Origin: an uncultured Woeseiaceae bacterium
GTDB lineage: Bacteria > Pseudomonadota > Gammaproteobacteria > Steroidobacterales > Woeseiaceae
Reading direction: 5' to 3'
DNA length: 50,966 nucleotides
Assembly (NCBI GenBank): GCA_902517795.1
Contig: CABYDR010000006.1
Span: 1 to 50,966, forward strand
This document shows positions 1-50,966 of the stretch, in pieces. The first letter of the stretch is position 1. The number at the start of each line of letters is the position of its first letter. The notes under the pieces are model-generated. The model was not told where the DNA came from. It did no database searches and saw only the letters and a list, made by a program, of their open reading frames with translations. The translations under genes and the position numbers were made by a program.

Positions 1-722
1 GATTGCATGAACTCCTCGATACCGTTCCAGGATTAGAGGAGGTGGCAAAAAAAAATAACGCAGTATTATATGAGGCGAGAATCCCGAAAGGTCCTTTTCC
101 TATTGCCACAGCTCAGCCTCGATCCGGTAAACGATTGTTAACTGTTGGAACCGATTGTTCAGTTGGTAAGATGTATACCGCATTAGCGATTGAGAGAGAA
201 TTAAAACGAAGAGATGTTAATGCAGATTTTAGGGCAACCGGTCAAACTGGAATACTCATTACCGGAAGTGGTGTTCCGATTGATGCTGTCGCTGCTGATT
301 TTATAAGTGGTGCCATTGAGCAGTTATGTCCAAGCAACGAAAAAGATCACTGGGACATCATCGAAGGCCAAGGTTCGTTGTTTCATCCATCCTTTGCAGG
401 TGTGAGTCTTGGTCTCATTCATGGCGCGCAGCCAACCGATTTAGTTTTGTGTCATGAGCCAACTCGAACGCATATGAGAGGTCTACCGGATTTTCCTTTA
501 CCCAGAATTATGGAATGCATAGATTCAAATCTTAATGCGGCACGAATAGTAAACAGTAGGGTAAAATTCAGAGGTATAGCCATTAACTCTTCAGAAGTAA
601 AAGAAGACCAGAGGCAATACTTGTTCGAAGAATTGCAAAAAGAAACAGGGTTATTTGTTTTTGATCCACTAAAAACTGGTATTGAAAAATTTGCCAGTAA
701 TTTATTGGAAAAGAATCAATGA
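1..722 (+). CDS. dgcN: DUF1611 / DgcN-type D-glutamate N-acetyltransferase (5' truncated)
   Basis: The reading frame is open to the window edge, so the N-terminus lies outside; about 239 residues remain, perhaps two thirds of a DUF1611 protein. A P-loop-like stretch, GTDCSVGKMYT (residues 49-59 of the visible part), is the nucleotide or CoA binding signature of this family. From family knowledge, DgcN acetylates D-glutamate in the marine DgcN-DgcA route and DgcA then racemises N-acetyl-D-glutamate. The stop TGA overlaps the start ATG of the next gene by four bases (ATGATGA), so the two are translationally coupled, and the dgcA-like neighbour supports the call. The TTG at base 3 is unlikely to be the true start because the family extends further upstream. 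The family call is secure; the exact reaction is inferred from the pairing. Confidence 0.85.
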   Translation, partial: LHELLDTVPGLEEVAKKNNAVLYEARIPKGPFPIATAQPRSGKRLLTVGTDCSVGKMYTALAIERELKRRDVNADFRATGQTGILITGSGVPIDAVAADFISGAIEQLCPSNEKDHWDIIEGQGSLFHPSFAGVSLGLIHGAQPTDLVLCHEPTRTHMRGLPDFPLPRIMECIDSNLNAARIVNSRVKFRGIAINSSEVKEDQRQYLFEELQKETGLFVFDPLKTGIEKFASNLLEKNQ

Positions 723-1699
723 TGAGAAAAGTTTCCTGCTATCCAAAATCATTTCCACTCAAGAAGGCTTTTCGAATTTCCAGAGGAGCAAAAAACTCAG
801 CAGAGGTTGTGACGGTAGAGCTTATCGATGGAGGATTTAAGGGAAGAGGCGAGGCTGTGCCTTATGCGAGGTATGGTGAATCAGTAGAAAGTGTTTTAGA
901 GCAGATCGATGCAATCAAAAACGATCTGAAAAATGGAATAGACAACGTTAATTTGAATACATTGTTACCGGCTGGAGCAGCCAGAAATTCTGTCGATTGT
1001 GCTTTGTGGGATCTTGAGTCTAAAATTAAAGATACTCCTGTTTGGAAAGTGCTTAAGCGAGAAGAACCTAAAAATGTCAAAACGGCTATGACAATAAGTC
1101 TGGATAAACCTGAAATCATGGCTAAAGATGTTAATTCCTATGGAAAACAACAGCTTATAAAAATCAAATTAAATTCAAAATCCGTTCTAGAGTCTGTTTC
1201 AAGAATTCGATCCGAAGCTCCTCAAGCGAGGATAATCATTGATGCTAATGAATCCTGGACAGCTGAACAGTTAAAAGTTTGGCAATCTGATTTGCATAAA
1301 ATGAAGGTTGATTTAATTGAACAGCCACTTCCTGCAGGAGAAGATAATGCCCTGAGTGAGTTTGATCATCTAATTCCAATATGTGCGGATGAATCTTTTC
1401 ATACGTCTGAAGATATAAAAAGAATGAAAGGGCTGTATGACTGCGTGAATATAAAACTGGACAAAACAGGAGGATTAACAGAAGGCTTAAAATGTATTAA
1501 AAAAGCTAGCGAGAACAATTTAATTGTTATGCTTGGGTGTATGATCGCCAGCTCATTGTCAATGGCACCAGCACTTCTTCTGGCTTCTGATGCTTCTTTT
1601 GTGGATTTGGATGGTCCTTTTTTTCTCAAAGAAGATGTGAACCCCTCTTTGATTAGCACATCAGGAAAACTATCCTATTCTTCTGGGTTGTGGGGATGA
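719..1699 (+). CDS. dgcA: Enolase-superfamily epimerase, DgcA-type N-acetyl-D-glutamate racemase or dipeptide epimerase
   Basis: This 326-residue protein has the muconate-lactonising/mandelate-racemase barrel signature: the KxK pair K148/K150, metal ligands D175 (IIDANE), E201 (IEQP) and D224 (CADES), and the opposing base K246 (NIKLDK). This arrangement is typical of L-Ala-D/L-Glu epimerases and of DgcA. Next to a DgcN-type gene it most likely racemises N-acetyl-D-glutamate in the cytoplasm, feeding L-glutamate metabolism. It overlaps dgcN by four bases and the next lipoprotein gene by another short overlap. Starts at 719 and 722 (ATGATG) are both possible. An Ala-Glu dipeptide epimerase acting on murein peptides is the alternative, and would also suit the VanX-like neighbour. 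Confidence 0.85.
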   Translation: MMRKVSCYPKSFPLKKAFRISRGAKNSAEVVTVELIDGGFKGRGEAVPYARYGESVESVLEQIDAIKNDLKNGIDNVNLNTLLPAGAARNSVDCALWDLESKIKDTPVWKVLKREEPKNVKTAMTISLDKPEIMAKDVNSYGKQQLIKIKLNSKSVLESVSRIRSEAPQARIIIDANESWTAEQLKVWQSDLHKMKVDLIEQPLPAGEDNALSEFDHLIPICADESFHTSEDIKRMKGLYDCVNIKLDKTGGLTEGLKCIKKASENNLIVMLGCMIASSLSMAPALLLASDASFVDLDGPFFLKEDVNPSLISTSGKLSYSSGLWG

Positions 1700-2388
1700 T
1701 GAGATATAAATTTTTAACACTAATTCTATCCTCATATTTTATTCTGGCCTGCAGCAATAAAAATAAACTATCAACTGTGGTCCCAGATGATTTTGTGGAT
1801 ATAAAAAAAGTCATCCCTGAAGTAATCGTCGATGCACGTTATTATAGCGGCGAGAATTTCGTGGGCAGGAAAATTGATGGATATCTAGCCAATAAATGTT
1901 ATCTTCAAAAAGAGGCTGCTCTTGCCTTGAAGGAAGCTTATTTAGAGATTGCTTCAAAGAATATGACTTTTAAAATCTTTGACTGTTACCGACCTCAACG
2001 AGCGGTAGATGAATTTATTGTATGGACAAAAGATATTGAAGATCAATCTACTAAGAAATTTTATTATCCAAATATAGAAAAGAGCGAACTCCTTGGGCCA
2101 TATATCGCCGCAAAATCTGGTCACAGCAGGGGAAACACAATTGATCTCACGATTGCATCTAAACAAGGGGATCAGTTTTTAGATATGGACATGGGTTCAT
2201 CGTATGATTTATTTGATCCAATATCGCATACTTTTAATGATTTAATTAACCCTAAGCAGCAATCCAATAGAGTGCATTTAAAAAACGTTCTTGAAAAATA
2301 TGGTTTTGAACACTATGAACTAGAGTGGTGGCATTTTTCCTATAAAACAAATAAGATTCTTGAGCATCTTGACTTCTTAGTTAGGTAA
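1696..2388 (+). CDS. VanX/DdpX-like D-Ala-D-Ala dipeptidase (M15D), lipoprotein
   Basis: Peptidase family M15D, normally hydrolysing D-Ala-D-Ala. With the start at 1696 the protein has a lipoprotein signal ending in a lipobox (FILAC, Cys19), so it should be membrane-anchored and act in the periplasm. Catalytic zinc motifs are intact: SGHSRGNTID (H143, D150), EWWH (E210, H213) and the substrate-binding Arg in CYRP (R99). A GTG six bases upstream is in frame, but the ATGATGA overlap with dgcA favours 1696 or 1699. There is no van-type resistance context (no VanHA, no VanRS). Its placement behind dgcN-dgcA suggests scavenging of D-amino-acid dipeptides from peptidoglycan rather than vancomycin resistance. 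Confidence 0.88.
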   Translation: MMRYKFLTLILSSYFILACSNKNKLSTVVPDDFVDIKKVIPEVIVDARYYSGENFVGRKIDGYLANKCYLQKEAALALKEAYLEIASKNMTFKIFDCYRPQRAVDEFIVWTKDIEDQSTKKFYYPNIEKSELLGPYIAAKSGHSRGNTIDLTIASKQGDQFLDMDMGSSYDLFDPISHTFNDLINPKQQSNRVHLKNVLEKYGFEHYELEWWHFSYKTNKILEHLDFLVR

Positions 2389-2460
2389 AAAATATTATGA
2401 TGATTTACATCCAAATATGAGTTAAGTTGAGAGGATAGCTAAAAAATAGAAGGTATTAAT

Positions 2461-2754
2461 ATGAAAATAATTAAATTTTCAGCAATGATTTTAATCGCTC
2501 ACTTAACATATGGGTGCGCAAGCTCAAGTGGAGATATATCTTCGACTCAACAAGGCACTCGCACTTCGTCGGCACAAGCAGCAAATCTAAAATGCAATGC
2601 TGGTGAGATCTTAGTTTGCAAATCCAGAGAATCGCATCGTGTGAGTGACGGTAGATATGGAAGGAAAAATAAGAGAAATCAAAAATGCTCTTGTCAACCT
2701 GAAGCCGATTTGTCTGGAATGGGGATGGATGTTATTGGAGGTAACTTAAATTAA
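2461..2754 (+). CDS. Small Cys-rich lipoprotein, copy 1 of a tandem triplet
   Basis: This 97-residue protein begins with a lipoprotein signal (lipobox TYGC). After a Ser/Thr/Ala/Gln-rich linker comes a compact domain, KCNAGE-x-L-x-C, then HRVSDGRYGRKN and KCSC. A clear ribosome binding site (AGAAGG) precedes the ATG at 2461. The two following genes encode the same architecture, so this is a tandem family. The four invariant cysteines beyond the lipobox suggest two disulfides, or a metal site, in a periplasmic mini-domain. I do not recognise a named family and assign no function. The short, evenly spaced arrangement (3-base gap to the next gene) implies one transcript. Confidence 0.75.
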   Translation: MKIIKFSAMILIAHLTYGCASSSGDISSTQQGTRTSSAQAANLKCNAGEILVCKSRESHRVSDGRYGRKNKRNQKCSCQPEADLSGMGMDVIGGNLN

Positions 2755-2757
2755 TCA

Positions 2758-3051
2758 ATGAAAAAAATAGCACTAATATTATTAAACTTATTAATTTTGA
2801 CAGGCTGTGCCGGGTCTATGGTTAGTCCTGAATATCAGTCAGCAAAGCAGCCATCAACATCAACATCAGCACAAAATAAGAACCTAAAGTGCAATGCGGG
2901 CGAAGTCTTGATCTGCGAGACACGATCTCCTCATAGAGTGAGTGACGGTCGATACGGTAGAAAGAATCAAAGATCAAAAAAATGTTACTGCCAACAAGAA
3001 ACAGATTTTATTGGCAACATGACCATAGACTCATTGAGTAATGGGCAATAA
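2758..3051 (+). CDS. Small Cys-rich lipoprotein, copy 2 of a tandem triplet
   Basis: A 97-residue paralogue of the preceding gene: lipobox LTGC followed by AGSM, a Ser/Thr/Gln linker, then KCNAGEVLIC, HRVSDGRYGRKN and KCYC. The start ATG follows the previous stop by three bases. The stretch 2803-2855 is almost identical (50 of 53 bases) to 3104-3156 in the third copy, while similarity to copy 1 is mainly in the Cys-rich domain. Copies 2 and 3 therefore share a more recent duplication or gene conversion over the lipobox and linker. Function unknown; a cell-envelope role is inferred from the lipoprotein signal only. Confidence 0.75.
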   Translation: MKKIALILLNLLILTGCAGSMVSPEYQSAKQPSTSTSAQNKNLKCNAGEVLICETRSPHRVSDGRYGRKNQRSKKCYCQQETDFIGNMTIDSLSNGQ

Positions 3052-3058
3052 TGAATTC

Positions 3059-3337
3059 ATGAAAAATTTAGTGTTTATTTTCTCTCTTTCCTTTTTTTTA
3101 GTTGGCTGTGCCGGATCTATGGATCGTCCTGAATATCAGTCAGCAAAGCAGCCATCCACTTCAGCAGCAGCACAAAAACAAATGCAATGTGGCAAAGGTG
3201 AAACATTGATATGTCAGACGCGAAGAAGAATCAGCGATCGCCGTTTTGGGAGAAAATCAAGCGCAGATGATAAGTATTGTACTTGTTATGCAGATTTACC
3301 TGGAGTGATGGATAGTATCCCTGGAATAGGTTTCTAG
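3059..3337 (+). CDS. Small Cys-rich lipoprotein, copy 3 of a tandem triplet
   Basis: Third paralogue, about 92 residues from the ATG at 3059, which places the signal peptide (MKNLVFIFSLSFF, lipobox LVGC) at the N-terminus; an in-frame ATG at 3041 would overlap copy 2 and add six unneeded residues. It keeps the Cys pattern (MQCGKGETLIC, then YCTC) and a diverged RRISDRRFGRK in place of HRVSDGRYGRK, so the His is lost and the basic core retained. It closes the triplet and is followed by a symporter gene after a 27-base gap. No function can be assigned. Confidence 0.72.
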   Translation: MKNLVFIFSLSFFLVGCAGSMDRPEYQSAKQPSTSAAAQKQMQCGKGETLICQTRRRISDRRFGRKSSADDKYCTCYADLPGVMDSIPGIGF

Positions 3338-3364
3338 TAACCCTTCAGTAAGAACCAAAAATAA

Positions 3365-4567
3365 GTGTTTTTTCTTAAAAAATTAACTCAGCTTAATATA
3401 ACAATTCAAATTGCAATTGGAATAATCCTCGCTGTATTACTTTCATTTATTTCGCCAGAATCATCAGGAATGACAGCGATTTTTGGCCAATTGTTTGTGC
3501 AGAGCCTGAAAGCTGTGGCACCCATTTTGGTTTTATTTTTAGTCATTACAGCCCTCTCAAACCAGGATAATTATGGCGATTCAAAGATTAGACCAATTAT
3601 AATTCTGTATATTATTGGTACATTTTGTGCTGCATTATTAGCTGTTGTCATGAGTAAGCTTTTTCCGACTAATCTTCAATTAAATGCGTCTGATTTTGTA
3701 ATGCAAGCACCAAAGGGCATAGGCGAAGTCATGCAAAATCTTCTACAAAAAATTGTGGATAATCCCGTAAGTGCAATTATGAACAGTAATTTCATAGGTA
3801 TATTGCTTTGGGGGGTATTAATTGGCATCGGTGTAAGAAACTCGTCATCCTCAACAAAAGAAAATTTTCAAGACATTACTAAAATCCTAACGGACATAGT
3901 GAAATTGGTGGTTAAGTTGGCACCAATTGGTATATTTGGCCTTGTATCAGCGAGTCTCGCTGAATCTGGATTGAGTGTTCTTGGAGGTTATATAAGATTA
4001 TTATCGATATTGGTTGGATCCATGCTTATCATGGCTTTTCTGATTAATCCTCTTATAGTTTGGTTGAAAACCAAAAGAAATCCGTATCCAGTTGTTCTCA
4101 TTGCTCTCAGGGAGAGCGGTATTACTGCTTTTTTTACGAGGAGTTCGGCTGCAAATATCCCTGTAAATCTTAGGCTATGTGAAAAGCTGGGTTTACGAAA
4201 AAATACTTTTGCTGTTTCTATCCCACTTGGAGCTACTATAAATATGGGTGGTGCTGCGATTACGATTTCTGTGCTGACCCTTGCAGCAACAAATACCCTA
4301 GGAATTCAAGTTGATTTTCTAAGTGCTTTATTACTTTGTGTTGTATCGGCTCTTTCAGCATGCGGTGCTTCGGGTGTTGCTGGAGGCAGTTTACTTCTAA
4401 TACCGCTAAGTTGCGGTTTATTTGGCATCTCGGAAGATATTGCCATGCAGGTCGTGTCAGTAGGTTTTGTCATAAGTATTCTTCAGGATTCAGCAGAAAC
4501 CGCTCTAAATAGCTCAACTGATGTTGTATTCACCAGTGCTGTTGATCTAGAAAATCACCAAAATTAG
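3365..4567 (+). CDS. sstT: Sodium:serine/threonine symporter SstT
   Basis: Inner-membrane symporter of the dicarboxylate/amino acid:cation (DAACS) family, about 400 residues, close to the length of E. coli SstT (414). The serine-rich hairpin [11 protein letters not shown] and the following [15 protein letters not shown] match the substrate and sodium site of SstT rather than of glutamate carriers, which have NMDGT. The likely substrates are L-serine and L-threonine with Na+. The start is GTG at 3365; I see no strong ribosome binding site. The 3' end overlaps the convergent small membrane protein gene by about 20 bases. Confidence 0.88.
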
Positions 4568-4936
4568 AGAATTAGAAAGTAACAATATCAACGTTAGTAG
4601 CACGCTAATAAAGTGCAAAGTTTTAAAAGTTGATTCATTGCCTTTGTCTTTTGTTCTATTTGTCATAGGTATCAAAAAATAGGCGATTGCAGGTAATGCG
4701 GTGTTCGAACAGCCCATAAAAAAAATCTTGTTGATACCAGGATTAACGTAACCACCGACAAGAAGGAATGCAAAACCAAGGAAATTCAGAAGTAGAAAAA
4801 ATTTGGGAAATATTGCCCTTAAAAATATTTTTGTATTTTCTTCATCTAGATTATGAAAAACAGTTCTGGTCACACAAATAGTGTGAAATATTATTACGCC
4901 AACGATTACACCCGAGATCATTGATAAATATTGCAT
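4547..4936 (-). CDS. Small four-helix membrane protein (DUF4149-like)
   Basis: This 129-residue protein has four predicted membrane helices (roughly residues 5-22, 45-63, 70-90 and 106-128) and few polar motifs. The topology and a short charged loop between helices 1 and 2 recall DUF4149/TMEM205-like proteins, but I cannot confirm this by eye. An AGAGG ribosome binding site sits just upstream of the ATG. It is the last gene of a minus-strand run (MTHFR-like, M20 peptidase, this gene) with only ten bases after the peptidase, so it is probably co-transcribed. Its end overlaps the convergent sstT end. Confidence 0.65.
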
Positions 4937-4946
4937 GTAATTACCT

Positions 4947-6368
4947 CTATTCTTTATTTTTCTGATTATTGAAATGATCGGCTATGATTAAAGCCACACA
5001 TCCTGAAAGGTTCTTTGCTGTATTCAAATCCAGAAATTCATTAGGCCCATGGGCATTCGAATTTGGACCTAGCACACCTGTGACAAGAAATTGAGCTTCA
5101 GGAAACTTTTCCCCAAGTATACCCATCAGTGGAATACTTACACCTGCTCCCATAAATACAGCCGGCTTACCAAAAAATTCTTCTGATGCCGCTTGAGAAG
5201 ATTTTTCCAGCCATTCTGAAATAACTGGTGCATTCCAACCGGACATGGCAGATTCTGATTCAAATTTAACTATGCAGTTATGCGGTGCATTGCTTTCAAA
5301 TATTTCTTTTATTTCTTTTGACGCATGCTCTGTATCTACATTGGGTGGCAATCTAAAAGAGAGTTTTAAGTTAAGATTTGGTAGCAATACGTTTCCTGCA
5401 TTTTTGCTTTCGGGCAAACCGTCAGCACCTGTCACACTTAAAATAGGTCTCCAGGTATTATCCAGCATCATTTCATAGGGGGAGCGAGAGGGCGAATGAG
5501 TTAAATTCGTCCATGGAAATTTCGTATAAATAGAATCAGATAAGACATCACTCGCTAATTTTATTTGCTCTAAATTTTTTTGAGGTATCTCTGTATGCAA
5601 TGCCTCACAGAGTATTTTTCCTGTCTGAGAGTCTTCAATAAGATTTAACAGTTTTCTGGCTATTCTAAAAGTAGAGGGAACGATTCCACTGGCTGAGCCT
5701 GAATGAACACCTTCATTAAGAATTTCCACGGATAAAATGCCAACTAAATTACCTCTTAATGAGGTTGTGCACCATAACTGATCATAATTTCCACACTCAG
5801 CATCAAGGCAAATTATGAGAGACGGAACACCAATTTTTTTTTCAAGCTTCTGCATATAAAAGGGTAAGTCATAGCTTCCGCTCTCCTCACATCCTTCTAT
5901 AATGATTGCACAACTGGCATGAGGTTTATTTTGCTCTTGAAGTAATTTTATAGCAGTAATATATGAGAATAGCGCGTAACCATCATCTGCACTTCCTCGT
6001 CCATAGAGTTTCCCCGATTCAATTACTGGTAACCATGGGCCCAAATCGTCTCTCCAGCCATCAAATTCTGGTTGTTTATCGTAGTGACCATACAACAGTA
6101 TTCTTTCAGATGAGTCTCCGTCAATTTCGATAAATAAGAGCGGTGTTCTTCTGTCAATTCTTACTATTTCTGATTTTAAACCTTTGATTGCTTGTTGGTC
6201 ACACCAATCCTTCAGTAATTTCACGGCATCTTCTATATATCCATTTTTATCCCAATCTTTATCAAAGGAAGGGGATTTGCATGGGATTTTTATGTATTCT
6301 GACAAAGCAGGAATGACTGATCCATTCCAGAGTTTTTCAACTGAGTTTTTTGTTGTATCTATTCGCAT
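4947..6368 (-). CDS. M20 family metallopeptidase (CNDP-dipeptidase-like)
   Basis: This 473-residue protein has the full M20 metal centre: LLYGHYDKQP (H95, catalytic D97), GRGSADDG (bridging Asp near 128), GCEESGS (catalytic E161, metal ligand E162) and a C-terminal HGPNE His. No signal peptide is evident, so it is probably a cytoplasmic dipeptidase or amide hydrolase. The extended lid (about residues 195-360) resembles CNDP-type dipeptidases. It lies 12 bases after the MTHFR-like gene and ten before the membrane protein, in one minus-strand operon divergent from hpaR. The substrate cannot be read from the sequence. Confidence 0.85.
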   Translation of the reverse strand: MRIDTTKNSVEKLWNGSVIPALSEYIKIPCKSPSFDKDWDKNGYIEDAVKLLKDWCDQQAIKGLKSEIVRIDRRTPLLFIEIDGDSSERILLYGHYDKQPEFDGWRDDLGPWLPVIESGKLYGRGSADDGYALFSYITAIKLLQEQNKPHASCAIIIEGCEESGSYDLPFYMQKLEKKIGVPSLIICLDAECGNYDQLWCTTSLRGNLVGILSVEILNEGVHSGSASGIVPSTFRIARKLLNLIEDSQTGKILCEALHTEIPQKNLEQIKLASDVLSDSIYTKFPWTNLTHSPSRSPYEMMLDNTWRPILSVTGADGLPESKNAGNVLLPNLNLKLSFRLPPNVDTEHASKEIKEIFESNAPHNCIVKFESESAMSGWNAPVISEWLEKSSQAASEEFFGKPAVFMGAGVSIPLMGILGEKFPEAQFLVTGVLGPNSNAHGPNEFLDLNTAKNLSGCVALIIADHFNNQKNKE

Positions 6369-6380
6369 GTTTCAATGACA

Positions 6381-7259
6381 TTATCTAAAATATTCTATCA
6401 ATTCGGCGCACTGGTCTTCACAGTTCGGCCCCATTAAATGGACACCAGATATACCTTTAAGGTCGATAAGCTCTTGAATAATTTCTTCGCATATTTTTTT
6501 ACCTTCATCAAGCGGCGAAGTAGCTTCTTCCAATCTCAAAATAATTGAGTCTGGGATTTTTACTCCATATAAATTTTCTCTCATCCATGATGCCTGTTTA
6601 GCTGATTTAAGTGGACCAAGACCTACAATAAATTTTGCTTGGTCAGAGAGATTATTTTCTAATATAAATTCAGAATATTTTTTGCATAAGTCAAGGTCAT
6701 AACAATATTGAGTTTGTACAAAACCAACTCCCATTCTGACTTTTTCAACAAAAAAATTTGAATGTGTATCTCTTACATAATGATCATGGATGCTATCAGC
6801 ACAACCAGAATATATCTTTTTGTGCTCTTTTATTTCAGTTCCGTCTAATAGGTTGCCAGCAGACATCTTATTCAAAAGTTCAATTAAATTTGAACTGTTC
6901 ATTTCATTTACTGCCATCGGCCCGTCTTCAGGTGGCCTATCACCAGACAAACAAAGAATTTTATCTATATTAAGGGATAAAGCTCCTAAAATTTCTGATT
7001 CAAGTGCGATGCTGTTTCTATCTCTTCCTGTTATTTGAAGAATAACATCAAGACCATTTTTCTTGATTTCACCAGCGACAACCAAACTACTCAGTTTTGT
7101 CTTGCAGTTTGGAGCATCTGTTATGTTAACTGCGTCTGCTACGCCTATTAGGCTTGAAATTTTTTTTACACTCTCACTTAAATTTGTAGATACAGAAGGT
7201 GTGGTTTCAGCAGTAAATATAAAACTTTTATCTTTTTGATCGAACAGATTTACACTCAT
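6381..7259 (-). CDS. Methylenetetrahydrofolate reductase family protein
   Basis: A 292-residue FAD-dependent barrel protein of the MetF type, which converts 5,10-methylene- to 5-methyl-tetrahydrofolate. Visible family signatures are FTAETTP near the N-terminus (E18, position of the catalytic Glu), QITGRDRN, a CLSGDRP loop in place of the usual LTGD-like motif, and VGFVQTQYCYD in the second half. Because it heads a minus-strand operon with an M20 peptidase and faces an aromatic degradation regulator, it may be a catabolic one-carbon enzyme rather than the housekeeping MetF. An AGAGG ribosome binding site precedes the ATG. Its promoter region is shared with the 37-base palindrome. Confidence 0.82.
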   Translation of the reverse strand: MSVNLFDQKDKSFIFTAETTPSVSTNLSESVKKISSLIGVADAVNITDAPNCKTKLSSLVVAGEIKKNGLDVILQITGRDRNSIALESEILGALSLNIDKILCLSGDRPPEDGPMAVNEMNSSNLIELLNKMSAGNLLDGTEIKEHKKIYSGCADSIHDHYVRDTHSNFFVEKVRMGVGFVQTQYCYDLDLCKKYSEFILENNLSDQAKFIVGLGPLKSAKQASWMRENLYGVKIPDSIILRLEEATSPLDEGKKICEEIIQELIDLKGISGVHLMGPNCEDQCAELIEYFR

Positions 7260-7299
7260 TGTTTTTCCTCTTGGTATTGTGGTTAGTTTACAATTTTTA

Positions 7300-7329
7300 T
7301 TGACACAATACTCATTTAGTTAATATATT
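7300..7329 (+). promoter_or_regulatory. Sigma-70 promoter of hpaR-hpaB
   Basis: A perfect -35 box TTGACA (7300-7305) and a -10 box TATATT (7324-7329) are separated by 18 bases and read toward the first hpaR gene. The -10 box lies inside a long palindrome, so repressor binding would block polymerase. Seen directly; promoter activity is inferred. Confidence 0.65.
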
Positions 7330-7351
7330 AATAATTAATATATTAACTAAA
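7315..7351. repeat. 37-base perfect palindrome, candidate HpaR/MarR operator
   Basis: Two 18-base arms (TTTAGTTAATATATTAAT and its exact complement) flank a single central A at 7333. Within it the 12-base palindrome TTAATATATTAA occurs twice, at 7320-7331 and 7335-7346, with centres 15 bases apart. It covers the -10 box of the hpaR promoter and ends 11 bases before the hpaR start. It also lies in the control region of the divergent MTHFR-like operon. MarR dimers bind such palindromes; which of the two local HpaR proteins binds here is inference. Confidence 0.75.
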
Positions 7352-7362
7352 GTAACATCAAT

Positions 7363-7797
7363 ATGGCAATACAAGATTTCAGTCAGTCTTTACCAATGAT
7401 GCTATACCGCGCATTGGATGAAATACTGCCCAAATTCAGATGCATCTTTAATGAGTTTGCGCTTACCGAGCAGCAATGGCGAATTCTAAGAGTTTTATGG
7501 GAGCATGATAAGATAACTCTAGGAAGGCTCTCTGATTTGACATTGATCCCGTCACCCAGCCTTGTTGGAATTGTTGATCGTCTTATTAAAGCAAATTTAA
7601 TTAGACGCGAAAGATCAGACACAGACAGAAGAATGATTTTCGTGGTTGCTACTGAGGAAGGGAGAAACTTAGAGGCTAAGGTTATGCCGAGAGTTAATGA
7701 AATCTACAAAGAAATTAAAGAACCTTTTTCAAAGCAACAATGGGGACAATTAATTGATGGTTTGGATCAAATCTCACATTTAAATAAAAAACGGTGA
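7363..7797 (+). CDS. hpaR: MarR-family regulator, HpaR-type (paralogue 1)
   Basis: A 144-residue winged-helix MarR protein of the HpaR subgroup, the repressor of homoprotocatechuate operons. The N-terminal SQSLPMMLYRA and LTEQQWRILRVLWEH are the HpaR signature; the recognition helix is around PSPSLVGIVDRL, and the wing contains RRERSDTDRR. It is transcribed with hpaB, three bases downstream, and has the 37-base palindrome over its promoter, so autoregulation is likely. A second HpaR paralogue lies on the other side of hpaB. The natural ligand of the family is a hydroxyphenylacetate or catechol intermediate; the ligand here is not visible. Confidence 0.88.
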   Translation: MAIQDFSQSLPMMLYRALDEILPKFRCIFNEFALTEQQWRILRVLWEHDKITLGRLSDLTLIPSPSLVGIVDRLIKANLIRRERSDTDRRMIFVVATEEGRNLEAKVMPRVNEIYKEIKEPFSKQQWGQLIDGLDQISHLNKKR

Positions 7798-7800
7798 CAA

Positions 7801-9282
7801 ATGAGCACAAAGAATAAAGAAACCATGCTTTCGTTAGGCAGCGGTGTTAGAAGTGGTAAAGAATATTTGGAAGGTCTAAAAGATGATAGGGAAGTCTGGT
7901 TGCAAGGGAAAAGAGTAACTGATGTTACTGAGCACCCAGGTTTAAATAGAAGCGCAAGGACATTGGCTAGCTTCATGGATCGCCAATCAGATCCAGAATA
8001 TCAGGACACAGTGACTTTTGAGCAAGACGGAAGAAAAATCGCAACATCTTTTTTGGTGCCGAAATCAAAAGAAGACATAATAAAACGTGGTGAAGCCTTC
8101 TATGAGTGGGCTAAATGGTCAAATGGAATGTTTGGCAGAACTCCAGATTATAAAAATGCGTCCATAACGGCTTTTTATGGAGGTGCTGAACTTCTTGAGG
8201 AGGGGGGCAAGCAATTCGCTGATAACATGCGAAATTATTACCATTACGCCACCACCAATGACAAAGTGCTGACTCATTCTCTTCTCAACCCAACTGTAAA
8301 CTTTGAGTTATCAAAACAAGGTAAATCTGATAAAGACGTCTCCTTGAAGGTAGTAAAAGAGAATGATGCGGGAATATTCGTGACTGGAGCAAGATTACTC
8401 GCCACTTTGGGCCCTCAAGCTGATGAAGTGGAGGTTTTTCCTTCAACATTACTGAATAGGCAGAAGGGATCTGATCTTGAATATGCCTTTGCTTTTGTTG
8501 CACCTGTTGCCTCTCCTGGGCTTAAAATGATCTGCAGAGATACATATGATCATGCAAAGTCTCATTATGATGCACCTTTATCTTCACGTTATGAAGAAAT
8601 GGATGCTGTGGTTATTTTTAAGGACGTTTTCGTCCCTTGGGAAAGGGTTTTCATCTATCGAGAACCAGATTTATGTAATCGTGCATTTGCACAGAATCAT
8701 GCCGTTACTCAAATGATGCATCAGGTTGTTTGTGGGAAACTGGCAAAAGCAGAATTTATTGTAGGTTTACTTTGTGCAATGGCTAAAGCTTCAGGCAAAG
8801 ACAAAGACATGAATATCAAAGGTCAAATTGCAGAAGCCATGTTTATGACTGAAACATTGAGATCGCTCAGATTTTCTGCTGAGCAACATGCGCATAAGGA
8901 TGAGTATGGCAATTATATACCTCTCAGGAGACCGCTTGACACGTCAAGAAACCTTTTTCCAAAAATGTACCCAAGACTCATCGAATTGGTTCAATTACTC
9001 GGTTCAAGTTCACTCATGGCAACACCAAATGAGCAAGATTTAACAAACGAAATTGCCGACGATGTTGATAAGTATTTTCAGCTTCAAAATCTTGAGAGTA
9101 AAGACAGGATTGCACTATTTAGATTGGCCCATGATTTGTCTGTTTCGGGTTTCGGTGGCCGACAAACACTTTATGAGCGCTACTTTTTTGGTCCGCCGAA
9201 TGTAATGCATGCGATCTATTTTGATCTTTACAATAAAGATGACATGATGGACAGAGTTAATAGTTTATTAAGTGAGGCATAA
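7801..9282 (+). CDS. hpaB: 4-hydroxyphenylacetate 3-monooxygenase, oxygenase component
   Basis: A 493-residue member of the HpaB family, FADH2-dependent aromatic hydroxylases (E. coli HpaB has 520 residues). Recognisable stretches include RSGKEYLEGLKD at the N-terminus, ITAFYGGAELLEEG in the middle and FVPWERVFIYRE, a hallmark of the C-terminal half. The reaction would be ortho-hydroxylation of 4-hydroxyphenylacetate to homoprotocatechuate, using reduced flavin from a separate reductase. No hpaC reductase gene is in the window, so it must be supplied from elsewhere. It follows hpaR by three bases and converges with the second hpaR gene six bases beyond its stop. A related phenol substrate is possible. 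Confidence 0.88.
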   Translation: MSTKNKETMLSLGSGVRSGKEYLEGLKDDREVWLQGKRVTDVTEHPGLNRSARTLASFMDRQSDPEYQDTVTFEQDGRKIATSFLVPKSKEDIIKRGEAFYEWAKWSNGMFGRTPDYKNASITAFYGGAELLEEGGKQFADNMRNYYHYATTNDKVLTHSLLNPTVNFELSKQGKSDKDVSLKVVKENDAGIFVTGARLLATLGPQADEVEVFPSTLLNRQKGSDLEYAFAFVAPVASPGLKMICRDTYDHAKSHYDAPLSSRYEEMDAVVIFKDVFVPWERVFIYREPDLCNRAFAQNHAVTQMMHQVVCGKLAKAEFIVGLLCAMAKASGKDKDMNIKGQIAEAMFMTETLRSLRFSAEQHAHKDEYGNYIPLRRPLDTSRNLFPKMYPRLIELVQLLGSSSLMATPNEQDLTNEIADDVDKYFQLQNLESKDRIALFRLAHDLSVSGFGGRQTLYERYFFGPPNVMHAIYFDLYNKDDMMDRVNSLLSEA

Positions 9283-9288
9283 CCTTCA

Positions 9289-9747
9289 TTATTGCTTATT
9301 TACTTTGTATGAAAATTTTTCAAGCAAATTAAAGATCTTACTGAATTCTTTAGAACCAAAAATACGTTCTATATCACTATAAATTGACTCGGTTTCTGGG
9401 GCCACTCTATTGATAATCTCTTTTCCTTTATTGGTTAATCTAAAAACAGATCTCCTCAGATCTTTAATATCGCCTGATCTAAGGACTATTTTTTCACTTT
9501 CTAAATATCTAAGAATTCTTGTTAAGCTCGGCGATAGAAGAAAGCTTTTTTCTGCCAGCTCACCTGCATCTATATGATTATGTTCATAAATTACTCTTAT
9601 GACCCTCCATCTTTGCTCAGTTAGATTATGTTTTCTTAGCATTGGTCTAAATCTGGACATGGCTGCCTCTCTGGCTTTCAACAACATCATCGGTAATGAT
9701 TGATTAAAGCCTCTGATAGGTTTCATTTTTTTTTGTTTTGTTTTCAA
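9289..9747 (-). CDS. hpaR: MarR-family regulator, HpaR-type (paralogue 2)
   Basis: A 152-residue MarR protein closely related to the first: FNQSLPMMLLKAREAAMSRF and LTEQRWRVIRVIYEH are even nearer to classical HpaR. The wing carries GDIKDLRRSVFRLTNKG. It is the last gene of a minus-strand operon (DapA-family aldolase, FAH-family enzyme, regulator); its ATG overlaps the stop of the FAH gene by four bases, so its level is coupled to the catabolic enzymes. Two HpaR copies flanking hpaB could respond to different inducers or form heterodimers; this is inference. Confidence 0.88.
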   Translation of the reverse strand: MKTKQKKMKPIRGFNQSLPMMLLKAREAAMSRFRPMLRKHNLTEQRWRVIRVIYEHNHIDAGELAEKSFLLSPSLTRILRYLESEKIVLRSGDIKDLRRSVFRLTNKGKEIINRVAPETESIYSDIERIFGSKEFSKIFNLLEKFSYKVNKQ

Positions 9748-10610
9748 GAATGAACTTCTTCTGTTATTACGCCGTTTTTAAGGGAACCTATTCCCGAAAC
9801 CTCAACTTCAACGATGTCACCTGCAGTAAGATATTTTGGGGGATCAAAACGTGCTCCAGCACCATTGGGCGTCCCAGTCGCAATAATATCGCCTGCTTTT
9901 AGATGATAAAAAGTTGATAGATAACTCACTAGGTATTCGAATGAAAACATAAGGTTATCCGTGTTGTCATTCTGTCTTAATTCACCATTAACTTTTGTCT
10001 TTATTTCAAGCGATGAAAACGGATCAAGTTCATCTGCCGTGACCATCCATGGACCAATCGATCCAGATTTAGCAAAATTCTTACCTTGTGTAACATTAAA
10101 TTTTGCGTGCCTAAGATAGTCACGAATTGACCCTTCATTCATGATAGTCATTCCAGCAATGTGTTTTTTTGCTTGTTCCATTGGTATTCGTCTGCCATCT
10201 TTTCCAACAATAAGAACAATCTCACCTTCATAATCAAGTTGAGATGATTCAGGAGGATCTAGAATATCCTCTTTGTGTCCTACCAATGACTCTCGAGTTC
10301 TCATAAAGACGCTCGGGTATTTTGGTTGCTCTGAATCATCCTTATATTCTGCATTTCGATCTAGGTAGTTGATACCAATACAAATAATTTTTTCTGGATT
10401 GGTTATGGTTGGGAGGTACCGTACTTTTTCTAGAGAGATCCCGGCCTCAGTCAAACTTGCCATCTCTGAGAGTTCATTTAATTTGTCTTTTCTTATGGCT
10501 TCTCTGAGGTCTGTGACTCCATCTATGTATTGCGTAAGGTCAATTACTGTATCTTCTTTTACTACCCCAAACGAGTTTTTATTTTCATAAGTGAAACTGA
10601 TAAATTTCAT
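9744..10610 (-). CDS. hpaG: Fumarylacetoacetate hydrolase family enzyme, HpaG-like decarboxylase/isomerase
   Basis: A 288-residue FAH-fold enzyme. The metal-binding core is intact: LDYEGEIVLIVGKDGR, then the AGMTIMNEGSIRDY and GKNFAKSGSIGPW segments, ending with ATGTPNGAGARFDPP. In homoprotocatechuate degradation this fold catalyses decarboxylation of 5-oxopent-3-ene-1,2,5-tricarboxylate and the following isomerisation (HpaG). Here there is one domain-length copy rather than the fused or duplicated E. coli form. It lies between the aldolase-like gene (three bases away) and the second hpaR. The pathway step is inferred from neighbours; an unrelated acylpyruvate hydrolase activity is possible. 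Confidence 0.8.
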   Translation of the reverse strand: MKFISFTYENKNSFGVVKEDTVIDLTQYIDGVTDLREAIRKDKLNELSEMASLTEAGISLEKVRYLPTITNPEKIICIGINYLDRNAEYKDDSEQPKYPSVFMRTRESLVGHKEDILDPPESSQLDYEGEIVLIVGKDGRRIPMEQAKKHIAGMTIMNEGSIRDYLRHAKFNVTQGKNFAKSGSIGPWMVTADELDPFSSLEIKTKVNGELRQNDNTDNLMFSFEYLVSYLSTFYHLKAGDIIATGTPNGAGARFDPPKYLTAGDIVEVEVSGIGSLKNGVITEEVHS

Positions 10611-10613
10611 ATT

Positions 10614-11510
10614 CTAATCCTCTAAAAGACCACTATTTCTTAACACCATATCGAGTCTTTTTTCTAGCTCGACTGAAGCAGACATCATTGGCAATCTGTG
10701 TTCATTGTTTTTCATTATGCCCAGTTTTTTCATCATGTATTTTATAGGGATTGGGTTTGTGTCATAAAAGACAGCTTGATTAATTTCGAGTAATTGATGG
10801 TGCAGTTCTAGGCCTCTTTCATTATTTTTATCCCATGCCGCCTCGCACATTTCAGAAAGAATATTTGGACGAAGATTACCAACAGCATTCATAAGGCCGC
10901 ATGCACCAATGCTTAACATTGGAAATGAAAGCTCCTCAAGACCAACAAATATTTTGAAATCAGGACCAAAAGCAGAAAGACATTCTGTTACAAAACCTAG
11001 ATCATTGACCGCGTGTTTCATCCCAACAAAATTAGCTGATTTATCACTTAATATCTTCATTGTTTCAAGAGTGACATTTACAGCCGTTCTTCCCGGAATA
11101 TGGTAGATCATCCAAGGTATATCAATTTTTTCTGTTAATTCAAGATAATATTCAATTAATCCTCTTTGTGGGGGTTTAATATAATAAGGAGTGACAATCA
11201 ACAATGAGTCAACACCAGCCTTAACAGCATGATTAGTAAGTATCTTTGTTTCTATTATCGATTGAGATCCTGTGCCAGCAATTACTGGAATTTTTCCATT
11301 GGCAACTTCCACAGCTATGTTAATTAATTTATTTCTCTCGTCGAGTGTTAATGTTGATGGTTCGGCCGTTGTTCCATTCACAAGAATCCCATGAGATCCA
11401 TTCTTTATTTGATGCTCAATCAATGATGCATATGTTTTATAATCCACTTCTCCATTTACAAAGGGCGTAATGATTGGGGGGATTGATCCACGAATTTTAT
11501 TCAGTTGCAT
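10614..11510 (-). CDS. DapA-family aldolase, probable 4-hydroxy-2-oxo-heptanedioate-type aldolase
   Basis: A 298-residue class I (Schiff-base) aldolase of the dihydrodipicolinate synthase family. The Schiff-base Lys is K165 in VGMKHA; Tyr136 (YHIPGRT) and the T47/T48 pair in NGTTAEPS match the catalytic triad. Real DapA proteins usually have GTTGE here, and this gene sits at the head of an aromatic catabolic operon, so lysine synthesis is unlikely. It probably cleaves or forms a 2-oxo acid late in the pathway, in place of the metal-dependent HpaI aldolase. It is transcribed divergently from hpaF, with overlapping promoters between them. The substrate is an inference. Confidence 0.8.
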   Translation of the reverse strand: MQLNKIRGSIPPIITPFVNGEVDYKTYASLIEHQIKNGSHGILVNGTTAEPSTLTLDERNKLINIAVEVANGKIPVIAGTGSQSIIETKILTNHAVKAGVDSLLIVTPYYIKPPQRGLIEYYLELTEKIDIPWMIYHIPGRTAVNVTLETMKILSDKSANFVGMKHAVNDLGFVTECLSAFGPDFKIFVGLEELSFPMLSIGACGLMNAVGNLRPNILSEMCEAAWDKNNERGLELHHQLLEINQAVFYDTNPIPIKYMMKKLGIMKNNEHRLPMMSASVELEKRLDMVLRNSGLLED

Positions 11511-11545
11511 TTATATCTCCACTTTACAGAAACAGTAATGATTGC

Positions 11546-11573
11546 TTGACGGACTATGTCAAACCAGTATACT
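11546..11573 (+). promoter_or_regulatory. Sigma-70 promoter of the hpaF-hpaE-ligAB operon
   Basis: -35 TTGACG (11546-11551) and -10 TATACT (11568-11573), 16-base spacing, reading toward hpaF. The -35 box is also the left arm of an inverted repeat, TTGAC-N7-GTCAA (11546-11562). The -10 box overlaps that of the divergent aldolase promoter. Confidence 0.65.
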
Positions 11574-11594
11574 TAACATGTTAAATTATTTCAA
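11566..11594 (-). promoter_or_regulatory. Sigma-70 promoter of the aldolase-FAH-hpaR2 operon
   Basis: On the minus strand, TTGAAA (11594-11589) and TATACT (11571-11566) are spaced by 17 bases. Its -10 box overlaps the -10 box of the plus-strand promoter around the self-complementary GTATAC, so the two promoters face each other and should compete for polymerase. Confidence 0.6.
11573..11584. promoter_or_regulatory. Candidate MarR operator TTAACATGTTAA
   Basis: A perfect 12-base palindrome between the -35 and -10 boxes of the minus-strand promoter, adjoining the -10 box of the plus-strand one. It has the same form (TTAAYATRTTAA) as the two elements inside the 37-base palindrome at the hpaR promoter, which supports shared control by an HpaR protein. 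Confidence 0.6.
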
Positions 11595-11606
11595 CAAGAG
11601 AAAAAT

Positions 11607-11999
11607 ATGCCACATCTGACAATTGAATATTCAGAAAACCTTGCAGAAAATATTGAGATTTCTGAATTGGTAAAAGTTATGCATGATTCAGCTGCTTCGA
11701 TAGAGGCACTGCCTCTGGGCGGCCTAAGAACAAGAGCTTCATGCAGAGAATTCTATTTAATTGCAGATGGAGATTCATCGAATACCTTTGTAAATGTAGT
11801 ACTGAGAATTGCTCCAGGCAGATCAGATGAAATCAAAAAACAAGCAGGAGAAAAATTATTCAGCTCTCTGAAGGGCTTCTTTGATTTATTTTTTCAATCA
11901 AGCCCAATTGCGTTATCACTAGAGATACAAGAATTAGATGCAAATCTGAGATGGAAGGATAGCAATATACGTGAACACATGAAGAAAAGATCACCATAG
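11607..11999 (+). CDS. hpaF: 5-carboxymethyl-2-hydroxymuconate delta-isomerase
   Basis: A 130-residue cytoplasmic enzyme of the CHMI/tautomerase superfamily that converts 5-carboxymethyl-2-hydroxymuconate to its 2-oxo isomer. The catalytic Pro follows the initiator Met directly (MPHLTIEYSENL), the family hallmark, and R-rich segments such as LGGLRTRAS and VVLRIAPGRSDEIK fit the substrate site. Length matches E. coli HpaF (about 126). It is the first gene of the plus-strand ring-cleavage operon, nine bases before hpaE, and lies just behind the overlapping promoter and operator. Confidence 0.9.
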   Translation: MPHLTIEYSENLAENIEISELVKVMHDSAASIEALPLGGLRTRASCREFYLIADGDSSNTFVNVVLRIAPGRSDEIKKQAGEKLFSSLKGFFDLFFQSSPIALSLEIQELDANLRWKDSNIREHMKKRSP

Positions 12000-12007
12000 G
12001 AAATACA

Positions 12008-13528
12008 ATGTCAACCGACTTAGAAAAGAATATCAAAGATATAAAAAAACTCTTAAATAGCTATGAAAATGAAGCTCTGCCTCATTATATAAATGGGAGT
12101 AAGTTGTTGAGTAAATCAAATGAGTTTTTTGAAAATTTTTCTCCGATAGATAACGAGATAATAGGTTCGGTTGCCTCAGGTGGCTCGGAGGATATTAATG
12201 ATGCTTGTAATGCGGCTTCAGGGGCATTTGATGAATGGAAGAGCATCTCTGGCAAAGAGAGAAAAAAATTACTGCATAAAATAGCCGACGGAATAGAGGA
12301 TCGTGCCAGAGAAATTGCGCTTGTAGAGAGCTATGATTCAGGTCAAGCAATTCGTTTTATGAGTAAGGCAGCAATAAGAAGCGCAACAAATTTCCGTTTC
12401 TTTGCAGACATGGCCCCTAATGCCCGTGATGGAAAATCACTTCCAGCTGATGAACATTTAAACTATTCGATTAGGCAACCTATTGGACCTGTTGGTGTAA
12501 TTACTCCCTGGAATACTCCTTTTATGCTAACGACATGGAAGATAGCTCCTGCTCTAGCATCTGGATGCACAGTAGTTCATAAGCCAGCTGAATGGTCACC
12601 TCTTTCATCAATGATTTTGGCAGATATTACGAAAGAGGCAGGACTCCCAGATGGAGTCTTGAACGTAGTTCATGGTTTTGGTGAAACAGCGGGTAAATCA
12701 TTAACTGAAAATGAAAAAATCAAAGCAATTGCATTTGTAGGTGAGTCATCCACAGGTTCAAAGATTATGAAACAGGGTGCAGATTCATTGAAAAGAGTTC
12801 ATTTTGAACTCGGAGGAAAGAATCCTGTTATTGTTTTTGATGATGCTGATTTGGATAAAGCGTTAGATGCTACTGTCTTCATGATATTTAGTCTCAACGG
12901 CGAACGATGCACATCATCCAGTAGACTTCTAGTTCAAGAGTCAATCAAAGATGAATTCATAAACAAATTATGCGACAGGATAGCAAAACTAAAAGTTGGA
13001 CATCCCCTTGATCCGGATACTGAAATAGGCCCTTTGATTCATGAAAAACACAAACAGAAAGTACTCAATTATTTTGCTTTAGCTCAAAAAGAGGGAGCTA
13101 CGATCAAAGCAGGCGGTAAAGAAATGACATTAAACAGTAATGGAAATTATGTTGAGCCAACGTTATTCACTGATGTAAGTAATGACATGCGTGTTGCTCA
13201 AGAGGAGATATTCGGACCAGTTTTGAGTGCAATCACTTTCAAAAATGAAGCTGAGGCACTAGAAATTGCGAATGATACAGACTTTGGCTTAGCGGCTTAT
13301 GTTTGGACCAACGATGCGGGTAGAAGTTTGAGATTGTCACATCAGCTTGATGCTGGCATGATATGGATTAACTCAGAAAATAATCGACATCTGCCATCGC
13401 CTTTTGGCGGTATGAAGGCAAGCGGAATAGGAAGAGATGGTGGCGATTATAGTTTTGATTTTTATATGGAAACAAAAAATATTTGTTCGGCATTTGGCAG
13501 CCACAAAGTACCAAGGTTAGGTAAGTAA
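12008..13528 (+). CDS. hpaE: 5-carboxymethyl-2-hydroxymuconate semialdehyde dehydrogenase
   Basis: A 506-residue NAD-dependent aldehyde dehydrogenase with the oxyanion Asn169 (TPWNTPF), general base Glu267 (FELGGKNP) and nucleophile Cys301 (NGERCTSSS). ERCTSSSRLL after the Cys is typical of HpaE. It oxidises the ring-cleavage semialdehyde of homoprotocatechuate to the dicarboxylate used by HpaF. An AGGAA ribosome binding site precedes the ATG. Its stop and the next start overlap (TAATGA), joining it to the dioxygenase subunits. About 25 extra N-terminal residues, rich in Lys and Glu, precede the usual domain start. Confidence 0.9.
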   Translation: MSTDLEKNIKDIKKLLNSYENEALPHYINGSKLLSKSNEFFENFSPIDNEIIGSVASGGSEDINDACNAASGAFDEWKSISGKERKKLLHKIADGIEDRAREIALVESYDSGQAIRFMSKAAIRSATNFRFFADMAPNARDGKSLPADEHLNYSIRQPIGPVGVITPWNTPFMLTTWKIAPALASGCTVVHKPAEWSPLSSMILADITKEAGLPDGVLNVVHGFGETAGKSLTENEKIKAIAFVGESSTGSKIMKQGADSLKRVHFELGGKNPVIVFDDADLDKALDATVFMIFSLNGERCTSSSRLLVQESIKDEFINKLCDRIAKLKVGHPLDPDTEIGPLIHEKHKQKVLNYFALAQKEGATIKAGGKEMTLNSNGNYVEPTLFTDVSNDMRVAQEEIFGPVLSAITFKNEAEALEIANDTDFGLAAYVWTNDAGRSLRLSHQLDAGMIWINSENNRHLPSPFGGMKASGIGRDGGDYSFDFYMETKNICSAFGSHKVPRLGK

Positions 13529-13863
13529 TGAGTTTATATAGTTTACAAAAATTTTTATATGAATTGAATCGAGATGACTCTATTCAGAGGCAATACAAGG
13601 AAGATATCGAATCTTTACTGTCAAATTACACGCTCACCGATGAGGAAAGCAATGCACTTAGGACAGGAGATATAGGCCTTCTTTATGTTTTAGGGGTCAA
13701 TGGTCAGATTCTAATGCATTTTGCAGCATTTCTTGGCGTAGAATGGTTTGATTATTTAGATAAAATGAGAGATGGAATTAAAGATCATGGTGCCGTCAGA
13801 GATGGAGTTTATGCTATGACGGGAGGAGGAAAAAGCTTCACGACTGAGGAGGAGGACCGATGA
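13528..13863 (+). CDS. LigA-type small subunit of a class III extradiol dioxygenase
   Basis: A 111-residue all-helical protein matching the LigA subunit of protocatechuate 4,5-dioxygenase. LQKFLYELNRD near the N-terminus, ALRTGDIGLLYVLGVNG and ILMHFAAFLG are family hallmarks; this subunit caps the active site of the LigB partner. The start overlaps the hpaE stop and the stop overlaps the LigB start by four bases, so both subunits are made together. Homoprotocatechuate pathways normally use single-subunit HpaD; a LigAB pair here is unusual. The preferred substrate (homoprotocatechuate, protocatechuate or gallate) cannot be decided from sequence alone. Confidence 0.85.
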   Translation: MSLYSLQKFLYELNRDDSIQRQYKEDIESLLSNYTLTDEESNALRTGDIGLLYVLGVNGQILMHFAAFLGVEWFDYLDKMRDGIKDHGAVRDGVYAMTGGGKSFTTEEEDR

Positions 13864-14684
13864 GTTTAGTCTATACAGGTGTTCTGAGTCATGCTCCTGG
13901 AATTACTGGGAGAGCTCATATGGTTGAGAATACTGATAAGCGTGACGAGTTTTACGCTGCACTTGAAGCGCAGAGGCAAGATATAATGAATGCCGGTGCT
14001 GAAGCAATAATAGTGATTGCTGCGGAACATTTTGCCAATTTTTTCATGAATAACATGCCAGCTTATTGCATTGGTGTAAGTGAAAATTATGAAGGTCCTA
14101 TAGAGGATCCAGAGTGGCTAGCTATTGAAAAAACAGAAATTCCAGGCGCTCCTGATCTTGGTAAAAGAATCACAAGACACGTAATGGATTCTGTAGATGT
14201 GGCTTATTCTGAGGAGTGGAAATTTGATCATGGAATCATGGTGCCTCTCAATTTTCTAACGCCTAATTATGACTTGCCTGTCATTCCAGTAAATATTAAT
14301 TGTCAAGGACCACCTCTAACACCATTGCATAGGTCATGGGCTTTTGGTGAAGCGTTGAGAAGAGCATGTGACGCGATGCCAGAGAAAATTGCATTAGTTG
14401 GAACGGGAGGCATATCTCATTGGCCTGCAACACCTGATTCAGGAAAGATTAACGAAGCCTGGGATAGAGAATTCCTCGGCCGACTGATGCGCAACGATAA
14501 AGAATCTCTTTTGAGTTATAACGATGAAGATACTTATCGAGACGCAGGGCAAGGTGGTTTTGAAATCAGAACTTTTATAACTGCTGCTGCTGCTGCCGGA
14601 GGAGAAGGGGATTTAAAATTTTATACAGCAGAATTACCGATCTTTGCGGTCGGTTGCACCGTGGCAAGTTTCTCATTAAGCTAA
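13860..14684 (+). CDS. LigB-type catalytic subunit of a class III extradiol dioxygenase
   Basis: A 274-residue LigB-fold enzyme with a non-haem Fe(II) site: His11 (VLSHAPG), His57 (AAEHFANFF) and Glu235 (GGFEIRTF) as ligands, and His187 (GGISHWPA) as the acid-base residue. It cleaves a catechol ring next to the diol. Between hpaE and an aromatic carrier, it most likely opens homoprotocatechuate to 5-carboxymethyl-2-hydroxymuconate semialdehyde. A strong GAGGAGG ribosome binding site lies within the end of the ligA gene. The second extradiol enzyme in the window (18945-19904) belongs to a different, MhpB, branch. Confidence 0.87.
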   Translation: MSLVYTGVLSHAPGITGRAHMVENTDKRDEFYAALEAQRQDIMNAGAEAIIVIAAEHFANFFMNNMPAYCIGVSENYEGPIEDPEWLAIEKTEIPGAPDLGKRITRHVMDSVDVAYSEEWKFDHGIMVPLNFLTPNYDLPVIPVNINCQGPPLTPLHRSWAFGEALRRACDAMPEKIALVGTGGISHWPATPDSGKINEAWDREFLGRLMRNDKESLLSYNDEDTYRDAGQGGFEIRTFITAAAAAGGEGDLKFYTAELPIFAVGCTVASFSLS

Positions 14685-14714
14685 TTCTAACTGTCAAAAA
14701 AAACGAGGTTAAGT

Positions 14715-15314
14715 ATGTCCTTTTTAGAACCTCTATCAGATGAGGGGATTCCCGCTGATATTTTAGAAAGATTTGCTCATTATAAAAACACGAGGGGTTT
14801 CACTCCTAATAGCATTAAAACAATGGTCAGAAGACCAAATATTGTTCGTGCATTTATGCAATTAAATCAAGCGGTTTTATACGAAGGCACTGTCAGTGAA
14901 GAATTAAAAATGCTTATTAGCTTGATATCCAGTCAAGTAGCCGGATGCAGATACTGCCAAGCTCATATGGCAAATCTTTCAAAAATATATGAGGCCTCTG
15001 AAGAAAAGATAAGTCAGGTTTGGAATTATGCGAACAGTGACCTGTTCGATGAATCAGAAAAAGCTGCACTGGATATTGCCTATCATGGTGCAATGTCGCC
15101 AAGTCAAGCAAAAGAAGACCACTTCGAAGCCTTAAGCCAGCACTTTAATGAATCTGAAATAGTTGAAATCGTTGCAACAATATCACTATTTGGGTTTTTA
15201 AACCGATGGAATGACACCATGGCTACCGAATTAGAAGAGTTACCCGAAAAAGTTGCTCAATCAACGATAAAAGATACCTTTGGCTGGGATAGAGGTAAAC
15301 ATGAGCAAGGCTAA
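14715..15314 (+). CDS. AhpD-like / carboxymuconolactone decarboxylase family protein
   Basis: A 199-residue helical protein with the AhpD core: SSQVAGCRYCQAHMANL gives Cys78, Cys81 and His84, a CxxC redox or proton-relay pair. Such proteins act as alkylhydroperoxidases, or in some cases as lactone decarboxylases. Placed 30 bases after the dioxygenase in the same orientation, with GAGG before its ATG, it may protect the oxygen-dependent pathway from peroxides or act on an intermediate; neither can be shown here. The C-terminal half (FGFLNRWNDTMATELEELP) is shared by many two-repeat peroxidase-related proteins. Confidence 0.8.
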   Translation: MSFLEPLSDEGIPADILERFAHYKNTRGFTPNSIKTMVRRPNIVRAFMQLNQAVLYEGTVSEELKMLISLISSQVAGCRYCQAHMANLSKIYEASEEKISQVWNYANSDLFDESEKAALDIAYHGAMSPSQAKEDHFEALSQHFNESEIVEIVATISLFGFLNRWNDTMATELEELPEKVAQSTIKDTFGWDRGKHEQG

Positions 15315-15355
15315 ATTAAGATCGGTATAAGATTAATTTTTAAATGGAGAAAAAA

Positions 15356-16678
15356 GTGACAGAGAATAAATCTATCGAAGATATTAATCATTTTATTGAT
15401 CATGGCTCAATAACTTCTCAGCAAATTCTGGTGGTTTCACTTTGTTTTTTATTCAATATGTTAGATGGCTTTGATATTACTGCAATGGCTGTAGTGGCAT
15501 CTCCCGTCTCAGTTGATCTTGCTTTAACTCCTGATCTTCTTGGGTGGATATTTAGTTTTGCGCTTGCAGGCATGATGGTTGGAGCAATGGCTCTAGCACC
15601 TGTTGCTGACGTAATAGGAAGAAGGGCGTTAATTATTATAAGTCTTCTAATTGTTGGTGTATCAGTTGTACTTACATCAAAAGCCGAGTCTTTAACGCCT
15701 TTTATGATATTGAGGTTTATCAGCGGTATGGGTGCGGGAGCCTTACTTGCAAGTCAAGCTTCATTAGCAGCAGAATATAGTCCAAATAAATATCGCGCTC
15801 TCTCTGTGGCGATAGTTACCGCGGGATATCCAACTGGTGCAATGATGACCTCTGTTGTTGCTGGATACATTCTTCCCGAATACGGCTGGAGAACAATGTT
15901 TCTTTTTGGTGGTGTAGTTACAATCAGCATGGTAGTTGTGGCTTGGTTTATGATTCCCGAGTCACTCAAATACCTCTTTGAAAAAAGACCGGCTAATGCC
16001 TTAACAAAAATTAACTCTATCTTAGCTAAGTTAAAGGCACCAAAATTAAAAGAATTGCCAGTTTTGGAAGTAAACAAAGAGAAAAAAGTTAGTATTATTG
16101 GAAATATGAAAATGCTGCTCTCTCCTGAATTTCGCAGATTATCATTAATGCTCTGGACATCCTTCTTTTGTGCTTTTGGTACCTTATATTTTTTGATGAG
16201 TTGGATTCCAAAACTCATGGAAAATGCTGGATATGATATGGCTGTTGGAAGAGATGCTTTTCTTCTATTCAATTTGGGTGGTGTGATTGGAATTTATCTT
16301 TTAGGAATACTCTCAGTGAAATGGAAGCTTACTAATTTGATATTGAATCTTTCAATTGTATCTGCAATCAGTATGATCTCTTTCGCGCTTATTCCTAATC
16401 AACTTAATCTCCTTTTTATACTAATACTAATCATAGGAATTCTTCAACAAAGTGCTTTCACAGGTCTTTATGGTGTAGCAGCAAAGGCTTACCCTACAGA
16501 AATAAGAAGCACTGGAGTTGGTTGGGCGATTGGTTTAGGGAGGTCAGGAGCTGTTGTTGGGCCAGCAGCTGCTGGTTACTTGATTCTTGCTGGCTACAAC
16601 ATGTCAGCAAATTTTATTTTATTCTCTATCCCTATGATAATTTGCGGCTTAATTGCATATAAATTAGATATCGACTAA
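15356..16678 (+). CDS. MFS transporter, aromatic acid:H+ symporter (AAHS) family
   Basis: A 12-helix carrier of about 440 residues. FNMLDGFDITAMAV in helix 1 contains the DGxD motif that marks PcaK/BenK/MhpT-type aromatic acid symporters, and DVIGRRALIII is the MFS loop 2-3 motif. It probably imports the aromatic acid degraded by the neighbouring enzymes. An ATG at 15344 lacks a ribosome binding site, whereas GTG at 15356 is preceded by GGAGA at about six bases, so I prefer the GTG. It ends the ring-cleavage transcription unit, followed by the small membrane protein pair 44 bases on. Confidence 0.87.
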   Translation: MTENKSIEDINHFIDHGSITSQQILVVSLCFLFNMLDGFDITAMAVVASPVSVDLALTPDLLGWIFSFALAGMMVGAMALAPVADVIGRRALIIISLLIVGVSVVLTSKAESLTPFMILRFISGMGAGALLASQASLAAEYSPNKYRALSVAIVTAGYPTGAMMTSVVAGYILPEYGWRTMFLFGGVVTISMVVVAWFMIPESLKYLFEKRPANALTKINSILAKLKAPKLKELPVLEVNKEKKVSIIGNMKMLLSPEFRRLSLMLWTSFFCAFGTLYFLMSWIPKLMENAGYDMAVGRDAFLLFNLGGVIGIYLLGILSVKWKLTNLILNLSIVSAISMISFALIPNQLNLLFILILIIGILQQSAFTGLYGVAAKAYPTEIRSTGVGWAIGLGRSGAVVGPAAAGYLILAGYNMSANFILFSIPMIICGLIAYKLDID

Positions 16679-16722
16679 GTTTAATCTTAACTAATAGAAA
16701 ACATGAGGGGGAGTGCTAGCTG

Positions 16723-17193
16723 ATGCTTGAATGGCTAGAATATACCAGCCTATCTATCTGGGTCGCCGAATCAATATGGGGTTACCCAATAATGCTGAGT
16801 CTTCACATTATAGGTTTAGCAGTAGTTGTCGGTATTTTTACAGTATATAACTTCCATTTATTGGGTTTATTCAATTCTCTTGAATTTGAACCATTTCTTG
16901 ATTTTTTTAGAATTGCTTGGTTGGGACTCTTAGTCAATTTTGTTTCTGGATTTACTTTATTTAGCTCTCAAGCAACATTTTATGTAACAAATATTCCTTT
17001 TTTGGTAAAAATATTCTCGATTATCGGTGGCTCCCTCTTGGCTTTCAAAATTCAGTTGCGTCTTCAATCTAATGTAAATACATGGGATAAAAGAACTACG
17101 CAACCGAACAAGAAAGATCATTCTTATGCTGTGATATCTTTGGTTCTATGGACAAGTGCAATTTTTGGCGGAAGATTGATCGCTTATTTGTAG
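16723..17193 (+). CDS. Small four-helix membrane protein (DUF6644-like), paralogue A
   Basis: A 156-residue protein with four hydrophobic helices (about 20-42, 63-82, 89-106 and 134-154). Helix 1 carries SLHIIGL with His28, and Trp/Ser residues precede it (SIWVAESIWGYP). The next gene has the same pattern, so they form a paralogous pair. A membrane His in such small proteins could bind haem b, but I see no second clear ligand, so this is a guess. A strong ribosome binding site (GAGGGGGAG) precedes the ATG. It follows the aromatic carrier in the same direction; it resembles families annotated DUF6644. Confidence 0.65.
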   Translation: MLEWLEYTSLSIWVAESIWGYPIMLSLHIIGLAVVVGIFTVYNFHLLGLFNSLEFEPFLDFFRIAWLGLLVNFVSGFTLFSSQATFYVTNIPFLVKIFSIIGGSLLAFKIQLRLQSNVNTWDKRTTQPNKKDHSYAVISLVLWTSAIFGGRLIAYL

Positions 17194-17203
17194 TAAATAT
17201 CTT

Positions 17204-17692
17204 ATGACTGAAATATTAATTCGAACAATAGAAGGAAGCGCTATTAATTCATGGATTTTGACGACGACTTGGCTTTGGCCATTTCTTGAAATAATTCACT
17301 TTATAGGCTTATCTCTTCTCCTTGGCTCAATGCTCATTATTGATATTCGTTTAGCTGGATATATCAGGAATATGAGCATCATGAGAACTCATGATTTGCT
17401 TCCAATGGCTGTAATTGGCTTATTAATAAATATGGTGACAGGACTAATATTTCTCATGGGCGATCCAGCCCGCTATCTAATTAATATTGGTTTTCAAATA
17501 AAAATGGCTTTGATTTTAATGGCTGGCCTTAATGCATTATTATTTGCATTGAAAATTAAACCCATCATGGCTCAATGGGATCCTTATGGAGATACTAATA
17601 GAGAGGCTAAGGTCATCGCTTATATTTCTCTTATATTGTGGTTTGGCGTGTTATTATTGGGGCGCTTGATACCCTACGTGGGAACAGGCTAG
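17204..17692 (+). CDS. Small four-helix membrane protein (DUF6644-like), paralogue B
   Basis: A 162-residue partner of the preceding gene, ten bases downstream. It has four helices and the matching N-terminal signature: SWILTTTWLWP, then EIIHFIGLSLLLG with His32 in helix 1. Shared spacing of the aromatic residues and the His argues for duplication and probably for a heterodimer. A C-terminal WFGVLLLGRLIPYVG mirrors WTSAIFGGRLIAYL in paralogue A. No reaction is known to me. Its position behind an aromatic acid carrier suggests a role in uptake or electron transfer linked to that pathway. Confidence 0.65.
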   Translation: MTEILIRTIEGSAINSWILTTTWLWPFLEIIHFIGLSLLLGSMLIIDIRLAGYIRNMSIMRTHDLLPMAVIGLLINMVTGLIFLMGDPARYLINIGFQIKMALILMAGLNALLFALKIKPIMAQWDPYGDTNREAKVIAYISLILWFGVLLLGRLIPYVGTG

Positions 17693-17715
17693 AAATAATC
17701 AACTGATTAATACTT

Positions 17716-17730
17716 GAGAATTTAATTCTC
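17716..17730. repeat. Short inverted repeat GAGAATT-T-AATTCTC
   Basis: A perfect 15-base palindrome in the 50-base gap between the paired membrane protein genes and the next MFS gene. There is no following T-run, so it is not a convincing terminator; it could be an operator for the MFS gene. Confidence 0.35.
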
Positions 17731-17742
17731 CCAATAGCATTT

Positions 17743-18948
17743 ATGGTTTTATTTAAAAATTCTGCCTTATCAAGTAAGAATTTCAAGCTCTATTTTTGTG
17801 GAAATATATTTTCTGTTCTTGGAGTTTGGATACAGCGATTATCACTTGGATGGCATGCTTGGCAATTGAGTGAATCTGCTTTTATCGTTGGCTTAGCTGC
17901 CGCGGCACAATATTTGCCTCTTTTGATTTTAACACCTTTTTTTGGTGTTTTAGCTGACCAATATAAACCAAGATCAAGCGCGATAGTTATGCATTTGATT
18001 TTAATTTTTGTGGCTTTATCACTCAGTGTTCTAACCCTAACAAATCAAATGGAGATTGCATCACTTTTGTTTCTTTCATTTTTATATGGTGTCGCGAATA
18101 GTGCCTATTCACCAGTCAGGCTAGCTCTAATTCCTTTGCTTGTCTCATCAAAACAACTTTCTAGTGGTGTGGCTATCTCCTCAGCTGGATTCAATTTATC
18201 GAGATTTATCGGCCCAGGAATTGCTGGATACATCGTAACCGTTTATGGATTAGGTTATGCATATTTAGTTAATGCTATTACTTATATTCCTGTAGTTATT
18301 GTTCTTGCCTTCATCAAGGTCAAAGAAATTAAAACAGTACGTGATAAAAAAGAAGGTTTTTTGGAGAAGCTTAAGAAAGGCATGACCTACACTTTTAATC
18401 ATGATGTAATAAAAAATGTAATTTTGATTGCTGGTGTAAGCAGCTTTTTTGGAAGAGGTTTAGTCGAGCTTCTGCCTGTTTTTACAGCAACAATCTATGA
18501 TGGCGGAAGCGAAACATTGGCTATTCTTATGGCCGCATCTGGTCTTGGTGCAGTCTTAGCCAGCGTAATATATATGTCTGGAGCATTGGATCTAAAATTA
18601 AGCAAAGGAGTTTTTTATGGCGGTTTTGGTATGTCTATTATGTGCTTATTTTTTGCTTTAACTGAGAATTTAATTTTTGGTTCTGTGACGGTTATGATGA
18701 TTGGCTTTTTTATTACATTTGTTGCGGTCGGATCTCAATCTGAAGTTCAACTTAATGTGGCCAATGAATTGAGAGGCAGAGTTTCAAGTATATGGACTAT
18801 AGTTGTTCTTGGTGGGCCAGCTGTAGGAAGTTTATTCGCTGGCTTATTGGCAAACGCACTGGGTCCCAAATTGACAGCAGTGATTTTTTCTTCAATCTGT
18901 TTGGTGATTTTATCTTACATTGCCATGAAAAAGGTCAGACAGGATTAG
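17743..18948 (+). CDS. MFS transporter (EntS/MFS_3-like)
   Basis: A 401-residue major facilitator with 12 helices. NFKLYFCGNIFSVLGVWIQR at the N-terminus and LTPFFGVLADQYKPR in loop 2-3 place it in the MFS_3 group of exporters related to EntS and macrolide efflux proteins. RGRVSSIW in the second half is another group marker. It may export a pathway intermediate or an unrelated compound; nothing fixes the substrate. No clear ribosome binding site is seen before the ATG. It converges with the MhpB-like gene, with a four-base overlap of the stops. Confidence 0.82.
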   Translation: MVLFKNSALSSKNFKLYFCGNIFSVLGVWIQRLSLGWHAWQLSESAFIVGLAAAAQYLPLLILTPFFGVLADQYKPRSSAIVMHLILIFVALSLSVLTLTNQMEIASLLFLSFLYGVANSAYSPVRLALIPLLVSSKQLSSGVAISSAGFNLSRFIGPGIAGYIVTVYGLGYAYLVNAITYIPVVIVLAFIKVKEIKTVRDKKEGFLEKLKKGMTYTFNHDVIKNVILIAGVSSFFGRGLVELLPVFTATIYDGGSETLAILMAASGLGAVLASVIYMSGALDLKLSKGVFYGGFGMSIMCLFFALTENLIFGSVTVMMIGFFITFVAVGSQSEVQLNVANELRGRVSSIWTIVVLGGPAVGSLFAGLLANALGPKLTAVIFSSICLVILSYIAMKKVRQD

Positions 18949-19904
18949 TCACCGTGAACAACGCCGGCAGCAATACCAAGCTCCGGTGCTACTGAATAGA
19001 AATCTAAAACAGGATCATTTCCTCCAGCCGCCTTATGTGCAGCAGAAGCAGCAATCCAGGTATGCAGTTCCATAGATCCAATTCCAGCTTCATCAATCAG
19101 CTTGTACTGATCCCAATCATCAAAATGATTGATTTTAGACTGCAACAAAACATCGAGAAATTTTTTGTCAGCCTCCGCATTTAATCTCATGTCCTTAGCA
19201 GTTCTCTCCCCTCTGACAATCATTTCAGCTCCTTCATGATGCATCTCTTCGAGGCGCTTTATCCATTCATTTGATGTTAATGAGATTTTGTCATCTCCAC
19301 CAGAGTCCTGCCATGCATGAACTTCTTTGGGACCTTCACCAATTTCAGGATAGTAACGTCTTGGGTGATGAGACATGCCACCAGAGGCTAAAAGTAATAT
19401 CCTCTTATTTGTAGTTTTTGCATATTTACCTATTGCTTCACCGAGAAGACGAGTTCTTCTGAAGGGCACAAATGGCTCAGTAATGCAGTTTATGAATATT
19501 GGTACAACTGGTTTTTCTTTCAGCCCTCCACACATTTCATGGATAGTTTGTGAAAAAGCATGATCTATCGTCATATTGCTCGATGTAGCGGGATCAATGT
19601 CATTATTTCTCAGAAATATTGCAATTTCACTAGCAATTTCGGAAGGCACATTTAATTCACCCGAGAATCCTCCAATATCCTCTGCAGCATTGGCCTTAAT
19701 ACCAATGCAAAAAGCAGGCATAAGCCTCAAGAAGAATCCATTAAAGTGATCTGATCCGAAAGCAATTACCAAATCAGGATCAAATTCTTTAATTTGACTG
19801 GCTCTGTCCTGATATGCTTTTTGCATAGCTTTCCAGTCTTGTGGTTCTTTTGCATAACAATGCAATAGAGGACTATGTGAGGCACAGACAAGATGTGTGA
19901 CCAT
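18945..19904 (-). CDS. mhpB: MhpB-like 2,3-dihydroxyphenylpropionate-type 1,2-dioxygenase
   Basis: A 319-residue class III extradiol dioxygenase closely following E. coli MhpB (314 residues). The HSPL motif is at His10, SDHFNGFF at His53, and the acid-base pair His115 (TIDHAFSQ) and His179 (GGMSHHP) fall at the same numbers as the residues studied in MhpB. The Glu ligand lies in SMELHTW near the C-terminus. It would cleave 3-(2,3-dihydroxyphenyl)propionate or a similar catechol. No mhpA, mhpC, mhpD, mhpE or mhpF neighbours are present, so it stands alone beside the hpa-like island. It is transcribed toward the MFS gene and divergently from the HupE-like gene. Confidence 0.85.
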   Translation of the reverse strand: MVTHLVCASHSPLLHCYAKEPQDWKAMQKAYQDRASQIKEFDPDLVIAFGSDHFNGFFLRLMPAFCIGIKANAAEDIGGFSGELNVPSEIASEIAIFLRNNDIDPATSSNMTIDHAFSQTIHEMCGGLKEKPVVPIFINCITEPFVPFRRTRLLGEAIGKYAKTTNKRILLLASGGMSHHPRRYYPEIGEGPKEVHAWQDSGGDDKISLTSNEWIKRLEEMHHEGAEMIVRGERTAKDMRLNAEADKKFLDVLLQSKINHFDDWDQYKLIDEAGIGSMELHTWIAASAAHKAAGGNDPVLDFYSVAPELGIAAGVVHGD

Positions 19905-19982
19905 AAAACCTTACCTTTTATTTTTTGTTATGTTTATTGTTAAATAAAGAATACAATTAGGCAACATATTCAATAAAAACCT

Positions 19983-20684
19983 ATGTCTAAATCAATAAAC
20001 ACCCTCAGTTTCAAAATATTGCTCCTTCTAGTTACTTCTATTTTCTGTCAATTGGTCTATGCGCATGGAGTATCAGTGAGAGACGCTGGCTTTATACAAC
20101 AAATAAATGAGCGAGCAATATCGATATTTATCTATTTAGGCGCCAAACATATGGTGACCGGTTATGATCATTTACTCTATCTGTGTGGAGTAATTTTCTT
20201 TCTGAATAGACTGAGAGATATAATTATCTTTGTGTCTTTGTTTGCAGTTGGCCACAGTATCACTCTTCTATGGGGTGTGATCAGTCACACACACATCAAT
20301 CCCTATATTATTGATTCTATAATTGGATTATCCATTGTTTATAAAGCACTTGAAAATCTTGGTGAGTTAAAAAATTTATTTCATATTAATATAAGTCCTA
20401 AATTAGCGGTATTTTGCTTTGGTTTAATACATGGGCTCGGATTAGCTTCAAAACTTCAAGATTTTATAGTTTCAGATAATGGCGTGATAGCAAACATTAT
20501 TTCTTTTAATATTGGGGTGGAAATTGGGCAGATAATTGCTTTAACAGTTGCTTATTTTGCAATTAATTCATGGCGAAAAATAGGCGGTTTTTATGAAAAT
20601 GCCCGAACATCAAATTTTGTCCTTATGTTTTTTGGTTTTCTACTTTGCCTCAATCAGATGAGCGCTTATTTTTTATTAGTGTAA
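19983..20684 (+). CDS. HupE/UreJ-family membrane protein
   Basis: A 233-residue protein with an N-terminal signal-like helix ending at AHG (His28) and about six further helices. GAKHMVTGYDHLLYL and FAVGHSITL, then FGLIHGLGLA, give conserved His and Asp residues matching the HupE/UreJ_2 family of putative nickel or cobalt transporters. There are no hydrogenase or urease genes nearby. The next gene is the small membrane-anchored partner that often accompanies HupE-like proteins. A different transition metal is possible. Confidence 0.8.
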   Translation: MSKSINTLSFKILLLLVTSIFCQLVYAHGVSVRDAGFIQQINERAISIFIYLGAKHMVTGYDHLLYLCGVIFFLNRLRDIIIFVSLFAVGHSITLLWGVISHTHINPYIIDSIIGLSIVYKALENLGELKNLFHINISPKLAVFCFGLIHGLGLASKLQDFIVSDNGVIANIISFNIGVEIGQIIALTVAYFAINSWRKIGGFYENARTSNFVLMFFGFLLCLNQMSAYFLLV

Positions 20685-20798
20685 TTTAGATGTATTGCAA
20701 CATGCTCTCTTATTTAATCGGTTAGAGCGAAATTACTTGATAGGGATGTCGATTCCAAATTAATATGAAATATCAATAAGTGAGAGGGATAATTAGTG

Positions 20799-21413
20799 AT
20801 GAGAATGAGATCAAAAGTTTTCGCAATCTTTTTTAGCACCATAGCTATCACAGTTTTATTTATTCTTCCTGCTGAATATGGTTACGATCCGTCAGGAATT
20901 GGAGAGAAGGTTGGTTTGCTCAGACTTTCGGAAGGCTCTGTGACAATCAATGATGAAGATTCAGTAAATTTAATTAGAGGCGAGTATCCTGGCATTCCAG
21001 AAGAATATGACTCGTGGTATCCAGATGTATTGGGGGAACCATACTCTAAGACCCAGGATAAAATTTTCTCCTCCACTACTATTGTAGTTGACCTTGAGAG
21101 TGGAGAGCAGGTTGAATATAAAGCATTAATGCAACGAGGTGATATGATCTTATATTCATGGTCAGTAGATAAAGGTATTGTTTACACAGATTTTCATGCT
21201 GACCCGACTGAAAATAAAGACTCATATCCTGATGATTATTTTATTCGTTATCGAGAGAGTGAAACATCTAATAGCAGCGGTTCAATGGTGGCATCATTCA
21301 CAGGAAATCATGGATGGTATTGGTTAAATATCGAAGAGCATCCTATTAGAATTACTCTCGAGATAGCAGGATTTTACTCTGAAATTAAAGAACTTGGCCG
21401 GTCATTTCAGTAG
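20799..21413 (+). CDS. Membrane-anchored periplasmic protein associated with HupE (transmembrane anchor protein)
   Basis: About 204 residues: one N-terminal helix (VFAIFFSTIAITVLFILP) followed by PAEYGYDPSGIG, a motif I recall from proteins named transmembrane anchor protein that sit beside HupE/UreJ genes. The rest is a soluble, acidic, tryptophan- and tyrosine-rich domain (YSWSVDKGIVYTDFHADP, and HGWYW near the end), expected in the periplasm. GAGAGGG (20782-20788) best serves the ATG at 20799; the GTG three bases earlier is also in frame. The function is unknown, perhaps metal delivery to the HupE-like channel. The gene ends five bases before the convergent sulfatase gene. Confidence 0.75.
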   Translation: MRMRSKVFAIFFSTIAITVLFILPAEYGYDPSGIGEKVGLLRLSEGSVTINDEDSVNLIRGEYPGIPEEYDSWYPDVLGEPYSKTQDKIFSSTTIVVDLESGEQVEYKALMQRGDMILYSWSVDKGIVYTDFHADPTENKDSYPDDYFIRYRESETSNSSGSMVASFTGNHGWYWLNIEEHPIRITLEIAGFYSEIKELGRSFQ

Positions 21414-21418
21414 TTAAT

Positions 21419-23083
21419 TTAGGGATATCTTCCATATCCTATGTCTTTTTCAAATATAGCAATTCCATTGCCGGAGGCATAATCATCCCAATCCTTTTTT
21501 AACTTCTCAACGACTTCAGGTATAACAGTAGAAATATCATTGAACTCAGCTGGATCTTTTTCTATATCAAAGAGCTCCCATTTACCTGATCCTTCTGGAG
21601 GCCAGGTTAGAACTGCCTTATATTTACCCTTTATAAGCGCACGATTTCCATAAAGCTCCCAGCCTATGGGGTTATCACCATGAATGTTCGATACCTTATC
21701 GGTCAAAAAATCAAGGGCGGAGCGTCCTGTAAAGGGAATAAGAGATTTATTATTAGCTGGGAAATTCGTGTTGGTAATTTCTAGGATGGTAGGTGCTATA
21801 TCCATTACTGTCATCACGGAATTTTTTACCTGTGGTTTAAATCTACTTTTTGAGCTATACAAAATTGCAGGTGATTTGATTCCACCCTGAGAGGTATAAG
21901 ACTTATAAATTTTATAAGGTGATACTGTTGCCTGAGCCCACCCAGCTCCCAGCCAGACATAAGAACCTTCTTTACCCATATTGCTGAGTCGGTTATCAAA
22001 AGTAGCTGGAATCCAAAACTCATTCTGACCCATTTTATCTATCGCGTTACCTTCAGCACCATTATCAGACACGAATATAATAACTGTTTCTCGCTTAAGT
22101 TCCTTTTCAACGTGTTCAATGATCTGTCCAATATAAAAATCCATGAGTTCAATCATTGCCGCATGAAGTTCTATTCTCTTTAATTCAATTTTTTTCTGAT
22201 GGATTGAAATTTCGCCCCATTTTTTTACCACCCTATTCATAGGGGGTAACTCAGAATCCTTTGGAAGAATTCCTAATGTTTTTTGTCTACTGAACCTTGA
22301 TTTTCTTATTTCATTCCAACCTCCATCATAAATACCTTTATATTTATCTATCCATTCATCAGGAACATGCAGAGGCCAGTGAGGAGCAGTATAAGCGAGG
22401 TAAGCAAAGAATGGATTTTTGCTGTTATCATTCGTATTTATGTAATCTAGCATTTTTATTGTGTAATCTTTTGAAGAATAAAAATCCTCCGATAACTTAT
22501 TTAATTTTTTTCCATCTTCATAATACTCTGCAACAGGCGTTCCGGAGAAAGTTCCTGATGCATCAGAAAAATGGCTACCTCCACCATCAAGAATTCCAAA
22601 ATATTTATCGAAACCTTGATCAGTTGGAAGCTTTCCCTGTTTCTTGCCAAGATGCCATTTACCGGTCATGAAAGTATCGTAGCCAGCTTGATTTAGCATT
22701 TTTGGAAAAGGGATCACAGAATCATTCAAATACCCTTCATATCCAGGTCTTCCTCTTAATTCTGGAAGCCTCCTCAACGCAGCTGAATTTGTTCCTAAAC
22801 CTGCCATGTGATTGTCCACACCGGTGAGTAACATTGCACGAGTTGGTCCACAAGTCGGAGCAGTATAATAATTTGTAAGCTGAATACCATTTTTTGATAA
22901 TTTATCAAGGTTAGGAGTTTTAATCTCACTTCCGTATACACCAAGATCGGAGTATCCAAGATCATCTGCAACAATTAATATTATATTTGGACGTTCGTCA
23001 GACATTGCAACAGAACAGATAACTACAGAGAACAAGATACTCAGATAAATTTTTAATAGATGTTTTGTTTTTTGGACTAACAT
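21419..23083 (-). CDS. Exported arylsulfatase (type I sulfatase)
   Basis: A 554-residue sulfatase with a Sec signal peptide (about residues 1-28). Cys78 in PTCGPTRAMLL is the CxPxR site converted to formylglycine; metal ligands Asp40/Asp41 (VADDLGYSD) and FVSDNGAEGN complete the alkaline-phosphatase-fold centre. NGDNPIG-like and ELFDIEKDPAE segments near the C-terminus are usual in family S1. It should act in the periplasm or outside, releasing sulfate from aryl or sugar esters, common in marine heterotrophs. Maturation needs a formylglycine-generating enzyme or anSME, not present here. It is transcribed alone, divergent from the aldehyde dehydrogenase operon. Confidence 0.9.
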   Translation of the reverse strand: MLVQKTKHLLKIYLSILFSVVICSVAMSDERPNIILIVADDLGYSDLGVYGSEIKTPNLDKLSKNGIQLTNYYTAPTCGPTRAMLLTGVDNHMAGLGTNSAALRRLPELRGRPGYEGYLNDSVIPFPKMLNQAGYDTFMTGKWHLGKKQGKLPTDQGFDKYFGILDGGGSHFSDASGTFSGTPVAEYYEDGKKLNKLSEDFYSSKDYTIKMLDYINTNDNSKNPFFAYLAYTAPHWPLHVPDEWIDKYKGIYDGGWNEIRKSRFSRQKTLGILPKDSELPPMNRVVKKWGEISIHQKKIELKRIELHAAMIELMDFYIGQIIEHVEKELKRETVIIFVSDNGAEGNAIDKMGQNEFWIPATFDNRLSNMGKEGSYVWLGAGWAQATVSPYKIYKSYTSQGGIKSPAILYSSKSRFKPQVKNSVMTVMDIAPTILEITNTNFPANNKSLIPFTGRSALDFLTDKVSNIHGDNPIGWELYGNRALIKGKYKAVLTWPPEGSGKWELFDIEKDPAEFNDISTVIPEVVEKLKKDWDDYASGNGIAIFEKDIGYGRYP

Positions 23084-23099
23084 GGAATTAATTACCTTT

Positions 23100-23126
23100 A
23101 TAAAGTATTGTTTAAGTATACTTTAT
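23100..23126. repeat. Inverted repeat ATAAAGTAT-N9-ATACTTTAT
   Basis: Perfect 9-base arms (23100-23108 and 23118-23126) lie 17 bases upstream of the sulfatase start, in the 160-base divergent region shared with the aldehyde dehydrogenase operon. Position and symmetry suit a regulator site; there is no T-run to make it a terminator. I see no other gene in this gap. Confidence 0.5.
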
Positions 23127-23243
23127 TTTATTGGCAAGAAAATTGTCATTATTTATTAAAAATTGTTAGCAAACCAGGTCGATATTTTTACATTTTTTCT
23201 CGATAAGAGGTGACTGGCATATATAAAAACTAGGAGGTCTGTA

Positions 23244-24659
23244 ATGTCTGATTATGGGATGATAATAGATGGTCAGAAAATATACACAGAAAATACGTTT
23301 TCTGTTCTTAATCCTGCAAATGAAGAAGTATTAGCAGAATGTCCAATTGCAACAAGGGAGCATCTGGATCAAGCAGTTGAAGCAGCTTCAAAAGCATTTG
23401 AGAGTTGGTCGAGAGTTTCTGATCAAGAGAGAGCTGCAGTATGTGGAAAAATTTCTGACGCAATTGCTTCTCATTCAGAAGAATTGGCAAAACTTCTGAC
23501 CCAGGAACAAGGTAAACCCCTAGAAGGAGCGGGTTCACGTTTCGAGCTTGGAGGCGCTGCGGGTTGGGCAGGGTATACCAGCACATTAAAGCTTCCTGAG
23601 AAAGTAATTGTCGATGATGAAAATGCAAAAATTGTACAAACAAGAAAACCAATTGGAGTTGTGGGTTCAATTCTTCCTTGGAACTGGCCACTGATGATAG
23701 CGGTATGGCACGTTGTTCCAGCAATTAGGGCAGGTAACACAGTAGTAATGAAACCGTCACCATATACACCACTCAGTTCTCTCAGGTTAGCAGAGATAAT
23801 CAGCTCAGTTCTTCCTTCCGGTGTTCTAAACTGCGTTTCTGGAGAGAATGAACTAGGACAGTGGATGACTGAGCATAAGGATATTCAAAAAATTATCTTC
23901 ACTGGATCCATACCGACAGGAAAAAAAGTGATGAATAGCTCATCAGCAACACTAAAAAGGTTGACACTTGAGCTGGGAGGAAATGATGCAGGGATCGTTC
24001 TTGATGATATTGATCCATCGGCGGTTGCACAAGACATTATTCAAGGTGCTTTTTTGAACAATGGACAGACCTGTGCTGCACTCAAGCGATTGTATGTTCA
24101 TGAATCAGTCCATGACGAATTATGTGAAAAATTAGCTGAAGCTGCTACAGGAATACCTATGGGCGATGGACTTGATGAGAATAATTTGCAAGGACCAATT
24201 CAGAATAAAATGCAATACGATAAAGTTGTTGATCTCTTCGAAGACGCTAAAAAGCAGGGTGGTAGAGTACTTTGTGGTGGAGATATTCCAGATGTCCCTG
24301 GTTACTTTATGCCTTACACTCTTGTTGCAGATGTTAAAGATGGTATGCGTATCGTTGATGAGGAGCAATTCGGTCCACTCTTACCAATCATAAAATACTC
24401 AGATCTTGATGATGCGATAAAAAGCGCCAATTCACTCGAAACTGGGCTGGGAGGATCAGTATGGTCTTCAAATCTAGAGCGAGCCGCTGAAGTTGCAAGC
24501 AAACTCGAATGTGGAACAGCCTGGGTTAATGGTCATGGAGGAATTGCTCCAAATGTACCTTTTGGCGGTGTTAAATGTTCTGGAATCGGAGTTGAATTCG
24601 CAGAAGAGGGTTTGCATGAATACACCAATATCCAGATCGTAAATGTAGCAAAGGCATAA
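23244..24659 (+). CDS. NAD(P)-dependent aldehyde dehydrogenase
   Basis: A 471-residue aldehyde dehydrogenase with Asn147 (LPWNWPL), Glu243 (LELGGNDAG) and Cys277 (NGQTCAALKRLY). The sequence resembles short-chain semialdehyde and phenylacetaldehyde-type enzymes rather than HpaE. AGGAGG seven bases before the ATG gives strong translation. It opens a seven-gene plus-strand operon, with five bases to the Nramp-like transporter. With the TPP enzyme two genes on, the aldehyde may come from decarboxylation or ligation of a 2-oxo acid; this is inference. Confidence 0.9.
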   Translation: MSDYGMIIDGQKIYTENTFSVLNPANEEVLAECPIATREHLDQAVEAASKAFESWSRVSDQERAAVCGKISDAIASHSEELAKLLTQEQGKPLEGAGSRFELGGAAGWAGYTSTLKLPEKVIVDDENAKIVQTRKPIGVVGSILPWNWPLMIAVWHVVPAIRAGNTVVMKPSPYTPLSSLRLAEIISSVLPSGVLNCVSGENELGQWMTEHKDIQKIIFTGSIPTGKKVMNSSSATLKRLTLELGGNDAGIVLDDIDPSAVAQDIIQGAFLNNGQTCAALKRLYVHESVHDELCEKLAEAATGIPMGDGLDENNLQGPIQNKMQYDKVVDLFEDAKKQGGRVLCGGDIPDVPGYFMPYTLVADVKDGMRIVDEEQFGPLLPIIKYSDLDDAIKSANSLETGLGGSVWSSNLERAAEVASKLECGTAWVNGHGGIAPNVPFGGVKCSGIGVEFAEEGLHEYTNIQIVNVAKA

Positions 24660-24664
24660 CTCAA

Positions 24665-25900
24665 GTGAACAATATATTATCTCGGATTGGCCCGGGAATG
24701 ATGCTTGCCGCTGTTGGCGTAGGTGTCTCTCACCTGGTTTATTCTACTCAAGCAGGGGCAGATTATGGGTTATCACTGTTATGGCTGATAATCGCAATTA
24801 CACTAATAAAGTACCCAGCATTTCGTTTTGCTGTTGACTATGCTAATGCAACTGGCGAGAGCTTAGTCAGAGCTTATGGTGATATAAGTAAATTAGCATT
24901 GGGTTGGTTAATGGCTGGTTTTATTGTTGATACTTTCATAGCAACGAGCGCTGTCGCGCTCGTTACCGCTGGGTTATTTATAAATATTTTTGACGTGCCC
25001 TATACTGCACCTCAAGTAGCAATCGTGATAACTCTATTTTCTGCTGTCATACTAATGAATGGTCAATACGCAAAAGCAGAAAATATCGTAAGATTTCTTG
25101 TCTTAATTTTTTCCTTGCTTACATTGGCTGCAGTCATTTTCGCAATACCCATTCTAGGAAGTAATGATAGAGCCATACTCGCAGAAATTGACATGAATAT
25201 GGAGTTGTCACTTTTTATTATTGCGGTTGCTGGTTGGATGCCTATGCCAACAAATGGAGCAGTATTGTTTTCAAAATGGGTCTGTGAGAAAAGAAAAATA
25301 AATAGAGATGAATTTAAAGACGATATTGCTTTGAGAGATTTTAAGATTGGTTATTTTTTGACACTATTTTTAGCTATTTGTTTTGTTGTCATGGGGACAG
25401 CCGTGCTTTTTGAAACTGGAAGAACTGTTCCAGTAACACCACCCGAATTTGCATCTGAGTTATTCCGTGTTTTCACCGAAACAATAGGCGACTGGTCCTA
25501 TCCAATCATTGCTTCCGCTGGACTTGCTGTTATGTGGTCAACCTTGATTGCTTTGATGGATGTAATGCCGCGACTAACAGACAGACTATCTGGAATTATG
25601 ATGAAACGATCCAATGACTTACCAGACAGATATAAACTCTTCTCTGCTATCCAAGTTACAGGAATAATAATTATATTGCTTTTCTTTTTGAGTAGCTTTA
25701 AGGCATTTCTCTACTTCGCTACAAGTGTTGGATTAATTGCTGCTCCGACGATTGGATATTATAATTACAAAGCTATAACCTCTGCTAAAATTCCAGCAAA
25801 ATACAGACCGAAGAACTCTTTAATTATATGGAATTGGGCATGCATCGTCATCATGACAATGTTTGCAGTGGCTTTCGTATATACGAGGATTTTTGTATGA
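24665..25900 (+). CDS. Nramp-like transporter lacking canonical metal-binding motifs
   Basis: A 411-residue protein with 11 helices and a clear Nramp start (SRIGPGMMLAAVGVGVSHLV, followed by AGADYGLSLLW). The helix-1 DPGN metal motif of true Nramp transporters is replaced by sequence around GVSH, and the helix-6 MPH motif by WMPMPTNGA. It therefore belongs to the Nramp fold but may not carry divalent metals; an organic substrate of the operon is possible. The start is GTG at 24665, five bases after the aldehyde dehydrogenase, and its stop overlaps the next start by four bases. Confidence 0.82.
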   Translation: MNNILSRIGPGMMLAAVGVGVSHLVYSTQAGADYGLSLLWLIIAITLIKYPAFRFAVDYANATGESLVRAYGDISKLALGWLMAGFIVDTFIATSAVALVTAGLFINIFDVPYTAPQVAIVITLFSAVILMNGQYAKAENIVRFLVLIFSLLTLAAVIFAIPILGSNDRAILAEIDMNMELSLFIIAVAGWMPMPTNGAVLFSKWVCEKRKINRDEFKDDIALRDFKIGYFLTLFLAICFVVMGTAVLFETGRTVPVTPPEFASELFRVFTETIGDWSYPIIASAGLAVMWSTLIALMDVMPRLTDRLSGIMMKRSNDLPDRYKLFSAIQVTGIIIILLFFLSSFKAFLYFATSVGLIAAPTIGYYNYKAITSAKIPAKYRPKNSLIIWNWACIVIMTMFAVAFVYTRIFV

Positions 25901-27564
25901 GCAATATCAAGAAAATGACAGGTGGAAAAGCTATGGTTATGGCAGCCAAGGCTAATGGTATAGATACAGTTTTTGGTCTTCCTGGAGCACAAACATATCC
26001 AATCTTTGATGCGTTATATAACTTGCCTGAAATAAAAACAATCGTATCTCGCCACGAGCAAGGGGCGGCGTATATGGCTTATGGATATTCTAAAGCAACG
26101 GGTAAACCTGGGGCTTTTTCGGTAGTTCCTGGTCCTGGCGTATTGAATACGACTGCTGCATTGTGTACTGCTGCAGGAGGGAATGTTCCTCTTTTGTGCA
26201 TGACAGGACAAGTTCCTGCTGAATTTCTTGGTAAAGGAAGAGGTCATCTGCATGAGTTATCTAGTCAAACTGGTACATTAGAGACATTAATAAAGCATGC
26301 AGAGCATATTGCCGATCCATCTAAAACATACTCATACATGAATAAGGCTTTTCGCACTATGTTAAGCGGCCGTCCTGGACCTGTATCACTGGAAATGTGT
26401 TGGGATACCATGGGTCAGCAGTGGGATGTTGAAGTGACAAAAGGGAACAGTTCTGTTGATAAACCAGATTTAGATGATGATGCAGTTAATGAAGCAGCAA
26501 AATTAATATCCAATTCGAAAAATATCATGATCATGTCTGGCGCAGGGGCTCAGCATGCAAGTAAGGAAGTCAGGGAATTGGCTTCATTGCTCGGAGCTCC
26601 ATCTACAGCACTTAGAAGTGGAAAAGGGGTTGTGAGCGAAGACAGTGATGTAGGAGTTTCCTCTGCCGTAGCAAGAAAGTTATGGGAAGATACCGATCTT
26701 CTTATTGGAATTGGGTCACGGCTGGAAATGCAGTACATGCGATGGTTGTCGATGATGAAGTACTATGATCGTTCTCCTCCAGGATGGAGGGGTTCTGTCA
26801 CACCCAATGCACCTAAACTTATTAGAATTGATATTGATCCAGAGGAGATGATCAGACTCAAGCCTGACGTCGGAATTATTGCAGACTCTATTGATGGAGT
26901 GACAGCATTAATTAACCGAGTAAATAAAATTGGTTTTCACAAAGGAAATCTCGATCGTATTGCATCAATGAAAGCTAAAATGAGAAAAGCCATTGAAAAA
27001 ATTCAACCTCAGATGTCATACCTTGATATCATTAGAGATGTTCTGCCAAGAGATGGGTATTTTGTTGAAGAGCTCTGTCAGGCAGGATTTACATCTTATT
27101 ATGGGTTTCCTGTGTATGAGCCAAGAACTTATGTCTCTTCCGGTTATCAAGGCACCTTAGGTTTTGGCTTTCCAACTGCGCTCGGGGTAAAAGCTTCTAT
27201 GCCTGATAAAGCAGTGGTTTCTATCATTGGCGATGGTGGTTTTATGTTCGCAATGCCAGAACTAGCAACAGCTGTTCAACACAACCTCTCTGTTGTTACA
27301 GTATTGTTTAATAATAATTCTTTTGGGAACGTGAGGAGAGATCAAAAAGATAGGTTCCAATCAAATATTATTGGCGCCGATCTTACAAATCCAGATTTCC
27401 TAAAAATTGCAGAGTCATTTGATGTTAGAGGCTATCGAGTATCGACTCCAAAAGATTTTAAACCTGCCCTTAAAAATGCAATTGAAGAAGACAAGCCAGC
27501 AATTATTGAGGTAGAAATTGAAAAAGATTCTGAAACAAATCCTTGGAAATACATTCATGGATGA
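25897..27564 (+). CDS. Thiamine diphosphate-dependent enzyme, acetolactate synthase-like
   Basis: A 555-residue TPP enzyme with the three usual domains. Catalytic Glu54 (SRHEQGAAYMAYGY) is present and the cofactor motif is GDGGFMFAMPEL ending in FNNNSFG. An upstream in-frame ATG at 25828 overlaps the transporter, so ATG 25897 in an ATGA overlap is preferred. It resembles IlvB/IlvG-like large subunits but has no small subunit gene beside it and is not in a branched-chain operon. Candidate reactions are 2-oxo acid decarboxylation, carboligation or benzaldehyde-lyase type cleavage. Its partner in the operon is an aldehyde dehydrogenase, consistent with an aldehyde product. Confidence 0.87.
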   Translation: MSNIKKMTGGKAMVMAAKANGIDTVFGLPGAQTYPIFDALYNLPEIKTIVSRHEQGAAYMAYGYSKATGKPGAFSVVPGPGVLNTTAALCTAAGGNVPLLCMTGQVPAEFLGKGRGHLHELSSQTGTLETLIKHAEHIADPSKTYSYMNKAFRTMLSGRPGPVSLEMCWDTMGQQWDVEVTKGNSSVDKPDLDDDAVNEAAKLISNSKNIMIMSGAGAQHASKEVRELASLLGAPSTALRSGKGVVSEDSDVGVSSAVARKLWEDTDLLIGIGSRLEMQYMRWLSMMKYYDRSPPGWRGSVTPNAPKLIRIDIDPEEMIRLKPDVGIIADSIDGVTALINRVNKIGFHKGNLDRIASMKAKMRKAIEKIQPQMSYLDIIRDVLPRDGYFVEELCQAGFTSYYGFPVYEPRTYVSSGYQGTLGFGFPTALGVKASMPDKAVVSIIGDGGFMFAMPELATAVQHNLSVVTVLFNNNSFGNVRRDQKDRFQSNIIGADLTNPDFLKIAESFDVRGYRVSTPKDFKPALKNAIEEDKPAIIEVEIEKDSETNPWKYIHG

Positions 27565-27611
27565 ATCTTGAATAATATCTAAAGTTTAAAATTCCAAATG
27601 AGGGTCTTTAT

Positions 27612-29447
27612 TTGAAAAATAAAATCACGAGAAGAGATTTTTTAAATGGAACACAAATCGCTATTGGTGCTTCTATGGTTTCACCTATGCAAAATATCCT
27701 AGGTGCAAGTAATAGTTCATTTTCTTTACCAGAGAATTATTACCCGCCAGCGATGACTGGTCTAAGAGGAAGTCATGATGGTTCCTGGGAAGTCATGCAT
27801 ACAAGGGTGACAGGGAAATCTTGGCCAAAGACTGGGCATGAGGAAAAATACGATTTAGTTGTTGTAGGTGCTGGTATCAGTGGATTGTCTGCAGCATATC
27901 ATTTTAAAAAAGAACATCCCAATTCAAAAATTCTTATATTGGATAATCACGATGATTTTGGCGGACATGCCAAGAGGAATGAATTTAATGTAAATGGAGA
28001 TAATCGAATAGGTTATGGAGGAACTGAAGCCATCGATACACCTTCCTCCTACAGTAAAGAGGCAAAGGAATTAATAAAAGAAATTGGCATTGACGTTAGT
28101 AAATTTTACGAAGCATATGATCAGTCCTTATATTCCTCATTGGGGTTATCGAAGGGTATTCTCTTTGATAATCAATCTTTTTCTGAAGAGAAATTAGTGG
28201 TTGGCTACAATAAGATCCCATGGAGAGAGTATGCCGATAAAACTCCAATGACAGATAAAGCTAAGGATGATCTGATCAGAGTTTGGACGGAAAAAAAAGA
28301 TTATCTACCGGTGTTATCTGATGAAGAAAAATATCAATTATTAAAAAATATTAGTTATTACGATTTTTTAAAAGACTATGTAAAAGTTGATCAGCAAATT
28401 CTCGAAATATTCAGACGTTGGGGCATGAGTTTCTGGTGTGTTGGTATAGACGAAGTCCCATGCACTCTGATTCAAAATTATGACGGTGGAATGCCTGGCT
28501 TAGATCATACATTAAATAGAAGCGGGTATAGAGGGGACGAACCTTATATTTTTCATTTTCCAGATGGCAATGCCTCTGTTGCAAGACTGTTAGTGAGAAA
28601 ACTAATACCTGAAGCTGTTCCTGGCTCAACCATGGAAGATGTGGTTCTTGCTAAGGTTGATTACTCTTTGTTGGATAATGATAATTTAAACAAAATACGA
28701 CTCAACTCCACTGTAGTTGATGTAGCTCATAACCGCGACTCAACTGCAGTTGATGTGACTTACGTGAGGCACAATAATGCGCATACAATAAGAGCAGATA
28801 AGTGTATTCTCGCCTGCTATAACAGTGCTGTTCCGTACATTTGCCCAGAATTACCAAGCAAACAAAAAGAAGGGTTGAAATATAACGTCAAGATCCCGCT
28901 GACATATACCAAGGTAATGATACCTAGTTGGAAATACTTTGCTGAATTGGGGTTGGATTTTGTTTATTACACAAATGGGTTTTTTAAACAGGTTGAATTG
29001 GCATATCCAGTATCTATAGGCGATTATCAATTTAACAAATCACCGAATGACTCCATGATACTCCACATGTGTCATTCTCATCATTCCCCAGATATTCAGG
29101 GGCCAGATCAATGGAAAGAAGGTAGGAGAGTGCTTTTATCGACGCCTTTTTCTGTTTTTGAAGATCATATTAAAAATCACTTAGATCAAGCACTCAAACA
29201 AGCAGGATTCGATGCAGATAGAGACATATCAGCAATTACAGTTAATCGATGGCCTCATGGTTATTCGTATTCAAACGATCTTATTTGGGAGCCAGAATGG
29301 CCGAACGATGAGAGTAAACCATGGATAATAGGAAGCAGGCAATATGGAAGGATCTCGATTGCAAACTCTGATGCAGCCGCTTCAGCGGATACCAATGCTG
29401 CTATTACCGAAGGAATCCGGGCAGCAAATGAAATGCTATCTCTTTAG
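27612..29447 (+). CDS. Tat-exported FAD-dependent oxidoreductase (amine-oxidase-like)
   Basis: A 611-residue protein starting with a twin-arginine signal (TRRDFLNG) and a Rossmann FAD motif, VVVGAGISGLSAAYHF, near residue 85. GGHAKRNEF follows, and a C-terminal RISIANSDAAASADTN segment closes the FAD site. This family is seen in many proteobacteria as NAD(P)-binding or amine-oxidase-like flavoproteins without a known substrate. The folded holoenzyme would be exported to the periplasm. The start is TTG at 27612 with GAGG eight bases upstream; the nearby ATG at 27598 is out of frame. It lies 47 bases after the TPP enzyme gene and 11 before the deacylase gene. Confidence 0.82.
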   Translation: MKNKITRRDFLNGTQIAIGASMVSPMQNILGASNSSFSLPENYYPPAMTGLRGSHDGSWEVMHTRVTGKSWPKTGHEEKYDLVVVGAGISGLSAAYHFKKEHPNSKILILDNHDDFGGHAKRNEFNVNGDNRIGYGGTEAIDTPSSYSKEAKELIKEIGIDVSKFYEAYDQSLYSSLGLSKGILFDNQSFSEEKLVVGYNKIPWREYADKTPMTDKAKDDLIRVWTEKKDYLPVLSDEEKYQLLKNISYYDFLKDYVKVDQQILEIFRRWGMSFWCVGIDEVPCTLIQNYDGGMPGLDHTLNRSGYRGDEPYIFHFPDGNASVARLLVRKLIPEAVPGSTMEDVVLAKVDYSLLDNDNLNKIRLNSTVVDVAHNRDSTAVDVTYVRHNNAHTIRADKCILACYNSAVPYICPELPSKQKEGLKYNVKIPLTYTKVMIPSWKYFAELGLDFVYYTNGFFKQVELAYPVSIGDYQFNKSPNDSMILHMCHSHHSPDIQGPDQWKEGRRVLLSTPFSVFEDHIKNHLDQALKQAGFDADRDISAITVNRWPHGYSYSNDLIWEPEWPNDESKPWIIGSRQYGRISIANSDAAASADTNAAITEGIRAANEMLSL

Positions 29448-29458
29448 TTACAATAAAC

Positions 29459-31015
29459 ATGTCCGTCAGACTTTTTTTTAAAATAATACTATTATCTCTT
29501 CTGGGTGCATGTTCAGATAATCAAAAGATTTTTCTTCCCGATTACACCGAGATCGATTACCTAATAAAAAATGGAAAGATCGTCGATGGTACAGGCAATG
29601 AGGCTTTCTTTTCAGATCTCGTGATTGTTGAAGATGAAATCGTTTTTATCGGTGATACAAGATTCTCAGAAATTGATAAACAAAACAGGATAAAAAATAT
29701 AATTCATGCCGATGGAAGAGTTGTAACTCCAGGATTTATCGATTTGCATTCACATGGCGACCCTTTGAAGTATCCATCAATGCCAAATTTTTTAGCAATG
29801 GGGGTTACCACTATTACCCTCGGTCAAGATGGAGCGAGCCCTGAAATTCATCCATTATCTTCATGGATAAATAGGTTAGAAGAGCGGGGTATAGGCCCAA
29901 ATCTCGCCATGTTTGTGGGCCATGGAACTCTTAGGAATCTTTCAGGTATTAAAACAGACAACAATCCTGACCCAGAAAAAATCAATGGTATGTTATCCAT
30001 GTTGGATGAAACTCTTAAATATACCTTTGGACTGAGTACAGGATTAGAATATAGTCCAGGGTTAAATGCCAAATCAGCAGAGCTAAAAGAGATTGCTAAG
30101 GTTGTTGGAAAAAATAACCGACTAATCATGAGTCATATGCGAAACGAGGATGATGATGAACTTGAAAGCTCAATTTCCGAATTATTGCAGCAAGGGGAAT
30201 ACGCTAAAATACACATTTCTCATCTCAAGGCTGTGTATGGAAAAGGAGAAAAACGTGCCGATGAAATTTTATCTATATTGGATAGTGCCAGAAGAAATGG
30301 AATTGATGTAACTGCAGAAGTTTATCCTTATACCGCAAGTTATACAGGGATAGGCATTGTTTTTCCAATCTGGTCTAAAACGCCAGAACAATTTCAAGAA
30401 GCAAAAATGAATAGAAGAGATGAATTAGCAACTTATCTTAGAAATCGTGTTAATAGGAGAAATGGCCCTGAAGCTACACTGCTGGGAACGCCACCATATA
30501 CTGGCAGAACTTTAGCAAGTATCGCCCATGAAAAAGAGATCAATTTTGAGGATCTACTTATTGATGAAATTGGGCCTAATGGAGCCTCAGGGGCATACTT
30601 TGTTATGAATGATGAGCTTCAAGATCGCTTATTAACTGATCCATATGTGGGTGTGTGTTCGGATGGAAGTATAAGTGGCTTTCATCCCAGAGGACATGGC
30701 ACATTTGCAAAAATAATTGAAAAATACGTGGTTCAAGAAAAACTGTTGAAGTTAGAAGAAGCAATCAGGAAAATGACTTCTTTTTCAGCAAATATTCTCG
30801 GTATTCATGATCGAGGGACACTTGAGGTGGGTATGAAAGCCGATATAAATATTTTTGAACCAAATAATATTCGTGCACTTGCTACCTATCCGAACCCATT
30901 TGTTCTGGCTGAGGGATTTGATATTGTTTTAGTTAATGGTAAAAAAGCTTGGCAAGATCAAAATCAAAGTCAACAACTCTGGGGAAGAGTGTTGAGACCG
31001 AAAAATATAAGATAA
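29459..31015 (+). CDS. N-acyl-D-amino-acid deacylase family amidohydrolase, lipoprotein
   Basis: A 518-residue amidohydrolase-superfamily protein resembling D-aminoacylase. The lipobox LGAC (Cys18) predicts membrane anchoring in the periplasm. Metal ligands are visible: DLHSHGD (H97, H99), IMSHMRNED, HISHLKAVYG and VCSDGS. The zinc-bridging Cys of classical D-aminoacylase (GNCG) is replaced by Asp124 in GQDG, as in several family relatives. It would release D-amino acids from N-acylated or peptide-like material outside the cytoplasm. The next genes (M23 domain, SSS symporter) are only a few bases away, which suggests deacylation followed by uptake. Confidence 0.87.
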   Translation: MSVRLFFKIILLSLLGACSDNQKIFLPDYTEIDYLIKNGKIVDGTGNEAFFSDLVIVEDEIVFIGDTRFSEIDKQNRIKNIIHADGRVVTPGFIDLHSHGDPLKYPSMPNFLAMGVTTITLGQDGASPEIHPLSSWINRLEERGIGPNLAMFVGHGTLRNLSGIKTDNNPDPEKINGMLSMLDETLKYTFGLSTGLEYSPGLNAKSAELKEIAKVVGKNNRLIMSHMRNEDDDELESSISELLQQGEYAKIHISHLKAVYGKGEKRADEILSILDSARRNGIDVTAEVYPYTASYTGIGIVFPIWSKTPEQFQEAKMNRRDELATYLRNRVNRRNGPEATLLGTPPYTGRTLASIAHEKEINFEDLLIDEIGPNGASGAYFVMNDELQDRLLTDPYVGVCSDGSISGFHPRGHGTFAKIIEKYVVQEKLLKLEEAIRKMTSFSANILGIHDRGTLEVGMKADINIFEPNNIRALATYPNPFVLAEGFDIVLVNGKKAWQDQNQSQQLWGRVLRPKNIR

Positions 31016-31018
31016 ATC

Positions 31019-31837
31019 ATGAAAGACAAAAAAAATACTGCCTCTGTTTCCTTGAAAGATGAAAAGTTTGATCTCGACGATTTTACATTGAGATACAAAT
31101 CATCTCTGACTTTCTTGAATTCATGTGCATTCTCAGCAAATGAAATCATTAAAGTCGATAAGAATACAATCACATTAGATCTCAGTCGAGAAGCAAATTT
31201 GTATGGTGTGTCACTCTCAGGTCTAAATGTTGATCACTTCTGCGATCTCATAAATCGTGCATTACTTGAAGCAGAGACAGGATTTGCTTATGGGAGATGG
31301 GCAGAAAATAGAGGCATCTATGCAAATGATTTATTTAACTCTAATGCAGACGCTATAAGTGAGAAACGCTCTATTCATCTTGGCCTCGACGTATTTTGTG
31401 ATGATGGAACCAAAATATATAGTCCACTGGATGGACGAATCCATATAAAAACGAATAATAAGCAAGAGTTGGATTATGGTCCTTTATTAATATTGGAGCA
31501 TGATGACGATGAAGGAGGAGTCTTTTTTACATTATACGGGCATCTTGATTCAAAAAGCCTGATAAATATTCATGAGGGAGATGAAATTATTGCTGGCCAA
31601 CTCATTGCTGAGGTGGGTGCGCCACCAGAGAATGGCAATTGGCCTCCCCATCTTCATTTTCAAATTATTTTAGATTTATTGGGTTTGAATTCTGATTTTC
31701 CGGGAGTGGCATTTCCAAGTGAAATGGAGAAGTGGTTATCACTATCACCCTGTCCTTCAATCTTTTTTGAGAGCGCTCCTAAAGAGATTGATGCGAGCTT
31801 GGAAACCAGAGAGAAATTAGGTGTAACGGTAAAATGA
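31019..31837 (+). CDS. M23-family metallopeptidase-domain protein without signal peptide
   Basis: A 272-residue protein whose C-terminal half is a complete LytM/M23 fold: IHLGLDVF gives His120 and Asp124, LYGHLDS gives His175, and PPHLHFQI gives His211 and His213, the zinc and catalytic residues. The N-terminal 110 residues are charged, with no signal peptide or membrane helix, so the protein is apparently cytoplasmic. Similar cytosolic M23 domains occur fused to kinases and class III aminotransferases, which suggests small-molecule or imported-peptide hydrolysis rather than wall lysis. It lies three bases after the deacylase gene and overlaps the symporter start by four. Confidence 0.82.
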   Translation: MKDKKNTASVSLKDEKFDLDDFTLRYKSSLTFLNSCAFSANEIIKVDKNTITLDLSREANLYGVSLSGLNVDHFCDLINRALLEAETGFAYGRWAENRGIYANDLFNSNADAISEKRSIHLGLDVFCDDGTKIYSPLDGRIHIKTNNKQELDYGPLLILEHDDDEGGVFFTLYGHLDSKSLINIHEGDEIIAGQLIAEVGAPPENGNWPPHLHFQIILDLLGLNSDFPGVAFPSEMEKWLSLSPCPSIFFESAPKEIDASLETREKLGVTVK

Positions 31838-33282
31838 ATTCACTCCAATTCCTCGATTATGTAGCAATGCTCACATACTTCCTTGTGCTTATATGGATAG
31901 GGGTTTCTGTAGTTAGATCAAGAAACGAAAAAAACAAGTACGATTCATTTTTAGCGGCTGATAGAAACATGAATCTCCTGCAAACTACCAGCAGTGCAGC
32001 TGCAACAGATATCGGAGGTGGTTTTAGCATTGCAATGGGAGGGCTCGGCTTTACTCTTGGAGTCTCCGGTTCATGGATGATCGCAGTATCAGGTCTCAGT
32101 ATCGTAATGGTGTCATTCTTAATGGTACCAAAAGTAAAACGTTGGTCAGATAAGGTAAAAGGTTTAACTACAGGGGATTTATTTGCAGCGAGATTTGATC
32201 GAAAAACAGGAACACTTGCAGCCGTCGTGATTGGACTCTCATGGTTCACATTTGTGGGTGGTCAAATAATTGCTGGTGGAAAATTGCTTCAAGTTACTTT
32301 GAATATGAATTTGACAGTGGCTGTTTTGGTGTCCGGAGCAGTGATTCTTGCATATACAATAATGGGGGGCCTTAAAGCTGTCATATACACAGATGTATTT
32401 CAAATGTTGGTTTTAATGATCGGTATAGTTTTTATAGCAGTTCCAATAGGCCTAATCGAGGTAGGAGGTTGGAGTGCGATGGCACAGCAATTTAGCTCTT
32501 CAGATTCAACAAAACACCTGTTGGATTGGAGTGCGGTTGGGTGGCGTCAAATGCTTGGCTGGTTTTTCGCAATTTTTCCAGTTTGGTTTATCTCTATAGC
32601 TGCAATGCAGAGAATTATCGCTGCCAGAGATGTCAAAACTGCGCAGAGAGGCTTTTTTCTTACAGGCATACCCATTGAATGGCCTTTATTTGCCATCGGA
32701 AGCACGATGATAGGTCTTTTTGCAAGATACTTAATTCCAGATCTGACTGATCCAGAATTGGCCACTCCGATGATCATCATGCAATTGTTGCCTGCCGGTA
32801 TCGCAGGATTGGTTATTGCCGCCTACATTGCTGCTGTGATGTCCTCGGCTGATTCATGCTTAATGGGACCAGTTGCTATATTCACTAATGATATTTATAA
32901 AAGATATATAAAGCCAGATTCTTCAGAGCTCCACCTCGTAAGAGTCGCTCGATATGCGACTTTGATACTAGGCATTCTTGCGATTGTTACGGCATATCTA
33001 ATTCCGAATGTTCTAGATTTAATCTTATATGCATATACATTCGGCTCAGCAGGAATCTTTTTTCCAATGCTTGGTTTGTTGTTTTGGAAAAAAACTACAG
33101 CAAAAGGTGCATTTTGGAGTATGCTTCTGGGAGGTTCATCTGCAGTAATTTATTCAATCATCGGAGAGCCGTTTGGTTTTGCAGCCTCATATCTCGGCTG
33201 GATAATTGGGTTACCAACCTTAATCATAGTTTCTCTACTGAGTGATCATAGTCCTGAAGAAAATCCTGATCTTTTTATTTGA
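31834..33282 (+). CDS. Sodium:solute symporter (SSS) family transporter
   Basis: A 482-residue inner-membrane protein with about 13 helices and SSS signatures: AATDIGGGFSIAMGG in helix 2, GGLKAVIYTDVFQ in helix 5 and AAVMSSADSCLMG in the eighth or ninth helix (Na+ site Ser pair). Family members import sugars, proline, pantothenate or other organic acids with sodium. Coupled by a four-base overlap to the M23-domain gene and downstream of a D-aminoacylase-like lipoprotein, it may import the amino acid or acyl product. It closes the seven-gene operon that starts with the aldehyde dehydrogenase. Confidence 0.87.
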   Translation: MNSLQFLDYVAMLTYFLVLIWIGVSVVRSRNEKNKYDSFLAADRNMNLLQTTSSAAATDIGGGFSIAMGGLGFTLGVSGSWMIAVSGLSIVMVSFLMVPKVKRWSDKVKGLTTGDLFAARFDRKTGTLAAVVIGLSWFTFVGGQIIAGGKLLQVTLNMNLTVAVLVSGAVILAYTIMGGLKAVIYTDVFQMLVLMIGIVFIAVPIGLIEVGGWSAMAQQFSSSDSTKHLLDWSAVGWRQMLGWFFAIFPVWFISIAAMQRIIAARDVKTAQRGFFLTGIPIEWPLFAIGSTMIGLFARYLIPDLTDPELATPMIIMQLLPAGIAGLVIAAYIAAVMSSADSCLMGPVAIFTNDIYKRYIKPDSSELHLVRVARYATLILGILAIVTAYLIPNVLDLILYAYTFGSAGIFFPMLGLLFWKKTTAKGAFWSMLLGGSSAVIYSIIGEPFGFAASYLGWIIGLPTLIIVSLLSDHSPEENPDLFI

Positions 33283-33343
33283 TTTCGAAATGCTTTTAGT
33301 AGTAACTTGCTTCATCTCAAAATGATTTAAGCGAGACCGTTTA

Positions 33344-35158
33344 ATGTCAAAAATTCAGAATATTCGTAATATTGCAATTATTGCTCATGTTGATCATGGA
33401 AAAACCACTCTTGTCGATCAATTATTGAGATACTCTGGAACGCTTGATCCTCGAGATAATTCAACAGATAGAGTGATGGATTCAAATGATCTGGAGCGAG
33501 AACGGGGCATCACAATTTTATCAAAAAATACATCCATTACTTGGAATGAATATCAAATCAATATAGTGGATACCCCTGGGCATGCTGATTTTGGTGGTGA
33601 GGTAGAAAGAATTCTTTCCATGGTTGATAGCGTCCTCCTCCTTGTTGATGCGGTAGATGGACCAATGCCCCAAACACGATTTGTAACGCAAAAAGCATTC
33701 GCTAGAGGGCTAAAGCCGATTGTAATAATTAATAAAATTGATCGGGATGGCGCAAGACCAGACTGGGTTCTTAACCAAACGTTTGATCTTTTTGACAAAC
33801 TTGGTGCAACTGATGATCAACTTGATTTCGCTGTTGTCTATGCATCTGCTTTATCGGGTTATTCCAGCCTTGATCCTCAAGATAAAAATGGTGATATGTC
33901 TCCGTTGTTATCAACAATAATATCTCAATCACCACCCCCAGTTGTAGATCTTGATGGTCCGTTTCAGATGCAAATTTCTAGCTTAGGATATGATCCATAT
34001 ATTGGTGTCTTGGGAACAGGAAGGATTCAAAGAGGAGGGGTAAAATCGAACACACCAATTTCTATAGCCTCTGAAACCAATAACAGCAAAAATGCTAGGA
34101 TCATGGATTTATTTGGCTTCGATGGCCTCAAAAGAGTAAAGATTGAATCTGCGTATGCTGGCGATATCATTACAATTTCTGGGATTGATGATCTATCAAT
34201 ATCAGACACATTATGTGATCGAGATTGCATAGAGTTACTTCCTCCCCTTAAGGTTGATGAGCCAACTATAAGTATGACTTTCCAGGTCAATAAATCTCCT
34301 TTTTCAGGAAAAGATGGAAAATATCTTACAAGTCGACAAATTCGGGAACGTTTGGATACAGAGCTAACTCATAATGTCGCACTAAAGGTTGAGGACACGA
34401 GCGATCCAGATAAATTTAGAGTATCTGGAAGAGGGGAGCTTCATCTTTCTATCTTAATTGAAAATATGCGTAGAGAGGGTTTTGAATTAGCAGTATCGAG
34501 GCCTGAGGTTATTTATCGTGAAATTAATGGTGAGGTACATGAGCCTTGGGAGCAACTCACAGTTGATTTTGAAGAGGAGCATCAGGGAACAATCATGACT
34601 AGGTTAGCTGATCGTAAAGGAAAGTTAACCGAAATGATCCCGGATGGAAAAGGTAGGGTAAGATTGGATTACAACATACCCACTCGTGGTCTGATTGGCT
34701 TTAGGACAGAGTATTTATCCGCTACCTCAGGAACAGGGCTTATGTATCATGTTTTTGATAGGTATGACGTGCGCATTGAATCCACACTTGGCCAACGAAA
34801 TAACGGCGTCCTAGTTTCGATGGTAACAGGAAAAGCTCTGGCCTATGCATTATTCAATCTTCAGGAGCGTGGAAAATTAATGGCTAAACATGCGGATGAA
34901 GTTTATGAAGGAATGATTATTGGTATCAACAGTAGAACCAACGATTTAAATGTTAACCCCACAAAGGCTAAGAAGTTAGATAATATGAGAGCATCAGGAA
35001 ACGATGAAAATATCGTACTTACACCACCAATCAACTTTTCATTAGAACAAGCATTGGAATTTATAAATGATGATGAATTGGTTGAAGTGACACCCAGCAA
35101 TATTCGAATCAGAAAAAAACTACTCACTGAGGTAGAGAGAAAAAGAGCTTCAAGATGA
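33344..35158 (+). CDS. typA: Ribosome-binding GTPase TypA/BipA
   Basis: A 604-residue translational GTPase of usual length. The G1 loop is AHVDHGKTTL, the effector region ERERGITILSKNT, G3 is DTPGHADFGGE and G4 is INKIDR. EF-G-like domains III and V and the BipA-specific C-terminal domain (GLIGFRTEYLSATSGTG, then GQRNNGVLVSM) follow. It binds 70S ribosomes and assists 50S assembly and stress adaptation. It is a housekeeping gene within accessory neighbours, transcribed alone and followed by a probable terminator. Confidence 0.95.
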   Translation: MSKIQNIRNIAIIAHVDHGKTTLVDQLLRYSGTLDPRDNSTDRVMDSNDLERERGITILSKNTSITWNEYQINIVDTPGHADFGGEVERILSMVDSVLLLVDAVDGPMPQTRFVTQKAFARGLKPIVIINKIDRDGARPDWVLNQTFDLFDKLGATDDQLDFAVVYASALSGYSSLDPQDKNGDMSPLLSTIISQSPPPVVDLDGPFQMQISSLGYDPYIGVLGTGRIQRGGVKSNTPISIASETNNSKNARIMDLFGFDGLKRVKIESAYAGDIITISGIDDLSISDTLCDRDCIELLPPLKVDEPTISMTFQVNKSPFSGKDGKYLTSRQIRERLDTELTHNVALKVEDTSDPDKFRVSGRGELHLSILIENMRREGFELAVSRPEVIYREINGEVHEPWEQLTVDFEEEHQGTIMTRLADRKGKLTEMIPDGKGRVRLDYNIPTRGLIGFRTEYLSATSGTGLMYHVFDRYDVRIESTLGQRNNGVLVSMVTGKALAYALFNLQERGKLMAKHADEVYEGMIIGINSRTNDLNVNPTKAKKLDNMRASGNDENIVLTPPINFSLEQALEFINDDELVEVTPSNIRIRKKLLTEVERKRASR

Positions 35159-35164
35159 CACTGG

Positions 35165-35197
35165 AGCTCCTAGTGAAATAATGACTGAGCTTTTTTT
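35165..35197 (+). terminator. Probable rho-independent terminator of typA
   Basis: An imperfect hairpin (AGCTC plus AGT paired with ACT plus GAGCT, with a CT bulge and a nine-base loop) is followed by a run of T ending at 35197, just after the typA stop. The stem is interrupted, so confidence is moderate. Confidence 0.5.
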
Positions 35198-35222
35198 AAT
35201 TAATCTGATTTCTCTTGTTTCT

Positions 35223-36629
35223 TCAGAAAGTGTTTCCAATTAGAAGATAGATTAGAACGCTTATAAGACCGACAGTTAAAGCATAAGGCATTTGTGTTTT
35301 TATATGATCGATATGATCTGATGCTGCACCAGTTGATGCAAGAATCGAGGTATCAGATAAAGGTGAGCAATGATCACCGAATACACCCCCACCTGCAATA
35401 GCTGCAACTGTTGCATATACTATGTGTGTGATCTCATTTCCTGAAAAATTAAATGCTAAAGGAACGGCAATCGGTATCATTATTGCGTAGGTGCCCCATG
35501 AGGTTCCTGTTGAAAAAGCGACAATGGCTGTGATAAGGAATGCCAACATAGGCAACAGTTTTGGCGTCAGCCATGATTCTGTATTGTCAATGATAAAACC
35601 CGCGGTATTGAGCATTGCAGAAAGATCATTCAATGAGTATGCGAGAGCTAAAATAATTATAGCCGGCATAATTCCTTTAATACCCATCATGGCAGTATTG
35701 ATTATTTCATTTAGGGGCACACCCTGAATTCTCATTATTATCCCAGCGACTGAAGACGATAGCAGAAAAGCTTCCATTGGTTTTGCTGAAGAAGTAATCA
35801 TGAATGAGCCCACAGCAAAACAGATTACAATTAAGACAGGAAAAACAAAATTCCAGAACAAGCTGGTTTGAATACCTTCGAAAGGCTCGATGTTGGTTAG
35901 CTCAACTCCCATAAGTGGATTTGCCCCATCTCTCAATAATTTATTTTCATTGATTGCCCTCTGCTCAGCTTCTCTCATTGGGCCAAAGTCAGGTATTACT
36001 TTTGTGGCAATTAATCCAACCATAATCACCGCTAGTATTGAATAAATATTGTAAGGGATGGAATATATGAATAGCATCATTGCCTCACCGGCATCTTGAA
36101 CTGGCCCCATCCCAATCATAAGTGTTGCTACTAAAACGGCCCAGCCGGTTATAGGAACAAGTATACTCACCGGCGCTGATGTTGAATCACATATGTATGC
36201 TAGCTTTTCACGAGATATTCTAAACCTATCAGATAGATCCCTCATTGTTGAACCAACAAATAGCGGACTGAAATAGTCACTAAAGTACACAAACATGCCC
36301 ATAAACCAAGCGATCAATTGAACACGTATTCGAGTCATTTTTTTTGAAGCAATGAATAATGAAAAATTACGGATTGCACCTGTTCTCTGGAAGAATGCAA
36401 TTGAAATACCAATAAAAAATTCGAGCAAAAGCACCCATGAAAAGTCGGTATTACCAAGCGCATTTTTGAGTAAATTTGGAAATCCAATTAAACCTTGACC
36501 AGACACAATCACACCGATTAAACATGCCATCGCCAAAGAAAAGATTGTATTTCTAGTAATAAATGCAAGAAGGATGGCAACACTTGCAGGTATGAGTGAT
36601 ATCACTCCAAAATTTTCCAATGGATCCAT
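35223..36629 (-). CDS. Na+/H+ antiporter NhaC family protein
   Basis: A 468-residue membrane protein with about 11-12 helices. The segments FSDYFSPLFVGSTMRDLSD, TGTSWGTYAIMIPIAVPLA and GGVFGDHCSPLSDTSILAS are hallmark sequences of the NhaC superfamily, which includes Na+/H+ antiporters and amino acid/proton exchangers. It lies 28 bases downstream of a DAO-type amino acid or amine oxidase gene on the same strand, so its substrate may be an amino acid or amine fed to that oxidase. True sodium-proton exchange is equally possible. Confidence 0.85.
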   Translation of the reverse strand: MDPLENFGVISLIPASVAILLAFITRNTIFSLAMACLIGVIVSGQGLIGFPNLLKNALGNTDFSWVLLLEFFIGISIAFFQRTGAIRNFSLFIASKKMTRIRVQLIAWFMGMFVYFSDYFSPLFVGSTMRDLSDRFRISREKLAYICDSTSAPVSILVPITGWAVLVATLMIGMGPVQDAGEAMMLFIYSIPYNIYSILAVIMVGLIATKVIPDFGPMREAEQRAINENKLLRDGANPLMGVELTNIEPFEGIQTSLFWNFVFPVLIVICFAVGSFMITSSAKPMEAFLLSSSVAGIIMRIQGVPLNEIINTAMMGIKGIMPAIIILALAYSLNDLSAMLNTAGFIIDNTESWLTPKLLPMLAFLITAIVAFSTGTSWGTYAIMIPIAVPLAFNFSGNEITHIVYATVAAIAGGGVFGDHCSPLSDTSILASTGAASDHIDHIKTQMPYALTVGLISVLIYLLIGNTF

Positions 36630-36657
36630 GATAGAAAACCAAATTGTATTAGTTAGG

Positions 36658-37968
36658 TTATATTTCTTTTTTTACTCTTTTACTTTCTATCATTGATATC
36701 AATTTAAAGCCAATTTTTCTGAATGGTTCGGGCGGCATTCGGCTTGCCGATCCAAACAATTTTTTAATCTCTGGCACTTTTAATTGATTCGCTGACATGG
36801 CCAGTAACTCACCAAATAATGTTCCTTTAACAATTCCACCTCCATTACAACCTGCAGATATATGAATATTATTTTCAATTTCTCCCCATATGGGACCTCC
36901 ATTGTATGTGAATCCAGTTGTTCCGCCCCAAACACTTTCAAAATTTATATTTGTTAATTGTGGAAATCTTAATTTTAAGCTTTGTTTCAGAAGCATAGAT
37001 GCATCGACGTTATTTCTTTCGTACCCATAATCATAGAGTGATCTAATCATTAATCTGCCATCAATCGTGAGCCTGAGAGTACTACCTAGTCTGTGTGCCG
37101 GCAAAATACCCCAATTTGTCTCAGTGCCGAGTGTGAATAATTCATTTTCTTGAAGAGGTTCTGTAATTGCAGCATAAGTGTATATCGGTGAAATATAACT
37201 TCTCATGAAGCCTAATTTTGCACAAAATGCATTATTAGCAATAACAACTTTTTTAGACCGTATTGATGCTTTCGGTGTAATGATTAGCCAACTTTTTTTA
37301 TCTTGTTTTATCGAGAGTGCCGGCGTATTTTCGTAGAGATCTATACTTTTTGGGAGTTTGTCAATCAGCGCCCTAATTAAGGCTGCAGGTTGAGCGAGAT
37401 AACAATGAGGATTGTATAAGCCCTCACTGTAATAATTGGTGCCCAATTTCTCGTCTAACTGATCCTTGTTTAATCTGTCATATTCTAAGCCAGATTTTTT
37501 AAGAAATTTTTCGTAATCTCTGAGTGATTTTTTTCCTAATTCACTAGCAGCAGCTCTATATGTTCCAGCTCGATGTATTTGACAATCAATTGCCGAATCC
37601 TTAACTTCATTAAAAATTTTTTGTGCGGATTTTTCGATTAGTAAATTACATTCCTTCATTCTGTTAATTTGTTCAGCATCAGCATCATTTGCCAACGAAA
37701 CCTCTAGCAAGAATCCAGAGTTCCTTCCTGAATTATTCTCACCAGAAACACTCGCATCAATAATTGCTATTCGGTCATTAGGGCAAATTTCTCTCCATTT
37801 TTTCGCTGCAGCAATTCCTGTATAACCAGCACCAATAATTAGAACATCGGCAGATATGTCATCACAAAGTATCTTTCTTGGCCGATACTCGGGCAAAAGC
37901 AGGTCCCATCCGCATCTATTCTTATATTGCGTATAATGATCTATTGAATTGATAATTTTTTGCCCCAT
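36658..37968 (-). CDS. FAD-dependent DAO-family oxidoreductase (PuuB/D-amino acid oxidase-like)
   Basis: A 436-residue soluble flavoprotein with VLIIGAGYTGIAAAKKW (dinucleotide-binding fold near residue 45), NNSGRNSGFLLE as the FAD-contact loop and a C-terminal SAGCNGGGIVKGTLFGELLA, the usual DAO closing motif. It resembles gamma-glutamylputrescine oxidase PuuB and related amine or D-amino acid oxidases. No puu genes are nearby. It is the first gene of a two-gene minus-strand operon with the NhaC-type transporter. The substrate cannot be fixed; D-amino acids fit the theme of the window but this is inference. Confidence 0.85.
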   Translation of the reverse strand: MGQKIINSIDHYTQYKNRCGWDLLLPEYRPRKILCDDISADVLIIGAGYTGIAAAKKWREICPNDRIAIIDASVSGENNSGRNSGFLLEVSLANDADAEQINRMKECNLLIEKSAQKIFNEVKDSAIDCQIHRAGTYRAAASELGKKSLRDYEKFLKKSGLEYDRLNKDQLDEKLGTNYYSEGLYNPHCYLAQPAALIRALIDKLPKSIDLYENTPALSIKQDKKSWLIITPKASIRSKKVVIANNAFCAKLGFMRSYISPIYTYAAITEPLQENELFTLGTETNWGILPAHRLGSTLRLTIDGRLMIRSLYDYGYERNNVDASMLLKQSLKLRFPQLTNINFESVWGGTTGFTYNGGPIWGEIENNIHISAGCNGGGIVKGTLFGELLAMSANQLKVPEIKKLFGSASRMPPEPFRKIGFKLISMIESKRVKKEI

Positions 37969-38074
37969 GTTTTTGTGATTCTATAGACATTTATCTGCAT
38001 TTTACCAATAAAATTTGCAGGCAATAAGAATTACACGGACAATTAGTTCCATAACTTGTTTGGAGTTTAATAAA

Positions 38075-39100
38075 TTGAAAAAAACTGATGTTGTGATTAT
38101 TGGAGCTGGCCCTTGCGGATTGTTTCAAGTTTTTGAATTGGGATTATTGGGCCTCAAAGCAGAAATCATTGATTCGATAAGACAACCTGGCGGTCAGTGT
38201 TCGGAACTCTATCCTGACAAACCAATCTATGATATCCCTGCTATTCCAGTATGCACTGGAGAAGAATTGATAGATAATTTATTAAAACAAATAGAACCAT
38301 TTGATTATGGAATGACACTAAGTGATGAAGTTTCAGAGCTAGAAAAAAAAGAGGACGGAACTTTCTACATAAAAACAATATCAGGAAAAGAGTTTCAGTC
38401 GAGTGCTGTTGTTATTGCAGGCGGAGTGGGCTCATTTCAACCAAGAAAATTAAAATTTGGCAATGCGCCTGACTATGAAGGTAGTTCTCTTCACTATAGG
38501 ATTAAAGATTCTTCAGTTTTTCGTAATAAGAAAATAGCTATTCTTGGCGGTGGTGACTCTGCTTTAGATTGGGCCCTTGATTTGTCTGAAAAAACAGCCG
38601 AATTGACGCTCATCCATCGAAGAAATGAATATAGAGCTGTCCCAGATTCAGTCATGCGGGCAAAGAAGTTATCCGAACAGGGAAAAATAAACATTATCGA
38701 AAATGCCAAAATGTATGCAATAAATGGCAAAGACAGCCAGTTAGTATCAATACTTGTTGGAAATAATGAATCAGAGGAGTTCACGATCAAAATTGATCAT
38801 CTTCTAGTATTTTATGGGCTAGCTCCAAAGCTTGGACCTATTGCTGAATGGGGTTTGGATATAAACAGGAAAACCATTAATGTTGATACTGAAAAGTTTC
38901 AGACTTCCACAGAAGGGATATATGCAATTGGAGACATAAACTATTACCCAGGAAAGAAGAAACTAATCCTGTCTGGTTTTCATGAAGCTGCTCTGGCTGC
39001 TTTTGCTATCAAACAGCGAATTGAGCCTGATAAGAAAGTTCATCTGCAGTATACGACGACCAGTTCAATAATGCATGAAAGACTAGGATTGAAGGAATAA
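38075..39100 (+). CDS. Ferredoxin/flavodoxin-NADP reductase, thioredoxin-reductase-like type
   Basis: Two nucleotide-binding motifs are present: VVIIGAGPCGLFQ at the N-terminus (FAD) and AILGGGDSALDWAL (NADPH). RQPGGQCSELYPDKPIYDIP is typical of YumC-like ferredoxin-NADP reductases. No CxxC redox pair is present, which excludes thioredoxin reductase. TTG at 38075, with TTGGAG ten bases upstream, gives about 341 residues; the longer reading from TTG 38015 adds 20 unusual residues. It would pass electrons between NADPH and ferredoxin or flavodoxin, possibly serving oxygenases. It is divergent from the DAO gene and convergent with the exported hypothetical gene. Confidence 0.87.
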   Translation: MKKTDVVIIGAGPCGLFQVFELGLLGLKAEIIDSIRQPGGQCSELYPDKPIYDIPAIPVCTGEELIDNLLKQIEPFDYGMTLSDEVSELEKKEDGTFYIKTISGKEFQSSAVVIAGGVGSFQPRKLKFGNAPDYEGSSLHYRIKDSSVFRNKKIAILGGGDSALDWALDLSEKTAELTLIHRRNEYRAVPDSVMRAKKLSEQGKINIIENAKMYAINGKDSQLVSILVGNNESEEFTIKIDHLLVFYGLAPKLGPIAEWGLDINRKTINVDTEKFQTSTEGIYAIGDINYYPGKKKLILSGFHEAALAAFAIKQRIEPDKKVHLQYTTTSSIMHERLGLKE

Positions 39101-39114
39101 ATCCAGAAGCTCAA

Positions 39115-39633
39115 CTACTGGCTACAAATACTTTTGAGCTTTTCAAGATGAGAAGCAAATCCAGATAGATCAAAATATACATTGATGGGCGGCTCAGAAT
39201 AAGGTTCGATTTCGACTGCCAATTTTGTGATTTTCTTAAATTTATTTATCAGTTCATTTGAGTGTGTACTGGGATTTTGGAAACTAATTTGTCCTGTTTT
39301 ATCTAGATTAAAACTCAGCCATGTATAGTTTTTACCATCAATTTTTATTCCAATCTCAGTTTTATTGAATGAGGATATATATCTTTTCCAGTTTATTTTT
39401 ATCGAAATATTTGGGTTGCCTTGTTCGCAATAAAGACTAAGCTCCGGGAATACTTTTTCTGAGTGTTCTAAATTGTTTATCGATGCTTCTGAGGTATTTC
39501 TCAATAGAGCGACTACATTCTCTCCTGAGTTTCTTTGGTCGTATATTTTCCAGAGGCTCTCCTGAGCCTGAATTTGAATTGCAGGAATTGTGATAATGGA
39601 TAGAAAACAGGCAATCTTAATAATAATTTTCAT
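39115..39633 (-). CDS. Exported hypothetical protein, 172 residues
   Basis: With the ATG at 39633, placed so that MKIIIKIACFLSIITIP opens the protein, there is a Sec signal cleaved near AQA; an in-frame ATG at 39747 would bury the signal and extend into the amidohydrolase gene. The mature part is about 150 residues, with two Cys (CEQGNP, and SICSQ at the C-terminus) and no domain I recognise. The beta-rich look (ISIKINWKRYISSF, TWLSFNLDKTGQISF) suggests a small periplasmic sandwich. It is transcribed alone, divergent from the exported-enzyme operon with a hairpin in the gap. Confidence 0.7.
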   Translation of the reverse strand: MKIIIKIACFLSIITIPAIQIQAQESLWKIYDQRNSGENVVALLRNTSEASINNLEHSEKVFPELSLYCEQGNPNISIKINWKRYISSFNKTEIGIKIDGKNYTWLSFNLDKTGQISFQNPSTHSNELINKFKKITKLAVEIEPYSEPPINVYFDLSGFASHLEKLKSICSQ

Positions 39634-39652
39634 TATAATTTTCTCTGTTAAG

Positions 39653-39679
39653 TTTTCAGTCATTAAGAATGACTGAAAA
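39653..39679. repeat. 27-base hairpin/inverted repeat in divergent promoter region
   Basis: Perfect 12-base arms (TTTTCAGTCATT and its complement) surround a three-base loop (39665-39667). It lies 20 bases upstream of the exported hypothetical gene and about 57 before the amidohydrolase gene. The stem is followed by A on both strands rather than T, so it is not a normal terminator; an operator or 5' leader hairpin is more likely. Confidence 0.55.
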
Positions 39680-39735
39680 AAAAGTGGAATTTTTGATATT
39701 GTAAATAAAACATTTAGTAATTCCGAGGTAATTTT

Positions 39736-41193
39736 ATGCCCCTTCAAATAACACGATCAAATAACATGTTTTCTCAATGTTTTTGTTTTTTGTGCGCCGC
39801 GGTGTTTCTTTTATTTAACAACGCAAAATCTCAGAATATCAAATCCGAATCAATCCTCATTAAAGGTGGTTGGTATATTGATCTAACGCAAATGAAAAAA
39901 GAGAAAAATCGAGGAATTCTCATTCAAGATGGATTAATTGTATCTTTGAATCATGAAGATCAAAAATCCTTAAATAATTTAAGACAGATTAATTTGATAG
40001 ACTCGCAAACGATTTTACCAGGCATGATTGATATGCATGCCCATTATAATTTCGATTTGGTTGATCAGGGCCGGGTCGATGAGGTGAATTTTAACGGTAT
40101 GATTTTTCTAGCTAACGGCGTTACATCCACATGGTCAGCAGGTGAATATAATCCGGAGAGAGTAATAAAACATAGAGATTCAATTAATAAAGGAGACAAG
40201 CTTGGTCCGAGAATATTCAATTCAGGTCCCTATTTTGGGGGTTTTAGATGCGAATACAATGTTAAGGCTGCAGAGGATGACTGCGTAGCATGGCCAAATG
40301 ATATTTCTGAACAAGAAATCAGAAATGAGGTGAATAAATGGGCGCAGAAAGGTGTGATCAGCATCAAGATTAAACAGGCAACCCCTGGTGAGGCAAAAAT
40401 ATTAATAGAAGAGGCACATAAGAACGGCATGACAACTGCAGCACATCTTGCGAATTATTACGGTGAGTATGATGTAGATCTTAGAGATGCCATTTTGATG
40501 GGATTAGACCGCGTTGAACATCAGATTACACTTGGGAATGGCGGCGAAAAGAGCAAAGAAATGGATCAAATGATTGACCTGATGATAAAAAGGAAAATTT
40601 ATTATGATGCCAATCTTCAGATGTATGGAGGGATAAATTTAAGAGCACAAATTCCAGATCTGGTTTGGACTGATGAATCAAAATATTTTACTCCATACGC
40701 TCAATCCCTGTTAAAAGAGAGAGGCGATCCTCCTCCAGAATCTGAAGAAGCAGAATTTAATCAGCGAGTTGTAGAATTAATTACTTTCTTTGAAGAAGGA
40801 GGGCAAGATCTGATGATTGTGGGTACTGACGAGCCAGTGTATACCACCTTATTACCAGGATTTGCTTATCACAGAGAGCTATATGCAATGCAGTATTTTG
40901 GAATTCCCGCCATTAATATTATAAAAGCTGCAACAATCAATGCAGCAAAGTCACTGGGCATTGAAGATATATTAGGTTCAATCGATGTTGGAAAAGAGGC
41001 AGATCTGGTAATCATAAATGGAGATCCAATATCTGATATAAGAAACGCAAGAAATATTGAATTCGTAATTAAAGAGGGTGTTATCTATGATCCAGTTTTA
41101 TTATTGAATTCGGCAGAAGGAATGATTGGCCCAAAGAATTCTGAAGAACATAGTGCCTGGCAACTCTCTATTGAACCATTAAGAAAATACTAA
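39736..41193 (+). CDS. Exported metal-dependent amidohydrolase
   Basis: A 485-residue amidohydrolase-superfamily protein with a signal peptide (hydrophobic residues about 12-28). DMHAHYNF gives metal ligands His101 and His103; ISIKIKQA holds the likely carboxylated or bridging Lys, and HLANYYG and VEHQITLG the later His ligands. IVGTDEP gives the catalytic Asp. It resembles imidazolonepropionase/prolidase-like members (AMDH 1 group). GAGG (39723-39726) decides the start at 39736 rather than the ATG at 39766. It opens an operon whose five products all have export signals, so it acts in the periplasm. Substrate unknown. Confidence 0.83.
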   Translation: MPLQITRSNNMFSQCFCFLCAAVFLLFNNAKSQNIKSESILIKGGWYIDLTQMKKEKNRGILIQDGLIVSLNHEDQKSLNNLRQINLIDSQTILPGMIDMHAHYNFDLVDQGRVDEVNFNGMIFLANGVTSTWSAGEYNPERVIKHRDSINKGDKLGPRIFNSGPYFGGFRCEYNVKAAEDDCVAWPNDISEQEIRNEVNKWAQKGVISIKIKQATPGEAKILIEEAHKNGMTTAAHLANYYGEYDVDLRDAILMGLDRVEHQITLGNGGEKSKEMDQMIDLMIKRKIYYDANLQMYGGINLRAQIPDLVWTDESKYFTPYAQSLLKERGDPPPESEEAEFNQRVVELITFFEEGGQDLMIVGTDEPVYTTLLPGFAYHRELYAMQYFGIPAINIIKAATINAAKSLGIEDILGSIDVGKEADLVIINGDPISDIRNARNIEFVIKEGVIYDPVLLLNSAEGMIGPKNSEEHSAWQLSIEPLRKY

Positions 41194-41200
41194 TGTTCAA

Positions 41201-43399
41201 ATGAAAGTGTTAAGAATTAAATTTAAGCTTTTGATGTGCTCATTAGTATTATTTTTAGTTCCAGATCCATTGATTCAGGATTTAAAAGCTGACGGAAAAG
41301 GAATCTTTGGTTCCGAGTGCGCTCGCTGTCACTCCAACGAGAATATTAAAGAATTCATTCAAAAAAAATGGATTGGACGATCTATGATGGATTTTTTCTT
41401 GGAGAATAAGAACACTATGCCAGCAGGATCACCTGGCTCACTTGCAGATCAAGAATATCTTCACCTGTTGAAATATATGTTTGATATTGCTGATGTAGAG
41501 GTTTCCTCCTTAACTATCGATAACATCACTTCTATGAAGATTGAATATAGAGAAAATAGAAATTCAGCTCCAGATATTGAATGGAAGAACTTTGGTTCAG
41601 GATTAAATGCTCAAAGATATGTGCCATTAAGTGAGATTAATAAAGACAATGTAGGTGACCTAGATATAGCTTGGAGATGGAAGACAGATAACTTTGGCCC
41701 CTCTCCAGAAATCAGAAATGTATCGATGCCAATCATGAGAGATGGAAAAATTTTTATCGGTGTGGGATCTACTAGAAATATTGTTTCAATAGATGCTGAA
41801 TCTGGTCAAACACTGTGGTTGTGGAGAGCAAATGAGGGAGATAGATTTAATCAAGCAGCCCGAAAAGATTCAGGAAAAGGTATTTCTTATTATGAAGATG
41901 AGGATGGAAAAAAATTTGTCATAGTCGTTACCCCGGGTTATTTTCTCGTGAGTCTGGACGCTGAAACGGGGCTACCTAATCCAAAATTTGGCGAAAATGG
42001 TCGAGTGGATTTAACTAAGGGTCTAAGAAGAGCGGTAGATCGCAATTTAGATGTGGGTTTAACTTCACCAGCATTGGTTGTTGAAGATGTAATCGTAGTC
42101 GGCTCTGCTCATGATGTGAGCTTCCGCCCCCCCTCTAAAGCCAATGTTAAAGGGGACGTTCGTGGATTTGATGCCAGTACTGGAAAATTATTGTGGACCT
42201 TTCATACGATTCCAGAACCTGATGAGGCTGGTTATGAAACATGGTTAAATGATTCTGCTCTTTACACAGGAAATGCAGGTGTTTGGGCTCCTATGTCAGC
42301 TGATACCGAAAATGGGCTTGTGTATTTACCTGTTGAATCAGCCACGGGAGACCAATATGGTGGAGATCGTCATGGAAACAATCTCTATGCAAACAGTCTT
42401 ATTGCCTTGGATTATATGACAGGAGAAATGAGATGGTATTTCCAATTAATTCATCATGATATTTGGGATTGGGATAATCCAACAGCACCTATACTGGCTA
42501 ATCTTCCTGACGGAAAAAAGATTGTTGCTCAAGTTACAAAACAAGGTTTTGTGTATGTGTTTGATCGAATAAATGGGAACCCTATTTGGCCTATAAATGA
42601 AACCCCTGTTCCTCAAACAGATGTTGAGGGCGAGTGGACTTCACTTACCCAACCAATTCCAGAGTTACCATTACCTTTTGAAAGACAGGGCGTTACAAGG
42701 AACGATTTAATTGATTACACCCCTGAGATAAGAAGAGCGGTTGATGATTTATTGACAAAATATCGGATTGGACCTCTTTTCACGCCACCGTCCATTGTGG
42801 GTGCAGAAGACGGTACTGATGGCACTCTTAGTTTGCCACATTTATTAGGTGGCGCGAATTGGGAGGGTAGTGCATATGACCCAAATAGCTCACTTTTATT
42901 TGTCCCTTCTCAAACCAGAGTGGGTTTAATGCAATTGGTTCATGAACCTGAATCTTCAGACATAAGATATATCTCTGGGAACGATCCAGAACCTAAGATT
43001 TTTGATCTACCCATTGCGAAACCACCATGGGGAAGGATAACAGCTATAGATCTGGTAACTGGGAAACATCAATGGTCCATTGCAAACGGAGATACCCCTA
43101 AACATATTAAGGATAACCCGGCTCTTGTTGGAATTGATCTTCCAAGAACAGGTAAACCAATCAGGTCAGGTATTCTAGTTACAGATACACTGCTTTTTGC
43201 TGGAGAGGGGTTTGGTGGTGAACCGGTATTCAGAGCTCATAATAAACTTACAGGTGAAATTATAGCTGAGATTTCGTTACCTGCAACACAGACAAGTCCA
43301 CCCAGTTCTTATCGTCTAAATGGAAAACAATATATTGTCATGACCGTTTCTGATGGGAAAAATCCTGCAGAATTAATTGCGTTGTCGTTAACTTATTAA
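41201..43399 (+). CDS. PQQ-dependent dehydrogenase with N-terminal cytochrome c domain (mGDH-like)
   Basis: A 732-residue exported quinoprotein. After a signal-like helix comes a c-type haem site, CARCH (Cys40, Cys43, His44), and then an eight-bladed PQQ propeller with W-motifs such as TGKLLWTF and MTGEMRWYFQ. EWTSLTQPIPELPLPFERQG and GPLFTPPS match the glucose-dehydrogenase type of PQQ enzymes. It would oxidise an alcohol or sugar in the periplasm and pass electrons through its own haem. No PQQ synthesis genes are in the window. It lies seven bases after the amidohydrolase gene. Confidence 0.87.
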   Translation: MKVLRIKFKLLMCSLVLFLVPDPLIQDLKADGKGIFGSECARCHSNENIKEFIQKKWIGRSMMDFFLENKNTMPAGSPGSLADQEYLHLLKYMFDIADVEVSSLTIDNITSMKIEYRENRNSAPDIEWKNFGSGLNAQRYVPLSEINKDNVGDLDIAWRWKTDNFGPSPEIRNVSMPIMRDGKIFIGVGSTRNIVSIDAESGQTLWLWRANEGDRFNQAARKDSGKGISYYEDEDGKKFVIVVTPGYFLVSLDAETGLPNPKFGENGRVDLTKGLRRAVDRNLDVGLTSPALVVEDVIVVGSAHDVSFRPPSKANVKGDVRGFDASTGKLLWTFHTIPEPDEAGYETWLNDSALYTGNAGVWAPMSADTENGLVYLPVESATGDQYGGDRHGNNLYANSLIALDYMTGEMRWYFQLIHHDIWDWDNPTAPILANLPDGKKIVAQVTKQGFVYVFDRINGNPIWPINETPVPQTDVEGEWTSLTQPIPELPLPFERQGVTRNDLIDYTPEIRRAVDDLLTKYRIGPLFTPPSIVGAEDGTDGTLSLPHLLGGANWEGSAYDPNSSLLFVPSQTRVGLMQLVHEPESSDIRYISGNDPEPKIFDLPIAKPPWGRITAIDLVTGKHQWSIANGDTPKHIKDNPALVGIDLPRTGKPIRSGILVTDTLLFAGEGFGGEPVFRAHNKLTGEIIAEISLPATQTSPPSSYRLNGKQYIVMTVSDGKNPAELIALSLTY

Positions 43400-43451
43400 C
43401 TTCAATAATTTTTATTTAAGATGTTAATATAAATTTATGGAGATCAATTAA

Positions 43452-44789
43452 ATGCGAATAATTATATTAGTCATATCCGTTCTATTTTTCCAAGCAATCA
43501 GTGCCGATGCAGTCATTTTGCCAATGCGGGAGAGAGCACAAGTTATTGATGAGATAATTGATGAAAGAATTGAGACAGTTCTTCCAGGCCTGATGGAACG
43601 AACAGGAATTGATATGTGGATAATCATTTCTAGAGAATATAATGAAGACCCAGTATTGAAAACATTCTTGCCATCAACTTGGCAGACAGCAAGAAGAAGA
43701 ACCATATTGTTAATTTATAATCCAGGTAGCGGCAAACCACTTGAGACCCTTGCAGTCGCTAGGTACGGTGTAGGTAAGACATTCATTAAGGCTTGGGACA
43801 AGGAGCTACATGGCGATCAATGGAAACGTCTAGCTGAATTAATTGAAGAAAGAAATCCAAATAAAATTGGAATTAATTATTCAGATACATTTGCATTAGC
43901 TGATGGGATAACTCACACAGAACATGACTTATTCCTAGAATCACTGAACCCTGCCCACAGAGATAAGGTAATTTCAGCAGAAAAATTAGCTGTAGGATGG
44001 TTAGAGACGAGATCAAAGACCGAAATGATAATTTATCAACAGATTTGCCGTATCGCCCATGAAATTCTTGCGGCAGGGTTGACTGATGAGGTAATCCAGC
44101 CTGGAATTTCAACCACCAATGATGTTGCATGGTGGTATCGTGATCGAATAAGAGAGTTGAAATTAACTGCTTGGTTTCATCCTTCAGTTTCAATACAGAG
44201 AGAGGCAAGTCCTGCATTGGATGCAAAATCTTCAATATTGGCCAGACATGACGACAATATTATTATGCCAGGTGATTTACTACATGTAGATTTTGGAATT
44301 ACATATCTCCGTTTGAACACAGATACGCAACAGCATGCCTATGTTCTAAAGACTGGAGAAAATAAAATTCCCGACGACTTAAAGATCGCAATGCAAAATG
44401 GCAATCGTCTCCAAGATATACTGACCGGAGAAATTGCTGTTGGTAGAACAGGGAACGAAGTTTTGGCAAGCGCCCTAGGAAAAGCCAAAAATGAAGGTAT
44501 TACACCATCTATATACACTCATCCAATTGGGTATCATGGACATGGTGCTGGATCTACCATTGGTATGTGGGATCAACAAGGGGGTGTTCCAGGTGGAGGA
44601 GACTATCCAATTTACCCCAACACTGCATATTCCATTGAGCTGTATGCAGAAACGAACGTTCCAAGTTGGGGAAAACCAGTAAGAATTAAACTTGAGGAAG
44701 ATGCGATGTTTGACGGTAATAGTGTTTATTATATTGATGGACGTCAGAAGGAAATATTTCTCATTCCCAGACAAGCCCCACAACAATAA
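43452..44789 (+). CDS. Exported M24 family peptidase (Xaa-Pro aminopeptidase-like)
   Basis: A 445-residue protein with an N-terminal signal peptide (about 1-20) and the pita-bread fold of M24. The metal ligands are recognisable: LLHVDFG and RLNTDTQ (two Asp), GYHGHGAG (His), YSIELYAE (Glu) and KLEEDAM (Glu). Related enzymes include Xaa-Pro aminopeptidase, prolidase and creatinase. Location in the periplasm and in an operon with a dehydrogenase and an aminotransferase suggests hydrolysis of an amide or creatine-like bond in a shared substrate; this is inference. A GGAG ribosome binding site precedes the ATG. Confidence 0.87.
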   Translation: MRIIILVISVLFFQAISADAVILPMRERAQVIDEIIDERIETVLPGLMERTGIDMWIIISREYNEDPVLKTFLPSTWQTARRRTILLIYNPGSGKPLETLAVARYGVGKTFIKAWDKELHGDQWKRLAELIEERNPNKIGINYSDTFALADGITHTEHDLFLESLNPAHRDKVISAEKLAVGWLETRSKTEMIIYQQICRIAHEILAAGLTDEVIQPGISTTNDVAWWYRDRIRELKLTAWFHPSVSIQREASPALDAKSSILARHDDNIIMPGDLLHVDFGITYLRLNTDTQQHAYVLKTGENKIPDDLKIAMQNGNRLQDILTGEIAVGRTGNEVLASALGKAKNEGITPSIYTHPIGYHGHGAGSTIGMWDQQGGVPGGGDYPIYPNTAYSIELYAETNVPSWGKPVRIKLEEDAMFDGNSVYYIDGRQKEIFLIPRQAPQQ

Positions 44790-44802
44790 ACAAGGAATTA
44801 AG

Positions 44803-46056
44803 ATGAAGCCATTAGATGGAAATAATAATTCAATATCAAAACTAACAAGAAGAGGTTTCCTAGGTGCAAGTGCAGGTATTGGCTCCCTAGCACTAGCCAA
44901 TAATAAATTATTCGCAGAAACAATCTCATCAGTTTACCCAGCAAGACAAATAGACGAGATTCATGGGTGGGGAAGCCGTCCCGGTATGGTTAGTATTGGT
45001 TTCAATGAAAATCCATATGGACCCTCACCACGTGCTATTAGAGCTGTCACAGATTCCATCATGGATGTCAATCGATACGACTTTGTTGCGTATACAAATC
45101 TTGAGAATGCAATTGGTGATCATCTTGGTTTAGAAAAAGACCCAAATCCAGCTTTTGGGGCAAACCCATTGTTTGGAAAAAGCCTCTATCCTGTGTATGT
45201 TGAGGGAGGTTCCAGTTTTATATTAAATCAAGTAACAATGCTTTATGGTGTTAAGAATGGTGCAGGTGAAATTATAGAAATTGATCCTGGTTATGGAGGA
45301 GTGACCAGAGCTGCCATGTCGCTCCGATCCCAGTTTGGCGCTGAAATAAAAATAAAAAGAATTCCAACTACTTCAAAATTTGTACATGATCTAAAAGCAA
45401 TGGAGGAAGCAATCACAGACAATACTACTCTTGTGGTGATTACCAATCCAAACAATCCAACTGGAACACTTCTCTCATATCAAGAGTTGGAGAGATTTAT
45501 CAATAATATTCCAAGACATGTTACTTTGCTTATTGATGAGGCATACATCGATTTTGTGAGAGAAGACAATTATGAAACAGGGATTTCTTTGGCGCTGAAA
45601 TATAATAATGTGATTGTCACCAGAACATTTTCAAAAATGTATGGATTAGCGGCTATGAGAATTGGTTACGCAGTCGCTAGTAAATCAATAATTTCTGATT
45701 TACGCGCATCAGGAAACAGCTGGGGCCTTCCCAGCATCAATTGCTATGCTGCAGCTGCTGCCTTAAAAGATTTATCCTTCACTAGACAGGTTAAAAGACT
45801 TACGGGTGAAACAAAGGACTATTTTTACAGAGAACTTGATATTCTTGGCTTGAATTACATACCCAGTCATTCCAGCTTTGTGTTGGTAAATGTTGAGGAG
45901 GACGCACAAGCATTTCAGAAGAAACTGATGGAAAAAAATGTCAGAGTAAGAGCCTATGACAATGATGCGATAAAAAATTACATTCGCGTCACACTAGGTA
46001 CGCTGGATGAGATGCAAGTCACAGTTGATGTGATAAAAGAAGAGCTAAAAGCATAA
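44803..46056 (+). CDS. Tat-exported class I/II aminotransferase, HisC-like
   Basis: A 417-residue fold-type I PLP enzyme with a histidinol-phosphate-aminotransferase look: GFNENPYGPSP at the N-terminus, VVITNPNNPTG, DEAYIDF and the PLP Lys278 in RTFSKMYGLAAMRIGYA. It begins with a twin-arginine signal (LTRRGFLGASAG), so a folded, PLP-loaded enzyme would be exported, which is unusual for an aminotransferase. The ATG at 44803 after AAGGAATT is chosen; upstream in-frame ATGs would lie inside the M24 gene. With no his genes beside it, histidine synthesis is unlikely. Confidence 0.85.
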   Translation: MKPLDGNNNSISKLTRRGFLGASAGIGSLALANNKLFAETISSVYPARQIDEIHGWGSRPGMVSIGFNENPYGPSPRAIRAVTDSIMDVNRYDFVAYTNLENAIGDHLGLEKDPNPAFGANPLFGKSLYPVYVEGGSSFILNQVTMLYGVKNGAGEIIEIDPGYGGVTRAAMSLRSQFGAEIKIKRIPTTSKFVHDLKAMEEAITDNTTLVVITNPNNPTGTLLSYQELERFINNIPRHVTLLIDEAYIDFVREDNYETGISLALKYNNVIVTRTFSKMYGLAAMRIGYAVASKSIISDLRASGNSWGLPSINCYAAAAALKDLSFTRQVKRLTGETKDYFYRELDILGLNYIPSHSSFVLVNVEEDAQAFQKKLMEKNVRVRAYDNDAIKNYIRVTLGTLDEMQVTVDVIKEELKA

Positions 46057-46109
46057 ACATAATAAAATTATTATGATATAAAATATCAATGACAACATAG
46101 GAGAAAATA

Positions 46110-47150
46110 ATGTTATTGAATCTAGTTAAAAAAGATTTATCAGGCGTAATATTGCTAATCTTGTTATCTACGTCCTTGTTCGCTCAAGAACATCCTTGGA
46201 GGGCAAATAACGAATGGGCCAAAATGCCTGCTGAAAGGACATGGGGTTCAACGAGCGCTGTCTTTCCAGGAAAAGATGGTACGATGTGGGTAGGAGAGCG
46301 ATGCGGACAAAATAGTTGTGTCGGATCAGATGATGATCCCATTCTTCAGTTTGATCGCGATGGCAATGTCATAAAAAGTTTTGGTGCAGGAATGATTGAC
46401 TGGCCACACGGTATTTTTGTAGATAAAGAAAATAACATTTGGATAACAGATGCTGCTTGTCCAGGATGCAGTAACGCACCTAGAAATCAGGGGAAATTAG
46501 GGCATCAGATTATTAAGTTTAGCTCTGAAGGCGAAGTCTTGATGACGCTTGGGAAACCAGGAGTTAAGGGAGATGGTAATTACGAATTTAATATGCCATC
46601 TGATGTTTTGGTTGCACCAAATGGCGATATTTTTGTTGCGGACGGTCATGGCAGTTCTGGAAATAATCGAATAGTGAAATACGATAAAAACGGAGAATTC
46701 ATTAAAACATGGGGTGTAACTGGAGCCGAAAGAGGAGAGTTTAGAGATCCTCATGCACTTGCAATGGATTCAGAGGGAAAACTGTATGTAGGTGACAGAG
46801 GAAATAGCCGTATTCAGATATTTGATCAAGACGGAAGCTGGATAGCAACATGGACACAATTTGGAAGGCCAAGTGGTTTATTTATCGATAAAAATGATGT
46901 TTTGTATTCTGCAGATTCAGAATCACATGTTCCATGGTCTGGAAATTGGGGATGGAAAAGAGGTATACGAATCGGAAGCACAAAAGATGCTTGGGTTGTA
47001 TTCTTCATCCCAGATCCCGGTCAACCCGATCTGAATGGAAGCACAACAGCAGCTGAGGGTGTTGCAGTTGACGACCAAGGAAATATATATGGAGCGGAGG
47101 TCGGTCCAGAACAATTAGTACGATATGAGCATATTGGGTGGAGACCTTAA
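46110..47150 (+). CDS. Exported NHL-repeat beta-propeller protein
   Basis: A 346-residue protein with a signal peptide cleaved near LFAQE. At least four NHL-type blades are readable (for example WPHGIFVDKENNIWITDAA, MPSDVLVAPNGDIFVADGH, DPHALAMDSEGKLYVGDRG and RPSGLFIDKNDVLYSADSE). The group resembles peptidyl-alpha-hydroxyglycine lyase propellers but catalytic identity is uncertain. A pair of Cys at CGQNSC and another at CPGC may form disulfides. It is the last gene of the exported-enzyme operon; GGAG stands before its ATG and a strong terminator follows within ten bases. Confidence 0.82.
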   Translation: MLLNLVKKDLSGVILLILLSTSLFAQEHPWRANNEWAKMPAERTWGSTSAVFPGKDGTMWVGERCGQNSCVGSDDDPILQFDRDGNVIKSFGAGMIDWPHGIFVDKENNIWITDAACPGCSNAPRNQGKLGHQIIKFSSEGEVLMTLGKPGVKGDGNYEFNMPSDVLVAPNGDIFVADGHGSSGNNRIVKYDKNGEFIKTWGVTGAERGEFRDPHALAMDSEGKLYVGDRGNSRIQIFDQDGSWIATWTQFGRPSGLFIDKNDVLYSADSESHVPWSGNWGWKRGIRIGSTKDAWVVFFIPDPGQPDLNGSTTAAEGVAVDDQGNIYGAEVGPEQLVRYEHIGWRP

Positions 47151-47155
47151 AATAA

Positions 47156-47181
47156 AAAAACCGGCCATTTGGCCGGTTTTT
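47156..47181. terminator. Bidirectional rho-independent terminator
   Basis: A perfect GC-rich stem CCGGCC/GGCCGG (47161-47166 and 47171-47176) has a four-base loop ATTT, and A and T runs on the two sides extend the pairing. With T after the stem on either strand, it can end both the NHL gene operon and the convergent TPR lipoprotein gene. Confidence 0.92.
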
Positions 47182-47201
47182 CTTCTATTTTCATATATGC
47201 C

Positions 47202-48923
47202 TCAAAACCGAGATGAGGTTATATATAGATTGGATCGTGCCCAGCTGTCATTAAAATCCTGATTGATAGCCGGATCGTCAATTCCTTGGCCAGCCAACGC
47301 TTGCTTTAAACCATATAAAGACCACCCATTATGGGGGTGTTTTTCAAGTTCTCCTCGGTATATTGACTCAGCTTTTTCAAATTCACCTGAATCAATCAAG
47401 GCAGCTCCAAGCCAATGGCGAGCAGAAAATGGCAATGGACCAGGTTCACTAAATCCAAGAGTGTTTTCAGTATTAACACCAGCCTCAAAAGACTGAATTG
47501 CACCTTCTAGATCACCCTCTAATATTTTTATCTCGCCTTGGAGGATATAAGCAACGACAGTGACCAAAGTTGATTTGTAGTCACCTCTGAAGTACTCAGA
47601 ACCAAGATCACCCTCAGCAGCCTTAAATAAATCACTTTCAACCTCTCTAGCCGTTTTGCTGTCACCCATTTTTAAACTTGCGTAACCTTTGGCAAATTTA
47701 TACAGAGCAACAGAGAAAACATCTTCCGGTATATTCTTATTATCAAGAACGTCTTGGAATCGACCAAATCTTATTTGAGTTAGTGTCTCATAAGGCGCCA
47801 TATCTGTAATTTCTCTGTAATCCTTCCCTGCCTGGATAGCGACTGCACCCTGACCGTCGTAAGCTGCTCCATATAAAAGCATATGAAGGTTGTGTGCTGC
47901 CCCATAAGAGAAACCCTTGTTTGATTTAGCCATGATATCTGATTGAGATGCTTTGATACTCGTTGTGACATTTTTACCCCACATTCCTGTTCTATTATAA
48001 GTATGAGCAGGCATATGTTGAATATGACTTGCAATTGGAACAGCATCACTCAATTTATCAGCACAGGGTACAGCCCTTTCAGGCATAATTGTTGACTCAG
48101 TTGCATGAATATATAAATGACATGCTCCTGGATGCGAAATATTCTCATCAAGCACTCCAGTTAGCACACTATGAAGCCTTATCAATTCTGGTGTTTCAGC
48201 TCGATAACCACGTCTCTCTTCAAGCATAAACAGTGCTTGACCATAAATACTAGCTATTTCATGATTTTTAGGATATTTCTTATAAAGTCCCGCAACTTCG
48301 TCAGCATAAGCTTGATAGGTTGGCTGTCTTTTTTGTTTATCATTTGCTATTTCTGTAGTCCAATTCTCCGGATATCTGACTAGTGAAGCCATAATTAAAT
48401 CATATTCCATCGGTGAGGTATTTCCATCAGCGATTTCGGCGGCTTTCATAATTGCAGTCCTGGCTCTCATTCCTTTTTCGGTTGTCATATGTCCATTTAA
48501 AAATGATCCTAGAGCAAATGCTTCACCCCAATAACACATAGCACAATTTGGGTCTATTCTTCTTGCCTCGGCCATAGACCGTGCGGCTTCATTTACATTA
48601 TATGCCCATCTCAGTTGCATGCCTTGTTTGAAATAGTCCTGCGCTCCTTGCTCTGAAGTTGTAACTTTCCATTCCCATTCACCAAGCGCCTCAGGAATAT
48701 AATCAATTGGTTTATCGTAACTACTCTCCATCATCATTGATGAGTGAACCCCAACAGGAGCAGATAAGGGTGCGGACTTTATTGATGTTTCCTTGCTTTT
48801 TCCAGGAACAAGCTGATTAACACCCGACATGACCGAGTCCTTAAAATTAGTTATTTTTTGTTGAGTATTAGTACATCCTGATATAAGGGAGAATACTGAA
48901 ATAATTATAATTATATTTTTCAT
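47202..48923 (-). CDS. TPR-repeat lipoprotein, about 573 residues
   Basis: From the ATG at 48923 the protein has a lipoprotein signal with lipobox ISGC (Cys17). The body is helical repeats of the tetratricopeptide kind, for example YFKQGMQLRWAYNVNEAAR, ARRIDPNCAMCYWGEA and KAESIYRGELEKHPHNGWS. HPGACHLYIHATE and HIQHMPAHTYNRTG in the centre carry several His and Cys that look like a conserved site in this family. It is probably an envelope scaffold or a peptide-binding protein; I do not recognise a precise function. An upstream in-frame ATG at 48974 is less likely because the signal would be buried. Confidence 0.8.
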   Translation of the reverse strand: MKNIIIIISVFSLISGCTNTQQKITNFKDSVMSGVNQLVPGKSKETSIKSAPLSAPVGVHSSMMMESSYDKPIDYIPEALGEWEWKVTTSEQGAQDYFKQGMQLRWAYNVNEAARSMAEARRIDPNCAMCYWGEAFALGSFLNGHMTTEKGMRARTAIMKAAEIADGNTSPMEYDLIMASLVRYPENWTTEIANDKQKRQPTYQAYADEVAGLYKKYPKNHEIASIYGQALFMLEERRGYRAETPELIRLHSVLTGVLDENISHPGACHLYIHATESTIMPERAVPCADKLSDAVPIASHIQHMPAHTYNRTGMWGKNVTTSIKASQSDIMAKSNKGFSYGAAHNLHMLLYGAAYDGQGAVAIQAGKDYREITDMAPYETLTQIRFGRFQDVLDNKNIPEDVFSVALYKFAKGYASLKMGDSKTAREVESDLFKAAEGDLGSEYFRGDYKSTLVTVVAYILQGEIKILEGDLEGAIQSFEAGVNTENTLGFSEPGPLPFSARHWLGAALIDSGEFEKAESIYRGELEKHPHNGWSLYGLKQALAGQGIDDPAINQDFNDSWARSNLYITSSRF

Positions 48924-48964
48924 GTAAATGCCTATGTTTGTGTGAAAGTGATTTTCAATTAATT

Positions 48965-48995
48965 CAAGATGCATTAAAGACTAATATGCATCTTG
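48965..48995. repeat. Inverted repeat CAAGATGCAT-N11-ATGCATCTTG
   Basis: Perfect 10-base arms (48965-48974 and 48986-48995) with an 11-base loop, in the 159-base divergent region between the TPR lipoprotein gene and the racemase gene. No clear T-run follows, so a regulator site or leader hairpin is more likely than a terminator. The rest of the gap shows no gene. Confidence 0.5.
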
Positions 48996-49082
48996 TTGTT
49001 ATTCAAGATTCTTTTCAAAATTTAACAAATATTTTTATTGAAAGGATGATGCTAATATCATAAATAAAAAAATTCATTCGAT

Positions 49083-49826
49083 ATGAAAAAAAATAACGGA
49101 AAAAAGAAGTTGATAGCTGGTGTTCTAGGTGGAATGGGCCCTTTGGCGACGGTTGATTTTATGTCAATGGTAATCGATCTTTGTCCGATAGTAACTGAAG
49201 ACGATCATGTAAGGCTTTTGGTCGATCAAAATCCCCATATTCCAAATCGTCAGATAGTGTCTAACATCAAATCAAAAAACATTGGATCAATGCTTGCTGA
49301 TGGAGCTTTGAAATTACAAAATGCCGGAGCAGATTTTATCGTTATGCCTTGCAATACAGCTCATATGTTCTCAGATGATATAAAGACTAGAATAAATATT
49401 CCTTTCATACACATAGTTGATGAAACCATTAATGAAATAACAGCGTATTTTCCCGACAAAAAATCCGTAGGTATCTTGGCAACATCAGCTTGTATCAATG
49501 CCAAGATTTATCAGGATGGCTTAACTGTTAACAACAAAAAATTTCATCTACCCAGCGAATCTTATCAAGATGAATGCATGAAAAGTATCTTTGACATAAA
49601 AGAAGGAACCGAAATCTCAAATCCTGCAGATTCAATGTATAAAGTTGCTAATCATTTAACTGAAAAAGGTGCTGAGATTTTAATTGCAGGGTGTACTGAA
49701 ATTCCGCTTGTATTAAAAAATGAGGATCTTAATGTTCCGCTTATATCCTCCACAGAGGTTTTAGCAATAAAAACCATAGAGTATGCTAACCATATAAAAA
49801 TAGAGAGAAACTATAAAAAGGAATAG
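49083..49826 (+). CDS. Aspartate/glutamate racemase family protein
   Basis: A 247-residue two-domain racemase with the paired catalytic Cys: Cys90 in VMPCNTAH and Cys204 in AGCTEIPL. GVLGGMGPLATVDFM at the N-terminus is typical of the Asp/Glu racemase (YgeA-like) group, which uses a two-base, cofactor-free mechanism. The substrate could be aspartate, glutamate or another amino acid. It is three bases from the next gene, a D-cysteine desulfhydrase-like enzyme, so a D-amino acid may be passed between them. This pairing is inference. Confidence 0.88.
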   Translation: MKKNNGKKKLIAGVLGGMGPLATVDFMSMVIDLCPIVTEDDHVRLLVDQNPHIPNRQIVSNIKSKNIGSMLADGALKLQNAGADFIVMPCNTAHMFSDDIKTRINIPFIHIVDETINEITAYFPDKKSVGILATSACINAKIYQDGLTVNNKKFHLPSESYQDECMKSIFDIKEGTEISNPADSMYKVANHLTEKGAEILIAGCTEIPLVLKNEDLNVPLISSTEVLAIKTIEYANHIKIERNYKKE

Positions 49827-49829
49827 ATT

Positions 49830-50828
49830 ATGTTGTTATCACGTTATCCTAGGGTTTCATTGGCTCATTTGCCAACACCTTTCGAATATCTTCCAAGATT
49901 AACAGAGTATCTAAATGGACCAAACATCTATGTAAAGAGGGATGATTGTACGGGTTTGGGTACGGGCGGGAACAAAACTAGAAAACTTGAGTTCTTGATT
50001 GCAGATGCTATTGAAAAGAAGGCTGATGTAGTAATTACCCAAGGAGCAGTGCAATCAAATCATGCCAGACAGACAGCAGCAGCTGCTGCAAAAGTTGGCA
50101 TGAGATGCGAGTTAGTTTTTGAAAAAAGAGTTACTGATGCATCATCTGCTTATATGGAGTCAGGCAACGTTTTCTTGGATAAACTTTTTGGTGCAAATAT
50201 TCAAGAGGTTGAGAGTGGTTCCGACATGAATAAAGAGATGGAGAATATCAGTTCAGCTCTAAGGGAGGAGGGGATGAATCCCTATATCATTCCTGGTGGA
50301 GGATCAAACTCAATTGGCGCCCTGGGTTACGTTGATTGTGTTTTTGAATTAATTGGTCAGGCGAACACCATGAATGTTGTTATAGATACAATCATTCATG
50401 CAACTGGAAGTGCAGGCACACAAGCAGGGATTGTAGTTGGTGCAAAAGCACTTAATAGTAAGATCCCAGTTTTGGGAATAGGGGTAAATGCTGATAAAGA
50501 GAAGCAGGAAGAGAAAGTTTACCAACTTGCCTGTGAATTATCTGATTTTATGGGTCTGCCAGGATTGGTAGAACGAAATGATATAGTTGCAAACTGCGAC
50601 TACGTCGGAGATGGCTATGGCATTCCAACTGATGAGATGAATGAGGCCATATTATTGCTAGCTAGACAAGAAGGACTATTGTTTGACCCAGTATATAGCG
50701 GTAAAGGTTTAGCTGGAATGATAGATCTCATTAATAAGGGGTATTTTAAAAAACAAGAAAATATAGCATTTATTCACACAGGTGGTTCGGCAGGACTTTT
50801 TGCTTATCATGATCTTCTCAAGACCTGA
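49830..50828 (+). CDS. dcyD: D-cysteine desulfhydrase / ACC deaminase family PLP enzyme
   Basis: A 332-residue fold-type II PLP enzyme. The PLP Lys49 is in TGGNKTRKLEF, and QSNHARQTAAAAAKVG provides the carboxylate-binding Ser and Asn. Family members break down D-cysteine to pyruvate, sulfide and ammonia; marine relatives include the L-cysteate sulfo-lyase CuyA, which cannot be separated here by eye. It is coupled to the racemase-family gene three bases upstream. The following 120 bases hold no gene. Confidence 0.85.
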   Translation: MLLSRYPRVSLAHLPTPFEYLPRLTEYLNGPNIYVKRDDCTGLGTGGNKTRKLEFLIADAIEKKADVVITQGAVQSNHARQTAAAAAKVGMRCELVFEKRVTDASSAYMESGNVFLDKLFGANIQEVESGSDMNKEMENISSALREEGMNPYIIPGGGSNSIGALGYVDCVFELIGQANTMNVVIDTIIHATGSAGTQAGIVVGAKALNSKIPVLGIGVNADKEKQEEKVYQLACELSDFMGLPGLVERNDIVANCDYVGDGYGIPTDEMNEAILLLARQEGLLFDPVYSGKGLAGMIDLINKGYFKKQENIAFIHTGGSAGLFAYHDLLKT

Positions 50829-50954
50829 TAAATTATATTTTTTAAAGAGTTAAGTTTTGTTAATTAATTGCATTAGAGCTAGAAAAGGAATCTGCTTAGC
50901 ATTAGAATCATTCAAGATTTATATAGAGATATTCATTGGTAAAGGGGTTCCTTT

Positions 50955-50966
50955 ATGTTCCTGAAG
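50955..50966 (+). CDS. Possible start of a further gene at the window edge
   Basis: An ATG at 50955 is preceded by AAAGGGG (50940-50946) at a spacing of eight bases, so it may open the next gene. Only four codons are inside the window, so nothing can be said about the product. Confidence 0.3.

Follow-up and report, generated by a model that had tools for sequence, protein, structure and literature searches.

In the searchable literature, periplasmic transamination has been described for a single enzyme, PtaA, in the tailoring of a siderophore. According to the review PMC6206403, PtaA is a periplasmic transaminase of Pseudomonas that tailors pyoverdine, is exported by the Tat system with PLP bound and acts in the periplasm, and PvdN is another PLP enzyme that follows the Tat route. 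No Tat-exported HisC-like enzyme was found outside the pyoverdine work in the open-licence full texts of PMC, a result that does not prove absence. Here, we describe a locus that appears to place a distinct branch of the exported PtaA clade in a peptide/amino-acid island. It allows one to ask whether moving amino groups outside the cytoplasm serves nutrition more generally, and which compound is the amino acceptor. The window, by which we mean the whole stretch of 50,966 nucleotides analysed, comes from an uncultured Woeseiaceae bacterium; the host belongs to a small-genome lineage, and its own draft genome is 66% complete.

The locus and its predicted exported products

The forward strand between 39736 and 47150 holds five open reading frames, all of which were assigned by the family searches to Pfam-type families that are, in order, Amidohydro_1; PQQ with Cytochrome_CBB3; Peptidase_M24; Aminotran_1_2 (HisC-like); and NHL. 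The features of the locus and of its downstream neighbours are the following.

39736-47150, + strand: candidate operon, in the order amidohydrolase, cytochrome c-PQQ dehydrogenase, M24 peptidase, Tat-signal HisC-like aminotransferase, NHL propeller
39736..41193, + strand: amidohydrolase, predicted to be Sec-exported (family, signal caller, motif search)
41201..43399, + strand: cytochrome c-PQQ dehydrogenase, predicted to be Sec-exported (family, signal caller, motifs)
43452..44789, + strand: M24 metallopeptidase, predicted to be Sec-exported (family, signal caller, conserved residues)
44803..46056, + strand: Tat-signal HisC-like PLP aminotransferase of the PtaA clade, PLP lysine K278
44842..44919, + strand: Tat signal of the aminotransferase, LTRRGFLGASAGIGSLALANNKLFAE, residues 14-39
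46110..47150, + strand: NHL propeller, predicted to be Sec-exported, distantly matching peptidyl-alpha-hydroxyglycine amidating lyase (PAL)
47156-47181, + strand: intrinsic terminator, 11-bp stem and T-run, the stem kept within the genus
47202..48974, - strand: TPR lipoprotein, convergent, syntenic in 9/9 genus loci
49083..50828, + strand: CuyB (cysteate racemase) and CuyA (D-cysteate sulfo-lyase), no export signal called

Export was predicted for all five operon proteins (four Sec, one Tat) and for 10 of the 39 other window ORFs of at least 120 aa by a crude, custom-written signal caller that made some evident false calls on membrane or Rossmann proteins; because of such calls, and because exported genes cluster anyway, no probability is drawn from this comparison. 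An independent sign of export is the CxxCH motif of the dehydrogenase. Furthermore, the predicted export of TRANSAMINASE is backed by the residues R16, R17 and F19 of the Tat motif, which are invariant in 11/11 orthologues. A sequence-only reading of the window had described five same-strand genes of these families, each with a Sec or Tat signal, closed by a terminator; the ORFs, the family assignments, the terminator at 47156-47181, the five calls, the CxxCH motif and the arginine pair of the 11 aminotransferases all agree with it.

The genes are separated by 7, 52, 13 and 53 nt in the window. In relatives the corresponding gaps are 27-36 nt between amidohydrolase and PQQ genes (four loci), 52-74 nt between PQQ and M24 (seven loci), 13-47 nt between M24 and HisC (nine loci) and 47-54 nt between HisC and NHL (nine loci), as measured in eight genus relatives and in G009, a family member outside the genus, with start codons picked by script. 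Among the terminator-like sites of the region (12 found, 9.3 expected) the one at 47156-47181 is strong and has the longest stem, and a stem ACCGGNC...GNCCGGT with a T-run lies 3' of NHL in 8/9 genus loci, the window counted; in the ninth, L104, the NHL gene is broken and the terminator cannot be judged. The promoter scan returned 42 sites against 48.3 expected and is thus uninformative, the Rfam and tRNA scans of the window gave no matches, and the PHROGs search matched one family, of unknown function. On this evidence from sequence, the operon is real and well conserved, with its genes probably carried on a shared transcript. The dN/dS ratio was 0.02-0.11 over the seven gene pairs computed (window against G003 and against G005), the aminotransferase giving 0.072 and 0.068, respectively. 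In the comparison with G001, synonymous sites are saturated for all but one of the four genes tested; for the aminotransferase the ratio is 0.105 at a dS of 1.97, itself near saturation.

The amidohydrolase starts at ATG 39736, with GAGGT just upstream, and has a metal site which we take to be formed by HxH at 101/103, K 211 or 213, H237, H262 and D365. The dehydrogenase matches PF01011 with 558.3 bits and has its propeller, catalytic Asp motif and heme c motif all present (CxxCH 40-44, HHDxWDxD 418-425, K447), HHDxWDxD and K447 presumably having the catalytic roles. The synthesis gene PqqC, the sole one searched, was above cut-off in 0/107 family genomes, with one weak match of 27.3 bits in G007, and in 38/249 genomes sampled across the phylum, which served as positive control since 14 built-in control genomes gave no match. 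Heme and catalytic motifs being kept where PqqC was not detected, the window enzyme probably depends on imported PQQ. The M24 protein belongs to a family akin to Xaa-Pro aminopeptidase and prolidase; it matches PF00557 with a modest 38.8 bits against a cut-off of 23, has no sequence match in the PDB, and keeps D280, D291, H357/H362/H364, E396/E400 and E415/E416 invariant in 28/28 sequences. The five metal ligands are taken to lie among these residues. In the NHL propeller H100 and H215 are invariant in 9/9 and may correspond to two of the three zinc histidines of PAL, the third site apparently reading Glu; its single-sequence structure model is poor (mean pLDDT 60.6).

The aminotransferase and the Tat-type clade

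The aminotransferase likely starts at ATG 44803, 13 nt past the M24 gene, rather than at TTG 44692, from which a longer ORF would overlap M24. Its Tat motif reads LTRRGFLG. The protein belongs to the fold-type I family (PF00155), with K278, D245, Y248, N215 and R395 in 11/11 orthologues, and R286 is kept in 27/27 sequences. These six residues, with roles in catalysis and in binding PLP and the carboxylate, show no variation in the window clade and almost none across the Tat-type group, an exception being L017, with Arg at the position of the PLP lysine. The AlphaFold model (mean pLDDT 84.4, below 50 only at residues 1-57) matches histidinol-phosphate aminotransferases, the best being 3ly1 with a TM of 0.91 by target.

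Could the Tat signal be decorative and the protein an ordinary cytoplasmic HisC? HisC (TIGR01141) is in fact its best-scoring named family, with 221.9 bits, and TatC was not found in the host's own incomplete genome. However, the score lies under the HisC cut-off of 276.55, the protein falls outside the ordinary HisC clade, the arginine pair is kept in 11/11 orthologues and in the wider clade, and TatC is above cut-off in 7/9 genus genomes, the two misses being genomes 66% (the host's own) and 52% complete. We regard this explanation as very improbable.

Homologues were sought across 84,980 species, each represented by one genome, and the analysis covers the best 80 of the relatives. In these a simple rule called a Tat signal in 14 (12 from Bacteroidota, one from a Pseudomonas and one from an uncultured MAG, L017), and, by eye, L027 also has a Tat signal and L025 an RK variant of the motif. 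The 57 rows of the tree do not include L004-L006 (paralogues from the host itself), the fused ORF L045 or L062-L096, which are cytosolic matches with lower scores. The Tat labels of L016 and L027 were given by eye, and L025, which failed the rule, was run as 'cyt', hence two label changes instead of one. In this tree, 27 Tat-type proteins (26 RR and the RK protein L025) form one group (98/97) with all ordinary HisC proteins outside. Within it, the window clade and L017 make up one branch (99/98), and Bacteroidota proteins with L053 the other, which is weakly supported (84/58). L053 is PtaA by NCBIfam (NF051461, 591.9 bits against a cut-off of 500); owing to its long branch, its exact place inside the clade is unsure. 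The window protein scores 166.4 bits in the same search, for which L053 is the positive control. By its sequence, the window aminotransferase is thus a divergent relative of PtaA from the same clade, and not PtaA by cut-off, and with so low a score its reaction may differ from that of PtaA.

In two of the 10 loci whose neighbours were listed, those of Larkinella and Spirosoma, a flavin amine oxidase that is Tat-type by eye adjoins the Tat-type transaminase; neither oxidase received an NCBIfam name at E <= 1e-20. A membrane protein beside the Flavobacteriaceae Tat-HisC was considered as an AEC-type permease and rejected, Pfam giving only UbiA, below cut-off. Elsewhere in the window, 27612-29447 encodes a Tat-type spermidine dehydrogenase homologue (457.8 bits to SpdH). 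The sequence-only reading had called an exported PLP aminotransferase rare on the ground that it requires an amino acceptor outside the cytoplasm; exported PLP enzymes of the kind are uncommon, but precedents exist in PtaA, of the same clade, and PvdN, as PMC6206403 describes.

Distribution and natural losses in relatives

A close relative of the aminotransferase (E <= 1e-60) is present in 9/9 genus genomes and in G009 and G020, and missing in 96 of the 107 family genomes. At strict thresholds no further genome had one among 396 of the order, and none but the host's own among 398 sampled from the phylum. M24 relatives occur in 41 and NHL relatives in 29 of the 107 (E <= 1e-60), and PQQ relatives in 21 (E <= 1e-150). 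Here, absence means no relative at the E-value used, and the large surveys score at most four candidates per genome. Gene order was read in stretches of draft genomes, eight from the genus and 21 from elsewhere. M24, HisC and NHL occur together in 9/9 genus genomes (NHL being broken in one) and also in G009, where the row is PQQ, a metallo-beta-lactamase-fold gene, M24, HisC and NHL. All nine genus loci, counting that of the window, share the order PQQ-M24-HisC-NHL-(convergent TPR)-CuyB-CuyA, G003 alone lacking PQQ. The amidohydrolase was seen at six genus loci (once as a contig-edge fragment), is absent from two and lies off the contig in one.

Two genomes document natural losses. In G001 the amidohydrolase is missing from the locus, the only place searched. 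In G003, homology to the window runs to base 39742, at the amidohydrolase start, and picks up again at 43309, close to where the PQQ gene ends; about 3.57 kb of amidohydrolase and PQQ sequence has been lost, leaving a 32-codon in-frame remnant and, beside a clean deletion junction, intact M24, HisC and NHL genes in this draft genome. No PQQ relative was found elsewhere in G003 (86% complete) at E <= 1e-150, and the absence of the amidohydrolase holds for the locus only. These losses bear on the proposal of the sequence-only reading that the locus encodes an entire periplasmic degradation pathway. A single linear route through all five enzymes would suit the conserved order, the short gaps and the common terminator in the genus. 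However, one or two members have been lost from the locus naturally with the rest retained under selection, and each gene has a different phylogenetic spread, HisC being found in 11 of the 107 family genomes. The deletion in G003 and the missing amidohydrolase in G001 therefore argue against an obligatory five-step pathway, which we consider unlikely. The losses rest on few genomes, all drafts.

The surroundings of M24 are different in other genera. Among 18 M24 stretches from these, HisC is present in none (0/18), and an M28 peptidase with a signal by eye directly follows M24 in 11, NHL coming next in two. Three further proteins of the island in relatives, an M20-type amidohydrolase, an arginase-like protein and an S58 peptidase, also show N-terminal signals when judged by eye. 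M28 is missing beside M24 in the other seven stretches, four of which (L195, L197, L198 and L200, whose contig ends just past M24) share little else with the island, so the island is widespread, not universal. G020 shows an intermediate arrangement, M28 followed by HisC at the contig end; it has no M24 relative at E <= 1e-60, so its HisC stands outside the same trio. The simplest reading of these sequences would be that HisC was inserted after M28 and that M28 was later lost. The tree intersperses the aminotransferases of G009 and G020 with those of the genus, which makes transfer between lineages possible.

The neighbours beyond the terminator could point to a different role, in which the PQQ enzyme and the aminotransferase would act on sulfonates such as sulfopyruvate/cysteate or cysteinolate and feed CuyB-CuyA. 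CuyB and CuyA both score above their curated NCBIfam cut-offs and are syntenic in 9/9 genus loci, and in the CuyA route of Ruegeria pomeroyi the cysteate-making aminotransferase is reported in PMC11382572 as unidentified. Nevertheless, no export signals were called on CuyB or CuyA, both lie past a convergent gene and a terminator, and the pair is found in 9/18 of the non-genus M24 stretches, all without HisC. This C3-sulfonate link appears improbable.

A putative peptide/amino-acid island and its known counterparts

We read the locus, with a probability of about 60%, as an operon of an extracytoplasmic peptide/amino-acid island that is widespread in the family, with a transaminase of the PtaA clade in the position that an exported M28 peptidase occupies in many relatives. 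In this reading, the M24 peptidase and, where present, the amidohydrolase would, to judge from their families, hydrolyse small (Xaa-Pro-like) peptides in the periplasm. The aminotransferase would fold with PLP in the cytoplasm, move folded through Tat and exchange amino groups, with amino acids set free from peptides or an amino-bearing metabolite on one side and periplasmic 2-oxo acids on the other. Its Tat signal and catalytic residues are observed, its reaction is taken by analogy from PtaA and its acceptor is presumed. The 2-oxo acids might enter via porins or come from exported oxidases, the latter being hinted at by the Tat-type SpdH homologue and by the amine oxidases of Larkinella and Spirosoma. 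The cytochrome c-PQQ enzyme would oxidise a separate alcohol or sugar and pass the electrons to respiration, with PQQ taken from outside. On this view the five genes would be tied by a common role in scavenging substrates outside the cytoplasm, and probably by a transcript, rather than by one obligatory linear route. Against this reading count the seven M28-less stretches, the lack of M24 in G020, the modest M24 score and the low PtaA score.

Alternatively, the aminotransferase might tailor a single peptide-like metabolite, secreted or incoming, at its free amino group, and M24 and the amidohydrolase would trim that metabolite too. PMC6206403 describes such tailoring of pyoverdine by PtaA, the member of the clade that has been studied, and the co-localised peptidase and the propeller with its distant PAL match would suit such tailoring. 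However, inspection of the window ORFs by eye revealed no NRPS or siderophore genes, and the peptidase island is present in relatives without the aminotransferase, which leaves this alternative unlikely. Going beyond the preferred island reading, PtaA-clade enzymes of Pseudomonadota and Bacteroidota might serve a general extracytoplasmic exchange of amino groups, in which peptides would be cut and their amino acids transaminated before entering the cell, with oxo acids from exported amine oxidases or from the environment. We put this forward tentatively, as an unlikely generalisation; if true, nitrogen and carbon would be sorted before uptake.

Each product has a known counterpart from which it departs. 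The best named matches of the amidohydrolase, and its nearest named families, include the Xaa-Pro and arginine dipeptidases of the amidohydrolase superfamily (2qs8, Cc2672), yet it scores only 132.9 bits against a cut-off of 500 for the Xaa-Pro dipeptidase of Caulobacter type (NF051886). The PQQ enzyme has its best NCBIfam match in the glucose/quinate/shikimate type (TIGR03074; 348.2 bits, cut-off 832.65), with which it shares the propeller and the HHDxWDxD and K motifs, which we take to match those of E. coli Gcd; unlike that family, which has a membrane domain, it has an N-terminal cytochrome c. The NHL protein has a distant match in the PAL domain of PAM (3fvz), likewise an NHL propeller, with 76.5 bits by phmmer and 109.3 in a profile search. 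By sequence it may be a PAL-like lyase, although non-enzyme NHL domains (those of Thin and TRIM71) as well as designed propellers outscore PAL in both searches.

The aminotransferase shares fold and catalytic residues with HisC (TIGR01141; PDB 3ly1, 1fg3), from which its score under cut-off, its separate clade and its predicted export set it apart. It matches NF006580 / PRK09105 with 210.7 bits, starting from the signal region (residue 13 at profile position 4), but below the cut-off of 444, where PtaA of L053 scores 468.3. With PtaA it has in common the Tat route, predicted for the window protein, the HisC-like PLP transaminase type and the tree clade. Unlike PtaA, to which, as represented by L053, it is 27% identical, the window protein has an insertion past roughly residue 110, part of which L017 also has, and its gene, in a window with no pyoverdine genes by eye, sits with M24, NHL and PQQ genes.

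Supply of PQQ and natural changes in the operon

The following gene of the operon codes for an enzyme with a cofactor requirement:

41201-43399, plus strand, PQQ enzyme gene

PqqC was found over the cut-off in 0 of 107 genomes of the family, compared with 38 of 249 in the phylum sample, and the presence of a PQQ enzyme together with this count makes PQQ auxotrophy probable. One genome of the window's genus (G003) has lost the amidohydrolase and PQQ genes: about 3.57 kb is cleanly deleted, in frame, leaving a remnant of 32 codons, and the junction (L097 2499-2597) joins the equivalents of window positions 39742 and 43309. In a second genome of the genus (G008), two ORFs stand in place of the one NHL gene (L104 8924-9950).

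Relatives of the exported aminotransferase

In the 57-row tree of HisC-like aminotransferases, the transaminases of G009 and G020, two genomes of the family outside the genus, are nested among the genus sequences, a placement that suggests either transfer between lineages or uneven rates. In a relative from an uncultured MAG (L017 5076-6311) the PLP lysine is replaced by Arg; this protein is possibly inactive, or the Arg a sequence error.

Homologous multi-spanning membrane proteins are encoded directly downstream of Tat-HisC in all six of the Bacteroidota loci L018-L023, counting that of L020, which is truncated at the contig end, and in 0 of the 11 other loci scanned for neighbours of Tat-HisC; the representative in L018 matched no Pfam family over the cut-off. 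In Larkinella and Spirosoma, the Tat-type HisC-like gene is followed by a flavin amine oxidase gene (L024 9812-12687; L030 9806-12664), whose product has an N-terminus judged by eye to be of the Tat type.

Other proteins of the island and the window

The island of the relatives codes for proteins of the M20 type and for arginase-like ones (L193 15212-17815 and equivalents). Both kinds carry N-terminal signals, as judged by eye, and a location outside the cytoplasm would be likewise odd for them. In the window itself the following were recognized:

7801-15314, genes resembling, by eye, the homoprotocatechuate/4-hydroxyphenylacetate route (HpaB-like hydroxylase, ring-cleavage dioxygenase, semialdehyde dehydrogenase, isomerase)
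27612-29447, Tat-type homologue of spermidine dehydrogenase SpdH
49083-50828, CuyB (cysteate racemase) and CuyA (D-cysteate sulfo-lyase), both over curated cut-offs

CuyB and CuyA are present at 9/9 loci of the genus and in 9 of 18 M24 stretches from outside it. The SpdH homologue (457.8 bits) is a further putatively exported amine-oxidising enzyme.
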